Shown here: in pieces, positions 1-64,000 of the stretch | Position numbering within the stretch: the first letter of the stretch is position 1 | How the letters are laid out: each line of letters opens with the position of its first letter | Source of the DNA: Planctomycetota bacterium | Lineage (GTDB): Bacteria > Planctomycetota > Phycisphaerae > Phycisphaerales > Phycisphaeraceae | Direction: 5' to 3' | Length of the DNA: 64,000 nucleotides | Assembly: GCA_021413865.1 (NCBI GenBank) | Contig: JAIOPN010000051.1 | Span: forward strand, 1-64,000 | Translations under genes and position numbers: made by a program | Notes under the pieces: generated by a model | What the model was told of the DNA's origin: nothing | Seen by the model: only the letters and a program-made list of their open reading frames with translations | Databases searched by the model: none

Positions 1-3000
1 GACTTCGCCTTCACGGTGGGCTCGCCGGGCCTGCCCAACGTGACACGGAGCTACGACAGCTTCGAGGATGCGGCGGTGGAGGCGGGGCGTAGCCGCATCT
101 ATGGCGGCATCCACTACGAGTTCACCAACCAGGCCTCGCAGGTGGTGGGGGCAGAGATCGGCAACTGGGTGCTCAACGCCTTCGACATCGCCGAGGACGT
201 GCAGGCGCCCAAGGTCACGGTCGCGGCCCCCCCGGACAACCAGGTGGCGACGACGAACATCACGCTCACGGGCAAGGTGCTTGACAACCTCTCGGGCGTG
301 GCGAGCCTCACCGCCAAACTGGACAACGGGTCGTATGCCGCCGTCGCCTTCGACTCCGCGGGCAACTTCTCGTTGCCAACCAATCTCGCCCTCAATGGCA
401 GCGCCGACGGCAAGCACACCTTCACACTCATCGCCACCGACAACGCGGGCAATGCCTCGGCGCCCCTGGTCTATACGTTCTCCCTCGACACGCAGAACCC
501 GGTCATCACCGTCAGCCTGCCGGGGGCGGGGGCGACGCTCGTGCAAGGCTCCCTGCTCAGCGGCACGGCCAACCCGACGGGGTCAACCCTCGTCAGCCTG
601 AGTTATGTGTTCGATGCGGGCACCCAGCAGGCCGGCTCCGTCATGCCCGTCATCTTCGAGCCGACGACCGGCGCGTTCAGCCAGGTGCTGGATATCTCGA
701 AGCTGGCCGTGGGCGCGCACACGCTGACGGTCACAGCGACCGACGCCGGCGGGTACGTCGCGTCGAGCGTGATCAACGTCACGCTGCCCGAAGCGCCGCC
801 GCTGCGCATCGCCGACCTTACCCCCGCCGACGGGGCGGAGGAGATCGGCGTCACCTACCGGCCCAAGATCACCTTCACCAGGCCGATCGATAAGTCCACG
901 CTCACCACGTCCAACTTCTACGCCACGGACTCCACCGGGCAGGTCATCCCGTCCAACCTGGTCGTCAGCGACGACGGCACCTACGCGGTGCTGCTCTTTA
1001 CAGAGGCGATGCCCGGCGGCTCGACGGTCACGCTGCACGTCAACGGCGACACCATCCTGCCGGCCCCCGGAACTACCGGCGGATCGCTCGATGCGGACGA
1101 CGATGGAATCGCGGGGGGCGTCTTCGAGTCCTCCTTCACCACCGTCAGCCTCGCGCCGCTGACGGGCACGACGCTCTCGGGCGTCGTGGTCGATCCGGGG
1201 ACGGACAAGAAGCCCAATACCTTCGACGACACCCGAGCGGGCGCCGACCAGACGCTGATGACCGCCGACGACGTCTATCTCAACCCGATCGTGCACGCGC
1301 ACGTGTATATCATCGGGTTCGAGGGGGTTGACGGCTTCGACACCTACACCAACGCGCAGGGCCAGTTCAGCTTCGCCACGGTGCCCGCGGGCGACATCAA
1401 GCTGGTGGTCGACGGCCGCACGGCGACCAATGCGCCCAGCGGGGTCTTCTTCCCCGAGATGGTGATGGACCTGCAACTGCTGGCGGGGACCGACAACCAC
1501 GTGATGGACGCGATGGCCCTGACGCTGGGCCACCACACCAACACCGGGGCCAAGGCCACGTTCCTGCCGCGCCTGGCGACGTCCATTCTCAAGCCCGTCA
1601 GCAACAGCGTGCCCACGGTCGTCGTCGCCGACGAGGCCTCGGCCCCGGACCTGTCGCCAGAGCAGCGCGCCCTGCTGACCATCACGATCCAGCCCGGCAC
1701 CGCCATCGGCTTTGATGGCCAGCCGATCGCTAACCCCACGGTCGGCATCGCCACCGTCCCAGCCGAGCTCGTGCGCGAGATGCTCCCGCCGGGGCTCCTG
1801 CAGCACAGCTTCGACATCACCATCCAGGCCCCGGGCGTGGCGGTCTTCAGCATCCCCGCCGCCATCACGTTCCCCAACGTCTTCGGCGCCGCCCCCGGCA
1901 CCAAGCTGAATCTCCTCTCCTTCGACCACACCACCGGCCGGCTTGTGCTCGACGGCACCGCCACCGTCACCGCCGACGGCAAGGCGGTCGTCTCCGACCC
2001 CGGCTCGGGCGTCACCCACCCGGGTTGGCACGGACAACCCCCCCCCGGGGACCCGAATGACGACGATGACGACGACGATGATGACAACAACGACGACAAC
2101 GACAACGACGACGACGGTGACCCGGACGACTCCGACCCGGACGACGACAACGATGGCACGCCCGACGATGGGGACGACGACGACGACAACGACGGCACGC
2201 CGGACGGCGATGAAGACAACGACGGGGACGGGGATCCCGACGACAGCGACCCCGATGATGACAACGACGGCGACCCGGACGACTCCGACGACGACGACGA
2301 CAACGACGGCACCCCCGACGACGAGGAAGACAACGACGGCGACGGCGACCCTGACATCTCCGACCCGGACGACGACAACGACGGCACGCCCGACGCGGGC
2401 GACACCGACGATGATGGCGACGGAACCCCCGACGACCAGGAACAACCCGGCAGTTCACAGACCGCGGACCCGGTCGTACTGCCGATGATCACCGGCCAGC
2501 TCGGCCTGTTCCCGACCCTGGCGTGGAGCGCGCCGGCCAAGGTGGTCTCCGATCCGGCGCCAAAGCAGCAGCCTTACTTGAAGGTGACCATCGACGTGGA
2601 CGGCCCGCTGTCGGACTACATGAGTCCGGCCGGGGACCTGGCGCTGGACTCGCAGACCTTCACCCTCTCCGCCGGTTCGGGCGACACCAAGGTGTTCGGC
2701 GGGTTCGCCAAGCTGTACGACGAGTTGTACGGCCCCGGCGGGATCATGAACCTCAACCGCGACCAGTTGTATGGCTCGAAGGTCAAGATCACCGAGGAGG
2801 CCGGGCAGGCCGGCGGCGCTGTTAATACCACCATCAAGACGTACTACCTGTACCGCTGGGTGGACGTGGTCGATCCCATCCACGCGCAGTTGCAGGACGG
2901 GGCGACCGCGCAGTTCGCCCGGACCCTGGCCGACGGCAGCGGCGGGTTCGTGCGCCAGAAGAACGTGGACGCCCACGTGCCCACGGGCTTCGCGACGGAG

Positions 3001-6000
3001 TTCGAGTCCGGCGACCTGTTGAGCACTGCGTTCGGTTACGGCGTCGGCGTCTCGGGCAGCACGACGGCGACATGGACCTTCGATCCTTACCTGAGCGGGA
3101 AGCGCACCGACACCATCGAGATCCACGCCGAGGGTCTGGACGTGGGCGCGTTGACCGCGCAGGGCACGGCGACGAACAAGACCAAGATCAGCATCAACGC
3201 CGACGGCTACAAGGCAGAACTCGGGCGCGTGATCCAGGCGTTCAAGCCCGCGGTGTTCCCCGGGGCGGACCTGGCGTTCGGCACCGGCGATGACGTGAAC
3301 TTCATCATCTATGACTACGGCGGGGGCGTGGCCAACGGCCGCGTCACCTTTGGGGCCGATGGTCTGCCAGGGGCGGCCGGGGTGGACGACAACGGCGATG
3401 GCACGGTCGACGATTTCAGGGAGTTCGGCAGCGGCGACGACAACACGCGCATCGTCTCGTTCACGTTCCAGGGTGCGTTTGCGTCGGTCATGCCGGGCAC
3501 GGGCTACTCCCAGTCAACCCTCGACGCGGTGCTGAGCGATCAGGCGGCACAGTTGCAGGCGGCCGTTGCGGCAGATTACGCCGGCGTGGCGATGGGTTAC
3601 GAGGTCGTAGCTTCCAACTCCGGGGCTGATGTCACGATGAATTGGAAGGACCTGGGCACGGGCTACTATGGCTTGGCCGATTTTGATCTCGACAAGCCCT
3701 ACCTCGGCGCGTTCCTGGCCACGCCATCGATTGGTGAGGCCGCCAAAGAGATTGCTCTCGCTGAAGGCCTAAACATCAAGGCCAGCAACTCAGGTAATTT
3801 CGCGGTTGGTATCAACGTTTCCGAGAAATCCACCGGTAGTTTTGCGCAGTTCATGGCCAACACCGTCAGCCACGAGCTGGCCCACACATTCGGTGTGTAC
3901 GACGCGTACCTCAATGGCACCGGTGGGGCCACCAACGTCGATCCGCCCAACGACCTCATGCGTGCGGGCAATGATTTTGACGGCGACCTGACTTTCGCCA
4001 CCTTCAACCTCAACATCCTCAAGGCGGCGCAGGGCATTCAGGACAACGGCGATACCCCGCTGACCGCCGACGTGACGCTGTACCGCAACAACTTCAACCT
4101 GCCCGGCAGCGCGACGGGCATCCGTGACGAGACCTCCGTACTGGCGCCGGTGCTGGGCGTGGCCTCGGGTGGCGCGGACCTGCTCCCGGGCCAGACCGTT
4201 GAACTGGGCGAGGCGGTGGCGGACGGCACCGGCGGGGCCCTCATCACGCGCAACGTGACGCTGACGAATACCGGGCTGGCGGACCTGACGCTTGGCTCGG
4301 CGGCACTGACCGGCGGCGCGGCGGGGTTCTCGATCACCAGCGCTTCCGTTGCGGGCACGGTGCTGACGCCAGGCCAGAGCGCGACGGTGACGGTGCGCTT
4401 CGACCCGACCGCCATCGGGGCCTTCGGTGACACGCTGCGCATCACTTCCGACAGTGACGGCGCGACGACGTTCGACGTGCCGCTGCACGCCTCCTCGTAC
4501 GCGCAGGCGGCGACGGCCGTGGCCAAGATCGCGGCTAACAACAACCTCGGCGGCGCCCGCGCCGGGCAGGGGACCAACCAACAGACCCAGGTCTTCACGA
4601 TCAGCAACAGCGGCGCTCAGCCGCTGACGCTCAGTGCCTTCACCTTCGCGCAGGGGGGCGAGCAGTTCGCCTTCCTCGGCCTGCCCAGCGACTTGTCAAC
4701 CAACCCCATCACGCTGGCGCGAGGCCAGTCCTTCACGTTCGGTCTCTCATTCAGCCCGGACGCCACCGGCCTGCAGCGCGCGGCGATCAACGTCGCCACC
4801 AACGACGCGGGGCAGTCGGTTCTTCACCTGGGCGCGGTCGGCACGGGGCTGGCGGGCGTGGTCAAAGCGGACTGGGGCAATGACTACGTCGCGGTGCAGA
4901 TCGGCGACGCGGCCCCGTTGCACACGCGCACCGACGCGGGCGGCGCGTTCCACGTCTTCCTGCCGTCCTTGTCGCGTTACCGCACCACGATCTTCGATCC
5001 GCAGACCCGGCTGGTCGGCATGACGACCGGCAAGACCGGGCCCTCGGGGACGAAGACCTCGCTGGCGCGGGACATGCGCTTCGACGCCAGCACCGCGCCC
5101 GACACCGATTACGACGGTCTGCCCGACGACATTGAGCTGGCGATCGGCTCGGCGCCCAACCGCGCCGACTCGGACAAGGACGGGCTCTCCGACGCCTTCG
5201 AGATCGAGCAGGGCCTGGACCCGTTGGGCGGGCTGGGCATCCCCGTGGGCATCGTGGCCGCGGTCCCGCTGCAGGGCGAGGCCAAGGACATCGTCGTCGC
5301 CGGTTCCACCACCGACCCGGCGGGTCAACTGGCCTACCTCGCGACCGGCTCCAACGGGCTGGCCATCGTCGATGTCACCAACTTCCGCACGCCCGTCGTC
5401 CGCGGCCAGATCACGCTGCCCGGCGGTGGCGTGAGCGTCTCGGTTGACAGCGGCTTGGGCATCGCCGCCGTGGCCTCCACCACGGGCCTCAATCTCGTCA
5501 ACGTGGCCAACCCCGCCAGCCCCGCGCTCCTCCGCACCATCGACTTCGCCGCGGAAAAGGTCGAGGTGTTCGACGGCGTGGCTTACGCGATCGCCGGCTC
5601 GGCGCTCCGCGCTTACGAGCTGACCTCCGGCGAGGAACTCCAGCGGCTGCCCCTGGGCAACAGCATCACCGCCTTCGCACGCGAGGGCGAGACGCTCTAC
5701 ACAGTGGACTCGGCCAATGTCCTGCGCGTCATCGACATCAGCGGGCCGACGGCCGTGCTGCGCGGCTCCCTGACCCTGACGGCCAGCGGCGGCGAGATGT
5801 TCGTGGGCAACGGCCTGGCCTACGTCGGCGCCGAGACGGGCTTCAACGGCGGCTTTAGCGTCGCCAACGTCAGCAACCCCGCCGCGCCCACGCTGGTCAG
5901 CGGCCCCGACCTCACAAGCCTCGCCGGCCGGGCCATCGCGCTCAACGGCTCGGGCCTGGGCGTCTCCGTCGGCAAGCCGGGCAACGGCAACAACGTCCTC

Positions 6001-9000
6001 CACCTCCTCAACACCACCGACCCGGCCAACACCGGCAGCCTCGTCACCGCGATTAATCTCCCGGCGTTCCCGCGCGCCGTCGCCCTGGCGGCGGGCATCG
6101 CGCTGGTCGCCGATGACACAGCCGGTCTGCAGGTGGTCAACTACCGCGACTTCGACAACCTGGGCAACCCGCCGACCGTCACCATCTCCAGCTCCATCGC
6201 CGATGCGGCCCCGGGCACCGACGGGGTGCAGGTCGAAGAGGGCGCGGTCATCCCCATCGCCGGCCAGATCGCCGACGACGTCCAGGTGCGCAGCGTCGAG
6301 GTCCTTGTTAATGGCCAGGTCGTGCGCAACGACGTCTCCTTCCCCTTCGATCTCAACGTGACCGCGCCGCTGCTATCGAGCGGGACGACGGCGATCCGTG
6401 TGGAGGTCCGGGTCACCGACACCGGCGGCAACTCGACGCTCTCGTCGCCGTTGAACTTCGGCGTGATCGCCGACCAGACGCCGCCGACGATCGTCGGCGT
6501 CTTCCCGGCCGAGGGTGTCACGGGCAGCCAGTCCCTGCGCATCATCCGCCTCGACTTCTCCGAGCCGGTCAACCGGGCCACGATCAACGCCTCGACGGTC
6601 AAGCTGCTGGGGTCGGACAACCTGCCCCTGACGCCGACGAGCATCCAGTTCCGCCGCAACGACCGGACGGTGATGCTGACCTACGCCGCGCTGGGAGACG
6701 GGGCGCACCAGGTCCGCGCCAACACCACGGCCATCAAGGACCGCGCGGGCAACGCGGTGGGCGGGGCCGAGTTCGTCAGCAACTTCTCGGTCGGACAGGC
6801 CTCGATCGGCTGGATCAACACCGCCGGCGGCTTCTGGGACGACCCCGCCAACTGGGACGCGGGCCGGGTGCCCGGCGCAAACGACGACGTCATCATCGAC
6901 GTCCCCGGCGACGTCGCCATCACGTTCCGTCAGGGCGATGTGACCATTGCCGGCCTCACGTCGAACAACCCCTTCACCATCACCGGCGGCAATCTAACCG
7001 TCACCGGCACCGTGCAGGTCAACAACACCTTCACGCTCGGCGGCGGCACGCTGCACAACACCCACATCCTCGCGGGCACCGGCGGGCAGGGCGTGACGAT
7101 CGCCGGATCGAACGCCACGCTCGACGGGGTGACGAGCGACGCGAACCTGAACCTGACCACGGCCAGCACCGCGGTCACCATCACCAACGGCCTGACGCTC
7201 AACGGCATCCTGACCCTCGGGGCCAACTACACCCGCGCCGTCTTCAACGGCACGCAGACACTGGGCGGCACCGGCTCGGTGGTGTTCGGTGATTTCTACG
7301 CCAACCCGCTTATCGTCGGGCAGACCGGCACGACGCTGACCATCGGTCCCAACATGACGATCCACGGCGGATCGGCACAGGGCTACGGCGGGCAGATCGG
7401 TTACAGCGATTACTTTGGCGGCGGAAACAACACTTCGATCATCAATCAGGGCACGATCAATGCCGACGTCAACGCCACGGGCCTGACGATCCGTATCCCC
7501 GGCACCGGGACCACCACGAACGCGGGCTCCATGCTCGCCACCAACGGCGGTTCCCTCCGTGTTGACGCCCTCCGCAACCAGGCGGGCAAAACGGTCACCG
7601 CCACCGCGTCCACACTTCGTCTTGAAGGCGCGTGGGACAACGACGGCACGATTTCCTTGACGAACTCCACCCTGAACCTCGGTGGCACGTTTGCCAACGC
7701 CGACATCGGCACGCTCAACCGCACGGGCGGCGCGGTGAACCTGACCGGGGTGCTGACCAATACGGGCGCCACACTGGCGCTCGACGCCGCGACGGGCTCG
7801 TGGAACCTGGCGGGTGGCACCATCGCCGGCGGTACGGTCTCGGCGACCGGCGGCGCGGCGCTGACGGCGACGACCAGCGGCGGAACGCTCGACGGCGTCA
7901 TCCTCTCGGCCGACCTGAACCTGACCACGGCCAGCGCGTTGGTCACCGTCACCAACGGCCTGACGCTCAACGGCGTCCTGACCCTCGGGGCCAACTACAC
8001 CCGAGTGACCTTCAATGGCACGCAGACACTGGGCGGCACGGGCTCGGTGGTGTTCGGCGACTTCTACGCCAACCCGCTCATCGTCGGGCAGACGGGCACG
8101 ACGCTGACCATCGGTCCCAACATGATGATCCACGGCGGGTCGGCGCAGGGCTACGGCGGTCAGATCGGCTACAGCGATTACTTTGGCGGCGGCAACAACA
8201 CCTCGATCATCAACCAGGGCACGATCAATGCCGATGTCAACGCCACGGGCCTGACGGTCCGCATCCCCGGCACCGGGACCACCACCAACGCGGGCTCCAT
8301 GCTCGCCACCAACGGCGGCTCCCTCCGTGTTGACGCGCTCCGAAACCAGGCGGGCAAGACCGTCACCGCCACCGCGTCCAGCCTCCGTCTCGAAGGCGCG
8401 TGGGACAACGACGGCACGATCAGCGTGACCAACTCGACCGTGACTCTAGGAGGCACGTTCGCCACGGGGGACATCGGCACGCTCAACCGCACGGGCGGCA
8501 CGGTCAATCTCACCGGTGTATTGACCAACACGGGCGCCACGCTCGCCCTCAACGCCGCGACGGGCTCGTGGAATCTGGTGGGCGGCACCATCATCGGCGG
8601 CACCGTCACGGCCACCGGCGGAGCGGCGCTGACGGCGACCACCAGCGGCGGAACGCTCGACGGCGTCATCCTCTCGGCCGACCTGAACCTAACCACGGCC
8701 AGCGCGCTGGTCACCGTTACCAACGGCCTGACGCTCAACGGCGTCCTGACCCTGGGCGCCAACTACACGCGCGCCATCTTCAGCGGCACGCAGACGCTCG
8801 GTGGCACGGGTTCGGTGGTCTTCGGCGACTTCTACGCCAATACCCTCAACGTCAACCAGAGCGGCACCGCGCTGACCATCGGTCCCAACATGACGATCCA
8901 CGGCGGTTCCGCTCAAGGCTACGGTGGCCAGATCGGCTACAGCGACTACTTTGGCGGCGGCAATAACATCTCGATCATTAGCCAGGGCACGATCAACGCC

Positions 9001-12000
9001 GACGTCAACGCCACGGGCCTGACGGTCAGGGCCACCGGCACCGGGACCACCACCAACGCGGGCTCCATGCTCGCCACCAACGGCGGTTCCCTCCGTGTTG
9101 ACGCCCTCCGCAACCAGGCGGGCAGGACCGTCGCCGCCACAGCGTCCACCCTCCGCTTCGAGGGGGTCTGGGACAACGACGGCACGATCTCCGTGACGAA
9201 CTCCACCCTCAACCTGGGCGGCACGTTCGCCAATGCCGACATCGGCACGCTCAACCGCACGGGCGGCACGGTCAATCTCACGGGTGTGCTGACCAACACG
9301 GGCGCCACGCTGGCGCTCAGCGCCGCGACCGGTTCGTGGAACCTGACGGGCGGCACCATCCTCGGCGGCACGGTTACCGCGACCGGCGGAGCGGCGTTGA
9401 CGGCGACCACCAGCGGTGGAACGCTCGATGGCGTCATCCTCTCGGGAGACCTGAACCTGAGCACGGCCAGTGCGTTGGTCACCGTCACAAACGGCCTGAC
9501 ACTCAACGGCATCCTCACGCTGGGCGCCAACTACACGCGCGTCATTTTCAGCGGCACACAGACCCTGGGTGGCACCGGCTCGGTGGTGTTCGGGGACTTC
9601 TACGCCAACACCCTGTACGCCAACCAGAACAACACGACGCTGACCATCGGCTCCAGCATGACGGTCCACGGCGGCTCGGCGCAGGGCTACGGCGGTCAGA
9701 TCGGCTACAGCGATTACTTCGGCGGCGGGACCAATGTCGCGCTCGTCAACCAGGGGACGATCAACGCCGACGTCAATGCGACGAGCTTGACGATCAAGCC
9801 CACGGGCGTCGGGACGTTCATCAACTCCGGCTCGCTGCAGGCGACCAACGGCGGGACCCTCAACCTGACCGGGATTTGGGACAACAACGGCACGCTCAGC
9901 GAGACCAATTCGACGCTAAACCTCAACGGCGCTTTCACCACCGCCGACATCGGCACGTTCAGCCGGACCGGCGGCACGGTCAACCTGACCGGCGTCCTGA
10001 CCAATACGGGGAACACGCTGGCGCTCAACACCACGACGGGTTCCTGGAATCTGGTCAGTGGAACCATCATCGGGGGCACCGTCACCGCCACCGGCGGCGC
10101 TGCCCTGACCGCCACAGCCAGCGGCGGTACGCTTAATGGCGTCACACTCTCGACGGACCTGAACCTCACCACGATCAACGCGAACGTTACCGTCACCAAC
10201 GGCCTGACGCTCAACGGCGTGCTCACCCTGGGCGCCAACTACACCCGCATCTACTTCAGCGGCACGCAGACACTCGGCGGCACGGGATCGGTGGTGTTCG
10301 GGGACTTCTACGCCAATAACCTGAACGTCAACCAGGCCGGCAGTACGCTGACGATCGGCTCCGGCATGACGATCCACGGCGGCTCCGCCCAGGGCTATGG
10401 CGGACAGATTGGCTACAGCGACTACTACGGCGGTGGCAACAACGTCTCGATCATCAACCAGGGCGCGATCAACGCCGACGTCAACGCCACGGGCCTGGCG
10501 CTCAGACCGACGGGCACCGGGGTATTCACCAACTCCGGCTCGGCGCAGGCAACCAACGGCGGGACACTGAACCTCACCGGGACGTGGGATAATAACGGCA
10601 CGCTCAGCGAGACCAATTCGACGCTCAATCTCAACGGCGCATTCACCACCCCCGACATCGGCACGTTCAGCCGGACCGGCGGCACGGTCAACCTGACTGG
10701 GGCGCTCACCAACACGGGCAATACGCTCGCTCTCAACACCACGACAGGCTCGTGGAATCTTGCGGGCGGCAGCATCATCGGCGGCACGGTCACGGCGACG
10801 GGCGGGGCGGCGCTTGTGGCGACCACAACGGGAGGCACCCTCAACGGCGTCACACTCTCGACGGACCTGAACCTGACCACGGCCAACACCAACGTCACCG
10901 TCACCAACGGTCTGACGCTCAACGGCGTGCTCACGCTCGGCGCCAACTACACCCGCATCTACTTCAGCGGGACGCAGACGCTGGGCGGCACGGGCTCGGT
11001 GGTCTTCGGCGATTTCTACGCCAATGCCCTGAACGTGAGTCAGAACAACACGACGCTGACCATCGGCTCAAGCATGACGATCCACGGCGGTTCCGCCCAG
11101 GGTTACGGCGGCCAGATCGGCTACAGCGATTACTTCGGCGGCGGGACCAATGTCGCCCTCGTCAACCAGGGGACGATCAACGCAGACGTCAACGCCACGA
11201 GCTTGACGATCAAACCCGCGGGCGTCGGGACGTTCATCAACTCCGGTTCGCTGCAGGCGACCAACGGCGGAACCCTCAACCTCACCGGGACGTGGGACAA
11301 CAACGGAACGCTCAGTGAGACCAATTCGACGTTGAACCTCAACGGCGCTTTCACCACCCCCGACATCGGGACGTTCAGCCGGACCGGCGGCACGGTGAAC
11401 CTGACCGGGACACTCACCAACACGGGCAATACGCTCGCACTCAACACCACGACGGGCTCGTGGAATCTTGCGGGTGGCAGCATCATCGGCGGCACGGTTA
11501 CGGCAACAGGCGGCGCGGCCCTGACCGCCACCGCTACCGGCGGCACGCTCAACGGTGTCACCCTCTCCACGGACCTGAACCTCACCACGATCAACGCGAA
11601 CGTTACCGTCACCAACGGCCTGACGCTCAACGGCGTGCTCACGCTCGGGGCCAACTACACCCGCATCTACTTCAGCGGCACACAGACATTGGGCGGCACC
11701 GGCTCGGTGGTGTTCGGTGACTTCTACGCCAATGCCCTCAGCGTGAATCAGAACAACACGACGCTCACCATCGGCTCCAGCATGACCATCCGCGGCGGCT
11801 CGGCGCAGGGCTACGGCGGCCAGATCGGCTACAGCGACTACTTCGGCGGCGGCGCGAACGTTTCGATCATCAACCAGGGCACCGTGAACTGCGACGTTGC
11901 CACGACTTCGCTGACGCTCCGTGCGGCCGGCACCGGCACTGTTACCAACGCCGGCACCATCCACGCCTCGAAGTGGGCCGTCGCCAGGGTCGTCGGCGCG

Positions 12001-12267
12001 TTCACCAACGGCGTCGCGGGCATCATCTCCCTTGACGTGGCCGGCACGTCGGCAAGCCTTTACGGATCGCTGGCCGTTACCGGCGCCGCCACGCTCGCGG
12101 GAACGTTGCGCGTGAACCTCGTCGATGGCTACGTCCCCGTCGCGGCCAGCACTTTCGATCTGGTGCTTTACTCGTCCGTCACCGGGACGTTCGGGACCAT
12201 CGACGACGGGATCGCGACGCTCAATCCCTCTTACGGCGCGACGAAGCTGACGCTGACGGCATTGTGA
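1..12267 (+). CDS. Giant secreted multidomain protein, 5'-partial (haloperoxidase C-terminus, Ig-like, metzincin, LVIVD, tandem repeats)
   Basis: The frame is open from the first base, so the true start lies upstream; 4088 residues are visible. Residues 13-60 carry an SRIYGGIH motif with surrounding sequence typical of the C-terminal end of vanadium-dependent haloperoxidases (PAP2 fold), where this His (residue 38) ligates vanadate. Then follow Ig-like domains (nt 200-1050), a carboxypeptidase-regulatory-like domain (1160-1510), an Asp-rich stretch (2056-2445), and a metalloprotease region with HELAHTFGVYD at nt 3871-3903, matching the metzincin HExxHxxGxxD pattern. After that come two ASH/choice-of-anchor-D-like domains (4150-4860), TSP3-like calcium repeats (5104-5235), an LVIVD beta-propeller (5240-6150), Ig and SbsA-like domains (6170-6790), and seven long repeats (7108-11970). 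The C-terminus ends in TLTAL with no PEP-CTERM or LPXTG signal. Probable role is a cell-surface or secreted adhesin-like enzyme; the domain calls are by motif only. Confidence 0.85.
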   Translation, partial: DFAFTVGSPGLPNVTRSYDSFEDAAVEAGRSRIYGGIHYEFTNQASQVVGAEIGNWVLNAFDIAEDVQAPKVTVAAPPDNQVATTNITLTGKVLDNLSGVASLTAKLDNGSYAAVAFDSAGNFSLPTNLALNGSADGKHTFTLIATDNAGNASAPLVYTFSLDTQNPVITVSLPGAGATLVQGSLLSGTANPTGSTLVSLSYVFDAGTQQAGSVMPVIFEPTTGAFSQVLDISKLAVGAHTLTVTATDAGGYVASSVINVTLPEAPPLRIADLTPADGAEEIGVTYRPKITFTRPIDKSTLTTSNFYATDSTGQVIPSNLVVSDDGTYAVLLFTEAMPGGSTVTLHVNGDTILPAPGTTGGSLDADDDGIAGGVFESSFTTVSLAPLTGTTLSGVVVDPGTDKKPNTFDDTRAGADQTLMTADDVYLNPIVHAHVYIIGFEGVDGFDTYTNAQGQFSFATVPAGDIKLVVDGRTATNAPSGVFFPEMVMDLQLLAGTDNHVMDAMALTLGHHTNTGAKATFLPRLATSILKPVSNSVPTVVVADEASAPDLSPEQRALLTITIQPGTAIGFDGQPIANPTVGIATVPAELVREMLPPGLLQHSFDITIQAPGVAVFSIPAAITFPNVFGAAPGTKLNLLSFDHTTGRLVLDGTATVTADGKAVVSDPGSGVTHPGWHGQPPPGDPNDDDDDDDDDNNDDNDNDDDGDPDDSDPDDDNDGTPDDGDDDDDNDGTPDGDEDNDGDGDPDDSDPDDDNDGDPDDSDDDDDNDGTPDDEEDNDGDGDPDISDPDDDNDGTPDAGDTDDDGDGTPDDQEQPGSSQTADPVVLPMITGQLGLFPTLAWSAPAKVVSDPAPKQQPYLKVTIDVDGPLSDYMSPAGDLALDSQTFTLSAGSGDTKVFGGFAKLYDELYGPGGIMNLNRDQLYGSKVKITEEAGQAGGAVNTTIKTYYLYRWVDVVDPIHAQLQDGATAQFARTLADGSGGFVRQKNVDAHVPTGFATEFESGDLLSTAFGYGVGVSGSTTATWTFDPYLSGKRTDTIEIHAEGLDVGALTAQGTATNKTKISINADGYKAELGRVIQAFKPAVFPGADLAFGTGDDVNFIIYDYGGGVANGRVTFGADGLPGAAGVDDNGDGTVDDFREFGSGDDNTRIVSFTFQGAFASVMPGTGYSQSTLDAVLSDQAAQLQAAVAADYAGVAMGYEVVASNSGADVTMNWKDLGTGYYGLADFDLDKPYLGAFLATPSIGEAAKEIALAEGLNIKASNSGNFAVGINVSEKSTGSFAQFMANTVSHELAHTFGVYDAYLNGTGGATNVDPPNDLMRAGNDFDGDLTFATFNLNILKAAQGIQDNGDTPLTADVTLYRNNFNLPGSATGIRDETSVLAPVLGVASGGADLLPGQTVELGEAVADGTGGALITRNVTLTNTGLADLTLGSAALTGGAAGFSITSASVAGTVLTPGQSATVTVRFDPTAIGAFGDTLRITSDSDGATTFDVPLHASSYAQAATAVAKIAANNNLGGARAGQGTNQQTQVFTISNSGAQPLTLSAFTFAQGGEQFAFLGLPSDLSTNPITLARGQSFTFGLSFSPDATGLQRAAINVATNDAGQSVLHLGAVGTGLAGVVKADWGNDYVAVQIGDAAPLHTRTDAGGAFHVFLPSLSRYRTTIFDPQTRLVGMTTGKTGPSGTKTSLARDMRFDASTAPDTDYDGLPDDIELAIGSAPNRADSDKDGLSDAFEIEQGLDPLGGLGIPVGIVAAVPLQGEAKDIVVAGSTTDPAGQLAYLATGSNGLAIVDVTNFRTPVVRGQITLPGGGVSVSVDSGLGIAAVASTTGLNLVNVANPASPALLRTIDFAAEKVEVFDGVAYAIAGSALRAYELTSGEELQRLPLGNSITAFAREGETLYTVDSANVLRVIDISGPTAVLRGSLTLTASGGEMFVGNGLAYVGAETGFNGGFSVANVSNPAAPTLVSGPDLTSLAGRAIALNGSGLGVSVGKPGNGNNVLHLLNTTDPANTGSLVTAINLPAFPRAVALAAGIALVADDTAGLQVVNYRDFDNLGNPPTVTISSSIADAAPGTDGVQVEEGAVIPIAGQIADDVQVRSVEVLVNGQVVRNDVSFPFDLNVTAPLLSSGTTAIRVEVRVTDTGGNSTLSSPLNFGVIADQTPPTIVGVFPAEGVTGSQSLRIIRLDFSEPVNRATINASTVKLLGSDNLPLTPTSIQFRRNDRTVMLTYAALGDGAHQVRANTTAIKDRAGNAVGGAEFVSNFSVGQASIGWINTAGGFWDDPANWDAGRVPGANDDVIIDVPGDVAITFRQGDVTIAGLTSNNPFTITGGNLTVTGTVQVNNTFTLGGGTLHNTHILAGTGGQGVTIAGSNATLDGVTSDANLNLTTASTAVTITNGLTLNGILTLGANYTRAVFNGTQTLGGTGSVVFGDFYANPLIVGQTGTTLTIGPNMTIHGGSAQGYGGQIGYSDYFGGGNNTSIINQGTINADVNATGLTIRIPGTGTTTNAGSMLATNGGSLRVDALRNQAGKTVTATASTLRLEGAWDNDGTISLTNSTLNLGGTFANADIGTLNRTGGAVNLTGVLTNTGATLALDAATGSWNLAGGTIAGGTVSATGGAALTATTSGGTLDGVILSADLNLTTASALVTVTNGLTLNGVLTLGANYTRVTFNGTQTLGGTGSVVFGDFYANPLIVGQTGTTLTIGPNMMIHGGSAQGYGGQIGYSDYFGGGNNTSIINQGTINADVNATGLTVRIPGTGTTTNAGSMLATNGGSLRVDALRNQAGKTVTATASSLRLEGAWDNDGTISVTNSTVTLGGTFATGDIGTLNRTGGTVNLTGVLTNTGATLALNAATGSWNLVGGTIIGGTVTATGGAALTATTSGGTLDGVILSADLNLTTASALVTVTNGLTLNGVLTLGANYTRAIFSGTQTLGGTGSVVFGDFYANTLNVNQSGTALTIGPNMTIHGGSAQGYGGQIGYSDYFGGGNNISIISQGTINADVNATGLTVRATGTGTTTNAGSMLATNGGSLRVDALRNQAGRTVAATASTLRFEGVWDNDGTISVTNSTLNLGGTFANADIGTLNRTGGTVNLTGVLTNTGATLALSAATGSWNLTGGTILGGTVTATGGAALTATTSGGTLDGVILSGDLNLSTASALVTVTNGLTLNGILTLGANYTRVIFSGTQTLGGTGSVVFGDFYANTLYANQNNTTLTIGSSMTVHGGSAQGYGGQIGYSDYFGGGTNVALVNQGTINADVNATSLTIKPTGVGTFINSGSLQATNGGTLNLTGIWDNNGTLSETNSTLNLNGAFTTADIGTFSRTGGTVNLTGVLTNTGNTLALNTTTGSWNLVSGTIIGGTVTATGGAALTATASGGTLNGVTLSTDLNLTTINANVTVTNGLTLNGVLTLGANYTRIYFSGTQTLGGTGSVVFGDFYANNLNVNQAGSTLTIGSGMTIHGGSAQGYGGQIGYSDYYGGGNNVSIINQGAINADVNATGLALRPTGTGVFTNSGSAQATNGGTLNLTGTWDNNGTLSETNSTLNLNGAFTTPDIGTFSRTGGTVNLTGALTNTGNTLALNTTTGSWNLAGGSIIGGTVTATGGAALVATTTGGTLNGVTLSTDLNLTTANTNVTVTNGLTLNGVLTLGANYTRIYFSGTQTLGGTGSVVFGDFYANALNVSQNNTTLTIGSSMTIHGGSAQGYGGQIGYSDYFGGGTNVALVNQGTINADVNATSLTIKPAGVGTFINSGSLQATNGGTLNLTGTWDNNGTLSETNSTLNLNGAFTTPDIGTFSRTGGTVNLTGTLTNTGNTLALNTTTGSWNLAGGSIIGGTVTATGGAALTATATGGTLNGVTLSTDLNLTTINANVTVTNGLTLNGVLTLGANYTRIYFSGTQTLGGTGSVVFGDFYANALSVNQNNTTLTIGSSMTIRGGSAQGYGGQIGYSDYFGGGANVSIINQGTVNCDVATTSLTLRAAGTGTVTNAGTIHASKWAVARVVGAFTNGVAGIISLDVAGTSASLYGSLAVTGAATLAGTLRVNLVDGYVPVAASTFDLVLYSSVTGTFGTIDDGIATLNPSYGATKLTLTAL
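2056..2445 (+). repeat. Asp/Asn-rich low-complexity linker encoding DDDNDGTPD/DPDDSDPDD-type repeats
   Basis: About 130 consecutive codons are almost entirely Asp, Asn, Gly, Pro and Thr, in irregular units such as DPDDDNDGTPD and DPDDSD. These resemble thrombospondin type 3 calcium-binding loops. The stretch joins the N-terminal Ig/regulatory domains to the protease region, so a calcium-rigidified spacer is the likely role (inference). Its composition also opens long antisense reading frames that are not genes. Confidence 0.85.
7108..11970 (+). repeat. Seven tandem long repeats: 256-residue spacing then 236-residue spacing
   Basis: The shared segment GGQIGYSDY recurs with its Tyr codon (the Y before S) at nt 7402, 8170, 8938, 9706, 10414, 11122 and 11830. 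Spacing is exactly 768 bp three times and then exactly 708 bp three times. The 60 bp difference is a 20-residue segment (between TNGGSLRVD and LRLEG) present in the first three units and absent from units 4-6. DNA similarity between units is visibly high. Each unit is rich in G, T, N and hydrophobic beta-strand-like residues, suggesting beta-solenoid coils. The last unit degenerates into a unique C-terminal domain. Confidence 0.95.
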
Positions 12268-12314
12268 TCTGAAATACGAGGCTTCACGTCGTGGTCAGTG
12301 TTACGCCGAGAAGG

Positions 12315-13535
12315 TCAGGCTGATACGGGTTCGCCCACGGGCTTGATCCCAAAGCCGCACAGGCATTTCATCCAGTTCCAGACCGCCTTGAACCCCCTGA
12401 GCAGGCCGACATCGCGGATGTCGGTGGTGTTGTAGGCGTGGGCGAGGTCGGATTCGTGGCCCTTGTAGCGCGGCGGCAGGAGCAGCATCGTTGTCTCCTT
12501 CTCGCCCTCGGCCAGCATGATCTCCGGGTAGAAAAACCCGCGGCCCACGGCGTAGGCGCCCGGCGGCAGCGTCACCGTTTGTTGCTTCAGGAAGAGCCAC
12601 GGGCGGTACTCGAAGTCGAGCCGGCCGTTCTCGCCCCGGATGAGCTTCCCGTAGGTGCGGATGGGGGTCTTCTCGATGCGCCGTGCGGTGAACATCCAGT
12701 TGGCATTGGCGGTGGGTTTGAAACGCAGGCGCCGCAGCGTCACGAAGTCCCAACAGAACACCGAGCCGAACACCATCATGCGAAACGACCAGCCGGCGAT
12801 GAAATAGGCGACGATGATGATGGCGAAGGACAGGGCGGCGCCGACCCACGGGTTGATGAAATGGATCATCGTGAGCAGGGACAACACCGCGGTCCGCATT
12901 GCCTTTAGCGCTCCGTCCACCACGCCGAAGGGGCTGACCAGGATGAGCACGGTGATGACGTGCGACACGAGCCACACAAGCACGAACGCCGCGACGGCAA
13001 AGGGGATCGTCAGCAGGTTCAGCACGGGCGAGAAATCAATGAAGGCCGGACTGACCATGGCCAGCCCCGGTATGCCCGCGTGAGGGGCCGCGGCGCCTGA
13101 GGCGGCGGATGCCGAGTGCCACACCGACGCGACAATCGGGACGAGCGCACCCGCGGCGATCAGGCCGCTTAGTTTGTTCTCCATCGTCTCCACCACGTCG
13201 ATGGGTTTTTTCCAGCCGGCGGGGAAAGCCGTGCCGGCCAGGTCCTTGGCGGCCAGACAACCCACGACCAGCAGGGCGGGCACCCAGAACGCCGGCCGGG
13301 CGTACCAGGGCAGCTTCTCTTTTTGGTCCCCGCTGGCGTGGAAGTATTCCCACGCCCCAAGCACGCCCGCGCCCAGCAGCGGCGAAATGGCGACGCCGGT
13401 GACCTTGGTGATGGCCCCGGCGGCCTCGGCGCCGCGGGAGGGCAAAGGAGACTCGCCCGCGGCCGCCGGAGCGGAAACGGCGAGGCACGAGGACGCGAAC
13501 ACCAGCGCGATTGCAATACTGGAAATGGTTTTCAT
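12315..13535 (-). CDS. Polytopic membrane protein of unknown function
   Basis: The 406-residue product begins with a clear signal peptide (MKTISSIAIALVFASSCLAV, then an APAAAGE cleavage-like region). About five further hydrophobic segments follow between residues ~45 and ~275, including one in LLTIPFAVAAFVLVWLVSH. The last ~130 residues are a soluble domain with WMFTARRIEKTP and PPGAYAVGRGFF motifs. I do not recognise a family. It converges with the giant protein gene (47 bp between the two stop codons) and is divergent from the next gene. The ATG start is preceded by only a weak GGCCCC ribosome-binding site. Confidence 0.75.
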   Translation of the reverse strand: MKTISSIAIALVFASSCLAVSAPAAAGESPLPSRGAEAAGAITKVTGVAISPLLGAGVLGAWEYFHASGDQKEKLPWYARPAFWVPALLVVGCLAAKDLAGTAFPAGWKKPIDVVETMENKLSGLIAAGALVPIVASVWHSASAASGAAAPHAGIPGLAMVSPAFIDFSPVLNLLTIPFAVAAFVLVWLVSHVITVLILVSPFGVVDGALKAMRTAVLSLLTMIHFINPWVGAALSFAIIIVAYFIAGWSFRMMVFGSVFCWDFVTLRRLRFKPTANANWMFTARRIEKTPIRTYGKLIRGENGRLDFEYRPWLFLKQQTVTLPPGAYAVGRGFFYPEIMLAEGEKETTMLLLPPRYKGHESDLAHAYNTTDIRDVGLLRGFKAVWNWMKCLCGFGIKPVGEPVSA

Positions 13536-13726
13536 AGGGGCCTTTTTACCGGGTAAGCAGCGCGGTCAGTGTAACACCCGCCACATGCACGGCGGCGCTC
13601 GATATATACTCGGAGTCGTCGGAGGCTTGATACCCGACTCAAATCCGGCCCGGCGCCGGGCACGCCGTGCAAGGTGCGGGATAACGGCGTCGGGTGTCGC
13701 AACCGTATCGACAACGGCAGCGCGTC

Positions 13727-15706
13727 ATGCCCCAGAAACCCCGCGTCTTTGAAGTGCCCAAGACACGCGATCCGATCGTCAATACGCCCCTCATCAGTTT
13801 GGGCGTGGGCCGTGGCGGCGTGGAGAGCTTCTGGGTCTCCACCTACAACCGCAACGTCGGCACGATCGGCCTGCGTCTGGATGAGTGGGGAAACTGCCGT
13901 GCCTACGGGTTCACGTGGCACCACGAGGGCTTTTACAGCGCGGCGCACGTCGGCAGCGGCGTCCTCTGGCTCTGCGGGCGGCTCGACCGCGTCGTGAGGC
14001 TCAGCCTCAAGACCGGGTCTTACAAGGCCTTTGAGACGGGCGTCCCTAAAGCCCGCGTCTTCGAGGGGATGATCTACGACCCGCCCAGCGGCAAGCTGTT
14101 CGTCCTCAGCCAGCCGTTTCACACGACGCGTAAGATCGCCCCGTCGATCGGCGTTTCCTTCGACACGCGGCGGCGACGAACGGCCAGGGTTCACGAGATC
14201 GAGATCGCGGAGAGCTGTTCGCGGGTCTCCTTCCCGAATGGCGATGGCAGCTACACCATGGGCGTGCAGATTCCCGGTGAGGCCCTGGTGCGCTGGGACC
14301 CGCGGCATGAAACCGTCGATGCGCGGGTGTTGACGAGCCGGCCCGTGATCACCCAGGAGGGCGGCGAGAAACGAACCTGCCGTCTGGTCAGCGACGAGAA
14401 CGGACGCCGTTACTTCCCGGGCTACGGCTGGTACCACCCGCTCAGCCGGGAGTTCGAGCCGACCGGCCCGCTCCCAGCGGTGGAGATGGCGTGGTTTGCC
14501 CGTACCGGGCGGCGTGTGCTGGGCGCTCTGAACGAGGGCAGTGACATCTCCATCCACGTCTGGGACTGGGACACCGGCGCCATCACGCCGCTGGTGAAGA
14601 TCCCCGACTGCGACGTGTTCAACGTGAGCGTGACGCGCTCCGGCAAGCTCGTCGCCGTCAACGCCTTCGGCGTGTTCTACCGATTCGACATCGCCACCGG
14701 CGGCCTGGAGGCCTCACGCCGGATGCCGACCGACAATTTCGGTGACGCCCTGGCGGTCTGCCGGATCGACGACGACCGCGTCATCGGCACGCCCTACGTC
14801 AGCTCGCGTTTCTGGGAGCTCAACATCCGCACGGGGGTTGGCTTTGACGCCGGTCGGGCCCACACGGCATGGGGCCAGGTCTCGGCCATCACGCGCGTGG
14901 GCTCGAAGACCTACATGGCCGCGTACGGCAGCGGCGAACTGATGGAGTATGACACGACGCGTCCCTTGTGCTACCCCGACAACCCGCGTCGCGTGGCCGA
15001 TCCTCCCCTGGCCATGCGGCCGACGCACATCACGCACGATGGCCGGAACGTCTTCTATTGCTGCTCGAACGATTACGGGCGGCTGGGCTGCGCCGTCGCG
15101 CGATACGACACCGTCACTGGGCGTGCCGTGTATGCCATCAACCCGCTGGGCGATCAACAGATCGCGAGCATGGTGTACGACGCGGGATCGAAATCGTTGA
15201 TCTGCGGCACGACATTCCACGCCGACAGCATGTCGGCCACGCCCTCCGCCGACGCCTGCATGATCGCCCGGCTCGACGCCCGCATTCTCGCGGTCAGAGA
15301 ATCCGCGCCTGCCCCCCGAGGTCCCGCACTGGTCCGCACGATCGGTCCCCTGGGCCGTGACCGTTGGCTCTGCACGCTGCATGATCATGTTTCCGGAGCG
15401 CCAACAAAGTGGATGGTGCTGCGCCGGGGCGCATTTGGTCGCTTTGCGGCAAGCGAGAAGTTCGATCTCCCCGAACACCTGAACGGAGGTCTTGCCTACG
15501 CCGGCAGGCCCGGCCGATTTGTGTTGAACGTCGAGGATCGGATCGAGCTGTGGGACTTCCGTCGCTTCAAGCCGATGGCGACGCTCTTCCGCCCGTTCAA
15601 CCCCGCCAAGATCGATGGCTATCTGTACAGCATCCAGGGTGATTCACTGATTGTGCTGCGATCGACGGAGTTGATTTTCATGGAACGCTGCCTGGGCGGG
15701 CTCTGA
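13727..15706 (+). CDS. Predicted beta-propeller (SMP-30/WD-like) protein
   Basis: The 659-residue product has no signal peptide and shows repeated short beta-strand blocks with W-D and G-rich turns (for example IHVWDWDTGAITPL and VARYDTVTGRAVY), as expected of a six- or seven-bladed propeller. No catalytic signature is evident. Planctomycetes encode many such proteins, some annotated as SMP-30/gluconolactonase-like; function here is unknown. I chose the ATG at 13727; an in-frame GTG at 13694 would add 11 residues, and neither has a strong Shine-Dalgarno. It is the last chromosomal gene before the left end of the tRNA-Lys island. Confidence 0.7.
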   Translation: MPQKPRVFEVPKTRDPIVNTPLISLGVGRGGVESFWVSTYNRNVGTIGLRLDEWGNCRAYGFTWHHEGFYSAAHVGSGVLWLCGRLDRVVRLSLKTGSYKAFETGVPKARVFEGMIYDPPSGKLFVLSQPFHTTRKIAPSIGVSFDTRRRRTARVHEIEIAESCSRVSFPNGDGSYTMGVQIPGEALVRWDPRHETVDARVLTSRPVITQEGGEKRTCRLVSDENGRRYFPGYGWYHPLSREFEPTGPLPAVEMAWFARTGRRVLGALNEGSDISIHVWDWDTGAITPLVKIPDCDVFNVSVTRSGKLVAVNAFGVFYRFDIATGGLEASRRMPTDNFGDALAVCRIDDDRVIGTPYVSSRFWELNIRTGVGFDAGRAHTAWGQVSAITRVGSKTYMAAYGSGELMEYDTTRPLCYPDNPRRVADPPLAMRPTHITHDGRNVFYCCSNDYGRLGCAVARYDTVTGRAVYAINPLGDQQIASMVYDAGSKSLICGTTFHADSMSATPSADACMIARLDARILAVRESAPAPRGPALVRTIGPLGRDRWLCTLHDHVSGAPTKWMVLRRGAFGRFAASEKFDLPEHLNGGLAYAGRPGRFVLNVEDRIELWDFRRFKPMATLFRPFNPAKIDGYLYSIQGDSLIVLRSTELIFMERCLGGL

Positions 15707-15759
15707 GCAGGCCTCCGATATACGCGATGCGTCATGAACCACGACCGAGGACGTGCATG

Positions 15760-15783
15760 AAAAACCCTTGCTTCCAAGGGTTT
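15760..15783 (-). terminator. Rho-independent terminator, probably the displaced terminator of tRNA-Lys
   Basis: On the minus strand there is a perfect 9-bp stem, AAACCCTTG / CAAGGGTTT, with a 4-nt loop, followed by TTTTT. It begins directly after the displaced tRNA 3' end at 15784-15808 and has the same polarity as the tRNA-Lys gene 21 kb away. The simplest reading is that it terminated tRNA-Lys before the island inserted. Confidence 0.75.
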
Positions 15784-15808
15784 CAAAGTGCCCGCGATGG
15801 ACTCGAAC
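15784..15808. other. Left attachment site (att) of the tRNA-Lys island
   Basis: This 25-bp sequence matches the 26 bp at 37111-37136, which cover the 3' end of tRNA-Lys, with one C missing (GTGCCCGCG against GTGCCCCGCG). It contains the T-arm and acceptor 3' half of the tRNA in reverse complement and lies beside a terminator of the right polarity. This is what integration of an element into the 3' end of a tRNA gene leaves at the far end. Confidence 0.75.
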
Positions 15809-15847
15809 GCCCCCTAAAACCCTCGGGGAAACAGGTAATTCTTCGGA

Positions 15848-15870
15848 CAGGCGGCGCAAAATCCGGCGCA
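15848..15870 (+). repeat. Vestige of an integrase 3' end, direct copy of 36968-36990
   Basis: Twenty-two of 23 bases match the integrase gene at 36968-36990, where they encode QAAQNAAQ. Here the same frame reads QAAQNPAHL and soon stops. It lies just inside the left attachment site and suggests the remains of a second, related integrase gene, i.e. an earlier or tandem element at the same site. Confidence 0.5.
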
Positions 15871-15885
15871 CTTGCCGCGCTACCC

Positions 15886-16041
15886 ATGTCTGACCTCGCC
15901 GCGCTGACCCAAGCTATGGCGGGTCTGGCGCCTGCCGACCGTGCCGATGCCTTGGCCATGCTGGCCGCCTGGCCCATCCTGCCCCCAGCGGTCAAGGCCG
16001 GTATCTCGGCCATGATCCAAGCCACTAAGACGAATACTTGA
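15886..16041 (+). CDS. Small ORF (51 residues) at island left end, function unknown
   Basis: This short frame encodes a helical, Ala/Leu-rich peptide starting MSDLAALTQAMAGL and containing AWPILPPAVKAGISAMI. From general familiarity, short ORFs with an AWPxLPxxxxAGI core occur next to integrases in planctomycete elements, but I cannot verify this here. There is no good Shine-Dalgarno. It could be a real small element protein or a leftover coding fragment. Confidence 0.4.
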   Translation: MSDLAALTQAMAGLAPADRADALAMLAAWPILPPAVKAGISAMIQATKTNT

Positions 16042-16124
16042 AATTCGCCCAGCTGCGGCACCCGCTCAGACAGATTGACGCGTCATCGATCCCGTTGATT
16101 TAGGAAAATTCTGGAGCACAAACA

Positions 16125-16661
16125 ATGGGCGGCTACGGCAGCGGACGATGGAATTGGCACGACAAACGGATCACGGTTGAAGACTGCATGCAGTTGGATG
16201 CCATCGGGCTGACTCGGAAGAACATCCTGCGCCCTGGCAGGGTTGACAGCGGCACGATCCACTGGAGTTATTCTCTCTCCGGCAAGGAGGCGTCGTCCAT
16301 CGGGTTCGAGGTGAATACGCCGGCGCTCTGGCTACGGCTTCGCAATTGCATCGACGGGGCCGAGCGCTTCGACTACCGCGTGACCCTTACGACCACGAAC
16401 CTGCCTTGGGGCGGTGCCCGCTGGTGGTTTATCTGCCCGCTGATCAAGGATGATCGCCCCTGCAACCGGCGCGTGGGCAAACTGTACCGCCCCCTCGACG
16501 GGCGCTACTTTGGCTGCCGCCTCTGTTACAACCTGACCTATCAGAGCTGCAACGATTCTCACCGACTCGACAGCATACTGGCGCGTTTGGCCGCATCGAC
16601 AAGCATCGACCCCGTCGAGAAAGCCTCCCTAATGGATATGTTGACAGACGAGTATCCATAA
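16125..16661 (+). CDS. MGGYGSGRW-family mobile-element-associated zinc-ribbon protein
   Basis: The 178-residue product opens with MGGYGSGRWN, a hallmark N-terminus of a widespread uncharacterised family found on plasmids and integrative elements. The C-terminal half has paired cysteines (a C near WWFICPLI plus PCNRR, then FGCRLCYNLTYQSC) that could bind zinc. Its biochemical role is unknown. It lies about 320 bp inside the left end of the island, supporting the mobile origin. The ATG is preceded by TCTGGAGCACAAACA, whose GGAG is a plausible ribosome-binding site. Confidence 0.75.
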   Translation: MGGYGSGRWNWHDKRITVEDCMQLDAIGLTRKNILRPGRVDSGTIHWSYSLSGKEASSIGFEVNTPALWLRLRNCIDGAERFDYRVTLTTTNLPWGGARWWFICPLIKDDRPCNRRVGKLYRPLDGRYFGCRLCYNLTYQSCNDSHRLDSILARLAASTSIDPVEKASLMDMLTDEYP

Positions 16662-16832
16662 GCCTTGACAGCGCACGGCGCTCGGCGGCGACCGTGGACG
16701 GCTGAAGACCGTCGCCGTCAGGATTCTCGCATTTTATCTGGATCGGATTTCGGGGAGGGGGCAGCGCTAGACCCAACCAGAAGCCGATCCAGGTGCAATG
16801 GTAGGATGGCCTTCCCGGCAAGGAGTACCCGC

Positions 16833-18182
16833 GTGGCCACCGCCCCTGTAGGCCTGTTCACCGGGCCGAGCAACGTGACGATCCAGGCGATGATTGACGC
16901 CGCGGCGGGACGCGGCGGCGGCGTGGTGCGCGTGCCTGCCGGGGTGTACATGCTCAATGACGCGGTGCACCTGCGGCCGGGTGTGCGCGTCGTCGGGGCG
17001 GGCCGGGGCGCGACGGTCCTGAAGAAAATCCCCAGCATTGCCAGCCGGATCACCGACTACCTGGGCTACGGGCACTACGAGTTCACCGTGGACGAGCCGG
17101 AGAAGTTCCACGCCGGCATGGGCGTCCACATTTACGACAAGAGCGCGTTCGGCTTTTACACCACGGTCGCGACGGTCATCGAGAAGCGCGGCCGTCTGCT
17201 ATTCATCAACCGGCCGTTGGCGCATGATTACAGCGGCGGTAACGGCGGCTTCGCGGTCAGCGCCTTTTCCTGCGTCGAGGGCGAGCACGCCGACGACGCC
17301 TCGCTCGAGGACCTCACGCTCGACGGCAACAGTGAAGAGGAAACCGTGAACCTCACCGGCTGCCGGGGCGGTGGGGTGTTCCTCATCATGTGCAACCGCG
17401 TGGCGTTGCGCGGCGTGGAGGTCCGCAGTTTTCGCGGCGACGCCGTCAGTTTCCAGCAGTGCACCGACATCACCGTCGAGTCCTGCGACATCCACCACAA
17501 CAGCAACTCCGGCCTGCACCCGGGCAGTGGCACCGTCCGTTACGTCATGCGCCGGAACCACTCGCACCACAACGGCACGTTCGGCCTGTTCTACTGCCTC
17601 CGCACTTCGCACTCCCTCTGCGAGGAGAACACCCTCGAACACAACGGCGAGTCGGGTATCTCTGTCGGCGAACGCGACACCGACCACCTGATCCAGCACA
17701 ACACCGTGCGGCACAACGGCGGGCCCGCGATCGAGTTCCGACCGGTCAACCATGAGGGGGGTGACCGCGTGCGGATCGTAGGCAACACGCTGGGACCCGA
17801 TTGCGCGACGCGCGGCGGGGCGGAGGTGATGATCCCGGCACGGCTGCGCGACATCCACATGGAGGGCAACACGTTCACCGTGCCCCCGGGCCGCAGCGCC
17901 GTCTCTCTCAAGCCCGGCTGTGAGCGCGTCAGCTTCGTGGGCAACACCGTCGATGGCCGGTCACAGCAAGCGGGGGACGTTGTCGTCCCCGCCGAATCGC
18001 CCGACGATCCCAAGGCCACGTGGGATAAGCCCAACCAGGGCTCCATCCCCGCATTGGGGCCGGCGACCGACGTGCTCCTGCATGCGCCGACTCCCTTGCC
18101 ACCGGTCGGCCCCGCCGCGCTGCCATTGGACGGCGCCAAACATCTGTCGATTGACCGGTTGTCCGCATGGAATAAGGTGTGA
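16833..18182 (+). CDS. Right-handed parallel beta-helix protein (pectate-lyase-like fold)
   Basis: The 449-residue product starts TAPVGLFTGPSNVTIQAMID and then shows GGGVVRVPAGVYMLNDAVHL, the classic entry into a pectate-lyase-type beta-helix. Multiple coils with N-rich turns follow (for example VESCDIHHNSNSGLH, HSLCEENTLEHNGESG). No signal peptide is seen. I chose the GTG at 16833 because AAGGAG lies 7 bases upstream; the open frame extends to 16665 but that part looks non-coding. Likely role is polysaccharide binding or cleavage; substrate unknown. It is the only plus-strand cargo gene of the left part of the island. Confidence 0.75.
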   Translation: MATAPVGLFTGPSNVTIQAMIDAAAGRGGGVVRVPAGVYMLNDAVHLRPGVRVVGAGRGATVLKKIPSIASRITDYLGYGHYEFTVDEPEKFHAGMGVHIYDKSAFGFYTTVATVIEKRGRLLFINRPLAHDYSGGNGGFAVSAFSCVEGEHADDASLEDLTLDGNSEEETVNLTGCRGGGVFLIMCNRVALRGVEVRSFRGDAVSFQQCTDITVESCDIHHNSNSGLHPGSGTVRYVMRRNHSHHNGTFGLFYCLRTSHSLCEENTLEHNGESGISVGERDTDHLIQHNTVRHNGGPAIEFRPVNHEGGDRVRIVGNTLGPDCATRGGAEVMIPARLRDIHMEGNTFTVPPGRSAVSLKPGCERVSFVGNTVDGRSQQAGDVVVPAESPDDPKATWDKPNQGSIPALGPATDVLLHAPTPLPPVGPAALPLDGAKHLSIDRLSAWNKV

Positions 18183-18322
18183 TGATGCGTGGAGTCGCCG
18201 ACAAAGACGCGATCCTTCTCCGCCCCGGTGCACCATACATGCCTCGGACGAGACGTGCCGCGCCGCTGAACGACACGGGGACGGAGTGTTGAAGAACTCT
18301 TCAAGCCGCAGGCGGCTATCGC

Positions 18323-20284
18323 TTACCCCTGCGGGCCGCTGATGGTCGCCTGCTCGACCTTTGGCAGTTCGCCCGGGTGCATGTGCCAGTAGGTTTCCCA
18401 TCTCCGGTTGCCCCAGTCGAGGACTAGGGTCTGGCCCTCGTGGTAAATCTCCACGCGGCGTCGGCGGCGGGCCTCGACTTTCACACGAGCCCATTTCGCG
18501 TCGGCGTCCGCGGCGGAGCCGCCGGTCATCAGCGCCGTGACGAAGAGCGTCGGGTCGTAGCTAGTATCGCTGCGCATTGTGAGGTGCTTGAGCTTACCGG
18601 TGGTGTCGGGGTGGCGTTGCTGGAGGCCCTCGTGCTCGCCGACGGACATGGCGATCCCGTGGTCGCCCAGCCCGGGCGTGAAGAGGGGGACGACCGGGCG
18701 GACCAGCAGCGCCGCGCCGGGGCGCGTGAACATGGCGTCGTAGGTGCGGAGCTGGATGTCGCACGACGTGTGGAGGCGGGACTCGACGGCGGTGCCGATG
18801 TACTGGTGATGCGCCGTCTCGCCGCGCACCTCATCCACGAGGATCACCAGCCCGGGCCGCATCAGGAAGAAGAAGCGGTTGTAGAGCCGGAGCCTCGGGT
18901 GGTCGTAGGCGAAAGTGAGGTCCATCTTCACCATGTCGAAGGTGGGCCGGGTGACAAACTGCGTGACCATCGAACGGCGGAGTTCCTGCGGCGGCTGCTC
19001 GGAGCCGTCGAAGGTGAGGCAGTTGTGAGCGATGGTGCGCTTGATGAGCGGCTTGCCGCGGTGGTAGTCCCGGGAGTAGTTGCCGATGCCCGGTTCGGTG
19101 ACGAGTTCGACGCCGTGGGAGGCGAGGAGGAAGGTGCCGCAATCCCAGTGCTGGTGGCCACCGGCGACGGAGCCCGCCTTGGCGGCCAGCGCGACGGCGT
19201 TGGGGTTGTTCCAGTCCTCGCGCATGATGGTCCAGCCGATGTCGGGCCAGGAGCGAGAGGGGGGATCGAAGGAGGCGGCACGTGGGGTGACGGAGGGGTC
19301 GCGCCAGAGGATGGCCATCGGCCCGCCGTGGCCGAAGCGGTCGGTCAATTCTTGGAGGTCGCCCCGCTTGGTGAGAGCGGCGCGGCGGTAGAGGACGGGG
19401 CCCGCACCGCCGTCGGCGGGGTTGTCCCCGAAGGCGACCTGACGGGTAGGCGTGAGCATGGTGAAGAGGAAGAAGTCGTCGAGGGCGGCGGGGCCGGGGT
19501 GGTCGGCGAGCCGTCTGTCGCCGGCGTTGGCGAGGGCGTCGAGAAAGACCTGGCCGTAGGAGAAGCCGTAGATCGCGTAGCCGTGGCCCTCGCGCCAGGA
19601 CCCGGTGGGGTGGATGTGGTCGTAGCTGCGCTGGAGGTGGCCGGCGGCGGTCTCGACGGCGGCACGGGTCTCGCCGGACCGTTCGGGGAAGATGGCCAGT
19701 GTGGCCGCCCCCATGCCCCCGAGCGTGACGAAGCTCCAGTTGCCGTCGTGCGCCCAGGACCACCACTGGCGGTCGATGGTCTCGGGCAGGATGAAGGCGG
19801 TGGCGTGTCGGAGGATGGCGTCCTGCACATTGCGGCGCAACTCTGGCGCGAGCTGGTCATAGAGCAGGTCGTAGGCGAGCGCGGTCTCGAGGGCGGTGTG
19901 GGCGGTGGTCAGGTCGGCCGGCAGCGGTAGGTGGACGGGGGCTCGCCAGAACTCCCAACGGGCGAGCTCGGCCAGCGCGTCGGTGGCACGCTTGATCCAT
20001 TTAGCATCATGTTCGGCGTGCCAGGCAACAGCCGCCCCCAGCGCCGCGTGTGAGAGCGGTCCGATCAGGGAATAAAAGGCGACGGGCGGGTCGATCAGTC
20101 CGCCGGGCGGACAGGTAGGCAGCGGTTTGGAGAAGGTCTCTTCGAGCAGCGTGAGCATCGCCTTGAAGGCGGACTTCGTCGGCTCGATTGCCGCGCGGCG
20201 GGGCAGGTCGGCGAGCGTCGCCCGGTCGATGAGGAAGGGGTGCGTGAGGGAAGGGGAGAGTATGAGTTTGATGCGGTCGGACAT
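18323..20284 (-). CDS. Heparinase II/III family polysaccharide lyase
   Basis: The 653-residue product has an N-terminal alpha-helical toroid region (residues ~40-370) and then the beta-sheet Heparinase_II/III-like region. Visible hallmarks are GHQHWDCGTFLLASHGVEL, EPGIGNYSRDYHRG and IAHNCLTFDG, equivalent to the His-containing motifs of PL12/PL17-type lyases. The family cleaves uronic-acid-containing glycans by beta-elimination. No signal peptide is obvious, so a cytoplasmic oligouronide lyase is possible. The start is the ATG at 20284 (MSDRIKLIL); the open frame runs 49 codons further upstream without family-like sequence. It is the last gene of the minus-strand cargo run. Confidence 0.85.
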   Translation of the reverse strand: MSDRIKLILSPSLTHPFLIDRATLADLPRRAAIEPTKSAFKAMLTLLEETFSKPLPTCPPGGLIDPPVAFYSLIGPLSHAALGAAVAWHAEHDAKWIKRATDALAELARWEFWRAPVHLPLPADLTTAHTALETALAYDLLYDQLAPELRRNVQDAILRHATAFILPETIDRQWWSWAHDGNWSFVTLGGMGAATLAIFPERSGETRAAVETAAGHLQRSYDHIHPTGSWREGHGYAIYGFSYGQVFLDALANAGDRRLADHPGPAALDDFFLFTMLTPTRQVAFGDNPADGGAGPVLYRRAALTKRGDLQELTDRFGHGGPMAILWRDPSVTPRAASFDPPSRSWPDIGWTIMREDWNNPNAVALAAKAGSVAGGHQHWDCGTFLLASHGVELVTEPGIGNYSRDYHRGKPLIKRTIAHNCLTFDGSEQPPQELRRSMVTQFVTRPTFDMVKMDLTFAYDHPRLRLYNRFFFLMRPGLVILVDEVRGETAHHQYIGTAVESRLHTSCDIQLRTYDAMFTRPGAALLVRPVVPLFTPGLGDHGIAMSVGEHEGLQQRHPDTTGKLKHLTMRSDTSYDPTLFVTALMTGGSAADADAKWARVKVEARRRRRVEIYHEGQTLVLDWGNRRWETYWHMHPGELPKVEQATISGPQG

Positions 20285-20455
20285 GGGGGACGATTGTAAT
20301 GGGGTTGGTCCTCTAGTGGACTTGACTCCACGCCGTTCCATTGAGTTTTTTGTCTGATGCAATCCAAGCCATAGCAACTGCCGGTTCATGAAGTATCGGC
20401 AGCAATTTCTCCTTGGTGTGTGGAGGCGCAAGTGAACAGAACAAGAACACCGCCA

Positions 20456-22651
20456 TCAGCGCTGCTGACGGGACGCCTGTGACTCCTTGACCGGAATCTG
20501 CACCTCGCCGATCCTGAGGAACCAGGGGACAAATGGGCTGTTGTAGCCAAGGTATCGTGGCGGGCCAACGGCCTGATAAAGACCGGCTTTGTCACTGAGA
20601 TACGCCGTCAGCTTGCTCAGCGCCGAGTCGAAGTTCTTCGTGTTGTAATTGCCGCGAACGCCAACGGACACGACGGTCATTGCCGGCACGTCGACTACAT
20701 CGACGGCGCCATCGGCGCCGGGCTTCCCCCACTCCGGCTGGCCGTAGAGGAACGCCATGGCGACGGGGCGCGAGGAACTTGGCGTTGCCGAAGCCGGTTT
20801 CGTGGCGGGGGTGGTGTTTTCGATGAGTTCTGTGGACGACTCGTAGGTCATCTCAACCGGTGCGGTCATCGTGATGCCGTTCTTCTTGATGTGCTTGAAC
20901 AACACGCCGAACATCGAGCTCTGCTGGGCGCGCTCGTTCTGCGCGCGGTCCTGGCGAACAACAGCGGCGCGGTATGCAGGGTAGTTCTTGACGATTACGG
21001 CCCCCACCGGCCCAGGCGCGGGGAAGCCGCGCGGCAGATTGGCTTCGTTGATGGCAAATGGGGCTTTCATGGGTGCTTGTGTCTCCGCGGGGATAGGCTG
21101 GGTTGCAGCCCGAGGCGATTCCATTTTCGACGCGCACGACAGGAGTAACGAGCCGACGGCGAATCCACACACGAGGAACAGCACGGCTGTGGGTCGCGTG
21201 GCCGCGATTTTCGATGAGACCCTGGCGGCATCGCGGGCGATGCCGCCGAGCATCCCGCGGAACACGAAGCCGTGAAACGGCAGCACCGCGTACCAGTACG
21301 CCAGGCCCGCCAGTCCACGTGGCCGGAACCGAGCCGTCTGGGTCAGGCAGGTTCCGCCGTGCCGCCCGGGGGTGAGTTGGAACTCCAGCATCGCTTCGCC
21401 GGGCAGTTTCATTTCGGCACGGAGCGTTAGCCGTCGTGGGCTGTCCACGCCTGTGACGCGCCAAAAATCCAGCGCATCCCCAAACGCCAGGTGTTCCGGG
21501 TGCCGCCGGCCGCGGCGCAGCCCCGGGCCCCCGATGAGCCGATCGATCATGCCGCGCAGTCTCCAGAGCCAGTCGGCGGCGTAATAGCCGTGGCCGCCGC
21601 CAACCTTGCATACCGCCGCGAAAACCGCATCCGCGGGGGCCTCGATATCGACGCTACGCTCATCGGTGAACACGGTGCCGCCGGCCCAGTCCGGGTCGCC
21701 GGGGATCACCCCCGCGTCTGTCCACGCGGTCGAAATGTCATTAGCGTTCACCTTCACCAGCGCCGCGGCGATCGCCTCGCGGACACCCAGCAGCGGCTGG
21801 GGCATCAGTTGAGCGGCCCTGTCGTCGCGGCAGACCACGCGATTGCGGAGCCCCTCGGCAAGCGGTCGTGCGATCCGCGCGCTCACCGGCGTCACCAGGT
21901 GAATCCACAGCGAACTGAGCCGAGGGGTCAGCAGCGGCACCGGGATCACCCACCGCCGCCCGAGCCCCAGTTCATCCGCGGTGATTTCCATCAGCCGGCG
22001 ATACGTCACCACCTCGGGGCCGCCGATGTCGAGCGTCTGCCCCGCAGTTGCCGGGGTCGTTAGACAGGCGAGCAGGTATTGCAGCACGTTGCGGATCGCG
22101 ATGGGCTGGCTTTCGGTGTTGACCCAACGCGGCGTGATCATCGCCGGGAGCCGCTCGACCAGGTAGCGCAGAATCTCGAACGACGCCGAGCCCGAGCCGA
22201 TGATCATCGCGGCGCGGAGAACGGTGACCGGGACGGGCGTTGAAGAAAGACACGCCTCGACTTCGCGGCGCGAAGCCAGGTGCTCGCTCAGGTTGCCGCC
22301 GAGTTCTCCCAGGCCGCCGAGATAGATGATCCGGCCTACGCCGGCCCGCTCGGCGGCCCGGGCAAAGGTTTGCGCCAGATGGCGATCGCGCTGGGCGTAG
22401 TGTCGTCCCGTCACTTCCATCGAGTGAATGAGGTAATAGGCCGCTTGGCACCCCTTCATCGCCGTTGCGACGGCGTCCTCGTTGGTGAGATCGATCTCAA
22501 TGGTTCTCACGCGGGTATCGCCGCTCCACGGCCGGGAGGCGAGCTTGCGTTGACTCCGCACCAGGCAAACCACCTGGTGCCCCGCCTCAAGCAGCAGCGG
22601 AACCAGCCGGCCACCGACATAGCCCGTCGCTCCCGTCACTACCACCTGCAT
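20456..22651 (-). CDS. NAD(P)-binding SDR / DUF2867 / SOUL haem-binding fusion protein
   Basis: The 731-residue product starts MQVVVTGATGYVGGRLVPLL, an atypical-SDR Rossmann motif (residues 1-320), followed by a DUF2867-like region (~330-490) including AADWLWRLRGMIDRLIGGPG. Then comes a hydrophobic stretch ending in SLLLSC (Cys506), which looks like a complete lipoprotein signal peptide, and a SOUL-type domain (~540-731) with KKNGITMTAPVEM and YNSPFVPWFLRIGEV. In other bacteria the first two domains and the SOUL domain are separate proteins, so this may be a fusion by loss of a stop codon. GAAGGGAG lies 7 bases upstream of the chosen ATG. Possible haem- or lipid-linked redox role. Confidence 0.8.
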   Translation of the reverse strand: MQVVVTGATGYVGGRLVPLLLEAGHQVVCLVRSQRKLASRPWSGDTRVRTIEIDLTNEDAVATAMKGCQAAYYLIHSMEVTGRHYAQRDRHLAQTFARAAERAGVGRIIYLGGLGELGGNLSEHLASRREVEACLSSTPVPVTVLRAAMIIGSGSASFEILRYLVERLPAMITPRWVNTESQPIAIRNVLQYLLACLTTPATAGQTLDIGGPEVVTYRRLMEITADELGLGRRWVIPVPLLTPRLSSLWIHLVTPVSARIARPLAEGLRNRVVCRDDRAAQLMPQPLLGVREAIAAALVKVNANDISTAWTDAGVIPGDPDWAGGTVFTDERSVDIEAPADAVFAAVCKVGGGHGYYAADWLWRLRGMIDRLIGGPGLRRGRRHPEHLAFGDALDFWRVTGVDSPRRLTLRAEMKLPGEAMLEFQLTPGRHGGTCLTQTARFRPRGLAGLAYWYAVLPFHGFVFRGMLGGIARDAARVSSKIAATRPTAVLFLVCGFAVGSLLLSCASKMESPRAATQPIPAETQAPMKAPFAINEANLPRGFPAPGPVGAVIVKNYPAYRAAVVRQDRAQNERAQQSSMFGVLFKHIKKNGITMTAPVEMTYESSTELIENTTPATKPASATPSSSRPVAMAFLYGQPEWGKPGADGAVDVVDVPAMTVVSVGVRGNYNTKNFDSALSKLTAYLSDKAGLYQAVGPPRYLGYNSPFVPWFLRIGEVQIPVKESQASRQQR

Positions 22652-23131
22652 GGCATGGCTCCCTTCGTGAGTGACGATCACTTGTTACGAACTCATACCC
22701 AGGCACAAAATTTACGCGGCCCCCGTGTTGCGGTGGCCTGCACAGACGATAGGCGCCTTCAGGCCCCTCGGTATTGCTTGGGCGAAATGACTCAGCCGAT
22801 CATGCGAATGGTGCCATTGAGGGCTGTGATATCGGCGACAAGGGCCTTGACTCTGGGCAACGACAAGCCTCCGAGACGCTTCACGCGGAGGGAAGCGGTG
22901 ACGGCTCATGGACGCCGGGCTTCGCCTGGCCGGCTCCGGGATGTTTCAATTGTCGATGTGCAAACGAATGCCGTTGTTGAAGAAACGGCGGTTCGTAGTG
23001 GAACCGAGGCCGAAGCGGCCGTTCGGCATGTGCTCAGGAGGTTGCTCATCTCGAGGCTGTCGAAGGTATGGGCGGCGGTTCGCGTCGTGGGTGGGCGCGT
23101 TGGTGTATGGCGCGATATAGGCCCGCGATCG
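22652..23131. other. 480-bp intergenic region with no gene recognised
   Basis: The stretch lies between the start of the SDR-SOUL gene and the stop of the upstream beta-helix gene. Open frames cross it on the plus strand, but their translations have no family-like features and continue antisense into both neighbours. It presumably holds the promoter of the SDR-SOUL gene; no convincing promoter hexamers were seen. Confidence 0.5.
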
Positions 23132-26100
23132 TCAACTCCTCATGATCATCGCATACCTGGATGCGTCCTTGTACGCCGTGAAGCTCCCGAAGATCGTCGC
23201 GCGGCGCTGCTGGCCGTCGGGGTGCGGCCCGCTCTGAGCCATGAACTCGAACATGAAACGATCGGCATCAGGCGCGACGGCGAGTTGATGAAGCGGGATC
23301 AACGCGCTCAACTCATAACCGCCGTCGATCGAACGAGATGTCGCCGTAATGTCTGGCATTTCAACGACCTGGTTGTTGATGAATCGATAGCCGCGTGACG
23401 GCCGATCGCCGCAGGCGGGTGTGAGGTAGACTTGGCCAATCTCAATGTTGCCAAAAACGTGCCCGATGCGCTCGCGGTCGGGCGAACACCCGTAAACCTC
23501 AAGGGAAGAACCATCCCACAACATTTCGGTGATGGTGACATTCGGGTCTCGCACCCGGGCAATGATCGCCAGTGCGCCGCCGCACAGAGCGAGTTTGACG
23601 TCCGCAACATGGACTCGGCGTGTCTCGCCAATATTCGGCGACTGCGGGCGCTGGGCGATAATCCACGGTTGACCGCGCATGGCTTGATCGAGTTGGCCGA
23701 TCGTCGTCTGGGGTGAAATCGACGACACGATGTGCTCGACAACCAACTGCAGCGATGCCGGTCGCACGCCTTCACCGGTGGTGCACACGTTCACCCGCGA
23801 GACGGTGAGGGCGCTGTCCGCATCGAGCACGACGTCGAACTCTGCGGCCGATACCGCGCCCGGGTTGATCCGCCGCCGAACAAACGTCTCACCGGGCACG
23901 CACGCCGCATCCGCCGGAGCCACGGTGACGCCCACGGGCAAATCGATCGGGGTCTCGCCGACGTTTTTGATCGTCACACGCACACGTCCACTGTGCGCAG
24001 CGGGGTCGGTTGAGAGAGGGGCCACGGCCTCGATACGCGTGTCGAGCGAGTACGCCACCGGCATTGTGACCCAGGCCGGCCGCAGGCGCTCCCCACGCGA
24101 ACAGAGGAACAGATCAAACACGTCACGGACCACAGCGGGCGCGAGATTCACCTCGAACTCGAATTCGCGTTGCGTGCCGGCGGGCACGTCGAAGGGGACA
24201 TCTACCCATGCCACGCCAGGTCCGTGCCGCAGGGTCTTGATCTCGATGCGCTCCATGCCTGCGACATCGATGTCGCCAGTATTGCGGACAACGAGCATGC
24301 CATACCCGCCGCGGCCAGTCGCGTTGATCGCCCTGGTGATGCGGATACTCGTGCGCGTGTCCTCCAGGTGTGTGCGGTACGCGTCGCGTGTGATGCCGAT
24401 CTCGTCGAACGGGATCGCTTTGAAACCGATGCTGGTCATCACGGGCGAGTCGGGCCGGATGGCGAACACGCCGAAAGACGGATCAACAAAGCCCGGGTCT
24501 TCGCCCACGGCATTGTCCCGGCACTCAAAATAGTCTGGGAGGGTCGCCCAGCTCGTCGCAAGCCACCTGCCTCGGACGCCCACTACGATATTCCTCAACA
24601 CCGAACACCCGCGTGCCTGCACCCCCGCGCCATTTTGGAGTTGGGCGTGGACGTAGTCCATCAGCGGGTACGCTGTGGAATACGGCGGTTCGTTCGCCTT
24701 GTACTTGTAAAAGTGATCCTTCATCCAGCCATGGATCATCGTCTCGCCGCGGTCGGCACGTGCCGAGGCGCAGCGCTCGTCGAACCAGACGGCGGGGCTG
24801 CAATCGATGAACACATTGTTGTCCACGACGGTGTTGATGCCGCCGCCGGCGAGGACGCCCTTGTTCACAAACTGGAACACATTGCCCTCGACCCGCGTGC
24901 CGCCGGCGCCGTCATCCATGTAAACGCCGGAGGACCCCCACTCGTTCCGCCCCGAATCACCGACATGGTGGAAAAAGTTGTGCCGCACCAAATTGCCCTG
25001 GAAGTCGAAACGCCGGCCCGAGTACATCACGCCGCAGTCGTCGCCCTCGAGTGTGACGTTGTAGAACTCGTTGCCCTCGACGGTGAAGTCGTTGCCCCAG
25101 TAGAAAACCGCCGTGTGGGGATGGTCATGCATGCGGCACCGGGTGACGGATGCGCCGCAGCCCGAGAAGTTCACCATCGGGAAATAGGTCCACGCCTCGC
25201 GCGCCACATGGTGGATGTGGCAGTTGTGCACACGGTGGTTGCAGGGAGTAAGTGTGGCCTTGTCGCCCGCCTGGATATTCACACCGCATTCGGCGATGTC
25301 GAAGAGGTCGCACGAGATCACGGCGTGGTCGAAGCCGTCGTTGATGCGCACGCCGTCCCAGCCGATGCCCCGCAACACGCAACCGGCGATGACAACGCCC
25401 CGCCCGTCCCTGATGCGGAACCCATCGCCGCGTGTTGACTCGAATGTCATCCGCTCGAACCGGACATGCTCGACGGCCTGGAGATCTAACATCGGTTCGG
25501 GGAACGTGGACACGACGCACTCCCCGTGCTCCAGCGTCGTCGGCGGCAGGAAGTAGAGGACGCCGGCGTTGCGGTCGATGCAGTACTCGCCCGGCTCGGT
25601 CAGCTCTTCAAGGATATTGAACCAGAAGAAGCGGCCTTCTTTCCGCATACCGTAGTGGCCACAGCGCGGAGGCTCGGTGGTGACCTCACGCTTCTGATTG
25701 TCGATCGAAGTGACGCGGACAATGTTGGACGCCCAGTCCAGGGAGAAATAGCCGCGCAGAAAGAGCCCATCGAGTGACTTCCAGCGTGACGGGCGGTCGT
25801 GGCCGTAGATGAGCGCGTCCCCGCGCACATCCACGATTCGGTCGAAGCCCATGTTGGGCAGCGGCGGCTTCTTGGGCCAGCGGGCGACGGTCATCGGTGC
25901 GGAGTTGAAGAAAAGCTCCGTCGCCGAGGCTGCGCTGCCGCCGCCATGCCCACGCGGCTCGTAGGTGCCGTAGTCCGTCAGACCGATTGCCTTGAGGTCA
26001 ATGCAGACAATCCTGTCAGCGACGGCCGGATCGAGACGTTCAAGCACCGCCGCATCGGTCACGGGCATGAAGTCCCGCAACTCACGGCCTCCGATCAGGC

Positions 26101-26380
26101 GGACAGGGCCATCTCCGGCGGCGCGGTAGGTGATCGGTGAGCCGGCGACCCCCGAGTCCTCCGCCGTCATGACGATTGAGGATTCGATGAAGTATCGTCC
26201 GGCCCGCAGGTGGACCGTCACGGCCTCCCCGAGGGGGAGTATGGCGGCACGGCGTAGCTCCCGGATACGGTCGCGCGCCCCGGCGACAGTCGCCAGCGGG
26301 CCATCGCCCCTGGATGGGTTGATCCGGGGTGATCGGCCGCTCCACGTATCGCGTCCGTCTGGGCTCAGAAATAGATCCAT
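23132..26380 (-). CDS. Large right-handed parallel beta-helix protein with C-terminal CBM9-like domain
   Basis: The 1082-residue product begins MDLFLSPDGRDTWSGRSP and ARDRIRELRRA, then EDSGVAGSPITYRA, the N-terminal signature of large planctomycete beta-helix proteins, some of which are linked to GH141-type activity. Helical coils run to about residue 640 (for example HVRFERMTFESTRGDG, NGVY-like turns), followed by beta-sandwich segments. The last ~180 residues contain DVKLALCGGALAIIARVRD and YELSALIPLHQLAV, resembling a CBM9-like module. No signal peptide is visible. It belongs to the minus-strand cargo and is a paralogue of the protein at 47951-50110. Confidence 0.75.
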   Translation of the reverse strand: MDLFLSPDGRDTWSGRSPRINPSRGDGPLATVAGARDRIRELRRAAILPLGEAVTVHLRAGRYFIESSIVMTAEDSGVAGSPITYRAAGDGPVRLIGGRELRDFMPVTDAAVLERLDPAVADRIVCIDLKAIGLTDYGTYEPRGHGGGSAASATELFFNSAPMTVARWPKKPPLPNMGFDRIVDVRGDALIYGHDRPSRWKSLDGLFLRGYFSLDWASNIVRVTSIDNQKREVTTEPPRCGHYGMRKEGRFFWFNILEELTEPGEYCIDRNAGVLYFLPPTTLEHGECVVSTFPEPMLDLQAVEHVRFERMTFESTRGDGFRIRDGRGVVIAGCVLRGIGWDGVRINDGFDHAVISCDLFDIAECGVNIQAGDKATLTPCNHRVHNCHIHHVAREAWTYFPMVNFSGCGASVTRCRMHDHPHTAVFYWGNDFTVEGNEFYNVTLEGDDCGVMYSGRRFDFQGNLVRHNFFHHVGDSGRNEWGSSGVYMDDGAGGTRVEGNVFQFVNKGVLAGGGINTVVDNNVFIDCSPAVWFDERCASARADRGETMIHGWMKDHFYKYKANEPPYSTAYPLMDYVHAQLQNGAGVQARGCSVLRNIVVGVRGRWLATSWATLPDYFECRDNAVGEDPGFVDPSFGVFAIRPDSPVMTSIGFKAIPFDEIGITRDAYRTHLEDTRTSIRITRAINATGRGGYGMLVVRNTGDIDVAGMERIEIKTLRHGPGVAWVDVPFDVPAGTQREFEFEVNLAPAVVRDVFDLFLCSRGERLRPAWVTMPVAYSLDTRIEAVAPLSTDPAAHSGRVRVTIKNVGETPIDLPVGVTVAPADAACVPGETFVRRRINPGAVSAAEFDVVLDADSALTVSRVNVCTTGEGVRPASLQLVVEHIVSSISPQTTIGQLDQAMRGQPWIIAQRPQSPNIGETRRVHVADVKLALCGGALAIIARVRDPNVTITEMLWDGSSLEVYGCSPDRERIGHVFGNIEIGQVYLTPACGDRPSRGYRFINNQVVEMPDITATSRSIDGGYELSALIPLHQLAVAPDADRFMFEFMAQSGPHPDGQQRRATIFGSFTAYKDASRYAMIMRS

Positions 26381-26526
26381 GATTGAAGCTCGTGTGGGAA
26401 TAAGGATGGGCCAAGGGAGTGTTCCCGGGCATGAGTTCCGGGACCGTGCCGGGGAGCGATCGCAGCGTAACGATCAAGCCTTGACCGGTCGATCCGGCCA
26501 ATCACAGATCACCCGCATCGCGCGGC

Positions 26527-27825
26527 TTATTCGTCTAGCGGTGTGCGAAGGATCGGATCGTCCAAGTCTTCCAGGCATTTCCAGAAGCGTTGCGACAGGC
26601 TTTGGAAATCGGCCGCATAGGTGGGATCATTGGAAATATCCCTCAGTTCCAGTGGGTCGAGGTCGGTGTTGTACATCTCGAATGGGTAGCGTGTGCGATA
26701 GCCGGTGTCGGTGGCACGGACGCCGCCCTTGAGGCAGCGCAGCAGGTTATAGCGGCGGGTGCGCAGAGAAAAAATATTTCCGTAGTGCATATAGGACAGC
26801 ACCGCGTCACGCGGGCCCGCGTCGGCGGCACTTTCGCGGAGCGAGGCGGCAAAGCTGACGCCGTCGAGCGGATAAGGCACTTCCAGCCCGATCAAATCTC
26901 TGAGAGTGGGAACAAAGTCGGCGTTGCTGAGCAGGTGATCGCAGACGGCGCCGCCCCGGATGCCGCCACCCGGCCAACGGAGGATGAACGCGATGCGGCA
27001 ACCCGCGTCGTAAACGGTCCACTTGGCGTGCGGCAACTCCGGCCCATGGTCGGTGTTGAAGAGCACCAGCGTGTTGTTTTCGATGCCCGCCTCACGCAGC
27101 GATTGGAGGATGACGCCCACGCCTTGGTCGGCCGCCCGCAGCGCGCCCTGGAACATGGCCAAGTGGTTCTCCAATGCTTGGTCGTCCAGGGCGTCCTTGA
27201 GAACGCCCGACAAACCATTGAACGCCCGCCGGACGGCCGGGTCTTGGCAATACGGAGGCACCCAGACGCCGCGCGTGCGGTCGGGTTGAACGCCTTCGCG
27301 GTCGTAGGGCGTGTGCGTCTCGAAAAAACCAATTTGAGCAAAGAACGGCTGATCGTCAGAGCGTCCGCGGACCCACTGGGCGAAATGCCTCGCGACGGCG
27401 GAGGCGGCGTCACTCGTCAGGGAACCGGCACCGGCCGGGGCAGGGTTGACCAGGTCGTACCCCATCATGTCGGGTTCACGGATCTCGTGCTGATGGCCAA
27501 AGAGCACGCTCTGGTAACCCGATCGCCGGATGGTCTGGGAAAGGTGATGCGATGGATCAGTCATACGCCCGCCCCAATCGCGGACGCCGTCGCGCGACAC
27601 ACCCGTCAGGCCCATCAGGCCGTGCCGGCTGGGGTATTGCCCCGTCAGCAGGGACGCACGGCTGGGTGAGCAGATGGGCGCGGTGGCGTACATGCGGGCG
27701 AATCGCACCCCGTCGTCCGCAAGCGCGTCGATGTTAGGCGTTTGAACCGCCGGCACGCCGTAACACCCGAAGTGACAACCCGAGTCGTGCGTGGTGATGA
27801 CGAGGATGTTCGGGCGTGGAGGCAT
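26527..27825 (-). CDS. Type I (formylglycine) sulfatase
   Basis: The 432-residue product opens RPNILVITTHDSGCHFGCYG, the usual alkaline-phosphatase-fold metal site, and contains C52-S-P-S-R56 followed by ASLLTGQYPSRHG, the CxPxR signature whose Cys becomes formylglycine. TDHGPELPHAKW and the WPGG turn are further family hallmarks. Length is near the lower end for the family. No signal peptide is present, so it may act in the cytoplasm on imported oligosaccharides. Its position between a beta-helix protein and a PhyH-like oxygenase suggests a sulfated polysaccharide substrate. The ATG at 27825 fits the family N-terminus. No anaerobic or FGE maturase gene is in the window. Confidence 0.9.
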   Translation of the reverse strand: MPPRPNILVITTHDSGCHFGCYGVPAVQTPNIDALADDGVRFARMYATAPICSPSRASLLTGQYPSRHGLMGLTGVSRDGVRDWGGRMTDPSHHLSQTIRRSGYQSVLFGHQHEIREPDMMGYDLVNPAPAGAGSLTSDAASAVARHFAQWVRGRSDDQPFFAQIGFFETHTPYDREGVQPDRTRGVWVPPYCQDPAVRRAFNGLSGVLKDALDDQALENHLAMFQGALRAADQGVGVILQSLREAGIENNTLVLFNTDHGPELPHAKWTVYDAGCRIAFILRWPGGGIRGGAVCDHLLSNADFVPTLRDLIGLEVPYPLDGVSFAASLRESAADAGPRDAVLSYMHYGNIFSLRTRRYNLLRCLKGGVRATDTGYRTRYPFEMYNTDLDPLELRDISNDPTYAADFQSLSQRFWKCLEDLDDPILRTPLDE

Positions 27826-27965
27826 TCAGACGATCATACTGGCGCTAACGAACGACCTTATGTGCGCTCGCGATCACCTGCTTGTATTTGGGGGGGTGCC
27901 GGAGCTTGTCTTGCTGCCCTGCGATAGAGGACGGCTTGTAGCCTCCGGCCATGTGCGGCAACAGG

Positions 27966-28790
27966 TCAAGTCGTCGGCGCGAGTTCTTTGAGGACCTTAT
28001 CAACGACTTTTTTGCGTCCCTGGAAGGGCATTGGCGCCATGAGTTCGGCCAGGTCGTCGCTAACCAGGTGGCGGTAGTCCGGCTTGACGTTCCAACCCAC
28101 AGACCATGTCGCGTAGGACGTGGAGTAGCGGAAGAACATCGCGACGCGCGGGTAGGCATCGTGCTCCCAGCTCAGGGCGCCGTGCGTGAGGTTCTCGGTG
28201 AAGAGGATTACGTCTCCAGCCTTGGCGGGTGGGCAATAGATCGGGAACCCGCTCCGCGTGTTGAAAGTGGGCGGGTGACGGAAGTAGGCCTTGTGGCTGC
28301 CGGGGACGCAGCAGAAGCCCATGCCCGCGGGATGATCGACGAGCATGATGGCGGCGTTGAGGAAAGTCGCAAAGACGCGGCCGTCGCCGACCTGATAATC
28401 GTTCGCCGGGTTACGGATCGCGCCGACCTGGCCGTTGTGGAGGCCCAGGTCGCCGGAGCCCTTGGGGTAGATCTGCACCGCGCTCATGAGCATCTGCGGG
28501 CTGTTGTCGGTGAGGTAGAGGACGCACCGCATGATCTCCCGATTCATGGCGGTGCGGGAGAAGACCTCGTCGGCGTATTCGACATGGCACAGCGCCCGCA
28601 TCTTGCCGGGCACGTTCCCCTTGGCTTCGCCGCCGTAGGTTTCCACCGGTCTGGGGAGTTGGGCATCGGGCAACTTGTGCCACTTGAGCGCGCGCTCGAC
28701 CATTCGCTCAACATCAGCTCCGGGGATGGCGTTGCGGAGGACCACAAACCCGTTGAGGTCGAAGAACCACTTCTCTTCGTCGGTCATCAT
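27966..28790 (-). CDS. Phytanoyl-CoA dioxygenase (PhyH) family protein, possibly altered iron site
   Basis: The 274-residue product starts MMTDEEKWFFDLNGFVVLRN, the characteristic PhyH N-terminus, and retains VPGSHK and a distal THGALSWEHDAYPR region that would supply the second His and the 2-oxoglutarate Arg. The first facial-triad motif, normally HxD, reads HNG here (LGLHNGQVG), so one iron ligand may be missing or the alignment shifted. The family hydroxylates small molecules using Fe(II) and 2-oxoglutarate. The open frame extends to 28874, but those 28 residues do not look family-like. It sits in the sulfatase/lyase cargo cluster, where PhyH proteins are frequent in planctomycetes. Confidence 0.75.
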   Translation of the reverse strand: MMTDEEKWFFDLNGFVVLRNAIPGADVERMVERALKWHKLPDAQLPRPVETYGGEAKGNVPGKMRALCHVEYADEVFSRTAMNREIMRCVLYLTDNSPQMLMSAVQIYPKGSGDLGLHNGQVGAIRNPANDYQVGDGRVFATFLNAAIMLVDHPAGMGFCCVPGSHKAYFRHPPTFNTRSGFPIYCPPAKAGDVILFTENLTHGALSWEHDAYPRVAMFFRYSTSYATWSVGWNVKPDYRHLVSDDLAELMAPMPFQGRKKVVDKVLKELAPTT

Positions 28791-28932
28791 GTGCAGGTTT
28801 CCGATGGGGTCATTGGCGTGGTGGGTGAACGTACTGACCGGCGCGGGTCGCGGCAAGCCATGCTCAGATCGCAACCCGGTGGTTGGGTAACCATGTGCAA
28901 TTCAAGGCTCATCGATCCGCTCGGATGCGGCA

Positions 28933-31900
28933 TCACTCCTTGCCGACTTTCTGACGAAGGGGAACGCGTGAAAGAAGCGTCGCCAACGGCGTGCCCTGCT
29001 TCGGGGCCTCCAAGAGCCGCGATGCAGGGCGGTGCTCCAGATAAAACTGTACCAGTTCTGGTACGTAAACCAGTCCATCGTTCGGTGCCGCGCTTTTGTC
29101 CTCAATCGCTCCCTCGGCCCAGTCACGGCGAGAATCGCGTTCGGCCGCCTTGTTGTAGAGCGACCACAAGTCCTGGGGTGGGTTCGGGCCGGCGCTCTCC
29201 CAGTTGCCCAGGCCGACCATAAGGCGACCGGTCTTGAGCCAATAGTGCAGACGCAGGCGCAGCATCCGCTCGATGGTATCGAGATGGTCATCCTTTGCCC
29301 CGATCGCTCGGTCGGCATTGGCGATCTGCATCGCGTGCTCCGGCGCCTGGTACACCAGCATGTTCGGCGACAGCGGGTGCGGGTAGCGCCACGACCCCAC
29401 CGGGTCCTGCACCTTGGCCAAGAAATCGCTCACGGCCTGTACCGTGTCGCGCAGGCGCGGCTCGTCGGGGGCGTATTCCAGCAATGCAGGCAGACCTTCC
29501 AACGCGTAGCCCAGGATGTACGGCTTGATGTAGGTCTCACCCACGCGCCCGTCATGCGGTATGAATTTATCGTCGTTCACAGGCTCAAAACCTGCTTCGG
29601 TGAAGAGGTTGTTGGGTTGCAGCGCCTTAGTGTCGCGCAGCTCACGGAACAGGCGCAGGGCCTGTTCTAGGTGCTGAGGCTGGCCGGTGTAGCGGTAGAG
29701 GCGCACGAAATCGATAACCGTGCCGATGTTCCGCGGGTGGCCCGTGTCGACCGGCTGCCACTTCCGCCCCGTGTGGATATACCGCTTGGCGAACTGCGCC
29801 TGGGCGCCCAAAGCTTGGAGCATGAGCGGGTCGCCCGTCTGTTCGTAGGCCAGGAAGAAGCTATCGAACCCCTTGGTGCAGAAGTCCGCGGCGCCCTCGT
29901 CCGAACGCCACATGAAGTCGCTGGGGATGTCCGTCGGCGGCTTCTTGTTGGCCTGCGGGTAACGCGTCCCGCCCCAGAACTCCGGCCCCCACCAGATGGA
30001 CAGGTCGTGGAAATTCTCGCACCACGCCACCGCGGTATTCACCAGCCGGCGATCCCCGCTGCGCCATCCCTCGAAAAAAATCGCGGGCCCGTGGTTCAGG
30101 CGATTCATGCCGTGCGACACGCGGTGTGGTTTGGCCGGGTCGTAGCAGCCGTGGTTGCCCCAGTCATCGCCCCGCATGCCGGCGGCGATGATGGCCTCGT
30201 AATGGAACCGCACCATGCCGGACAGGTCGTTGGGCAGTTTGGCCATTTCGAGCGGCCTGCCGGTCCGGTACAGCGCGTCCCACAGACGCCAGTCCACGCG
30301 CGACTCGTGCGGATATTCCAGCGTCGCCGTCAGCGGGGCCTGGTCCACAGGGGCTATAACGAACTCCGCCCGTCGCCAACTCGTGGATTGCATCGGCACC
30401 TTCTCGGTGGCGGTGCTGCGCAGGTAGCGATACGCCACACCCTTGTCAGGACCGTGCCGTACCTCGATCTTCCCGCGTAGCTTGAACGGAGCCGCCGGGT
30501 GATACACCCGGTATTTCCCGTCGAGTACCAGCGAGACGATCAGGCCCTGGGCAAAGGAGCGTTCCGCGCGATCCTTGACCTCCGTCAGTGTGCTGCCCTC
30601 GGCCAGCACACACGAAGCGTCGGCTGTCTCGATCTGCCAGCCGAAATCCGGTGCTGTCAAGAATGGGATGTCGAATGTGCGTGTCGCGGCCTCGAACTGG
30701 CTCTGCGTGTTCGCCGACTGTTGCAGATGCGCCACGACGGTCACGGTGCCCAAGGCATCGACGCGCGTCTCGATGACCCGCGACCACGCCGGATCGTCCG
30801 TCCGCACCCGCCGCCATTCAAACACCTGATTCGATTCGACGACCTGGGATTCGGGCGTGCCGGGATTCTCGCACGCCGGAGCGATGAGTTTGGCCGTAAA
30901 TCTCCGGCCGTCTCGATACCCAATGTTCACCGTGTCGCCGTCCACCGTCACCGCCGGGAAACCGCCCGGCCTTCCCGGAGCCTTCTCCGCCGGTTGCAGC
31001 ACGAATTGCACCGGTTCAAGATTCTTGAATGTATAAGGGAACGTCACCATCGCCCGGCGTGCGGAGGGGGCCGCGCCCTTGGCAACGGGATACCACGTCA
31101 ATGCTCGCACCGAGACGGCTACCGGCTCGCCCCCCGCTGACACGGACATATCCCCGCCGTCACGCAACAGGCCCTCGGGCATCGGCACGGAGAGCCGGAC
31201 CATCTGTGTCCCGGCGGCAGCGGGCGTGACCGTCATGGCCAAGAGCCCGTTGATCGCCGGCGCCCGTCTCGGAGGCGGTGCGCTCTCGGTGACGCCCTTG
31301 TCGGCGAAATAGCGCAGCAACGTCGCGTCCATGCCGTAGCCTTTCAAGCGGTTGTGCTGGTCGGCGATCACTGCTTTGGCGGCCAGAATCCGGGCCTTGT
31401 CGTCCACGGACCCCGGGTCGGAGAAAATAACGTGCCCCCACCGCGCGATCCGGGCAAAAGGCCCGTATGTCGGAGACCACGCGGTGTACTCGCCTTGGTG
31501 CGGGTAATCCTCACGGCAAAAGTTGATGCCCCACGCCTCGCCCAGCGGCGGCTTATCCCGGCCAAGATCGGCCCAAGGGATGGTCAGATGGACCCGCCAG
31601 CCGCGGATTGTTTTGTCAACCTTCACCGCAAGCCCCTTGGCGTCATACGAAGTGTCCCCGCCATACCGAGCGCCCATTGGGCCTTTCTCATCCAGCACCG
31701 CGCCGCCTGCCGTCACCAGGAGGTGAATCCACTTCGACTGATCGTCGTGCGTGTGCCCGGGATCAATGAACAACTCGAAGGAGTCGTCCTGCCAGGCGTC
31801 GGGATCGTCGCGCTTGCGATCCCTGAAGACGATCTGCTCGTCCTCGCAGTCAAACATGACTTTTAGCCCATCGTCGTCCCACCCCACGGCGCCCAGTGCC

Positions 31901-32088
31901 TGGTTCATGGCCCGCTCGCCACGGGTCGTCACGAACCGCTCGATACTCGCGCCCGCCTCACCTTTGGGGGCGATGACGATCTTCTCTTCCTGAAGACGTG
32001 AAGGTTGATCGGCCGCTAGTGGTGACGCCAGAAACCAGACGAAAAATAGGCAGGCGGTCGCCAAGCGTGCTTCAGCGTGAATGGGCAT
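28933..32088 (-). CDS. CBM9-like domain plus PcRGLX/YetA-like (exo-rhamnogalacturonan lyase) protein, exported
   Basis: The 1051-residue product has a signal peptide (hydrophobic LATACLFFVWFLASPLAA). Residues ~30-235 look like a CBM9-type module (DDSFELFIDPG, VHLTIPWADLG). The remainder shows a barrel/beta-sandwich region and then an alpha/alpha toroid (residues ~610-1020: SHGMNRLNHGPAIFFEGW, DLSIWWGPEFWGGTRY, LRLYRYTGQPQHLEQALRLF), a layout I associate with PcRGLX/YetA-like lyases. The lyase assignment is tentative; the CBM9 and toroid calls are firmer. It would act outside the cytoplasmic membrane at the start of polysaccharide breakdown. It is the first gene of the minus-strand run, so transcription of the cargo may begin upstream of it. 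Confidence 0.65.
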   Translation of the reverse strand: MPIHAEARLATACLFFVWFLASPLAADQPSRLQEEKIVIAPKGEAGASIERFVTTRGERAMNQALGAVGWDDDGLKVMFDCEDEQIVFRDRKRDDPDAWQDDSFELFIDPGHTHDDQSKWIHLLVTAGGAVLDEKGPMGARYGGDTSYDAKGLAVKVDKTIRGWRVHLTIPWADLGRDKPPLGEAWGINFCREDYPHQGEYTAWSPTYGPFARIARWGHVIFSDPGSVDDKARILAAKAVIADQHNRLKGYGMDATLLRYFADKGVTESAPPPRRAPAINGLLAMTVTPAAAGTQMVRLSVPMPEGLLRDGGDMSVSAGGEPVAVSVRALTWYPVAKGAAPSARRAMVTFPYTFKNLEPVQFVLQPAEKAPGRPGGFPAVTVDGDTVNIGYRDGRRFTAKLIAPACENPGTPESQVVESNQVFEWRRVRTDDPAWSRVIETRVDALGTVTVVAHLQQSANTQSQFEAATRTFDIPFLTAPDFGWQIETADASCVLAEGSTLTEVKDRAERSFAQGLIVSLVLDGKYRVYHPAAPFKLRGKIEVRHGPDKGVAYRYLRSTATEKVPMQSTSWRRAEFVIAPVDQAPLTATLEYPHESRVDWRLWDALYRTGRPLEMAKLPNDLSGMVRFHYEAIIAAGMRGDDWGNHGCYDPAKPHRVSHGMNRLNHGPAIFFEGWRSGDRRLVNTAVAWCENFHDLSIWWGPEFWGGTRYPQANKKPPTDIPSDFMWRSDEGAADFCTKGFDSFFLAYEQTGDPLMLQALGAQAQFAKRYIHTGRKWQPVDTGHPRNIGTVIDFVRLYRYTGQPQHLEQALRLFRELRDTKALQPNNLFTEAGFEPVNDDKFIPHDGRVGETYIKPYILGYALEGLPALLEYAPDEPRLRDTVQAVSDFLAKVQDPVGSWRYPHPLSPNMLVYQAPEHAMQIANADRAIGAKDDHLDTIERMLRLRLHYWLKTGRLMVGLGNWESAGPNPPQDLWSLYNKAAERDSRRDWAEGAIEDKSAAPNDGLVYVPELVQFYLEHRPASRLLEAPKQGTPLATLLSRVPLRQKVGKE

Positions 32089-32251
32089 TTTCGGAATGAT
32101 ACCAAGGTTAGACTGACCCTCTCCCCGAAATCAGATCCAGTTGATGTGAGAAACAATGCAGCCGGGCTTTAATGGAGTGACGTAGCGGCCCCGTGTGGGG
32201 CGGCGGAGGCACCCAAGCACAAGGAGACCCGGCATGCGTATTCTGGCACTG

Positions 32252-32341
32252 TGACCCCTTCCCAATCTTGGTACCAGGTGTCATGAGAGAATCGGTGAGT
32301 TTGACCCTCTTCCCAACTCGGGTCCAACCTAAATGAGAGAA
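32252..32341. repeat. Two tandem imperfect 40-bp copies of an IS end
   Basis: Copies at 32252-32291 and 32302-32341 both begin TGACCC, run through a CTTCCCAA motif and a GGTNCNA segment, and end ATGAGAGAA, spaced exactly 50 bp apart. The second copy runs into the 3' end of the IS3-type transposase remnant, so these look like successive terminal inverted-repeat ends left by two related insertions. Confidence 0.6.
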
Positions 32342-32760
32342 GCGTGCTTCGATCTGGCCATGTTGTTCTGGCTCAGCAACGCGAACTCGCCGGGGGCCAG
32401 GTTGCCCAGCGAGCCGTGAGGACGGGCCTCATTGTAATCGCGACGCCAGGCCTCCACGACCCGGCGGGCATCTTCCAGCGATACGAACCAGTTCTGATTC
32501 AAACACTCCTGCCGCAGCCGACCATTGAACGATTCGATCAACGCATTATCCGTGGGCTTTCCCGGACGGCTGAAGTCCAACTCGACCTTGTTCAGGTATG
32601 CCCACTGATCCAACGCCCGCGAGATGAACTCCGGTCCGTTGTCCACCCGGATCGTCCGCGGCAACCCCCGTGATGATCCGATCTGCGTGAGCACCCGCGC
32701 CACGTCGTGACCACTGAACCGCTGGCTCACCTCGACGGACATGTCCCAGCACGTTCGACA
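32329..32760 (-). pseudogene. IS3-family transposase (OrfB) C-terminal remnant
   Basis: The frame encodes the last ~140 residues of an IS3-type DDE integrase: IRVDNGPEFISRALDQWAYL holds the second catalytic Asp, and TDNALIESFNGRLRQECLN holds the catalytic Glu. RPHGSLGNLAPGEF is the usual C-terminal motif. The first catalytic Asp, the N-terminal half and OrfA are absent; upstream of about 32760 the sequence is unrelated. It cannot transpose by itself. Confidence 0.85.
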
Positions 32761-32875
32761 CCATGAACAGCGGTCTTCCCAACGCAAGTCAAGGAATTTC
32801 TGAGGAGCCTCTTTCGAAACCGGGAACGCGGCTAAAAAAATAAACAAGATTTGGGTTTGGCGAGGGCCTCCTCGT

Positions 32876-32928
32876 CTAGTCAAGGTGTATTGACTAGATG
32901 TCGATGCTAGATAACAATCATTGACTAG
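32876..32928. promoter_or_regulatory. Palindromic operator candidate upstream of fic
   Basis: A perfect 8-bp inverted repeat, CTAGTCAA (32876-32883) and TTGACTAG (32890-32897), is followed by a third direct copy of TTGACTAG at 32921-32928, 31 bp further, close to three helical turns. It lies 33 bp before the Fic start codon. This is the expected layout for a dimeric regulator, perhaps the Fic protein's own winged-helix tail. Confidence 0.6.
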
Positions 32929-32961
32929 CGTAACCAGCCCGGCAGGAAAGGCTTCCCAGAC

Positions 32962-34018
32962 ATGCCACGCAAGACAGGCGAATATCGGATCACACGGGCC
33001 AACGAGGAAGCGGTCCGCGCCTTCATCCCGTACCCCCTCCCGCCGGCCGGTCCGCCGCTGCGCCTAGACGGTGAGACTGCCCGGGCGCTGGGCGAGGCGA
33101 TGGCCGCGCTGGGCAAGCTCGTGGTGGCCGGCGACATGGTGCCCAGCGCGGACTGGTTCCTCTACGGCTTTGTCCGTAAGGAAGCCCTGATCACTTCCCA
33201 GATCGAAGGCACCCAGGCCACACTCCAGGACGTGATGGCCTTCGAGGCCGGCGAGAAGGCGCAGCGGCCTGATGATGTCCGCGAGGTCTGCAACTACCTC
33301 GACGCCCTGAGCTATGCCACCCGGTGAAATCCGCCGCAGTCAGAACTGGATCGGTGGCACTCGCCCGGGCAACGCCCGCTTCGTGCCGCCACCGCCTGAT
33401 GCACTGCCGGCGGCGCTCTCGGCACTGGAGAAGTGGATCCACGCCACCGACCCGCTCCCGCCCCTGATCCGGGCAGGCGTTGCCCACGTGCAGTTCGAGA
33501 CCATCCACCCGTTCCTCGACGGCAATGGCCGTATCGGGCGGCTGCTCATCACGTTGCTCGTGGAGCACTGGGGCCTGCTCAAGGCGCCGCTGCTCTACCT
33601 CAGCGTCGCCTTCAAGCGGCACCGCCAGGAATACTACGACCGGTTGAGCGCCGTCCGCACCGAGGGCGACTGGGAGGGGTGGACGCGGTTCTTTCTGGCT
33701 TGTGTCGCCGAGGCCGCCGACGACGGCGTGGCGGCCGCCCAGCGGCTGTTCACGCTCACCAGCACGGACCGCCTAAAGCTATCTGCCCATCCCGCCGCGA
33801 CCGTGCCAGCCATCCGACTGCTGGAAATGCTGCCATCCAACCCGATGGTCACGCTGCCGTTGGCCACCAAACTCCTGGGCGTGAGCAAGCCCACGGCCAT
33901 CAAAGCACTCGATGCGTTACAGCAGGCCGGTATCCTGCGCGAGACGACGGGCAAGAAGCGGGACCGCGTCTACGCTTATCACAGGTATCTGCAGGTGCTG
34001 ACCCAGGACACGGATTGA
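32962..34018 (+). pseudogene. Fic-family AMP transferase gene, split by deletion/frameshift
   Basis: The first part (32962-33327, 121 residues) is the Fic N-terminal region, with the autoinhibitory [S/T]xxxE[G/N] motif visible in TSQIEGTQ. The second part (from 33314, 234 residues, another frame) resumes at PGEIRRSQNWIGGTRPGN and contains the catalytic HPFLDGNGRIGR motif at nt 33506-33541, then a C-terminal winged-helix domain (LATKLLGVSKPTAIKALDAL). Family members have about 35 more residues between these points, so a deletion has removed part of the fold and shifted the frame. The two frames overlap by 14 bp (ATG at 33314), so separate translation is conceivable but the fold is probably broken. 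Confidence 0.8.
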
Positions 34019-34158
34019 CACCCCGGCCCCCCCCGCTTGCACGTGTAGGTTTTCTTGAGGCTGGCGCCGCAGGCGATCCGACACCATGAACGATCGGCTT
34101 AAGAACGTTCAGGTGAAAGGAATCGCCTACGTGCCAACCGCCCGCATTATCGTCGTGG

Positions 34159-34745
34159 ATGAACGAACTGGCCAGCGTCTGGCCCCAACTGTCGCGGCCG
34201 CAGGTCAAGGTGCTGGCCCAATACAGCTTGGGCGTGCACCTGGCTGAGGGCAGCGGCCTGTCGCGGGTCGCCCACTGCCTGGGGCAGTGGCTTGAAGAGA
34301 AAGTCACGGCGGTGCGGGAGCGGCTGCGCGATTTCTACCGCGACGCGGCCGACAAGAGCGGTCACCGCCGTTGCGAGCTGGTGGTCGAGGATTGCTTCCC
34401 CGGGCTGCTGGCCTGGGTGCTGCGGGGCTGGGCCGGCCAGGAATTGGCGTTGGTGCTGGACGCCACCACGCTGGACGATCGCTTCGTGGTGCTGGCGGTG
34501 AGCGTGGTGTACCGCGGCTCGGCGATCCCGGTGGCCTGGAAGATTCTGCCGGCCTGTGAGCCGGGGGAGTGGAAACCGCACTGGCTGGAATTGCTGGACC
34601 GGCTGGGTCCGCAAGTGCCGGTGTCGTGGCGGGTGATCGTACTGGCGGACCGGGGCCTGTACGCCAAGTGGTTGTTTGCGAAGATCGTGGCATTGGGCTG
34701 GCACCCGTTCCTGCGGATCAATTCCCAAGGCGCGCGGTTCCGGGC
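34159..34745 (+). mobile_element. IS4-family transposase N-terminal fragment
   Basis: About 195 residues of an IS4-type transposase are present: LALVLDATTLDDRF carries the first catalytic Asp and RVIVLADRGLYAKWLF the second. The YREK region with the catalytic Glu is missing because the frame runs into unrelated sequence after GARFRAEGD. It is the left part of a truncated insertion sequence. Confidence 0.8.
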
Positions 34746-35595
34746 CGAGGGTGACAGAGGACTACCGAAGAACACTGAAAGTCATGCAGGGGGGGAGGGG
34801 GGGATCGGAATTATCCCTGCGGTGGCCGAGACACCCTGCCCGGATAAGAGTCTGGATGCCCTAGATGAAGATGTCGTAGAGCGCATCGAGAGGGCGATGC
34901 GGGCGACGATCCCTGAATCGGAGGCGCAGCGCAATCGCCGTATTTTCAAGCTGGCGCAAACCCTGAAGGGAGTCCCTGTACTCGCGAACTTGAACCCTCG
35001 GGTCCTGCGGGACGTTGTCGAGAGATGGCATCAGTTGGCCCTTCCCTATATTCGCACCAAAGAGTTCGAGGAAACTTGGATCGATTTTTTGAAAAGTTGG
35101 AGAAAGGTAAAGCACCCCCGGGGGAAGCATCTGAACTCGATCCTCGAGCGCGCCAAGGCGGCTTCAGAGCCACCCGAGGTGGCTCAGTTCAAAATGGGCA
35201 CTATTCGGCTTCTTGTGAAGATCTGCCGGGAACTTCAAAAGGACGCCGGCGACAATCCCTTCTTTCTGAGTGTACGCACTGCGCAAGAGTTGCTGGGGTT
35301 TGCACAGCATATGACTGCCTGGCGGTACCTGTCCCTGCTTGAGGCCGAGGGGATCATCGAGGTGGTTGTAAAAGGCGGCTCCACTAGCGGCAAGGCAAAT
35401 CGGTTCCGATATATGGGCCAAATGCCCGAGTCGGCCGGCGATGGCAAATTGCGGGCGTTGTTTGGGAAGGCGGCGGCGGGGATGGCCGCCAAGGGACCGC
35501 CCGGGAATCGTGCGGCAAGAGAACAGAAGGCCAAATTTCGGCGGGATGTGAACCTCCTCAAGACTGGATCAACTTCAGAAATAATGCTTGCATGA
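34159..35595 (+). CDS. Chimeric ORF: IS4 transposase N-terminus fused to mobile-element protein C-terminus
   Basis: The 478-residue frame is continuous, but its halves are unrelated. Residues 1-195 are an IS4 transposase fragment. Residues ~235-478 (from DEDVVERIERAMRA onward) match a type of protein I associate with the gene preceding HTH and integrase genes in planctomycete elements: IFKLAQTLKGVP, FEETWIDFLKSWRKVKHPRG, LLVKICRELQKDAGDNPFFL, and a winged-helix-like end (LLGFAQHMTAWRYLSLLEAEG). That may be a primase- or replication-associated factor; I cannot name it firmly. The G-rich junction (34785-34805) looks like a recombination scar. The original start of the element protein is lost. 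Confidence 0.65.
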   Translation: MNELASVWPQLSRPQVKVLAQYSLGVHLAEGSGLSRVAHCLGQWLEEKVTAVRERLRDFYRDAADKSGHRRCELVVEDCFPGLLAWVLRGWAGQELALVLDATTLDDRFVVLAVSVVYRGSAIPVAWKILPACEPGEWKPHWLELLDRLGPQVPVSWRVIVLADRGLYAKWLFAKIVALGWHPFLRINSQGARFRAEGDRGLPKNTESHAGGEGGIGIIPAVAETPCPDKSLDALDEDVVERIERAMRATIPESEAQRNRRIFKLAQTLKGVPVLANLNPRVLRDVVERWHQLALPYIRTKEFEETWIDFLKSWRKVKHPRGKHLNSILERAKAASEPPEVAQFKMGTIRLLVKICRELQKDAGDNPFFLSVRTAQELLGFAQHMTAWRYLSLLEAEGIIEVVVKGGSTSGKANRFRYMGQMPESAGDGKLRALFGKAAAGMAAKGPPGNRAAREQKAKFRRDVNLLKTGSTSEIMLA

Positions 35596-35617
35596 AAAAT
35601 AAGTACAGGTGTAGAAT
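35588..35617 (+). promoter_or_regulatory. Candidate promoter of the HTH-integrase pair
   Basis: TTGCAT (35588-35593) and TAGAAT (35612-35617) are separated by 18 bp. The expected transcription start falls within a few bases of the HTH gene's ATG at 35627, so the message may be leaderless or nearly so. Confidence 0.45.
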
Positions 35618-35626
35618 GATGAGATT

Positions 35627-35839
35627 ATGGCGAGCAAAAACATCAAGTTGAGCGATCAGATCCGCAAGGCGGTGGATGACTGCGGCATGAGCCGGTATCG
35701 GATTTGCATGGAACTTGGGATCGCGCAGTCCACGTTCAGCCGCTTCATGTCGGGCGCGTGGTTAGGGGTCGAAAACATGGACGCGGTGGCCAACTTATTG
35801 GGGCTGCAGATCGTCGTCCGCAAACGCAAGAAAGGATAG
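35627..35839 (+). CDS. Small XRE-type helix-turn-helix regulator
   Basis: The 70-residue product is essentially one HTH domain: SDQIRKAVDDCGMSRYRICMEL, GIAQSTFSRFMSG as the recognition helix, and ENMDAVANLLGLQIV. It ends in a basic RKRKKG tail. It starts 6 bp before the integrase reading frame and is clearly co-transcribed with it. Such small regulators typically precede integrases in planctomycete elements and probably control excision or integrase expression. Confidence 0.85.
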   Translation: MASKNIKLSDQIRKAVDDCGMSRYRICMELGIAQSTFSRFMSGAWLGVENMDAVANLLGLQIVVRKRKKG

Positions 35840-35845
35840 TAAATC

Positions 35846-37188
<1,343 letters not shown>

Positions 37189-37203
37189 TTGACCGAGCCC
37201 GTC

Positions 37204-37231
37204 ATCGTATTGGGATAGCGGTCAGTGTCAA
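37204..37231 (-). promoter_or_regulatory. Promoter of tRNA-Lys
   Basis: On the minus strand TTGACA (37226-37231) and TACGAT (37204-37209) are separated by 16 bp, ending 15 bp before the tRNA 5' end. This is a near-consensus sigma-70-type promoter placed correctly for tRNA transcription. Confidence 0.75.
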
Positions 37232-37362
37232 GCATAGCCGGGCTGTTTGCCCCGCACGGGCTGTTGGGGGGTGTAGAACGGCAGGGCCGGGCGTCTCCCG
37301 CGTTGCCCCTCACCCCCGTGGGGCGTATCATCGCGACCTGTCGCACAGCCGGAGACGTTTGG

Positions 37363-38475
37363 GTGAGCACACAACGCACGATCATGCCGGGGAGGGGTGC
37401 ATGGCCGACCGTTTTGGTCGCCGCGCTGCTCCTGGGGGCCGCGCTGCCGGCGTCTTTCGCGCAGGAGCGCTACCGCTTGGGCGAGAAGGAAGATTGGCAG
37501 AAGCAGACGAACTTCGCCCCCGATTCGCCGGAGGGGAAACTCCAGGCGATCCGCCGGCTCATCGCCGAGGAGAAGCCCAAGGAGGCGAAAAAGGCCGCCG
37601 ATCACTGGATCAAGGAATACCCCAACCACCCGTTGCTCGTGCAGGCGTACCTGCTCCGCGGCGATGCGCGGGTTGCCGGCACCAATGAGTACAAGGCCCT
37701 GGGCGACTACGAGTACGTTATCCGCCAGTTCCCCGGCACGGACGAGTACAACACGGCGCTCGACCGCGAGTACGAACTGGCCCGCATCTATTCCGCCGGC
37801 CGCCACCGGAAGTTCCTGGGCATGCGCATCCTCTCTGCGTCGGGCGAGGCGGAGGAGTTGTTCATCCGTGTCCAGGAACGGGCCCCCGGCAGCGAACTGG
37901 GCGAGAAGGCCAGCATGGCGCTGGGCGACCACTACTTCAACCGGGGCGAGATGGTCCGCGCCTCCGAGGCTTACGACCTGTTCCTGCAGAACTACCCGCG
38001 GAGCCAGTACCGCGAGCGCATCATGCTGCGGCTGATCCAGTCGAACCTCGCCCGCTTCAAGGGCCCACAGTTTGACGGCACGGGCCTGATCGACGCGGGC
38101 TCCCGCATCCGGCAGTACCAGAAGGAGTTTCCCGCCTCGGCGGAGCGCATCGGCGGCGAGGCGCTGCTGGTGCGCATCGACGAATCGCTGGCGCTCAAGA
38201 CGCTGGGCACCGCGCACTGGTACAGGGTGCGGCACGAGCCGGTCGCCACGGTGACCATGCTCCAGCGCGTGGTGCACGACCACCCGCAGACCGCCGCCGC
38301 CCGGGCCGCGATGGAAGAACTTGCGAAGATGGACGCCCCGGTCGTCGATGAGCGGGCGCCCCGGCGTCATGCCGCGACGCAGGCCGCCGAGCCGCCCCAG
38401 TCGCTCAAGGTGCCGGCGTCGGAGGCCCAGCCCCAGCCGCCCGGGCACGAGCCGGCAGAGGAGCCGACACCGTGA
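37363..38475 (+). CDS. BamD-like TPR protein (outer-membrane assembly), exported
   Basis: The 370-residue product has a signal peptide (PTVLVAALLLGAALPASFAQ) without a lipobox Cys, followed by TPR-like helices throughout (KAADHWIKEYPNHPLLVQAY, SEAYDLFLQNYPRSQYRER), the arrangement seen in BamD/YfiO-type proteins. The tail is a Pro/Ala-rich disordered segment. I chose the GTG at 37363 because GGAGA sits 7 bases upstream; the frame is open further upstream to 37225 without protein-like sequence. It overlaps the LptE-like gene by 4 bp, so the two are translationally coupled and probably share a role in outer-membrane assembly. Confidence 0.7.
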   Translation: MSTQRTIMPGRGAWPTVLVAALLLGAALPASFAQERYRLGEKEDWQKQTNFAPDSPEGKLQAIRRLIAEEKPKEAKKAADHWIKEYPNHPLLVQAYLLRGDARVAGTNEYKALGDYEYVIRQFPGTDEYNTALDREYELARIYSAGRHRKFLGMRILSASGEAEELFIRVQERAPGSELGEKASMALGDHYFNRGEMVRASEAYDLFLQNYPRSQYRERIMLRLIQSNLARFKGPQFDGTGLIDAGSRIRQYQKEFPASAERIGGEALLVRIDESLALKTLGTAHWYRVRHEPVATVTMLQRVVHDHPQTAAARAAMEELAKMDAPVVDERAPRRHAATQAAEPPQSLKVPASEAQPQPPGHEPAEEPTP

Positions 38476-39002
38476 GTGTTGTCGCACACGTGTTGCGTCT
38501 CTTGGCCGTGACGGCGATCGTGATGTCGATCGCCGGGTGCGGCTACGCCCACAAGGAGCTCTTCCCGCAGAACGTCCGCTCCGTGGCGGTGCCGATCTTC
38601 GAGAACCGCACGTTTTATCAGGGCATCGAGTTCGACATGACCGAGGCGCTGACCAAGGAGATCGAGCTGCGCACCCCGTATAAGGTTGTCGCCGAAGCCG
38701 GCGCCGACACGCAGCTCCGCGGCACGATCGTCTCGGTGAACCAGACGGTGCTCAGCCACCGCCCCGACGGGAACCTGCCCGAGGAACTCGACGTCCACGT
38801 CACGATCAACTTCGAATGGAAGGACCTGCGGACCGGGGAAATCATCCGGAGCCGCAAGGGCTTCGACCGTGTAGCCCGGTACATCCCCACGCGTTCGCCC
38901 GTATCCGGCCGCGCCATGAGCGAGACCTATTCCATCGGCCAGCACCAGGCGGTGCAGTCGCTGGCACAGGAAATCGTCTCGGTGATGAGAGCGGACTGGT
39001 AG
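38472..39002 (+). CDS. LptE-like LPS-assembly lipoprotein
   Basis: The 176-residue product has a lipoprotein signal ending IVMSIAGC, then GYAHKELFPQNVRSVAVPIFENRTFYQGIEF, the typical LptE-family opening, and a mixed alpha/beta domain with TEALTKEIELRTPYKVV. In Gram-negatives LptE plugs the LptD translocon in the outer membrane. The GTG start overlaps the TGA of the BamD-like gene (GTGA). The lptF/lptG-like pair is 22 kb away in the same window. Confidence 0.8.
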   Translation: MSVVAHVLRLLAVTAIVMSIAGCGYAHKELFPQNVRSVAVPIFENRTFYQGIEFDMTEALTKEIELRTPYKVVAEAGADTQLRGTIVSVNQTVLSHRPDGNLPEELDVHVTINFEWKDLRTGEIIRSRKGFDRVARYIPTRSPVSGRAMSETYSIGQHQAVQSLAQEIVSVMRADW

Positions 39003-39122
39003 GGGGAGAGCGATAAGCCAAGGGCGCAGAGCGGTTAGCGGACGGGTTTCCGCGGCCCGCCGGCCGTTTTGGAGCCCCCGCGCACGGCCACGCCAGACGA
39101 CGCCCGTTTCTGCCGATAATGA

Positions 39123-39150
39123 TGGTCAAGCGGGAAATATCGGCTAGAAT
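39123..39150 (+). promoter_or_regulatory. Candidate promoter upstream of ftsH
   Basis: TGGTCA (39123-39128) and TAGAAT (39145-39150) are 16 bp apart, in a 211-bp gap otherwise without features. The -35 is weak; the placement 63 bp before the ftsH ATG is reasonable. Confidence 0.35.
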
Positions 39151-39213
39151 CCCGCGTCTGTGAATTGATCTCCACGCGATGCGCACGACGGCCGACCAGG
39201 GAACCGTAATTCG

Positions 39214-41262
39214 ATGCCCGACACGAACCCCAACGACGACAACCGGCAGGACCGTGGCTCCGACGACGGGCAGGACAACCGCCGTGGTCAGCAGCAGACA
39301 CCCAAGCCGCCGCCCGGCTTCATGTCACGCGGCACGATGTGGTGGGTCCTCCTGGCCATCCTCGCCGGCATGATCGTGATCCTCGCCAACAGCGCCCACC
39401 ACCCGGCCACCGAGGTCTCGATGGCCGAGTTCATTAACCGCGCCAAGGCGGGCCAGTTCAAGAACCCGATCATCGTCGAGGACGAGCGGGTCGTCGGCAC
39501 GCTCAAGCCCAACCAGCCTGGCCAGCCGGTCAACGCCATCACCGACCACGTCGCTGCCGTTATCAGCCGCGACACCAAGGCGATGTGGGTCGCCAAGCTC
39601 GAGCCCCTGGTCGAGATCTCCGAGAGCCCCGGCGGGTCGCTGCTCGTGCCGTTCCTGTTCAGCTACGGGCCGATCGTCCTGATCGCCTTCCTGATTTACT
39701 TCTTCGTCTTCCGCGGCCTGCGCAACGCCGGCGGCGGGCCGGGCATGCTCGGCTCGTTCGGACGGTCGCGGCACAAGGTCACGAATAAGGAACACACCAA
39801 CATCACGCTCGCCGACGTGGCTGGCATCGACGAGGCCAAGGACGAGGTGACCGAGATCATCGAGTTCCTCAAGAACCCCAAGAAGTTCCAGCGCCTGGGC
39901 GGCCGCGTGCCGCGCGGCGTGCTGCTCATCGGCGAGCCGGGCTGCGGCAAGACGCTGCTGGCCAAGGCCGTCGCCGGTGAGGCGGACGTGCCGTTCTTCT
40001 CCATCTCCGGCTCGGACTTCGTCGAGATGTTCGTCGGCGTGGGCGCCTCGCGCGTCCGCGACCTGTTCAAGCAGGCCAAGGACTCCGCCCCCTGCATCAT
40101 CTTCCTGGACGAGATCGACGCCGTCGGCCGCCGCCGCGGAAGCGGTGCGTTCTCCGGCGGCCACGACGAGCGCGAGCAGACCCTCAACGCCATCCTCGTC
40201 GAGATGGACGGCTTCGAGACCAACGACCAGATCATCGTCATCGCCGCCACCAACCGTTCCGACGTGCTCGACCCGGCGCTGACCCGCCCGGGCCGGTTCG
40301 ACCGCCAGATCCACGTCCCGCTGCCCGACGTGCGCGGCCGGTTGGAGATCCTCAAGGTCCACGCCCGCCGCGTGAAGCTGGGCCCGGACGTGCAGCTCGA
40401 GAAGCTCGCCCGCGGCACCCCGTTGTTCTCCGGCGCCGACCTGGCCGCCATCATCAACGAGGCCGCCATCGGCGCGACGCTCCAGAACAAGGACTTCATT
40501 GAGCAGGAAGACTTTGAAGAGGCCCGCGACAAGGTCAAGTGGGGCCGCTCCCGCAAGAGCCAGAAGATCGACGACCGCGAGAAGCGGATCATCGCCTACC
40601 ACGAGGCCGGCCACGCCCTGGTCATGTACAACGACCCGGACTCCGAGCCGCTGCACAAGGTGACGATCATCCCACGCGGCCAGGCGCTGGGCGTTACCTT
40701 CATGCTCCCGGAGCGTGACAAGCACATCCACACCCGCCGCCAGCTCCTCGCCCAGCTCCGCGTCTGCTTCGGCGGCCGCATCGCCGAGGAGATGTTCTGC
40801 GGTGATATCTCCTCCGGCGCTTCGATGGACATCCGGCAGGCCTCCGCCATCGCCCGTGCGATGATCACCCAGTTCGGCATGAGCGAGAAGCTCGGCTTCC
40901 TGCTGTATGGCATGGACGAGTCCCGCAACCCGTGGGAGCAGCCCGAGAAGCTCTATAGCGACGACACGGCGCGCCAGATCGACCAGGAGATCCACCACCT
41001 CATCGAGCACGCCTACAACGAGACGCGCAAGATGCTCGAGGAGCACCGCGACGCCCTCGACCGCATCGCCCAGGCGCTCCTCCGCTACGAGACGCTCACC
41101 CGCGACGAGGTGGACCGCATCATGCGCGGCGAGACGCTCACCAAACCCACCGTCGGCGACCTGCTCCGAGCCGAGCAGTCGAAGGCCAAGACCCCGACGA
41201 CGCCCAAGCCCCAACCGCCGACTTTGGGCGACACGCCGGGGGCGATGCCGTCGCCGGCGTGA
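39214..41262 (+). CDS. ftsH: ATP-dependent zinc metalloprotease FtsH
   Basis: The 682-residue product has a polar, disordered N-terminus (residues 1-35), a first membrane segment ([17 protein letters not shown]), a periplasmic domain and a second segment ([14 protein letters not shown]). The AAA module follows: Walker A GEPGCGKT at residue 240, Walker B IIFLDEID, and the second region of homology [20 protein letters not shown]. The protease zinc site is HEAGH at residue 463 with a downstream Asp in [11 protein letters not shown]. The C-terminus is a Pro/Thr-rich tail. All catalytic residues are intact. It degrades misfolded membrane proteins and, in many bacteria, regulates LPS synthesis, fitting its BamD/LptE neighbours. 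A terminator follows directly. Confidence 0.97.
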
Positions 41263-41290
41263 TGTAGGCGTCAAATCTCAAAACCAATCG

Positions 41291-41322
41291 AACCCCGGTG
41301 CGATTCGCCGGGGTTCTTTTTT
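41291..41322 (+). terminator. Rho-independent terminator of ftsH
   Basis: Stem AACCCCGG / CCGGGGTT with a 9-nt loop, followed by C and six T residues, 29 bp after the ftsH stop codon. Confidence 0.9.
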
Positions 41323-41400
41323 GTAACCAGTGCGTTATCATCGCGCGGTCGGTTTGGCTTCTCCCGGGGTTCATTTCAGGCCGCTTTCGGCTGTACGCGC

Positions 41401-42294
41401 ATGAACGACGAACAGGATGAAATCTTCGCCACCATCGTTCCGCTTGATGAAAGTGGGCGCATCGCGGCCTTGCTGCCCTGTATTCGCTGCGGTACGAATC
41501 TTGAAGGCTGTTCTTTCGATGGGGCCTGCCCCTCTTGCAACGGTCCTGTTTCGGACTCTGCACGGGCGGACCTGCTGCACAACAGCCCAAGGCGTTACGT
41601 CGAACGGCTTTCACGCGGGATGGCGTTGATGTTGCTGGGGACTTCCGGACAGATACTCGCAGCGTTCTTCATGCTCGCCGCTGCGCTCGTGACCGGAAAC
41701 ATCCGCTACGAAATCACCATGGATAATTGGATGACGATGCCGATGGGGCTCCTCTTCCTGCTCCTGATCATCGGCATGAAACTCTCCATCGTCGTCGGCG
41801 TGTGGTGGGCCACGACCCCTCATCCGAGCGAGGCGGAGCAGCCCCACTGGCTCGACGCCCGCCGGATCGCAAGGGTCTGCTGCGCGGCGATGTTTGTGAT
41901 CGGGTCCATCTTGACCTTCGATCCCGCCGCCGTCCGTGAATTTGGAAACGCGGCCCGGGTCATAGGGCTCGTCGGTTTTGTTGCGGCGACCCTCCACTTC
42001 AGATCACTTGCGCTGCGTGCGCTGCTTCCCGCACTTGCACGCCGCGATCTCATCCTCTTCTGGACGACCGTCGTGCTGTCGGTGCTTGCGATTGCGTTGA
42101 ATGTTGCTAACGATTCGGGTGGCGTTACGACCGGTCAACCGGTACGCCTCGTGTTCTTCGTGGCACACATCGGGCTATGGGTATGGGTCTCGGCCTTGCT
42201 CTACCAGCATTTTGTATTATTGAACGAGGTGGCGCAAGCCGCCACTACGAATCTTGCGGCACGCCAGGCCGAGGCTTCACGTTATGCGTTGTGA
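41401..42294 (+). CDS. Membrane protein with N-terminal zinc-ribbon, unknown function
   Basis: The 297-residue product has a short N-terminal domain with two CxxC pairs (CIRC and CPSC, residues ~25-45), the zinc-ribbon pattern common in Phycisphaerae membrane proteins. About six hydrophobic segments follow (for example GLLFLLLIIGMKLSIVVGVWW, LILFWTTVVLSVLAIALNV, VFFVAHIGLWVWVSALLY). No enzyme signature is visible. It stands alone after the ftsH terminator and converges with the neuB-like gene. The ATG at 41401 has no strong Shine-Dalgarno. Confidence 0.75.
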   Translation: MNDEQDEIFATIVPLDESGRIAALLPCIRCGTNLEGCSFDGACPSCNGPVSDSARADLLHNSPRRYVERLSRGMALMLLGTSGQILAAFFMLAAALVTGNIRYEITMDNWMTMPMGLLFLLLIIGMKLSIVVGVWWATTPHPSEAEQPHWLDARRIARVCCAAMFVIGSILTFDPAAVREFGNAARVIGLVGFVAATLHFRSLALRALLPALARRDLILFWTTVVLSVLAIALNVANDSGGVTTGQPVRLVFFVAHIGLWVWVSALLYQHFVLLNEVAQAATTNLAARQAEASRYAL

Positions 42295-42339
42295 GTGGTG
42301 CCGGCCGATACATGCGGCCCCGGCGGACTTGTCCGAACG

Positions 42340-43437
42340 CTAACGCAGGTCATCGCCCTGCAACAAATTGTTCGCCCTTACCGCGCGGCCCAATCGCTTG
42401 CCGATGGTCGCGTCCATCTCCGCCGCCGGGACGCCCGTGCCGGGGCGTTTGACCGTCAGGTCGGCGCGGGTCAGCATGTGGCCGGCGGGGAGGTCGCGGG
42501 TGAGGCAGAGACTCTGGCGGGAGACGTTGCGCACGTCCGCCTCGACGGGCCGCACGCTCTTGTACGACGGCCCGTGCATCGCCGCCGCGTGGCGGATCAA
42601 TTGGACGTAGTCGCGGAACGTGGCTGGCTCGAAGCTCGCCGAGTGGTCCGGGCCGGGCGCGTTCACGTCGTGGGTGAAATGCTTCTCGATCACGCAGGCA
42701 CCGGCGGCGACGGCCAGCGCGCCGGTCATCACCTGCGTGGTGTGGTCGGAGTAGCCCACCGGCAGGCCGAACCGGCGTGACATCACGTCGATCGCGCCCA
42801 GCGCTGCGTCGGCGGCGGGGGTGGGGTAGCTGGAGACGCACTGCATCAGGCAGGCGCGGCGGCGGCCGATCAGGTCGGCGACCCATTCGAGTTCGTCCAG
42901 ATCCGCCGTGCCGGTGGAGACGATCATCGGCCGGCCCAGCGACGCCGCGGCGCTGAGCAGCGGCCGGTTCACGGCGTCGGGCGAGGCGATTTTCACCGCG
43001 TCCACGTCCAGCCGCGCCAGCGTCTCGATGTCCTCGACGCTGAAGGGGGTGACGATGAAGCCCATCTTCAGCCGCCGGGTCAGCGCCCGCACGGCCAGCA
43101 GGTCGTCGGGCGCGAGCTTGAGCGCGTCGAGCATGCTGAACACGTCGTCGGCCTTGCCCTCCTGGTACACCGCCAGCCGCGCCTGGTTCGACAGCAGGTG
43201 GCGGGGGTCGAACAACTGAAACTTCACCGCGTCCGCGCCGGATTTCGCGGCAGCCTCGACGAGCTGAATCGCCCGGTCGAGTTTGCCGTCGTGGTTCACG
43301 CCGATCTCGGCGATCACGCAAACGCGCGGGGGAGCGGAGCGCGTGGCGGGGGCGAACTCGACGGCCTCGGCGGTGGGCGCGGGGGCGACGGTTGGAACGG
43401 CGGCGGCATGGCGTAAGGCGGCGGTTTGCTGACGCAT
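42340..43437 (-). CDS. neuB: N-acetylneuraminate synthase (NeuB) family protein with SAF domain
   Basis: The 365-residue product has an Ala/Pro-rich N-terminal extension (~40 residues) and then VCVIAEIGVNHDGKLDRAIQLV and GADAVKFQLFD, the NeuB TIM-barrel opening. Further family motifs are GYSDHT, AGACVIEKHFTHD and GPDHSASFEP; the C-terminal ~65 residues form a SAF/antifreeze-like domain (LTRDLPAGHMLTRADLTVKRPG). NeuB condenses phosphoenolpyruvate with N-acetylmannosamine or related sugars to make sialic or pseudaminic/legionaminic acids. The start at 43437 was chosen because AGGGA sits 7 bases upstream; ATG 43458 lacks a site. The exact sugar product cannot be told from sequence. Confidence 0.85.
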   Translation of the reverse strand: MRQQTAALRHAAAVPTVAPAPTAEAVEFAPATRSAPPRVCVIAEIGVNHDGKLDRAIQLVEAAAKSGADAVKFQLFDPRHLLSNQARLAVYQEGKADDVFSMLDALKLAPDDLLAVRALTRRLKMGFIVTPFSVEDIETLARLDVDAVKIASPDAVNRPLLSAAASLGRPMIVSTGTADLDELEWVADLIGRRRACLMQCVSSYPTPAADAALGAIDVMSRRFGLPVGYSDHTTQVMTGALAVAAGACVIEKHFTHDVNAPGPDHSASFEPATFRDYVQLIRHAAAMHGPSYKSVRPVEADVRNVSRQSLCLTRDLPAGHMLTRADLTVKRPGTGVPAAEMDATIGKRLGRAVRANNLLQGDDLR

Positions 43438-43664
43438 GGGCAGGTCCCTGGGCGACATGGTTTTATCGGTCACTGGGGCGGCGGGACTGCAGGCGGATCG
43501 GCCGGAAAGGCCTTGAATGAAAGGGTGTTTCGTGTGCGTGAAAGCAGCGTTAGAGGCGTGTGTACAGCAGCGGGTTTTATTTGTGTGGAAAACTTTATCC
43601 GAGTCCGAAAAAAGTCGATGAGAAAGGTGGCGGGGAAGCAACACAACGAATTCTGGAGCGTGTC

Positions 43665-44192
43665 ATGCGGACGACGATTTCATTGCGGTGGGGCGGCCGG
43701 TTGGCGCTGGGGGGCCTGATGCTCTCTTCGCTGATGAGCGGTGGCTGCGCGGCGATGATCGCGGCGGCCGCGGTCGGCGCCGGTGCCGAGATCGTCAAGC
43801 AGACGCAGGGGATCATGACGACGACGGCCGAGGCCGGTGGTCGCAACGCCGTGCGCGGCGCGGTGGCCGCGGGGCGCGTTGCCGCGAACGGCGCTGTTGA
43901 CACTGATACGAACGCCGCGGCCGATGCGAGGGGCGACGCACGGAACCCCGCCCCGGGCGAGGCCGGCGCATTGCTCGCCAAGTCGGTGGATGGCGAAACC
44001 ACGCCAATGGTCGTGGCGGACGCTTCGGGCACGAAGACAGAGGCGACTACGGCCAAGCCTGGCGCCATAGCGAAGCTGGCTCCTGACAAGACGGCCGAGG
44101 CCGGCGACAACGCCGAGGGCAACGACACAACGCCCAATCCCTTCGAGTCCGCCGCCCGCGCGACGCACGTCAACGAAACCGGCGGTCAATAA
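43665..44192 (+). CDS. Ala-rich putative lipoprotein, unknown function
   Basis: The 175-residue product has an arginine-containing signal peptide ending LSSLMSGGC, a slightly atypical lipobox, then a strongly Ala/Thr/Glu-rich, low-complexity body (AAMIAAAAVGAGAEIVKQ). I chose the ATG at 43665 because TCTGGAG lies 7 bases upstream; the open frame reaches back to 43560. No family is recognised. It is followed by two hairpins that may terminate its transcript. Confidence 0.6.
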   Translation: MRTTISLRWGGRLALGGLMLSSLMSGGCAAMIAAAAVGAGAEIVKQTQGIMTTTAEAGGRNAVRGAVAAGRVAANGAVDTDTNAAADARGDARNPAPGEAGALLAKSVDGETTPMVVADASGTKTEATTAKPGAIAKLAPDKTAEAGDNAEGNDTTPNPFESAARATHVNETGGQ

Positions 44193-44233
44193 CAGGTCGC
44201 GGTTTTCGATTTCAAATACCCATTCATTCACGA

Positions 44234-44298
44234 CCCGCACGGCCTCAATCGTGCGGGCCGTGTCGTTTCGTTAGCCGTCGGGCGAGCCCGACGGCTAA
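44234..44298. repeat. Two tandem inverted repeats downstream of the lipoprotein gene
   Basis: The first hairpin pairs CCCGCACG (44234-44241) with CGTGCGGG (44250-44257). The second is a perfect 13-bp palindrome, TTAGCCGTCGGGC (44271-44283) and GCCCGACGGCTAA (44286-44298), with a 2-nt loop. The first may act as a terminator (a short T-run follows); the second resembles REP-type palindromes. Confidence 0.6.
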
Positions 44299-44365
44299 CC
44301 GCGGATGCACGCCGGCATTGGCCGTGATACGCTCCCGGTTCACCCCCTGAACCACGGAGCGAGCC

Positions 44366-44815
44366 ATGATCCTCGATCACCTGGACAACGCCTCGGCCTA
44401 CCTGGGCGTTCACCCACGCGTCGCCGCGGCCCTGCAATTCCTGCGTAACACGGACCTGGCCAAGCTCCCGGTGGGCAAGCACGCCATCCAGGGGGAGGAC
44501 GTGTACGCCCTGGTGTCGCTCTCGAAGACCAAGCACCCGGACCCACTGACGTGGGAGTCGCACCGCAAGTACATCGACGTGCAGTGCATCGTCTCGGGCA
44601 CGGAGGCGATGGGCCACGCCAACATCAGCGATCTGAAGATGACCAAGGATTACGACGCCAAGGACGACTACCTGCTCTTCTCGGGCAGCGGGGCGACCGT
44701 CACGCTCAAGGCGGGGATGTTCGTGGTCTATTTCCCGCAGGACGGCCACGCGCCGGGGCTGGCGGCGGGGGAGCCGGCGGAGGTGAAGAAGGTCGTGGTG
44801 AAGGCGAGGGTGTGA
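44366..44815 (+). CDS. YhcH/YjgK/YiaL family (DUF386) protein
   Basis: The 149-residue product has the full family signature: an N-terminal MILDHLDNA, then WESHRKYIDVQCIVSGTE with the conserved ESHxxYID, and a cupin-like metal site in FVVYFPQDGHAPGL. Members are linked to sialic acid or other sugar-acid catabolism and to beta-galactosidase accessory function (EbgC), although the reaction is unsettled. Its closeness to the neuB-like gene (0.9 kb) fits a sialic-acid-related theme but they are on opposite strands. CGGAG precedes the ATG. Confidence 0.85.
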   Translation: MILDHLDNASAYLGVHPRVAAALQFLRNTDLAKLPVGKHAIQGEDVYALVSLSKTKHPDPLTWESHRKYIDVQCIVSGTEAMGHANISDLKMTKDYDAKDDYLLFSGSGATVTLKAGMFVVYFPQDGHAPGLAAGEPAEVKKVVVKARV

Positions 44816-44846
44816 GAAGAGAGGACGCTAAGCCGCGAGCGGCTGG

Positions 44847-46250
44847 TCAGATGTGCCGCAGCTTGTTCGAGCCGTTGAGGGCGGCAACTTTGTAGGCCTC
44901 GGCGAGCGTGGGGTAGTTGAAGACGTTCTCGGTGAAGTAGCGCACCGTGCCGTTGAAGGCCATCACGGCCTGGCCGATGTGGACCAGCTCCGTTGCACCG
45001 GTGCCGATGCAGTGCACGCCCAGAATGGTCTGGTCCTTCTGGTGGATGAGCAGCTTGAGCATGCCGGTGTCGTCGCCGAGCAACTGGCCCTTGGCGATTT
45101 CCTTGTAGTAGCAGATGCCCGCCTCGTAGGGGATGCCTTCCTGCGTGAGCTGCTGTTCGGTCTTGCCCACCATGGAGATCTCGGGGATGGCGTAGATGCC
45201 GTAGGGGAAGAGGTGGGACATGGAGTGGACCTGGGCGCCGAAGGCGTGGCAGGCTGCGAGGCGGCCCTGCTCCATGGAGGTGCTGGCCAGCGCGGGGAAA
45301 CCGATGATGTCGCCGGCGGCGTAGATGTGGGGCACGCCGGTCTGGTAGTGCTCGTTGACCTTGAGGCGTTCGCGGTCGTCGGCGACGAGGCCGACGTTGT
45401 CCAGCCCGAGTTGTTTGGTGGTTCCCTGCCGGCCGACGCAGTAGAGCAGCGTCTGCGCCTGGAGGACCTTGCCGGACTCGAGCGTCGCCTCGACCTGTAC
45501 GCCGTTGGCCATTTCGGGCGGCATGTGGGCTATTTTCTCGACCTTCTCGCCCATGCGGAGGGTGATGCCGTTCTGCCGCATGAGGTAGTGGAGCGCCTCG
45601 CTGATCTCGTCGTCGAGGAAGCCCAGGAGCTTGTTCTTGCCCTCGATGAGCGTGACGCGGACGCCCAGGGTCGCCATCATGCAGGCGTACTCGGTGCCGA
45701 TGACGCCGCCGCCGACGACGATCATGCTCTTGGGCAGGGTGTCGAGCTTGAGGATGCCGTCGGAGCAGAAGACCTTTTTGCCGTCGAAGGGGACCTCGGT
45801 AGGCTTGGCGGGCCTGGTGCCTGTCGCGAGGACAAATCGATCGGCGGTGACGAGCGTAGCCTCGCTGTTGTGCGTGACCTGGAGGAGATTCGGCCCCTCG
45901 AAATGGGCCTCGCCCCAGACCATATCGACGTTGTTGCGCTCGAGGGCGTCGCGGATGACCTCCCACTCCCGGCGGATCACGTTGCCGGAGATGGAGGAGA
46001 GATCAGCGATGGTGATGTTGCGTTTGACGCGTGAGGACTCGCCGAAGATGCCCTTGCGGTTGGCGCCGGTGAGGTGGAGGACCGCCTCGCGCAGGGCCTT
46101 GGAGGGGATGGTGCCGGTGTTGATCTGGGCGCCGCCGACGAAGGGGCTCTTCTCGATGATGCACACGTTCTTGCCGAGCTTGGCGGCCTGGATGGCTGCC
46201 TTCTGCCCGGCGGGACCGGTGCCGATGACTGCGCAGTCGTAGTGCCTCAT
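44847..46250 (-). CDS. sthA: Soluble pyridine nucleotide transhydrogenase SthA
   Basis: The 467-residue product is a flavoprotein disulfide-reductase-fold enzyme: FAD motif VIGTGPAGQKAAIQAAKLGK at the N-terminus, NAD(P) motif SMIVVGGGVIGTEYACMM near residue 180, and a C-terminal dimerisation domain (FNYPTLAEAYKVAALNG). The segment GGAQINTGTIPSKALREAV lacks the redox-active CxxxxC pair of lipoamide dehydrogenases, which is the mark of SthA. It moves hydride between NADPH and NADH in the cytoplasm. AAGGA lies 10 bases before the chosen ATG; the frame extends 16 codons further upstream. Confidence 0.9.
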   Translation of the reverse strand: MRHYDCAVIGTGPAGQKAAIQAAKLGKNVCIIEKSPFVGGAQINTGTIPSKALREAVLHLTGANRKGIFGESSRVKRNITIADLSSISGNVIRREWEVIRDALERNNVDMVWGEAHFEGPNLLQVTHNSEATLVTADRFVLATGTRPAKPTEVPFDGKKVFCSDGILKLDTLPKSMIVVGGGVIGTEYACMMATLGVRVTLIEGKNKLLGFLDDEISEALHYLMRQNGITLRMGEKVEKIAHMPPEMANGVQVEATLESGKVLQAQTLLYCVGRQGTTKQLGLDNVGLVADDRERLKVNEHYQTGVPHIYAAGDIIGFPALASTSMEQGRLAACHAFGAQVHSMSHLFPYGIYAIPEISMVGKTEQQLTQEGIPYEAGICYYKEIAKGQLLGDDTGMLKLLIHQKDQTILGVHCIGTGATELVHIGQAVMAFNGTVRYFTENVFNYPTLAEAYKVAALNGSNKLRHI

Positions 46251-46472
46251 GGGCGATGCGTCCTTCCCGCGGGTTTCCCTCTCTCCCCTGATCGGCATAA
46301 ATGGGAGGCGGGGTTAGGTCCCGTAATGTCCACGGCCTCTGCCCCCCCCCCGGTATAACCGCGGTTTGTTCAAGGGTGGTGAGCGCTGGCGTGGAATGTG
46401 GTGTTGGGGGGAGTTCTCTTGAATCCGGCGAGCCTCGCGGACTCAACGCCACCCTGCGCAGAGCGCCCCGCG

Positions 46473-47732
46473 CTATTTCACCAGCGAGAAAAGCAGCAGC
46501 ACGAGCAGCAGCAGCGCGGCGGCCCAGCCACCCACCGCTAGCCAGAAAAGTGGCTGCGAGGTCAGCGGTGATCCGGCGGTGATGACGCCGGGGTTCGAGT
46601 CGGCGCTCACGGCGGCGTCGGGGGCCTCGCGTTCCATGTTCTCCAGCGCGGCGAAGTCGAACTTCTTGCGCGCCTGCACCGGGGCCTCGCCCTTGGCGAC
46701 GGCCTCGAGGTCGTGCAGGAGGTCGGAGGTGGAGGTGTAGCGCTGCTTGCGGTTTTTCGCCATGCAGACTTCGATGATCTCGCCGATGCCGGAGCTGAGC
46801 GTGGGGTTGATGTGGTCGGGGGGGACGAGTTCGGCCTTGAGGTGCTTGTGCATGACGGCCGAGGGGTTCGGGCCGTCGTAGGGCACTTGGCCGGTGACCA
46901 TGTGGTAGAACGTCGCGCCAAGGCCGTAGATATCGGCGCGGAAGTCGATGTCGATCTCGCCGCGGATCTGCTCGGGGGAGATGTAGTAGGGGGTTCCGAA
47001 CGCCTTGCCGGCCTCGGCCTCGGCGGCCTCGCGGTCGCTCACCGCCCGTGCCAGGCCCATGTCCGCCAGCTTCGCCGTCCCCTCCTTCGTGATCATGATG
47101 TTCTTGGGCTTCACGTCGCGGTGGATGAACCCCGCCTTGTGCGCGTGCTCCAGCGCCCGGGCGATCTGCAGCACGATGTGCAGCGCCTCGCGTTCGGAGT
47201 AGCGCTGATTCTTGGAGATGTCGTCGAAGACCGTCCGCCCCTGCACGTACTCCATGACGAAGTAGTGGAACTCGCCCGCCTTGCCTACGTCGTAGGCCGC
47301 GACGATGTTCGGGTGGTTGAGCTTCGCTGCGGCGCGGCCCTCGGCGTAGAACCGCTGCACGAACTGCGGGTTGTTGGTGTGCTTGCGCGGGAGGACCTTG
47401 ATCGCCACCATGCGGTCCAGGCTCATCTGCCTGGCCTTGAACACGGTCGCCATCGCGCCGGCGCCGAGCTTTTCTAATATCTGATAGCCGGGGATCTGCT
47501 GCGCGGTCTTCTGCGGCTCGATCGCGGCCTTGATCCGTTCGAGTTGCTTGGCGGTGACGATTCCGCGCGAGACCAGGGCGGTGGCGAGGGTCGTCCCCGC
47601 CGCGTCGCCGGTGAGCGTCTGCCGGCAGGCCTCCACGTCCTCGGCGGTGGCCAGCCCCTGGTCAACGACGGTGCGCGCCAGGAGCGAGTCGGTGTTTTCG
47701 GCTTCGGTGGTCGGGGGAGAGGATTCGGCCAT
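46473..47732 (-). CDS. Membrane-anchored serine/threonine protein kinase
   Basis: The 419-residue product has an N-terminal helical domain (residues ~15-75), a Hanks-type kinase domain (~80-345) with GAGAMATVFKA, VAIK, the catalytic loop HRDVKPKN, SPEQ and an activation segment, and one C-terminal membrane segment (PLFWLAVGGWAAALLLLVLLL). The DFG motif reads DMG, still with the metal-binding Asp. The kinase sits on the cytoplasmic side with almost no extracytoplasmic sensor, so its stimulus may come via partners or the N-terminal domain. Planctomycetes carry many such kinases. It is divergent from the beta-helix gene at 47951. Confidence 0.92.
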   Translation of the reverse strand: MAESSPPTTEAENTDSLLARTVVDQGLATAEDVEACRQTLTGDAAGTTLATALVSRGIVTAKQLERIKAAIEPQKTAQQIPGYQILEKLGAGAMATVFKARQMSLDRMVAIKVLPRKHTNNPQFVQRFYAEGRAAAKLNHPNIVAAYDVGKAGEFHYFVMEYVQGRTVFDDISKNQRYSEREALHIVLQIARALEHAHKAGFIHRDVKPKNIMITKEGTAKLADMGLARAVSDREAAEAEAGKAFGTPYYISPEQIRGEIDIDFRADIYGLGATFYHMVTGQVPYDGPNPSAVMHKHLKAELVPPDHINPTLSSGIGEIIEVCMAKNRKQRYTSTSDLLHDLEAVAKGEAPVQARKKFDFAALENMEREAPDAAVSADSNPGVITAGSPLTSQPLFWLAVGGWAAALLLLVLLLFSLVK

Positions 47733-47950
47733 GGCGGTCGTGTCACTACGGGCGAAACGCCCTGTTCCTGCGGTTGCTTCACCCTTGTGCGACGTTACGA
47801 GGCTCCACGGGCGGTGTCAACAGGATCGTTGGAATTCGTCGGGGAACGCTCGCCCGACCTGGCTTTTCGGGGTGGCTGTACCAATCCGTCCGCTCCAGAC
47901 GCATACCACGGTATCCGGCGGGTACGCATTTGAAACCTCGGAGCCGGATC

Positions 47951-50110
47951 ATGCCAACAACGCACGCACCCGGGTTGAGACGAATCTGGTATCTCTGTGT
48001 GAGCCTGCGGGTTCTGGTCGGTTTGTGGTGCGTTACAGCCTCTTCGTTTTTGGAGTACCCCAACATGGCCCACGCGGCAAACGGCTCCGCGCCGACCAGC
48101 GTGACGGTGGCTCCGACCGGCGACGACACGGCCGCGGGGACGGAAGGAGAGCCGCTCGCCACGCTCGCCGGCGCGCGTGACGCCGTGCGGCGTCTGCGCG
48201 GTCGGGGCGTCACCGGCGCGGTGGATGTGGTCGTCAAGCCGGGGACGTATTACCTCGCGGAGCCGCTCGTGCTGGGGCCTGAAGATTCGGGCACGGCCGA
48301 GGGACCTACGACGTACCGCGCGGCGGCGGGCGGGCGCGTGGTGCTGAGCGGCGGCGTGCCGATCAGCGGATGGAAGAAGCGGGAGGGGGGCGTCTGGGCC
48401 GCCGCCGTCCCCGCCGACCTGGATTTCCGTTTGCTGCGCGTGGGCGATCGCTGGGCGACGCGTGCGCGGTTCCCCAACTATGACGCGAAGAACCCGCGCA
48501 CCGGCGGCTGGCTCTTCGCCGACGGCATCACCCCCGCGCCCGCGCCGGGCTCGCCGACCACGTTCATGCACTACCGCACCGGCGACCTGCCCGCCTTCGC
48601 GGACCTGAGCGGCGCGGAGGTCCACGTCTTCATCGCCTGGGGCTGGGTCAACGCCATCGTGCCGATCGCGACGATCGACCCGGTACAGAATCGCATCGGG
48701 TTCGCCGGCAAGGGGGCGAGCCAGGACACCCGCGCCGGCAACCGCTACTTCATCGAAAACGTGCGCGAAGCGCTCGACGCACCCGGCGAGTGGTTCCTCG
48801 ATAAATACAAGGGCGAGGTGCTCTACATCCCGGACATCCCGGGCTTTCCCAATGTCCCGGTGGCCGCGTCCCGGCTGGACACCATGATCCGTTTCGCCGG
48901 CGACCCGGGCGCCGGTCGTTTTGTCGAGCACGTGAACATCGCCGGCTTCCACTTCACCGACACCACCCACACCATCGCCCAGGAGTACTACACCCCGGAC
49001 GACGCCTGCGTCCAGATGTCCGGGGCGAGGAATTGCGAGGTGCGCGGCTGCGAGTTCTCCTGGTGCGGGGGCTATGCGCTCAGGCTCTCCGACCGGTCCG
49101 AGCGGTGTGTGTTCGCTTCAAACCGGCTGCACGACATGGGGCAGGGCGGGGTGATCATGCTCGGCGACACGAAGAGCCAGGCGCACCACTGCGCGGTGGT
49201 CGCCAACCGCCTGGTGCGGCTGGGGCTGATCTATAAGCACGTCGCCGGCGTCTATATCACGTCCGGCTGCGACAACTATGTCGCACACAACAGCATCAGC
49301 GACGTGCCGCGTTACGCAGTCTCCATGAAGAGCCAGGGCGAGGAAAGGCTCTCGCACCGGAACGTGGTCGAATTCAACGACATCCGCCGCGCCAACCTGG
49401 AGACCAATGACACCGGCGCCATCGAGAGCCTGGGTTACGAGAGGCGGGACAGCGGCAACGTGATCCGCCATAACATGATCCTCGACGTCGTGGGGATGAT
49501 CACGACGCCCGATGGCAAGATCGAGACGCCCTATTTCAGTTGGGGCATTTACCTTGACGACTTCAGCAGCGGCACGTTGATCTACGGCAACATCGTCGCC
49601 CGCACGCCGACCGGCGGCGTCTGCATCCACGGCGGCAAGAACAACGTCGTCGAGAACAACATCCTCGTCGAGGGGCGTGACCGGCAGGTCCACCTCCACC
49701 CCGAGGACAGGACCATGCAGAACAACCGCTTCGTCCACAACATTGTTGCCTATTCACGGCCGGAGGCGGAGCTGTTCTATCTCTTCCAGTCTTGGAAGAG
49801 GAACCAGCCAGGACGATTCTCCGAGTGCGACCACAACCTGTACTGGCTTACCACCGGGGCGGACCTTAAGACCCTGGGGACGAAGAACACGCCCGACGGC
49901 CCCTTTGCCGCCTGGCTGGCGCACGGCTTTGACGCGCACTCGCTTGTGGCCGATCCCAAATTTATCGATGCGGGGGCGGATGATTTCCGCCTGGCCCCCG
50001 ATTCGCCCGCCTTCAGCCTGGGGTTCAAGCCGATCCCGGTGGAACTCATCGGCCCGGACGGCTGGGTCCAACGCGGCCGGCCTCTGGGGCCCGATCCGGC
50101 GGGGCGGTAG
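47951..50110 (+). CDS. Exported right-handed parallel beta-helix protein
   Basis: The 719-residue product has a signal peptide (LCVSLRVLVGLWCVTASS...AHAANG) and then SVTVAPTGDDTAAGTEGEPL, TLAGARDAVRRLRGRG and EDSGTAEGPTTYRAA, the same N-terminal architecture as the island protein at 23132-26380. Beta-helix coils fill residues ~270-600 (VVFN-type turns such as RHNMILDVVGMITTP, NNVVENNILVEGRD). It lacks the CBM9-like tail of its paralogue. GGAG lies 7 bases before the ATG at 47951; upstream codons to 47774 are not protein-like. A glycoside hydrolase or lyase acting outside the cytoplasm is likely; substrate unknown. Confidence 0.75.
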   Translation: MPTTHAPGLRRIWYLCVSLRVLVGLWCVTASSFLEYPNMAHAANGSAPTSVTVAPTGDDTAAGTEGEPLATLAGARDAVRRLRGRGVTGAVDVVVKPGTYYLAEPLVLGPEDSGTAEGPTTYRAAAGGRVVLSGGVPISGWKKREGGVWAAAVPADLDFRLLRVGDRWATRARFPNYDAKNPRTGGWLFADGITPAPAPGSPTTFMHYRTGDLPAFADLSGAEVHVFIAWGWVNAIVPIATIDPVQNRIGFAGKGASQDTRAGNRYFIENVREALDAPGEWFLDKYKGEVLYIPDIPGFPNVPVAASRLDTMIRFAGDPGAGRFVEHVNIAGFHFTDTTHTIAQEYYTPDDACVQMSGARNCEVRGCEFSWCGGYALRLSDRSERCVFASNRLHDMGQGGVIMLGDTKSQAHHCAVVANRLVRLGLIYKHVAGVYITSGCDNYVAHNSISDVPRYAVSMKSQGEERLSHRNVVEFNDIRRANLETNDTGAIESLGYERRDSGNVIRHNMILDVVGMITTPDGKIETPYFSWGIYLDDFSSGTLIYGNIVARTPTGGVCIHGGKNNVVENNILVEGRDRQVHLHPEDRTMQNNRFVHNIVAYSRPEAELFYLFQSWKRNQPGRFSECDHNLYWLTTGADLKTLGTKNTPDGPFAAWLAHGFDAHSLVADPKFIDAGADDFRLAPDSPAFSLGFKPIPVELIGPDGWVQRGRPLGPDPAGR

Positions 50111-50208
50111 GCCGGGTGGCCTGCCGGCCTGAACCCCCGACTGGCTTTCCTTTGTTCAGTTCGCGTAAGATACCGCACTTCGGCGCAGGGCCGAACAGAG
50201 GTGAACGC

Positions 50209-51219
50209 ATGCTGCTGGTTGCCCCGGGCAATGGCGAGATCGGTGAACGGCTGGCGGAAGAGCTGGCGGACATTGAAGGGCGCTTCGCCGCCGAGCTGAT
50301 GAGCGACCTGCCCTGTGTCAACGAACTGGTCGGGCACGTCGAACGCTACCGCGGCAAGATGCTCCGGCCGATGCTCGTGCTGGTCAGCGGCCTCGCCGCC
50401 TCCCCGACAGGGCGTGAGCTGACCGACGGCCACCGCGTGGTCGCCACCGTCGCCGAGATGGTCCACATGGCCACGCTCGTCCACGACGACGTGCTCGACG
50501 ACGCCCTGGTCCGCCGCCGCGGCGAAACCGTCAACAACCTGCGCGGCAACGAGACCGCCGTCATGCTCGGCGACTACCTCATCAGCCACGCCTACCACCT
50601 CTGCTCGAGCCTTCCGTCGCCGGTTCCCGCCCGTATCATCGCCGACGCGACCAACACGGTCTGCGAGGGCGAACTGCTGCAACTGGCCAACCGCGAGAAC
50701 TGGGCGCTGGACGAGCCGACCTACTTCGAGATTATCCGCCGCAAAACCGCGAGCCTGTGCGGCACCTGCTGCCGGCTGGGCGCGATCATGAGCGACAACG
50801 GTTCGCCCCACGCCGATGCGCTCTACAGCTACGGCGAAAAGGTCGGTACCGCCTTCCAGATCGTCGATGACATGCTCGACCTGACCGGCACGCTCGACAC
50901 CGTGGGCAAGACCCTGGGCCGGGACCTGGACAAGGGCAAGCTCACGCTGCCGCTGATCCACCACCTGCGCACCGTGCAGCCCGCCCGTCGCGCCCGCTCA
51001 CTGGCGATGCTGGGCGACGCGGACACCACCGGCGGCGGCGGTTCTTCCCCGCGCGAGGTCGTCGAACTGCTCAACTCCACCGGTTCCATTGCCTATGCTG
51101 ATCAGGCGGCGCACACGCTGATCACCGACGCCCGACGCCTCGTTCAGGCCCTGGCGCCCAGCTCGGCGCGGGAGCTGCTCCTGGAGATGGCCGACGCGGT
51201 GGTGACGCGAAAGTTCTGA
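50209..51219 (+). CDS. Polyprenyl (trans-isoprenyl) diphosphate synthase
   Basis: The 336-residue product has the two Asp-rich motifs of the family: HDDVLDD with the downstream RRRGETVNN, and VDDMLDLTG, plus GKTLGRDLDKGKLTLP and the early YRGKMLRPMLVLVS. It elongates allylic diphosphates with isopentenyl diphosphate, typically providing the menaquinone or ubiquinone side chain. GAGGTGA precedes the ATG at 50209 by 5-6 bases; the upstream 31 codons are not conserved-looking. It is followed by the PAS/GAF signalling gene after 156 bp. Confidence 0.9.
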   Translation: MLLVAPGNGEIGERLAEELADIEGRFAAELMSDLPCVNELVGHVERYRGKMLRPMLVLVSGLAASPTGRELTDGHRVVATVAEMVHMATLVHDDVLDDALVRRRGETVNNLRGNETAVMLGDYLISHAYHLCSSLPSPVPARIIADATNTVCEGELLQLANRENWALDEPTYFEIIRRKTASLCGTCCRLGAIMSDNGSPHADALYSYGEKVGTAFQIVDDMLDLTGTLDTVGKTLGRDLDKGKLTLPLIHHLRTVQPARRARSLAMLGDADTTGGGGSSPREVVELLNSTGSIAYADQAAHTLITDARRLVQALAPSSARELLLEMADAVVTRKF

Positions 51220-51375
51220 GAAATACCCGTTTGATGAGGGCAAGGATTCTCGGACCCTCGCCTCGCGATTCAATCGGGCCGATAAGAGGGATAGAGGAAT
51301 GCGGACCCCGATGCTTGGGAAGACCTCGGCGTCGGGCGTGGCCTGAAGAGTCTCCAAGACAGAGATGCCAGCAAC

Positions 51376-53094
51376 ATGAGCGATCAGCGGCCCCGAGTGT
51401 TGGTGTTGGGTGGGAAGGTGACGTCGCAGCACCCGGTCACGCAGGTGCTGGGGCAGTTCTGCGACGTGGAGCAGTTCGAGCGGATGGAAGACGCGATGGC
51501 CGCGCTGCGGCAGCGCGAGTTCCACGCCGTCTTCGCCGACATGGGCGACTTCCTCCCGCTGGAGCGCGGGCTGGTCAACCAGCAGTCGAGCATGATCCTC
51601 AACACGATCGGCGAGGGCGTATGCATCGTCGATTCCGAGGGCATCTGCACCTGGTCCAACAACCGCATGCGCTCCTTCCCGCCCGCCGTCTTCGAGCGGG
51701 TGAAGCTGATCTGCGCCCAGGCGCGCTCCATCTTCGCCAACCAGATGAGCCCGACGCAGGAGAAGGGGGCGACGCGCAGCAAGAAGCACACCTTCCAGGC
51801 GGAGGACGACCGTTATTTCGAGATGATCACCTCGCCGGTGATCGACGAGAAGGGCGATGTCCGCCAGGTCGTCGCCGTCGTGTGGGACGCGACCAGCGGC
51901 AAGCGGCTGCAGCAGAAGCTCAACGCCATCGACTCCGCCGGACGCGAGCTGGCCAAGCTCGAAGGCGAGGCGATCGGCAAGCTCACGCCCGGCCAGCGCC
52001 TCCAGCTTTTGCAGGACAAGATCATCAAATACTCCAAGGATTTGATGCACTTCGACCACTTCGCCATCCGGCTGGTGGACAAACGCACCAACCGCCTGGA
52101 ACTGGTCATCTCCGAGGGGCTGCCCCCCGAGGCGCTGGACATCGACCTCTACGTCCAGCCCGAGGGCAACGGCATCTCCGGATACGTCGCCGCCACCGGC
52201 CGGTCTTACATCTGCCACGACACCGAGAAGGACCCACGCTACGTCCTGGGCATCCACCATTGTAAAAGCTCGCTCACCGTTCCCCTCCGGCTGCACGACA
52301 AAGTCGTGGGCGTCTTCAACATCGAGTCCGCCGACATCGGCACCTTCGACGAGGACGACCGTCAGTTCGCCGAGATCTTCGGCCAGTACGTCGCCATGGC
52401 GCTCAACATCCTCGACCTGCTCGTCGTCGAGCGCTACACCACCACGGGCCAGCTTGCCTCCAGCGTCGTCCAGGAGATGGCGCAGCCGCTCAACGACATC
52501 ATCACCGAGGCGCAGACGCTGATGGAGGAGTACATCGGCGACGACTCGATGCGCGACCGGCTCAACCGCATCGTCACCCACGTCACCTCGATCCGCACCG
52601 GGCTCAAGGACGTCGCCGCCGGCCCGCAGCGCATCCTCGGCAGCGAGCACGTCAAGAAGCAGACCGACCCGCTCCTGGGCGGCAAGCGCATCCTCATCGC
52701 CGACGACGAGCCCAACATCCGCAAGACCCTCGCCGAGATCCTCGGCAAGTTCGGGGCGGTCTGCACCGTCTGCAAGGACGGCCACGAGGCGGTCATCCAG
52801 ATCGAGCAGGCGGATTTCGACCTGGTCATCTCCGACATCAAGATGCCGCACCGCACGGGCTACGACATCTTCGCCGCCGCCAAGCGCCGCAGCGAAAGGG
52901 TGCCCGTCATCCTCATGACCGGCTTCGGCTACGACCCTCACCACTCGATCGTCCGCGCCAGCCAACAGGGGCTTTCCACGGTCATCTTCAAGCCGTTCAA
53001 GACGGAACAACTCCTTGAAGAGGTCCGCAAGGCGCTCAACCCGCCGCCCGGCCAGCCCGCGACGCAGCCCGTCAAATCGCCGCAGGGCACATGA
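51376..53094 (+). CDS. Signalling protein: pseudo-receiver, PAS, GAF, degenerate HisKA-like helix, receiver domain
   Basis: The 572-residue product starts with a receiver-like domain (RPRVLVLGGKVTSQHPVTQV, residues ~5-65), then a PAS-like region (MILNTIGEGVCIVDSEG), a GAF domain (~205-360, GNGISGYVAATGRSYICHDT), a helical pair resembling a histidine-kinase dimerisation domain but with SSVVQEMAQPL where the phosphorylated His (AHEINNPL-type) should be, and a C-terminal canonical receiver (~430-550, ILIADDEPNIRKT, VISDIKMP, KPF). There is no ATPase domain, so it is not a kinase. It overlaps the RsmB-like gene by 4 bp (ATGA). Confidence 0.8.
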   Translation: MSDQRPRVLVLGGKVTSQHPVTQVLGQFCDVEQFERMEDAMAALRQREFHAVFADMGDFLPLERGLVNQQSSMILNTIGEGVCIVDSEGICTWSNNRMRSFPPAVFERVKLICAQARSIFANQMSPTQEKGATRSKKHTFQAEDDRYFEMITSPVIDEKGDVRQVVAVVWDATSGKRLQQKLNAIDSAGRELAKLEGEAIGKLTPGQRLQLLQDKIIKYSKDLMHFDHFAIRLVDKRTNRLELVISEGLPPEALDIDLYVQPEGNGISGYVAATGRSYICHDTEKDPRYVLGIHHCKSSLTVPLRLHDKVVGVFNIESADIGTFDEDDRQFAEIFGQYVAMALNILDLLVVERYTTTGQLASSVVQEMAQPLNDIITEAQTLMEEYIGDDSMRDRLNRIVTHVTSIRTGLKDVAAGPQRILGSEHVKKQTDPLLGGKRILIADDEPNIRKTLAEILGKFGAVCTVCKDGHEAVIQIEQADFDLVISDIKMPHRTGYDIFAAAKRRSERVPVILMTGFGYDPHHSIVRASQQGLSTVIFKPFKTEQLLEEVRKALNPPPGQPATQPVKSPQGT

Positions 53095-54449
53095 TGCCCA
53101 GCAGCGCCCCCGCATCACCGACCTCCGGCGGCCGTGCCGCGGCCGCACGCGCCGCCGCCAACGCCGCCGGGCAGTTCCCCGACATCTTCCCCGCCCCCAT
53201 CCCCGACGGCGGGCTCAGCGCGCTCGACGCCCGCCTCGCCATGGCGATCCACCGCACGGTCCTGCAGCGCTGGCTCACTCTCGAATACCTCCTCGATGGC
53301 CGGCTCAACAAGCCGATGGACCGGCTGGAGCCCGCCATGCGCGGCGTCCTGCTCACCGCCGCGGCACAGCTCGTCTTCATGGACCGGTTGCCCGTACACG
53401 CGGTGGTGCATGAATCGGTCTCGCTGGCGCGCCGCATGGTCCGTCCCGCCGCCGCCGGGCTGGCCAACGCCGTCCTGCGCCGCATCAGCGAAGCCGTCGA
53501 TAAACACATTACAGATCAGCCTTGGTCGCCCGCCGCTGACCGTCTGCCGCTGGATTTCGGTTTCGTGCAACTCACCAAACCGGAACTGCCCGCCATTACG
53601 CAGTTCACCGAGCACCTGGCCGCCGCGACGAGCCACCCGGAACACCTGATCGAGCGCTGGGTGCAGGCGCACGGCCAGGCAGGCGCGCTGGCCATCGCGC
53701 GGCACGGCGTCGTCAACGCACCGACCGTTGTCGCGACCGAGCCGGGCTTCGACACCACGTCATGCCCCGACGGCCGGTCGCACGAGCTGCCCGGCTCCCT
53801 CGTGTGGGACGGCAGCCATTCCGCGATGATTGCTTTCCTCGCCGGTCATCCCGCGCGGCGCGTGCAGGACCCCACGGCCACGCTCCCCGTCGCCGCAACT
53901 TCCGCGCTGAACGCGCTGCCGAAAAATGCGTTGATCGCCGACCTCTGCGCCGGCCGCGGCACCAAGACGCGCCAACTCGCCGTGACGCACCCCAACGCCC
54001 GCATCCTTGCGACCGATACCGACCCCGATCGCCTGGCCGACCTCCGCACCGCCTGCCGTGGGTTGGCCAACGTGCAGGTGATGCCCGCCTACGACATCGA
54101 CGCCGCCTGCCGTGACGAGGGGATCGACCTGCTGCTCCTCGACGTCCCCTGCTCAAACACCGGCGTGCTCGGCCGACGCCCGGAGGCGCGGTACCGCTTC
54201 GGCATCGATACGCTGGGCGCCCTCACCGCCATCCAGCGCCGCATCGTCGAGCGCGCGATACCCCTGATGAAACGCGGCGGCCACATTCTCTACAGCACAT
54301 GCAGCGTCGAACCGGAGGAAAACCAGCAGCAGGCACGCTGGCTCTGCGAGAGGTTCGGCGCTGAGCTGGCCGATGAGAATCTCACCCTCCCCGGCGGTCA
54401 CGATCGCACCAGCCGCGACGGCGGGTATTACGCGCTGATCCGCGGGTGA
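53091..54449 (+). CDS. rsmB: RsmB-like 16S rRNA (cytosine-C5) methyltransferase
   Basis: The 452-residue product has an N-terminal NusB-like helical domain (LDARLAMAIHRTVLQRWLTL, VHAVVHESVSLARRMV) and a C-terminal Rossmann methyltransferase domain with SAM motif ADLCAGRGTKTRQLA, the two catalytic-Cys motifs LLDVPCSNTGVLGRRPEARY and YSTCSVEPEEN. This is the RsmB/Sun architecture that methylates C967 of 16S rRNA. Its ATG overlaps the preceding TGA (ATGA), coupling it to the signalling gene. Confidence 0.88.
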   Translation: MMPSSAPASPTSGGRAAAARAAANAAGQFPDIFPAPIPDGGLSALDARLAMAIHRTVLQRWLTLEYLLDGRLNKPMDRLEPAMRGVLLTAAAQLVFMDRLPVHAVVHESVSLARRMVRPAAAGLANAVLRRISEAVDKHITDQPWSPAADRLPLDFGFVQLTKPELPAITQFTEHLAAATSHPEHLIERWVQAHGQAGALAIARHGVVNAPTVVATEPGFDTTSCPDGRSHELPGSLVWDGSHSAMIAFLAGHPARRVQDPTATLPVAATSALNALPKNALIADLCAGRGTKTRQLAVTHPNARILATDTDPDRLADLRTACRGLANVQVMPAYDIDAACRDEGIDLLLLDVPCSNTGVLGRRPEARYRFGIDTLGALTAIQRRIVERAIPLMKRGGHILYSTCSVEPEENQQQARWLCERFGAELADENLTLPGGHDRTSRDGGYYALIRG

Positions 54450-54467
54450 ATCCGGGGAAGCACTTAC

Positions 54468-55274
54468 TCACCACCCCGTGTCCGCCGACTTGTCGTACGG
54501 GTGCTCGCGCTGCGACATGAGCGCCGAGAGCAGCGCGTCGCGGCGGTAGGGCACAATGCGTTCCAGCACGTCGCTGAACCCGCGCCACGCCTCGGCCGCG
54601 AACGCCCGCCTTCCCACGCCGCACGCGCCCAGGAGCCGGCCGCTCCGTGCGACGGTCCACGCCAGCCCGGTTGCAAACATCATCCGCAGGCGCAGCCGGC
54701 GCAGGTTGCGGCGGACGAAGTTCAATTCCGCCAACTCCAGAGTGAGCCGTTCGGCGTTGAAGAGAGCATGCCCGCGCCGCTCGCGCAGGACCGTCTGCAC
54801 CGCCTGCCGCACCGCGGGATCGCCGACCGTCGTCTCCACCCGCCGCAGCACCGCCGTGTCTAAAAGGTCGGCCAGCAATAGAAGCGACAACTCGAACCGC
54901 ACGCCCGGCAGCGCCGCCATCGACGCCACCCACCCGCGCGGCCCCGTCGTCGAGCGCGAGCCTGTCTGTAACCGTTCACGCACACGGCCCATCAGGTTTG
55001 CGTGATACATCCGCTCCTTCACCATCAGCCTGACCGACTGCACGAACGCCGGGTCTTCCGGGTAGCGCTGCGCCACGCGCACCGCCAGCGCGGCCGTGCC
55101 CACGCAGCCCGCGAGGATGTCCCCGGCGAGGTGGCGGATGGATTGTGAATCTCCCGGGGCTTCCGGAGGCGCCGTCGGCGCGGGCGATGACCAGTCGATC
55201 CGCCCGCGCTCGTGACGGCTGTTCAAGAAATGACACAGCCAGTACCGGCTCCGGCTCCATTCAGATGCTGCCAT
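54468..55274 (-). CDS. Unknown protein, possibly ferritin-like helical fold
   Basis: The 268-residue product is almost wholly alpha-helical and has two ExxxH-like pairs, in MVKERMYHANL and VLRERRGHALF, separated by about 90 residues, reminiscent of ferritin-like di-iron proteins. Further helices (RFELSLLLLADLLDTAVL, ELNFVRRNLRRLRLRMMF) would complete a bundle. No family is recognised and the fold is a guess. GGAGGGG lies just before the ATG at 55274. It converges with rsmB. Confidence 0.6.
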   Translation of the reverse strand: MAASEWSRSRYWLCHFLNSRHERGRIDWSSPAPTAPPEAPGDSQSIRHLAGDILAGCVGTAALAVRVAQRYPEDPAFVQSVRLMVKERMYHANLMGRVRERLQTGSRSTTGPRGWVASMAALPGVRFELSLLLLADLLDTAVLRRVETTVGDPAVRQAVQTVLRERRGHALFNAERLTLELAELNFVRRNLRRLRLRMMFATGLAWTVARSGRLLGACGVGRRAFAAEAWRGFSDVLERIVPYRRDALLSALMSQREHPYDKSADTGW

Positions 55275-55462
55275 GGCACCCCTCCATAACGCTGACGGAT
55301 GATATGCCTCTAGATCGGTCGAGTGGATGGGGTCGCGTGAGTCCGCCTCGCCGCTTGCGGTTTAGCGTCCCCCTCCGATCTTTGCCTCACCACGACTACA
55401 ATGCATCAGGTCCAGGTTCGGCGGCTTGGCTCACGGCCGCCGCCCGAGGGAAAGGAGAACAC

Positions 55463-55879
55463 ATGGCCGTACGCATGGAACTGGCGCGGGTTCTTATCCG
55501 CGAGACGCAGGACTCCCACATCGTCGAGCTGCGCGAGGCCAAGGGGGGCCGCGTGTTCCCGATCGTGATCGGCATCAACGAGGCGGCCGCCATCGAGCGC
55601 CGCGTCATGGGCCAGGTTCCACCGCGGCCGCAGACCCACGAACTGCTCGCCTCCATCGTCGAGGCGATGGGGGGCAAGATCGAAAAAGTCGTCATCACCG
55701 AGCTGAAACACGATGAGCTTGGCCGCGGCACGTTTTACGCGCGCCTCTATATCCGCCAGGGCGACCAACTCCTCGACATCGACTCCCGCCCCAGCGACGC
55801 CATCGCCTTGGGGGTCGCCAACGACGTACCGATCTTCGTCGCGGAGGAAGTGCTCGACGAGGTGTGCAAGACGGAATGA
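55463..55879 (+). CDS. Bifunctional nuclease (BFN, DUF151) family protein
   Basis: The 138-residue product matches the DUF151/bifunctional nuclease family over its length: VFPIVIGINEAAAIERRVMG, PRPQTHELLASIVEAMGG, FYARLYI and DSRPSDAIALGV, VPIFVAEEVLDEV. Homologues show DNase/RNase activity and were first noted in plants and Thermotoga. AAAGGAGA lies 5 bases before the ATG at 55463; the frame extends upstream to 55145 without conserved sequence. It is the last gene before the rRNA promoters. Confidence 0.9.
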   Translation: MAVRMELARVLIRETQDSHIVELREAKGGRVFPIVIGINEAAAIERRVMGQVPPRPQTHELLASIVEAMGGKIEKVVITELKHDELGRGTFYARLYIRQGDQLLDIDSRPSDAIALGVANDVPIFVAEEVLDEVCKTE

Positions 55880-56104
55880 TCGCGATAAACCCGCACCAAG
55901 CCGCGTGATGTGGACAAACTCGGGATGGTGCCGTGGGGGGGGCTCCATCACACATGGCGCAAGGCGACGGCAAACCACCGAAATACGGCCTCCGCAGCTT
56001 CATCGAGCCCAAAACCGCATAAAACCGGCCTCATTACGCGTGTCCCAAGCGGTCACGGCTGAGGGGCAAGGGCCTGCGTTGGCCGTGCGGGCGCACGGGG
56101 GGAG

Positions 56105-56132
56105 TTGACAGAAGTGGGGGAATCGCTACACT
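56105..56132 (+). promoter_or_regulatory. rRNA operon promoter P1
   Basis: TTGACA (56105-56110) and TACACT (56127-56132), 16 bp apart. It is the upstream of two promoters 129 bp apart in front of the 23S gene, the tandem arrangement common to rRNA operons. Confidence 0.7.
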
Positions 56133-56233
56133 GCATGGCCCGGGTGGAGATGAAAAAAAGGGCTTTGCGGTTGGGTGGATTGTGGATAACGCGGCCGTTT
56201 GAGCCGTGTTTGGGTCCCGGAAAACGGGACAAC

Positions 56234-56261
56234 TTGACTGCCCGCCGAAAGCCGGTATCAT
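56234..56261 (+). promoter_or_regulatory. rRNA operon promoter P2
   Basis: TTGACT (56234-56239) and TATCAT (56256-56261), 16 bp apart, about 330 bp before the 23S 5' end. Confidence 0.7.
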
Positions 56262-56590
56262 CTTCGCCCCAATGCGAATCAAGAAGCCTTGGATGAGCCC
56301 GTGATGAAGAACGGGCCAGGGAGTCTTGACCCGCGTTGAGCGGAGGCCGGCCGAGGGCGAAAGCCCGGAGCCGACCGTAGGTCTTTGACAAGTGGATTAG
56401 TTTGGTGTTGCACGCGAGTGTACACCGAGGCAGTAGCGCACTGAGGAGCTCACCCGGGCTCTGGCCTGTTGAAGGTCTAGAGGATCGGGTGGCCGTGCCG
56501 TCAATCGTGGCACGGCGGATTAATCCTGACCCAAAGTCGAGACGAGCCCGAGGCGAAAGCCGAGGGAACGGATCGGTGGAAGGTCGGGGC
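56262..56590 (+). other. 23S rRNA leader with boxA-like site and 5' half of processing stem
   Basis: GTCTTTGACA (56381-56390) resembles the antitermination boxA. CAAGTGGA (56389-56396), AGTTTGGTGTTGC (56399-56411) and GAGGCAGTAG (56427-56436) are complementary, in nested order, to sequences at 59644-59651, 59631-59644 and 59569-59578 downstream of 23S. They would form the long stem that RNase III cuts. No 16S or tRNA sequence lies in this 330-bp leader. Confidence 0.75.
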
Positions 56591-59430
<2,840 letters not shown>

Positions 59431-59691
59431 TCCGACCCTCTACCGATTCAAGCCGGCCTCAAAACCGGCGTAATGTCCCCGGCCGTTCAGGACTTGCAAC
59501 GAACCTGAATCCCCGGGAGACGTTTTTACAAATCATCGGTCCAGGTTGGATCCAACTCCGCAATGTGACTACTGCCTCAAGCAACAACGCGGCCTCTTGA
59601 TACTTTCACCCGAAAGTACCAAGCAGGCACGCAACACCAAAACTCCACTTGACATTCTCCCGTGAGGCGGGCTAAACCCCGCTTCACGGAT
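59431..59691 (+). other. 23S-5S spacer with 3' half of processing stem
   Basis: The spacer holds the three segments complementary to the leader (59569-59578, 59631-59644, 59644-59651), a small hairpin at 59601-59618 (TACTTTC / GAAAGTA), and a hairpin at 59662-59687 (GTGAGGCGGG / CCCGCTTCAC) just before 5S. No tRNA is present. Confidence 0.75.
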
Positions 59692-59692
59692 T

Positions 59693-59799
59693 GTCGGTGA
59701 CCATAGCGGCGGGGCAACACCCGATCCCTTCCCGAACTCGGCAGTTAAGCCCGCCGTGCCGATGATAGTGCAACAGCGCGAAAGTAGGTCATCGCCGAC
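59693..59799 (+). rRNA. rrf: 5S ribosomal RNA
   Basis: About 107 nt with terminal helix GTCGGTGACC / GGTCATCGCCGAC, and conserved internal segments TCCCTTCCCGAACTCGGCAG and TTAAGCCCGCC. It lies 0.26 kb after 23S and directly before a strong terminator. Confidence 0.95.
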
Positions 59800-59804
59800 T
59801 TTTT

Positions 59805-59840
59805 GAGCCCCATCAGCCTAAAGCTGATGGGGCTCTTTTT
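59805..59840 (+). terminator. Rho-independent terminator of the 23S-5S operon
   Basis: Perfect 13-bp stem GAGCCCCATCAGC / GCTGATGGGGCTC with a 5-nt loop, followed by TTTTT, beginning 5 bp after the 5S 3' end. Confidence 0.95.
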
Positions 59841-59960
59841 ATTTAATCGCCCCCGTCTCCCTCGATTCAAATCTTCAAGCCAAGCCCGACGCTGAGGTCT
59901 TCCGAAGCGTCGGAGTCCGTACTCCCTCGCGATGACCGTCAACCGTGTACACTCCGTCGC

Positions 59961-60668
59961 ATGAGCAGCAAACGACGCCCGGACCAGCCCCGTCCCACCC
60001 GCATCGAACCCTTCCCCACCGCCTCGCCCGGCAGCGTGGTCATCACGCAGGGCAAAACCCGCGTGCTCTGCACCGCCAACGTCGATGCCGACCTCCCGGG
60101 CTGGCTCCGTCCCAGGCCCGGGGAGCCGCCCAAGAGCGGCTGGGTGACCGCCGAATACAGCATGCTCCCCGGCTCCACGCCGCAAAGAAAAAAACGCGGC
60201 CCCGACGGCCGGGCGACCGAGATCCAGCGCCTCATCGGCCGGGTGCTCCGCGCGTCCGTTGACATGGACAAAATGCCCGGCGTTTCCATCACCGTGGACT
60301 GCGACGTCCTCCACGCCGACGGCGGGACGCGCACCGCCTCCATCACCGGCGGATTCGTCGCCCTCGCCCGCTGCATCAGGCACGCGCGTGGCAAGGGGCT
60401 GATCAAGGGCGACCCAGTCATCGGCCCCGTCGCCGCGATCAGCGTCGGCGTCGTGGACGGCGTCTCCTGCGTCGATCTGGATTACGACCTCGACTCCCGT
60501 GCCGACGTGGACATGAACGTTGCCATCGATCACCGCGGCCGCTTCATCGAGGTCCAGGGCACGGGCGAGCGGACGACATTCACGCGCCCGCAGCTCGACC
60601 GCTTGCTCGACCTGGCTTTGTCCGCGTCGAAGAAGCTGATCGCCGTGCAACGCCGCGCGGTGCGGTGA
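59961..60668 (+). CDS. rph: Ribonuclease PH
   Basis: The 235-residue product matches RNase PH over its full length: QGKTRVLCTANVD near the N-terminus, GWVTAEYSMLPGSTPQRKKR (phosphate and tRNA contact), RATEIQRLIGRVLRASVDM, DCDVLHADGGTRTASITG with the catalytic Asp region, and DLDYDLDSRADVDMNVA. It trims tRNA 3' ends by phosphorolysis. Length is typical. The ATG at 59961 has only a weak ribosome-binding site. It may be transcribed alone, after the rRNA terminator. Confidence 0.95.
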   Translation: MSSKRRPDQPRPTRIEPFPTASPGSVVITQGKTRVLCTANVDADLPGWLRPRPGEPPKSGWVTAEYSMLPGSTPQRKKRGPDGRATEIQRLIGRVLRASVDMDKMPGVSITVDCDVLHADGGTRTASITGGFVALARCIRHARGKGLIKGDPVIGPVAAISVGVVDGVSCVDLDYDLDSRADVDMNVAIDHRGRFIEVQGTGERTTFTRPQLDRLLDLALSASKKLIAVQRRAVR

Positions 60669-60689
60669 AACGTGATTTCGAAATGGGTG

Positions 60690-60762
60690 ACTGGGGCTGA
60701 GGCTTTGCGAAGCCCCAGTTGGGTACACGATGCGGACTGGGGCATCGAAGACTCTGCCCCAG
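60690..60762. repeat. Two tandem hairpins sharing a CTGGGGC core
   Basis: The first pairs ACTGGGGCT (60690-60698) with AGCCCCAGT (60711-60719); the second pairs CTGGGGCA (60737-60744) with TGCCCCAG (60755-60762). Both begin ACTGGGGC. They lie between rph and the LptF-like gene and could be a terminator pair without T-runs or a REP-like element. Confidence 0.6.
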
Positions 60763-60852
60763 CCACCCGTGTAACGGCACCGGACCGCCGCCGTTTTCCA
60801 TCGACCGTGCCATCCCCTACACTCATGCCTCACCCGAGATTGCGATCCTCGC

Positions 60853-62517
60853 ATGCCCTGGACGCTCTACCGCTATATCCTGCGTGACATCATTCGGCTG
60901 CTCGTGTTGTCCACGACGGTGCTGGTCTTCGTCATCGGCTTCGCGGCGGCGATCAAGCCGCTCTCGGACGGGCTGCTCGGCCCCGCCGGCCTGGTGAAGT
61001 TCATCCTCTTCAGCACGCCGACGATGCTCGCCCTGGCGCTGCCTTTTGCCGCGGCCTTCGCGAGTACGATGGTCTTTTGCCGGTTGACCGCCGACAACGA
61101 AATCCTCGCCTGCTCCTCGGTGGGCATCAGCTACCGCACGCTGCTGCTCCCTGTGCTGGCGCTGGGGCTGGTGCTGACGCTGGGCCTGTTTTTCATGAGC
61201 AACTGGGTGATCCCGCGGTTTTTCGTGCTCGCGCAGCAGCAACTTGAACACGACATGATCAAGGTCCTGGTGAACCAGGTGCAGAAGCGCCAGACGGTGA
61301 GCCTGAATCGGGACACGGTGCTCTACGCCGATAAAGCTGATGATTCGCAGCCGCCCCCGGTGATCCCGGGGAGCACGATCCAGCCGACGAAGCTGGTCAT
61401 TTTGAGTGGCGCGGCTGCGGGTAAGTACGGCGCGGACGGCAAGATCGTGCGCGAGGGGACCGCCGAGCAGGCGGACGTGTACCTGTTCCACGACGAGGGC
61501 CAGACGTGGGTGATGATGCGGTTCAAGAACGCGATGGTGTATGACGCCGAGTCGGAGCAGGGGCACTTCGCCGTGGTCGATCACTGGGACCTGCCGCCGG
61601 TGGCGCTGCCCAACCCGGTGCGGGACAAGCCGCGGTTCATGAGCTGGCCGGAGCTGCGCGAGCTGGGGCACGAGCCCGAGCGGTTCGACGAGGTGCGGGA
61701 ACGCAAGGCCAAGCTCGCCGAGACGATCGCGGGTGAGCAGTTGCTGCAACTGATCGAGTCCGCGATGGCGAACTCCGGCGGTAGGGGGGTGACGTTCCTG
61801 GCCGCGGGTGAGAACCAGAAGTATCAATTCTCGACACCGATGCTCAAGCGGGACGGCAACGCGGTCAGACTGGTCGCCGCGCCGGTCAAGGTGACGTACT
61901 TCTCCGGCGGCCTCCGCAAACGCGAGATGCAGGCCAAGTCGGCGACGCTCAGCGTCGAGACCAGCGACGAAGACATCGAGCCGCGCGTGCGCATCACGCT
62001 CCAGCACGTCACGACCTCCGACGTCTGGACGGCTCAGCAGGGCGGCGAGCGCGTGAGCTATGCGTTGGAACGGGTGAACTGGCCCCAGCCGCTGGCGGCC
62101 GGCCTCAAGGCGCTGAACATCAACGACCTCTATTCCCGGGCGCGTGACCCGCACGGCCCGTTCCACCTCTCCACCCCGGTCCAGATCAGCGCCGATGCGC
62201 TCGAGCTCTCGATCGCCAAGCTGCGCCGCCGCATCATCGTGCAGGTCCACGAACGCGCGGCGTCGGCGGTCTCCTGCGCCCTGGTGCTGCTCATGGGCGC
62301 CGTCCTGAGCATGAGGATGCGCGGCGGGCTCCCGCTTGTCGTTTATTTCTGGAGCTTCATGCTGGCGTTGCTGGCCGTCATCATCGGCCGCAGCGGCGGC
62401 AACCTGACGGGCAACCCGTCCGCGGGCCTGATCTGGGGGCTGCTGGCCATGTGGGTCGGCAACATCATCATCGGCGTCGTGTTCACCGGCGTGTACCTGA
62501 AACTGGTGAAGAACTGA
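60853..62517 (+). CDS. LptF/LptG (YjgP/YjgQ) family LPS export permease, first of pair
   Basis: The 554-residue product has the family N-terminus MPWTLYRYILRDIIRLLVLS, three N-terminal membrane segments (through LLPVLALGLVLTLGLFFMS), a large periplasmic beta-jellyroll (residues ~130-450), and three C-terminal segments (AVSCALVLLMGAVLSMRM, FWSFMLALLAVIIGRSGG, MWVGNIIIGVVFTGVYL). TADNEILACSSVGISYRTLL is the typical segment contacting the LptB ATPase. It is longer than E. coli LptF (about 365) because of the periplasmic part. It probably works with the next gene, LptE (38472) and an unlinked LptB. Confidence 0.85.
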   Translation: MPWTLYRYILRDIIRLLVLSTTVLVFVIGFAAAIKPLSDGLLGPAGLVKFILFSTPTMLALALPFAAAFASTMVFCRLTADNEILACSSVGISYRTLLLPVLALGLVLTLGLFFMSNWVIPRFFVLAQQQLEHDMIKVLVNQVQKRQTVSLNRDTVLYADKADDSQPPPVIPGSTIQPTKLVILSGAAAGKYGADGKIVREGTAEQADVYLFHDEGQTWVMMRFKNAMVYDAESEQGHFAVVDHWDLPPVALPNPVRDKPRFMSWPELRELGHEPERFDEVRERKAKLAETIAGEQLLQLIESAMANSGGRGVTFLAAGENQKYQFSTPMLKRDGNAVRLVAAPVKVTYFSGGLRKREMQAKSATLSVETSDEDIEPRVRITLQHVTTSDVWTAQQGGERVSYALERVNWPQPLAAGLKALNINDLYSRARDPHGPFHLSTPVQISADALELSIAKLRRRIIVQVHERAASAVSCALVLLMGAVLSMRMRGGLPLVVYFWSFMLALLAVIIGRSGGNLTGNPSAGLIWGLLAMWVGNIIIGVVFTGVYLKLVKN

Positions 62518-62522
62518 CAGCC

Positions 62523-63644
62523 ATGCGCATACTCGACCGCTACATCATCCGCTATTACCTGATCAACTTTGTGGTCCTGCTCGCGGTGTTCACGCTGCTG
62601 TTCATCGTCGTGGACATGATGTTCAACTTCGACGAATTCCTCGACGCCGGCCGGAACAACTCTGGCCAGTGGGGCAGCATGGTGGCCGCGACCGTCGCGG
62701 CGATCCTCGATTACTACGGGCCGCTCTCGGCGCTGCTCTACGTCTTCTTCGCCGGCATCATCGCCCTGGGGGCGATGGGGTTCACCTTCGCCACCTTTGT
62801 TCGCACGGGGGAGCTCGGTGCGATGGTCAGCAGCGGCGTGAGCATGTTCCGCATCGCGGCGCCGATCCTCGTGGTCGGGTTTTTTCTGAATGCCGCCACG
62901 CTGGTGGACCAGGAGTTCGTGCTGCCCCGGCTGGCGTCCAAGCTCACGCGTGAGGCGTCGCAGGTCTCGCGCGAGACCGCCAAGCCCTTCCGTGTGCATT
63001 ACACCGTGGACCACAACGGCAGGCTCCTGAGCGTCAGCTCGTTCGATTCCAACGGGCCCGCCATGCAGGGCGTCACCATCCTGATCCGCAGCGACAAGGG
63101 CATGGCCCTGCAGCGCATCACCGCCGACCGCGGGACGTGGGACGCCGCGCGTGAGGGCGGGGGGTGGCTGCTGACCGGCGTGGTGGCCACGGAGCGCGAC
63201 GTCGCCGGACCCGCGGGCTCGGCGGTGAACGCCACGCACGAGGAGACGATGTTCTTCCCCACCGACCTCTCGCCCGAGGTGCTGATCGCGCGGCAGGAGT
63301 CGATCTACCCGCGCCTGCTGAGCATGCCCGAGCTCATGCGCCTGGCGAAAAACCCGGCGGTGGATACCGGGCAGATCCGTCAGATCATGCACAGCCGGTT
63401 CAGCCTGCTTGTTCTCAACCTGCTCGTGCTGGTGATGGGGCTGCCCTTTTTCCTCACGCGCGAGCCGGTCAACATGCTGCTGCAGGGTGTCAAGGCCGCG
63501 GCGGTCTGCCTGGGCGCGTGGGGCGGCGGGCTTGTAATGATGCAGGTCAGCACCGGCCAGATGCAACCGGCCCTGTCGGCGTGGCTGCCGGTGGTGATCT
63601 ATCTGCCGGTGAGCGCGATGCTGCTCATGCGCGTGCGGACGTGA
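62523..63644 (+). CDS. LptF/LptG family LPS export permease, second of pair
   Basis: The 373-residue product starts MRILDRYIIRYYLINFVVLL, the LptG-type N-terminus, and has the same 3+3 membrane layout with a jellyroll between. GELGAMVSSGVSMFRIAAPIL is the equivalent of the LptB-contacting segment. Only 5 bp separate it from the preceding stop, so the two are one operon; the ATG at 62523 was chosen over the open upstream frame (to 62451), which overlaps the first gene. Length is canonical for LptG. Confidence 0.85.
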   Translation: MRILDRYIIRYYLINFVVLLAVFTLLFIVVDMMFNFDEFLDAGRNNSGQWGSMVAATVAAILDYYGPLSALLYVFFAGIIALGAMGFTFATFVRTGELGAMVSSGVSMFRIAAPILVVGFFLNAATLVDQEFVLPRLASKLTREASQVSRETAKPFRVHYTVDHNGRLLSVSSFDSNGPAMQGVTILIRSDKGMALQRITADRGTWDAAREGGGWLLTGVVATERDVAGPAGSAVNATHEETMFFPTDLSPEVLIARQESIYPRLLSMPELMRLAKNPAVDTGQIRQIMHSRFSLLVLNLLVLVMGLPFFLTREPVNMLLQGVKAAAVCLGAWGGGLVMMQVSTGQMQPALSAWLPVVIYLPVSAMLLMRVRT

Positions 63645-63660
63645 CGGGCCGCGAAACGTG

Positions 63661-64000
63661 TTACGCCGCGGGGCGGATCATCTCCGCCGGCAGCGGGTGC
63701 GCGACACCGCTGCGGAGCAGGTGGCGGATGGTGTCGTCGGCGATCCACCACGGGTGCCGGACGACCTGGTTCAGGATGTACCGCTGAGCGTGCGAGCCCT
63801 TGATCTCGGCCTCGGCGCTGGCGTAGATGCGCTCGCGCCGGTCGCAGTTGCGCCAGAGCGCGTACCGCTCGGGCAGCGGTAAATGGTGGGCGTAGCGCCG
63901 GGCGACGGTGATCTGCTCACGCCCGTGCAAAATGGTCTGCGTCGCGCTGCGGCTGATGGCGTACTCGCGCCGCGCGGCGAGCGTCTCGCCGATCAGCGTG
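63661..64000 (-). CDS. Partial CDS at right edge, unknown function
   Basis: The frame is open from 64000 to the stop at 63661; the start lies beyond the window, and the 112 codons seen are the C-terminus. Residues such as RRYAHHLPLPERYALWRNCDRR are Arg/His-rich and the region VVRHPWWIADDTIRHLLRSG looks helical. No family is recognised. It converges with the LptG-like gene, ending 16 bp after it. Confidence 0.5.
   Translation of the reverse strand, partial: TLIGETLAARREYAISRSATQTILHGREQITVARRYAHHLPLPERYALWRNCDRRERIYASAEAEIKGSHAQRYILNQVVRHPWWIADDTIRHLLRSGVAHPLPAEMIRPAA

Follow-up and report, generated by a model that had tools for sequence, protein, structure and literature searches.

A gene for a giant protein of a Planctomycetota bacterium that joins a vanadium haloperoxidase end to a metzincin-like peptidase domain

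The window examined here, a stretch of 64,000 nucleotides that opens contig JAIOPN010000051.1 (C32, 105,076 bases) of a Planctomycetota genome (order Phycisphaerales; G000; 4.37 Mb in 67 contigs), begins with one frame of 4,088 residues in which the end of a vanadium haloperoxidase (VHPO) and a metzincin-like metallopeptidase domain are followed by a beta-propeller and a stalk of long repeats. A preliminary description of this DNA had claimed an open frame of at least 4088 residues, and positions 1-12267 of the forward strand are indeed stop-free; the giant haloperoxidase and metzincin-like frame is thus confirmed as an observation, and its interpretation as an oxidative enzyme and a protease on one protein is supported by what follows. 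The combination of VHPO and peptidase is a conserved, modular architecture across phyla, and the 3' four-fifths of the gene, whose giant product is probably exported, would lie in the window.

The features of the frame are collected in Table 1. The preliminary description had listed a haloperoxidase C-terminus SRIYGGIH, which lies at residue 31 in a stretch resembling both PDB entry 4cit and VHPOs of the same order; a zinc site HELAHTFGVYD, which lies at residue 1291; calcium-type linkers, recovered as an Asp-rich linker at residues 684-812; an LVIVD propeller, which exceeds its Pfam cut-off, as do the Big_5, Big_7 and HYDIN/ASH domains; and seven repeats of 236-256 residues, whose anchor occurs seven times at spacings of 256, 256, 256, 236, 236 and 236. 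Pairwise identity among the seven repeats is 75-94%. The C-terminal cap has no barrel, no recognised sorting signal and no Pfam match over cut-off, and Pfam scans found no C-terminal translocator barrel of the autotransporter (type V) kind.

Table 1. Features of the giant frame (window positions unless stated otherwise)
Feature	Position	Strand	Evidence
VHPO N-terminal half	G000:C45 bases 1-699	-	outside window, runs off C45 base 1
VHPO C-terminal end	1..183	+	phmmer to 4cit; same-order VHPO identity; alignment
Two Ig-like (Big) domains after VHPO	193..795	+	Big_7 and OmpL47-type matches; colinear with homologues
Chassis block: Big_5, carboxypeptidase-regulatory-like, unnamed domain ending DPGSGVTHPGWHG	802..2049	+	alignment
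Asp-rich linker, TSP3-like DDDNDGTPD units	2050..2436	+	74/129 residues Asp
Metzincin-like metallopeptidase domain, interchangeable middle cassette	2575..4095	+	homologue identity over entire domain
Zinc-site motif HELAHTFGVYD, Asp at third-ligand position	3871..3903	+	alignment
Met-turn NDLM (residue 1317)	3949..3960	+	NDIM/NDVM/DIM in homologues
Two HYDIN/ASH-type Ig domains	4249..4785	+	Pfam PF22544, two stretches, E = 2e-11 to 2e-14
Bacterial TSP3 repeat (DTDYDGLPDDIELAIGS...)	5101..5166	+	PF18884 E = 0.02, below cut-off; same stretch in homologues
LVIVD-type beta-propeller	5218..6165	+	PF08309, three stretches, E = 3e-11
Big_7 and Big_5, closing conserved core	6217..6786	+	PF17957, PF13205
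GGFWDDPANWDAGRVPGANDD module	6808..7020	+	common to G261 and Rhizobium homologues
Seven repeats, 256 or 236 residues	7150..12015	+	anchors at residues 2455, 2711, 2967, 3223, 3459, 3695, 3931
C-terminal cap (SLAVTGAATLAGTLRVNLVDGYVP...TGTFGTIDDG)	12028..12264	+	sequence; G261 end similar

Because the first base of the window is also the first of C32, the absence of an N-terminus is an assembly effect. When the complete VHPO of a relative (L013) was searched against the window's own genome, exactly two places were found, C32 7-195 and C45 1-666 (reverse strand), both of which a PAP2 Pfam search had missed. The frame on C45 runs for 1,044 residues from its ATG through the motif LEPRVLLTN, a CARDB domain and Big_13 domains into the VHPO, where it matches 4cit residues 186-267 (E = 1e-7). 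The preliminary description had left it to the upstream sequence whether the haloperoxidase is complete; its N-terminal half is present on C45, and intact homologues hold the entire domain. In seven complete VHPOs (five fused, two stand-alone) the stretch between the two pieces measures 105-106 residues. Since the pieces are complementary across a gap of this length, C45 and C32 very probably carry one gene of about 5,200 residues (~1,044 + 105 + 4,088), a join that we infer from sequence. BLASTP against G765, an intact single-frame homologue, aligned C45 638-1070 with G765 1289-1713, C32 1-678 with 1820-2492 and C32 823-2268 with 2522-4022, all colinear. Foreign origin of C32 within the bin was considered and rejected, as its sulfatase shares 81% identity with one in the same family, which indicates that C32 belongs to the lineage. 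The Ramlibacter, G765 and G010 proteins score above the cut-off of the LEPR-XLL model (NF012209); the window's own protein does not, and its LEPRVLLTN on C45 was recognised by eye. Near the N-terminal region of the VHPO giant on C45 is a second giant Big-repeat protein (L026, 6730-11601, reverse strand; 1,623 aa) with a LESRALLS motif.

The part of the VHPO inside the window is short and has no Pfam VHPO/PAP2 match. Its residues 10-67 match the C-terminus of 4cit (398-453; phmmer E = 0.0015), and across residues 2-61 identity to full-length VHPOs of the order is 51-58%. SRIYGGIH carries the equivalents of R490 and H496 (Curvularia numbering) at window residues 32 and 38, and the other five of the seven vanadate residues fall in the assembly gap of ~105 residues. 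The intact Ramlibacter homologue has a VHPO that aligns with 4cit (E = 2.8e-47) and with Curvularia chloroperoxidase (E = 1.5e-14), and gives only a trace match to acid phosphatase (E = 0.24); as read from the alignment, equivalents of K353, R360, S402, G403, H404, R490 and H496 are all present. His stands where Curvularia has F397, in Ramlibacter and in the Acetobacteraceae proteins, as it does in algal bromoperoxidases, so that activity on bromide or iodide is predicted. All intact fused VHPOs, which come from several lineages, retain the vanadate motifs. A tree built with 25 Phycisphaerales stand-alone enzymes, to which cyanobacterial, Streptomyces, Phaeobacter and Rhizobium ones were then added, placed all giant-protein VHPOs in one clade (UFBoot 99) with stand-alone proteobacterial VHPOs thinly sampled; that of the window falls with those of Ramlibacter and Acetobacteraceae (support 83 and 89).

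Scanning a peptidase alignment against about 85,000 species genomes yielded eight loci, five of which are single open frames with both a complete VHPO and the peptidase: a frame of at least 4,673 residues reaching the contig end in Ramlibacter paludis XY19, frames of 6,837 and 7,584 residues in a Rhodospirillales and a Rhodocyclaceae MAG, and one frame in each of two Acetobacteraceae MAGs. Other proteins with both domains, for which the preliminary description had proposed a search, therefore exist in these five intact cases. By BLASTP the window protein is colinear with the proteobacterial homologues from the Big domains before the VHPO to window residue 2268, beyond which the stalks differ. 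The presence of this layout in intact genes of unrelated bacteria marks it as a modular device that they share, not an accident of sequencing. The peptidase also occurs without VHPO, in two Phycisphaerales proteins (L071, L072) and in G010; two VHPO pieces of G010 (C352, C327) were examined as parts of a giant protein and rejected, since they resemble a stand-alone VHPO with a PEP-CTERM-like tail. Within the order, 68 of 400 genomes have a VHPO, and of the places listed, giant frames contain only those of G000 and G261. Among 392 Planctomycetota genomes the window's own was the only one in which the full peptidase domain was found, as was Ramlibacter among 300 genomes of its order; searches of viral contigs returned no relatives, and searches of plasmids no peptidase relatives. 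A short CARDB-VHPO fusion of 541 aa was seen on a plasmid of Nostoc sp. ATCC 53789 (L162, 11668-13293). Searches of open-licence literature turned up no account of a VHPO that is part of a giant multidomain protein or is joined to a protease, which is weak evidence of absence.

The 507-residue peptidase domain shares 40-50% identity with its five proteobacterial homologues and 22-31% with two Phycisphaerales ones. HExxH and the following Gly are conserved in all eight rows of the alignment, as is a downstream Met-turn, and the window has the full HExxHxxGxx(H/D) zinc motif, with the Met of NDLM 19 residues after the third-ligand Asp. Asp stands at the third-ligand position of the window protein and of those from Ramlibacter, Acetobacteraceae and Rhodospirillales; the Rhodocyclaceae and UBA9295 proteins have Glu there, and ARS65 and G010 have His. 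In PF06262 members the motif reads HExxHxxGxxD, with Asp often replaced by Glu; Asp is a known third ligand in Asp-zincins, and snapalysins keep a Met after the third ligand (PMC3890501). The window domain falls under every Pfam cut-off (Reprolysin_3 E = 0.04-0.09, Zincin_1 E = 0.06-0.13; M43 and M66 likewise), the best Reprolysin_3 score being 14.9 bits against a cut-off of 22.4, and such sub-cut-off matches recur across the family (Reprolysin_3 in 7/8 members, Zincin_1 in 6/8). Profile comparison by hhalign with 19 Reprolysin_3 proteins gave 92%, but over the 22-column active-site helix only, and 21 reversed or shuffled controls gave at most 2.5%. A phmmer search of PDB returned chance matches only, and a profile search reached adamalysin/ADAMTS at E of about 0.65 and above, which is suggestive only. 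AlphaFold models had pLDDT 34 (single sequence) and 46 (eight sequences), both too weak to use; Foldseek gave no significant match and was counted neither way. The metallopeptidase fold proposed earlier around HELAH was thus not refuted: motif, Met-turn and helix profile match speak for it, whereas the fold itself was not recovered. As no family cut-off is reached and no structure prediction is usable, the label 'metzincin' rests on the motif, the Met-turn and weak profile matches.

The peptidase occupies an exchangeable slot. The chassis block (Big_5 to GWHG) was found at full length in seven places in 6 of 400 genomes of the order (G000, G010, G012 twice, G025, G261 and G297), also without VHPO. 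The slot after it holds the peptidase in the window protein and G010, a GDSL/SGNH-hydrolase-like domain in one G012 protein (L010, G012:C44 1-1548, reverse strand; IGDSYSSGEG, E = 0.002, below cut-off), an AGA-YXIM galactose-binding-like domain in G025 and the other G012 protein, and, in G261 and in a Rhizobium phaseoli plasmid protein that has relatives in R. etli and R. beringeri, modules of ~300 residues that match no Pfam entry. The Rhizobium plasmids and the Phycisphaerales genome G261 thus combine VHPO and chassis with other middle modules. Within the fused clade, the VHPOs of the Rhodocyclaceae protein, which has the peptidase, and of the Rhizobium proteins, which lack it, form sister branches (support 100), and the cassette has therefore been exchanged or lost. 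It looks as though a VHPO was incorporated a single time into a giant chassis, which was later shared between phyla with a swappable neighbour domain. The three Rhizobium plasmids (R. etli, R. phaseoli and R. beringeri; L159, L160 and L161) are closed, and the R. etli giant gene is annotated as two overlapping reading frames. In G025 a TGA (L064, C401 14257-14259) breaks the chassis giant gene between its GWHTPDP block and the next part.

Taken as a whole, the proposed chain would start from a LEPR-type N-terminus and run through CARDB and Big domains, the VHPO, further Big domains and the chassis to the cassette, and from there through HYDIN-type Ig domains, a TSP3 repeat, the LVIVD propeller and Big domains to the repeat stalk. 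Such a protein would be exported and remain at the cell surface or close to it; the earlier term 'surface fibre' is plausible in view of the LEPR-type N-terminus and the Ig stalk. Nothing links the gene to the type I related module with a secondary SecA (PMC4452313), which was considered as a possible export route. VHPOs convert halide and H2O2 to hypohalous acids (PMC8407465, PMC11871015), and a macroalgal VHPO disrupts quorum-sensing signals (PMC8407465). The VHPO here would do this chemistry beside the cell, while the metallopeptidase, with zinc ligands that are probably His/His/Asp, might mature the fibre itself or cut nearby proteins; maturing the chain, releasing the VHPO and attacking neighbours are all conceivable, with processing slightly favoured. 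The benefit would likely be local chemical defence, signal destruction or peroxide disposal in surface life. To this reading, an exported surface giant whose VHPO makes hypohalous acid and whose peptidase processes the fibre or nearby proteins, we assign a probability of roughly 60%.

Three other explanations bear on this reading. That the ends of C45 and C32 come from separate genes, leaving the window gene without a complete VHPO, would fit their lying on separate contigs with no sequence spanning the gap, but the genome has only these two VHPO pieces, which are complementary, do not overlap, leave a gap of the expected length and are colinear with the same intact homologues, so that we consider this very improbable. 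The enzyme domain might instead act on phosphate esters in the manner of PAP2 phosphatases, with which VHPOs have fold and pocket in common and from which the Pfam domain takes its name; this too seems improbable, if less so, as the best matches are specifically to VHPOs (E = 3e-47 for 4cit and 1.5e-14 for the chloroperoxidase, against only 0.24 for acid phosphatase).

A more substantial rival, which we nevertheless find unlikely, is that the protein is mainly an adhesin or matrix protein whose haloperoxidase-like and peptidase-like domains are non-catalytic binding or structural modules. Ig-like domains, propeller and repeats make up most of its length, other modules stand in for the peptidase cassette in Rhizobium and G261, and the third zinc-ligand position varies; against this, the vanadate motifs persist in all intact fused VHPOs of several lineages, and HExxH and the Met-turn in all peptidase homologues. 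A purely structural role would not need these residues, and their conservation therefore counts against it.

The surroundings of the gene would fit a surface-held VHPO in a bacterium that may live on polysaccharide surfaces. At window positions 16665-27825 a heparinase II/III-like enzyme, a sulfatase and large beta-helix proteins are encoded close together, and this clustering suggests polysaccharide breakdown. Elsewhere in the window, a single ORF (20456-22681, reverse strand) combines an NAD-binding domain, DUF2867 and a SOUL haem-binding domain, and 23S and 5S rRNA genes are found at 56591-59800 (forward strand); as 16S is absent from the window, the rRNA genes may be unlinked.

Known bacterial VHPOs are for the most part small enzymes that stand alone. 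If active, the VHPO described here would be a surface-held source of hypohalous acid, relevant to biofilm defence, to quorum quenching and to life on the surfaces of algae or plants; the Ramlibacter paludis isolate and the closed Rhizobium plasmids offer testable hosts of the design, and a peptidase family with His, Asp or Glu at its third-ligand position would be a natural test of how far metzincins tolerate ligand change. A broader view, which we hold tentatively and at somewhat less than even odds, is that these proteins form an undescribed modular family of giant surface proteins, spread between Planctomycetota, Alpha- and Betaproteobacteria, in which a tethered halogenating enzyme is paired with an exchangeable cassette (the peptidase or unknown modules, and a GDSL-like hydrolase in VHPO-free relatives), the peptidase being a new metzincin subfamily in which the third zinc ligand has changed among His, Asp and Glu.

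Among characterized systems, the Zobellia VHPO (4cit/4usz) and Curvularia chloroperoxidase (1idu/1vnc) have the same domain over about 370 residues, and their vanadate-pocket residues are all shared by the intact Ramlibacter homologue; the solved enzymes, however, are lone chains of 458-609 residues, whereas the window VHPO is embedded in a giant multidomain chain. LEPR-XLL giants (NF012209) have in common with the window gene the LEPRVLL N-terminal motif, giant size and extracellular-type modules. A metzincin in such a giant is precedented by a Vibrio protein of about 8,000 residues with RTX and serralysin domains (PMC10868602), from which the window gene differs in its VHPO as front enzyme, in a peptidase of another, unnamed subfamily and in its stalk. 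Metzincins and Asp-zincins (reprolysin-like M12B, snapalysin M7, PF06262 Zincin_1) share HExxHxxGxxD/H and a downstream Met with the window peptidase, which differs in being a domain of ~500 residues with a large N-terminal region that matches no named family. A further comparison is with WP_190299964.1, a Rhizobium phaseoli plasmid product annotated as 'Ig-like domain-containing protein', which has a complete VHPO and the same chassis (50% identity to window residues 1-678 and 41% to 1626-2351) and carries, in place of the peptidase cassette, its ~300-residue module at the same position.
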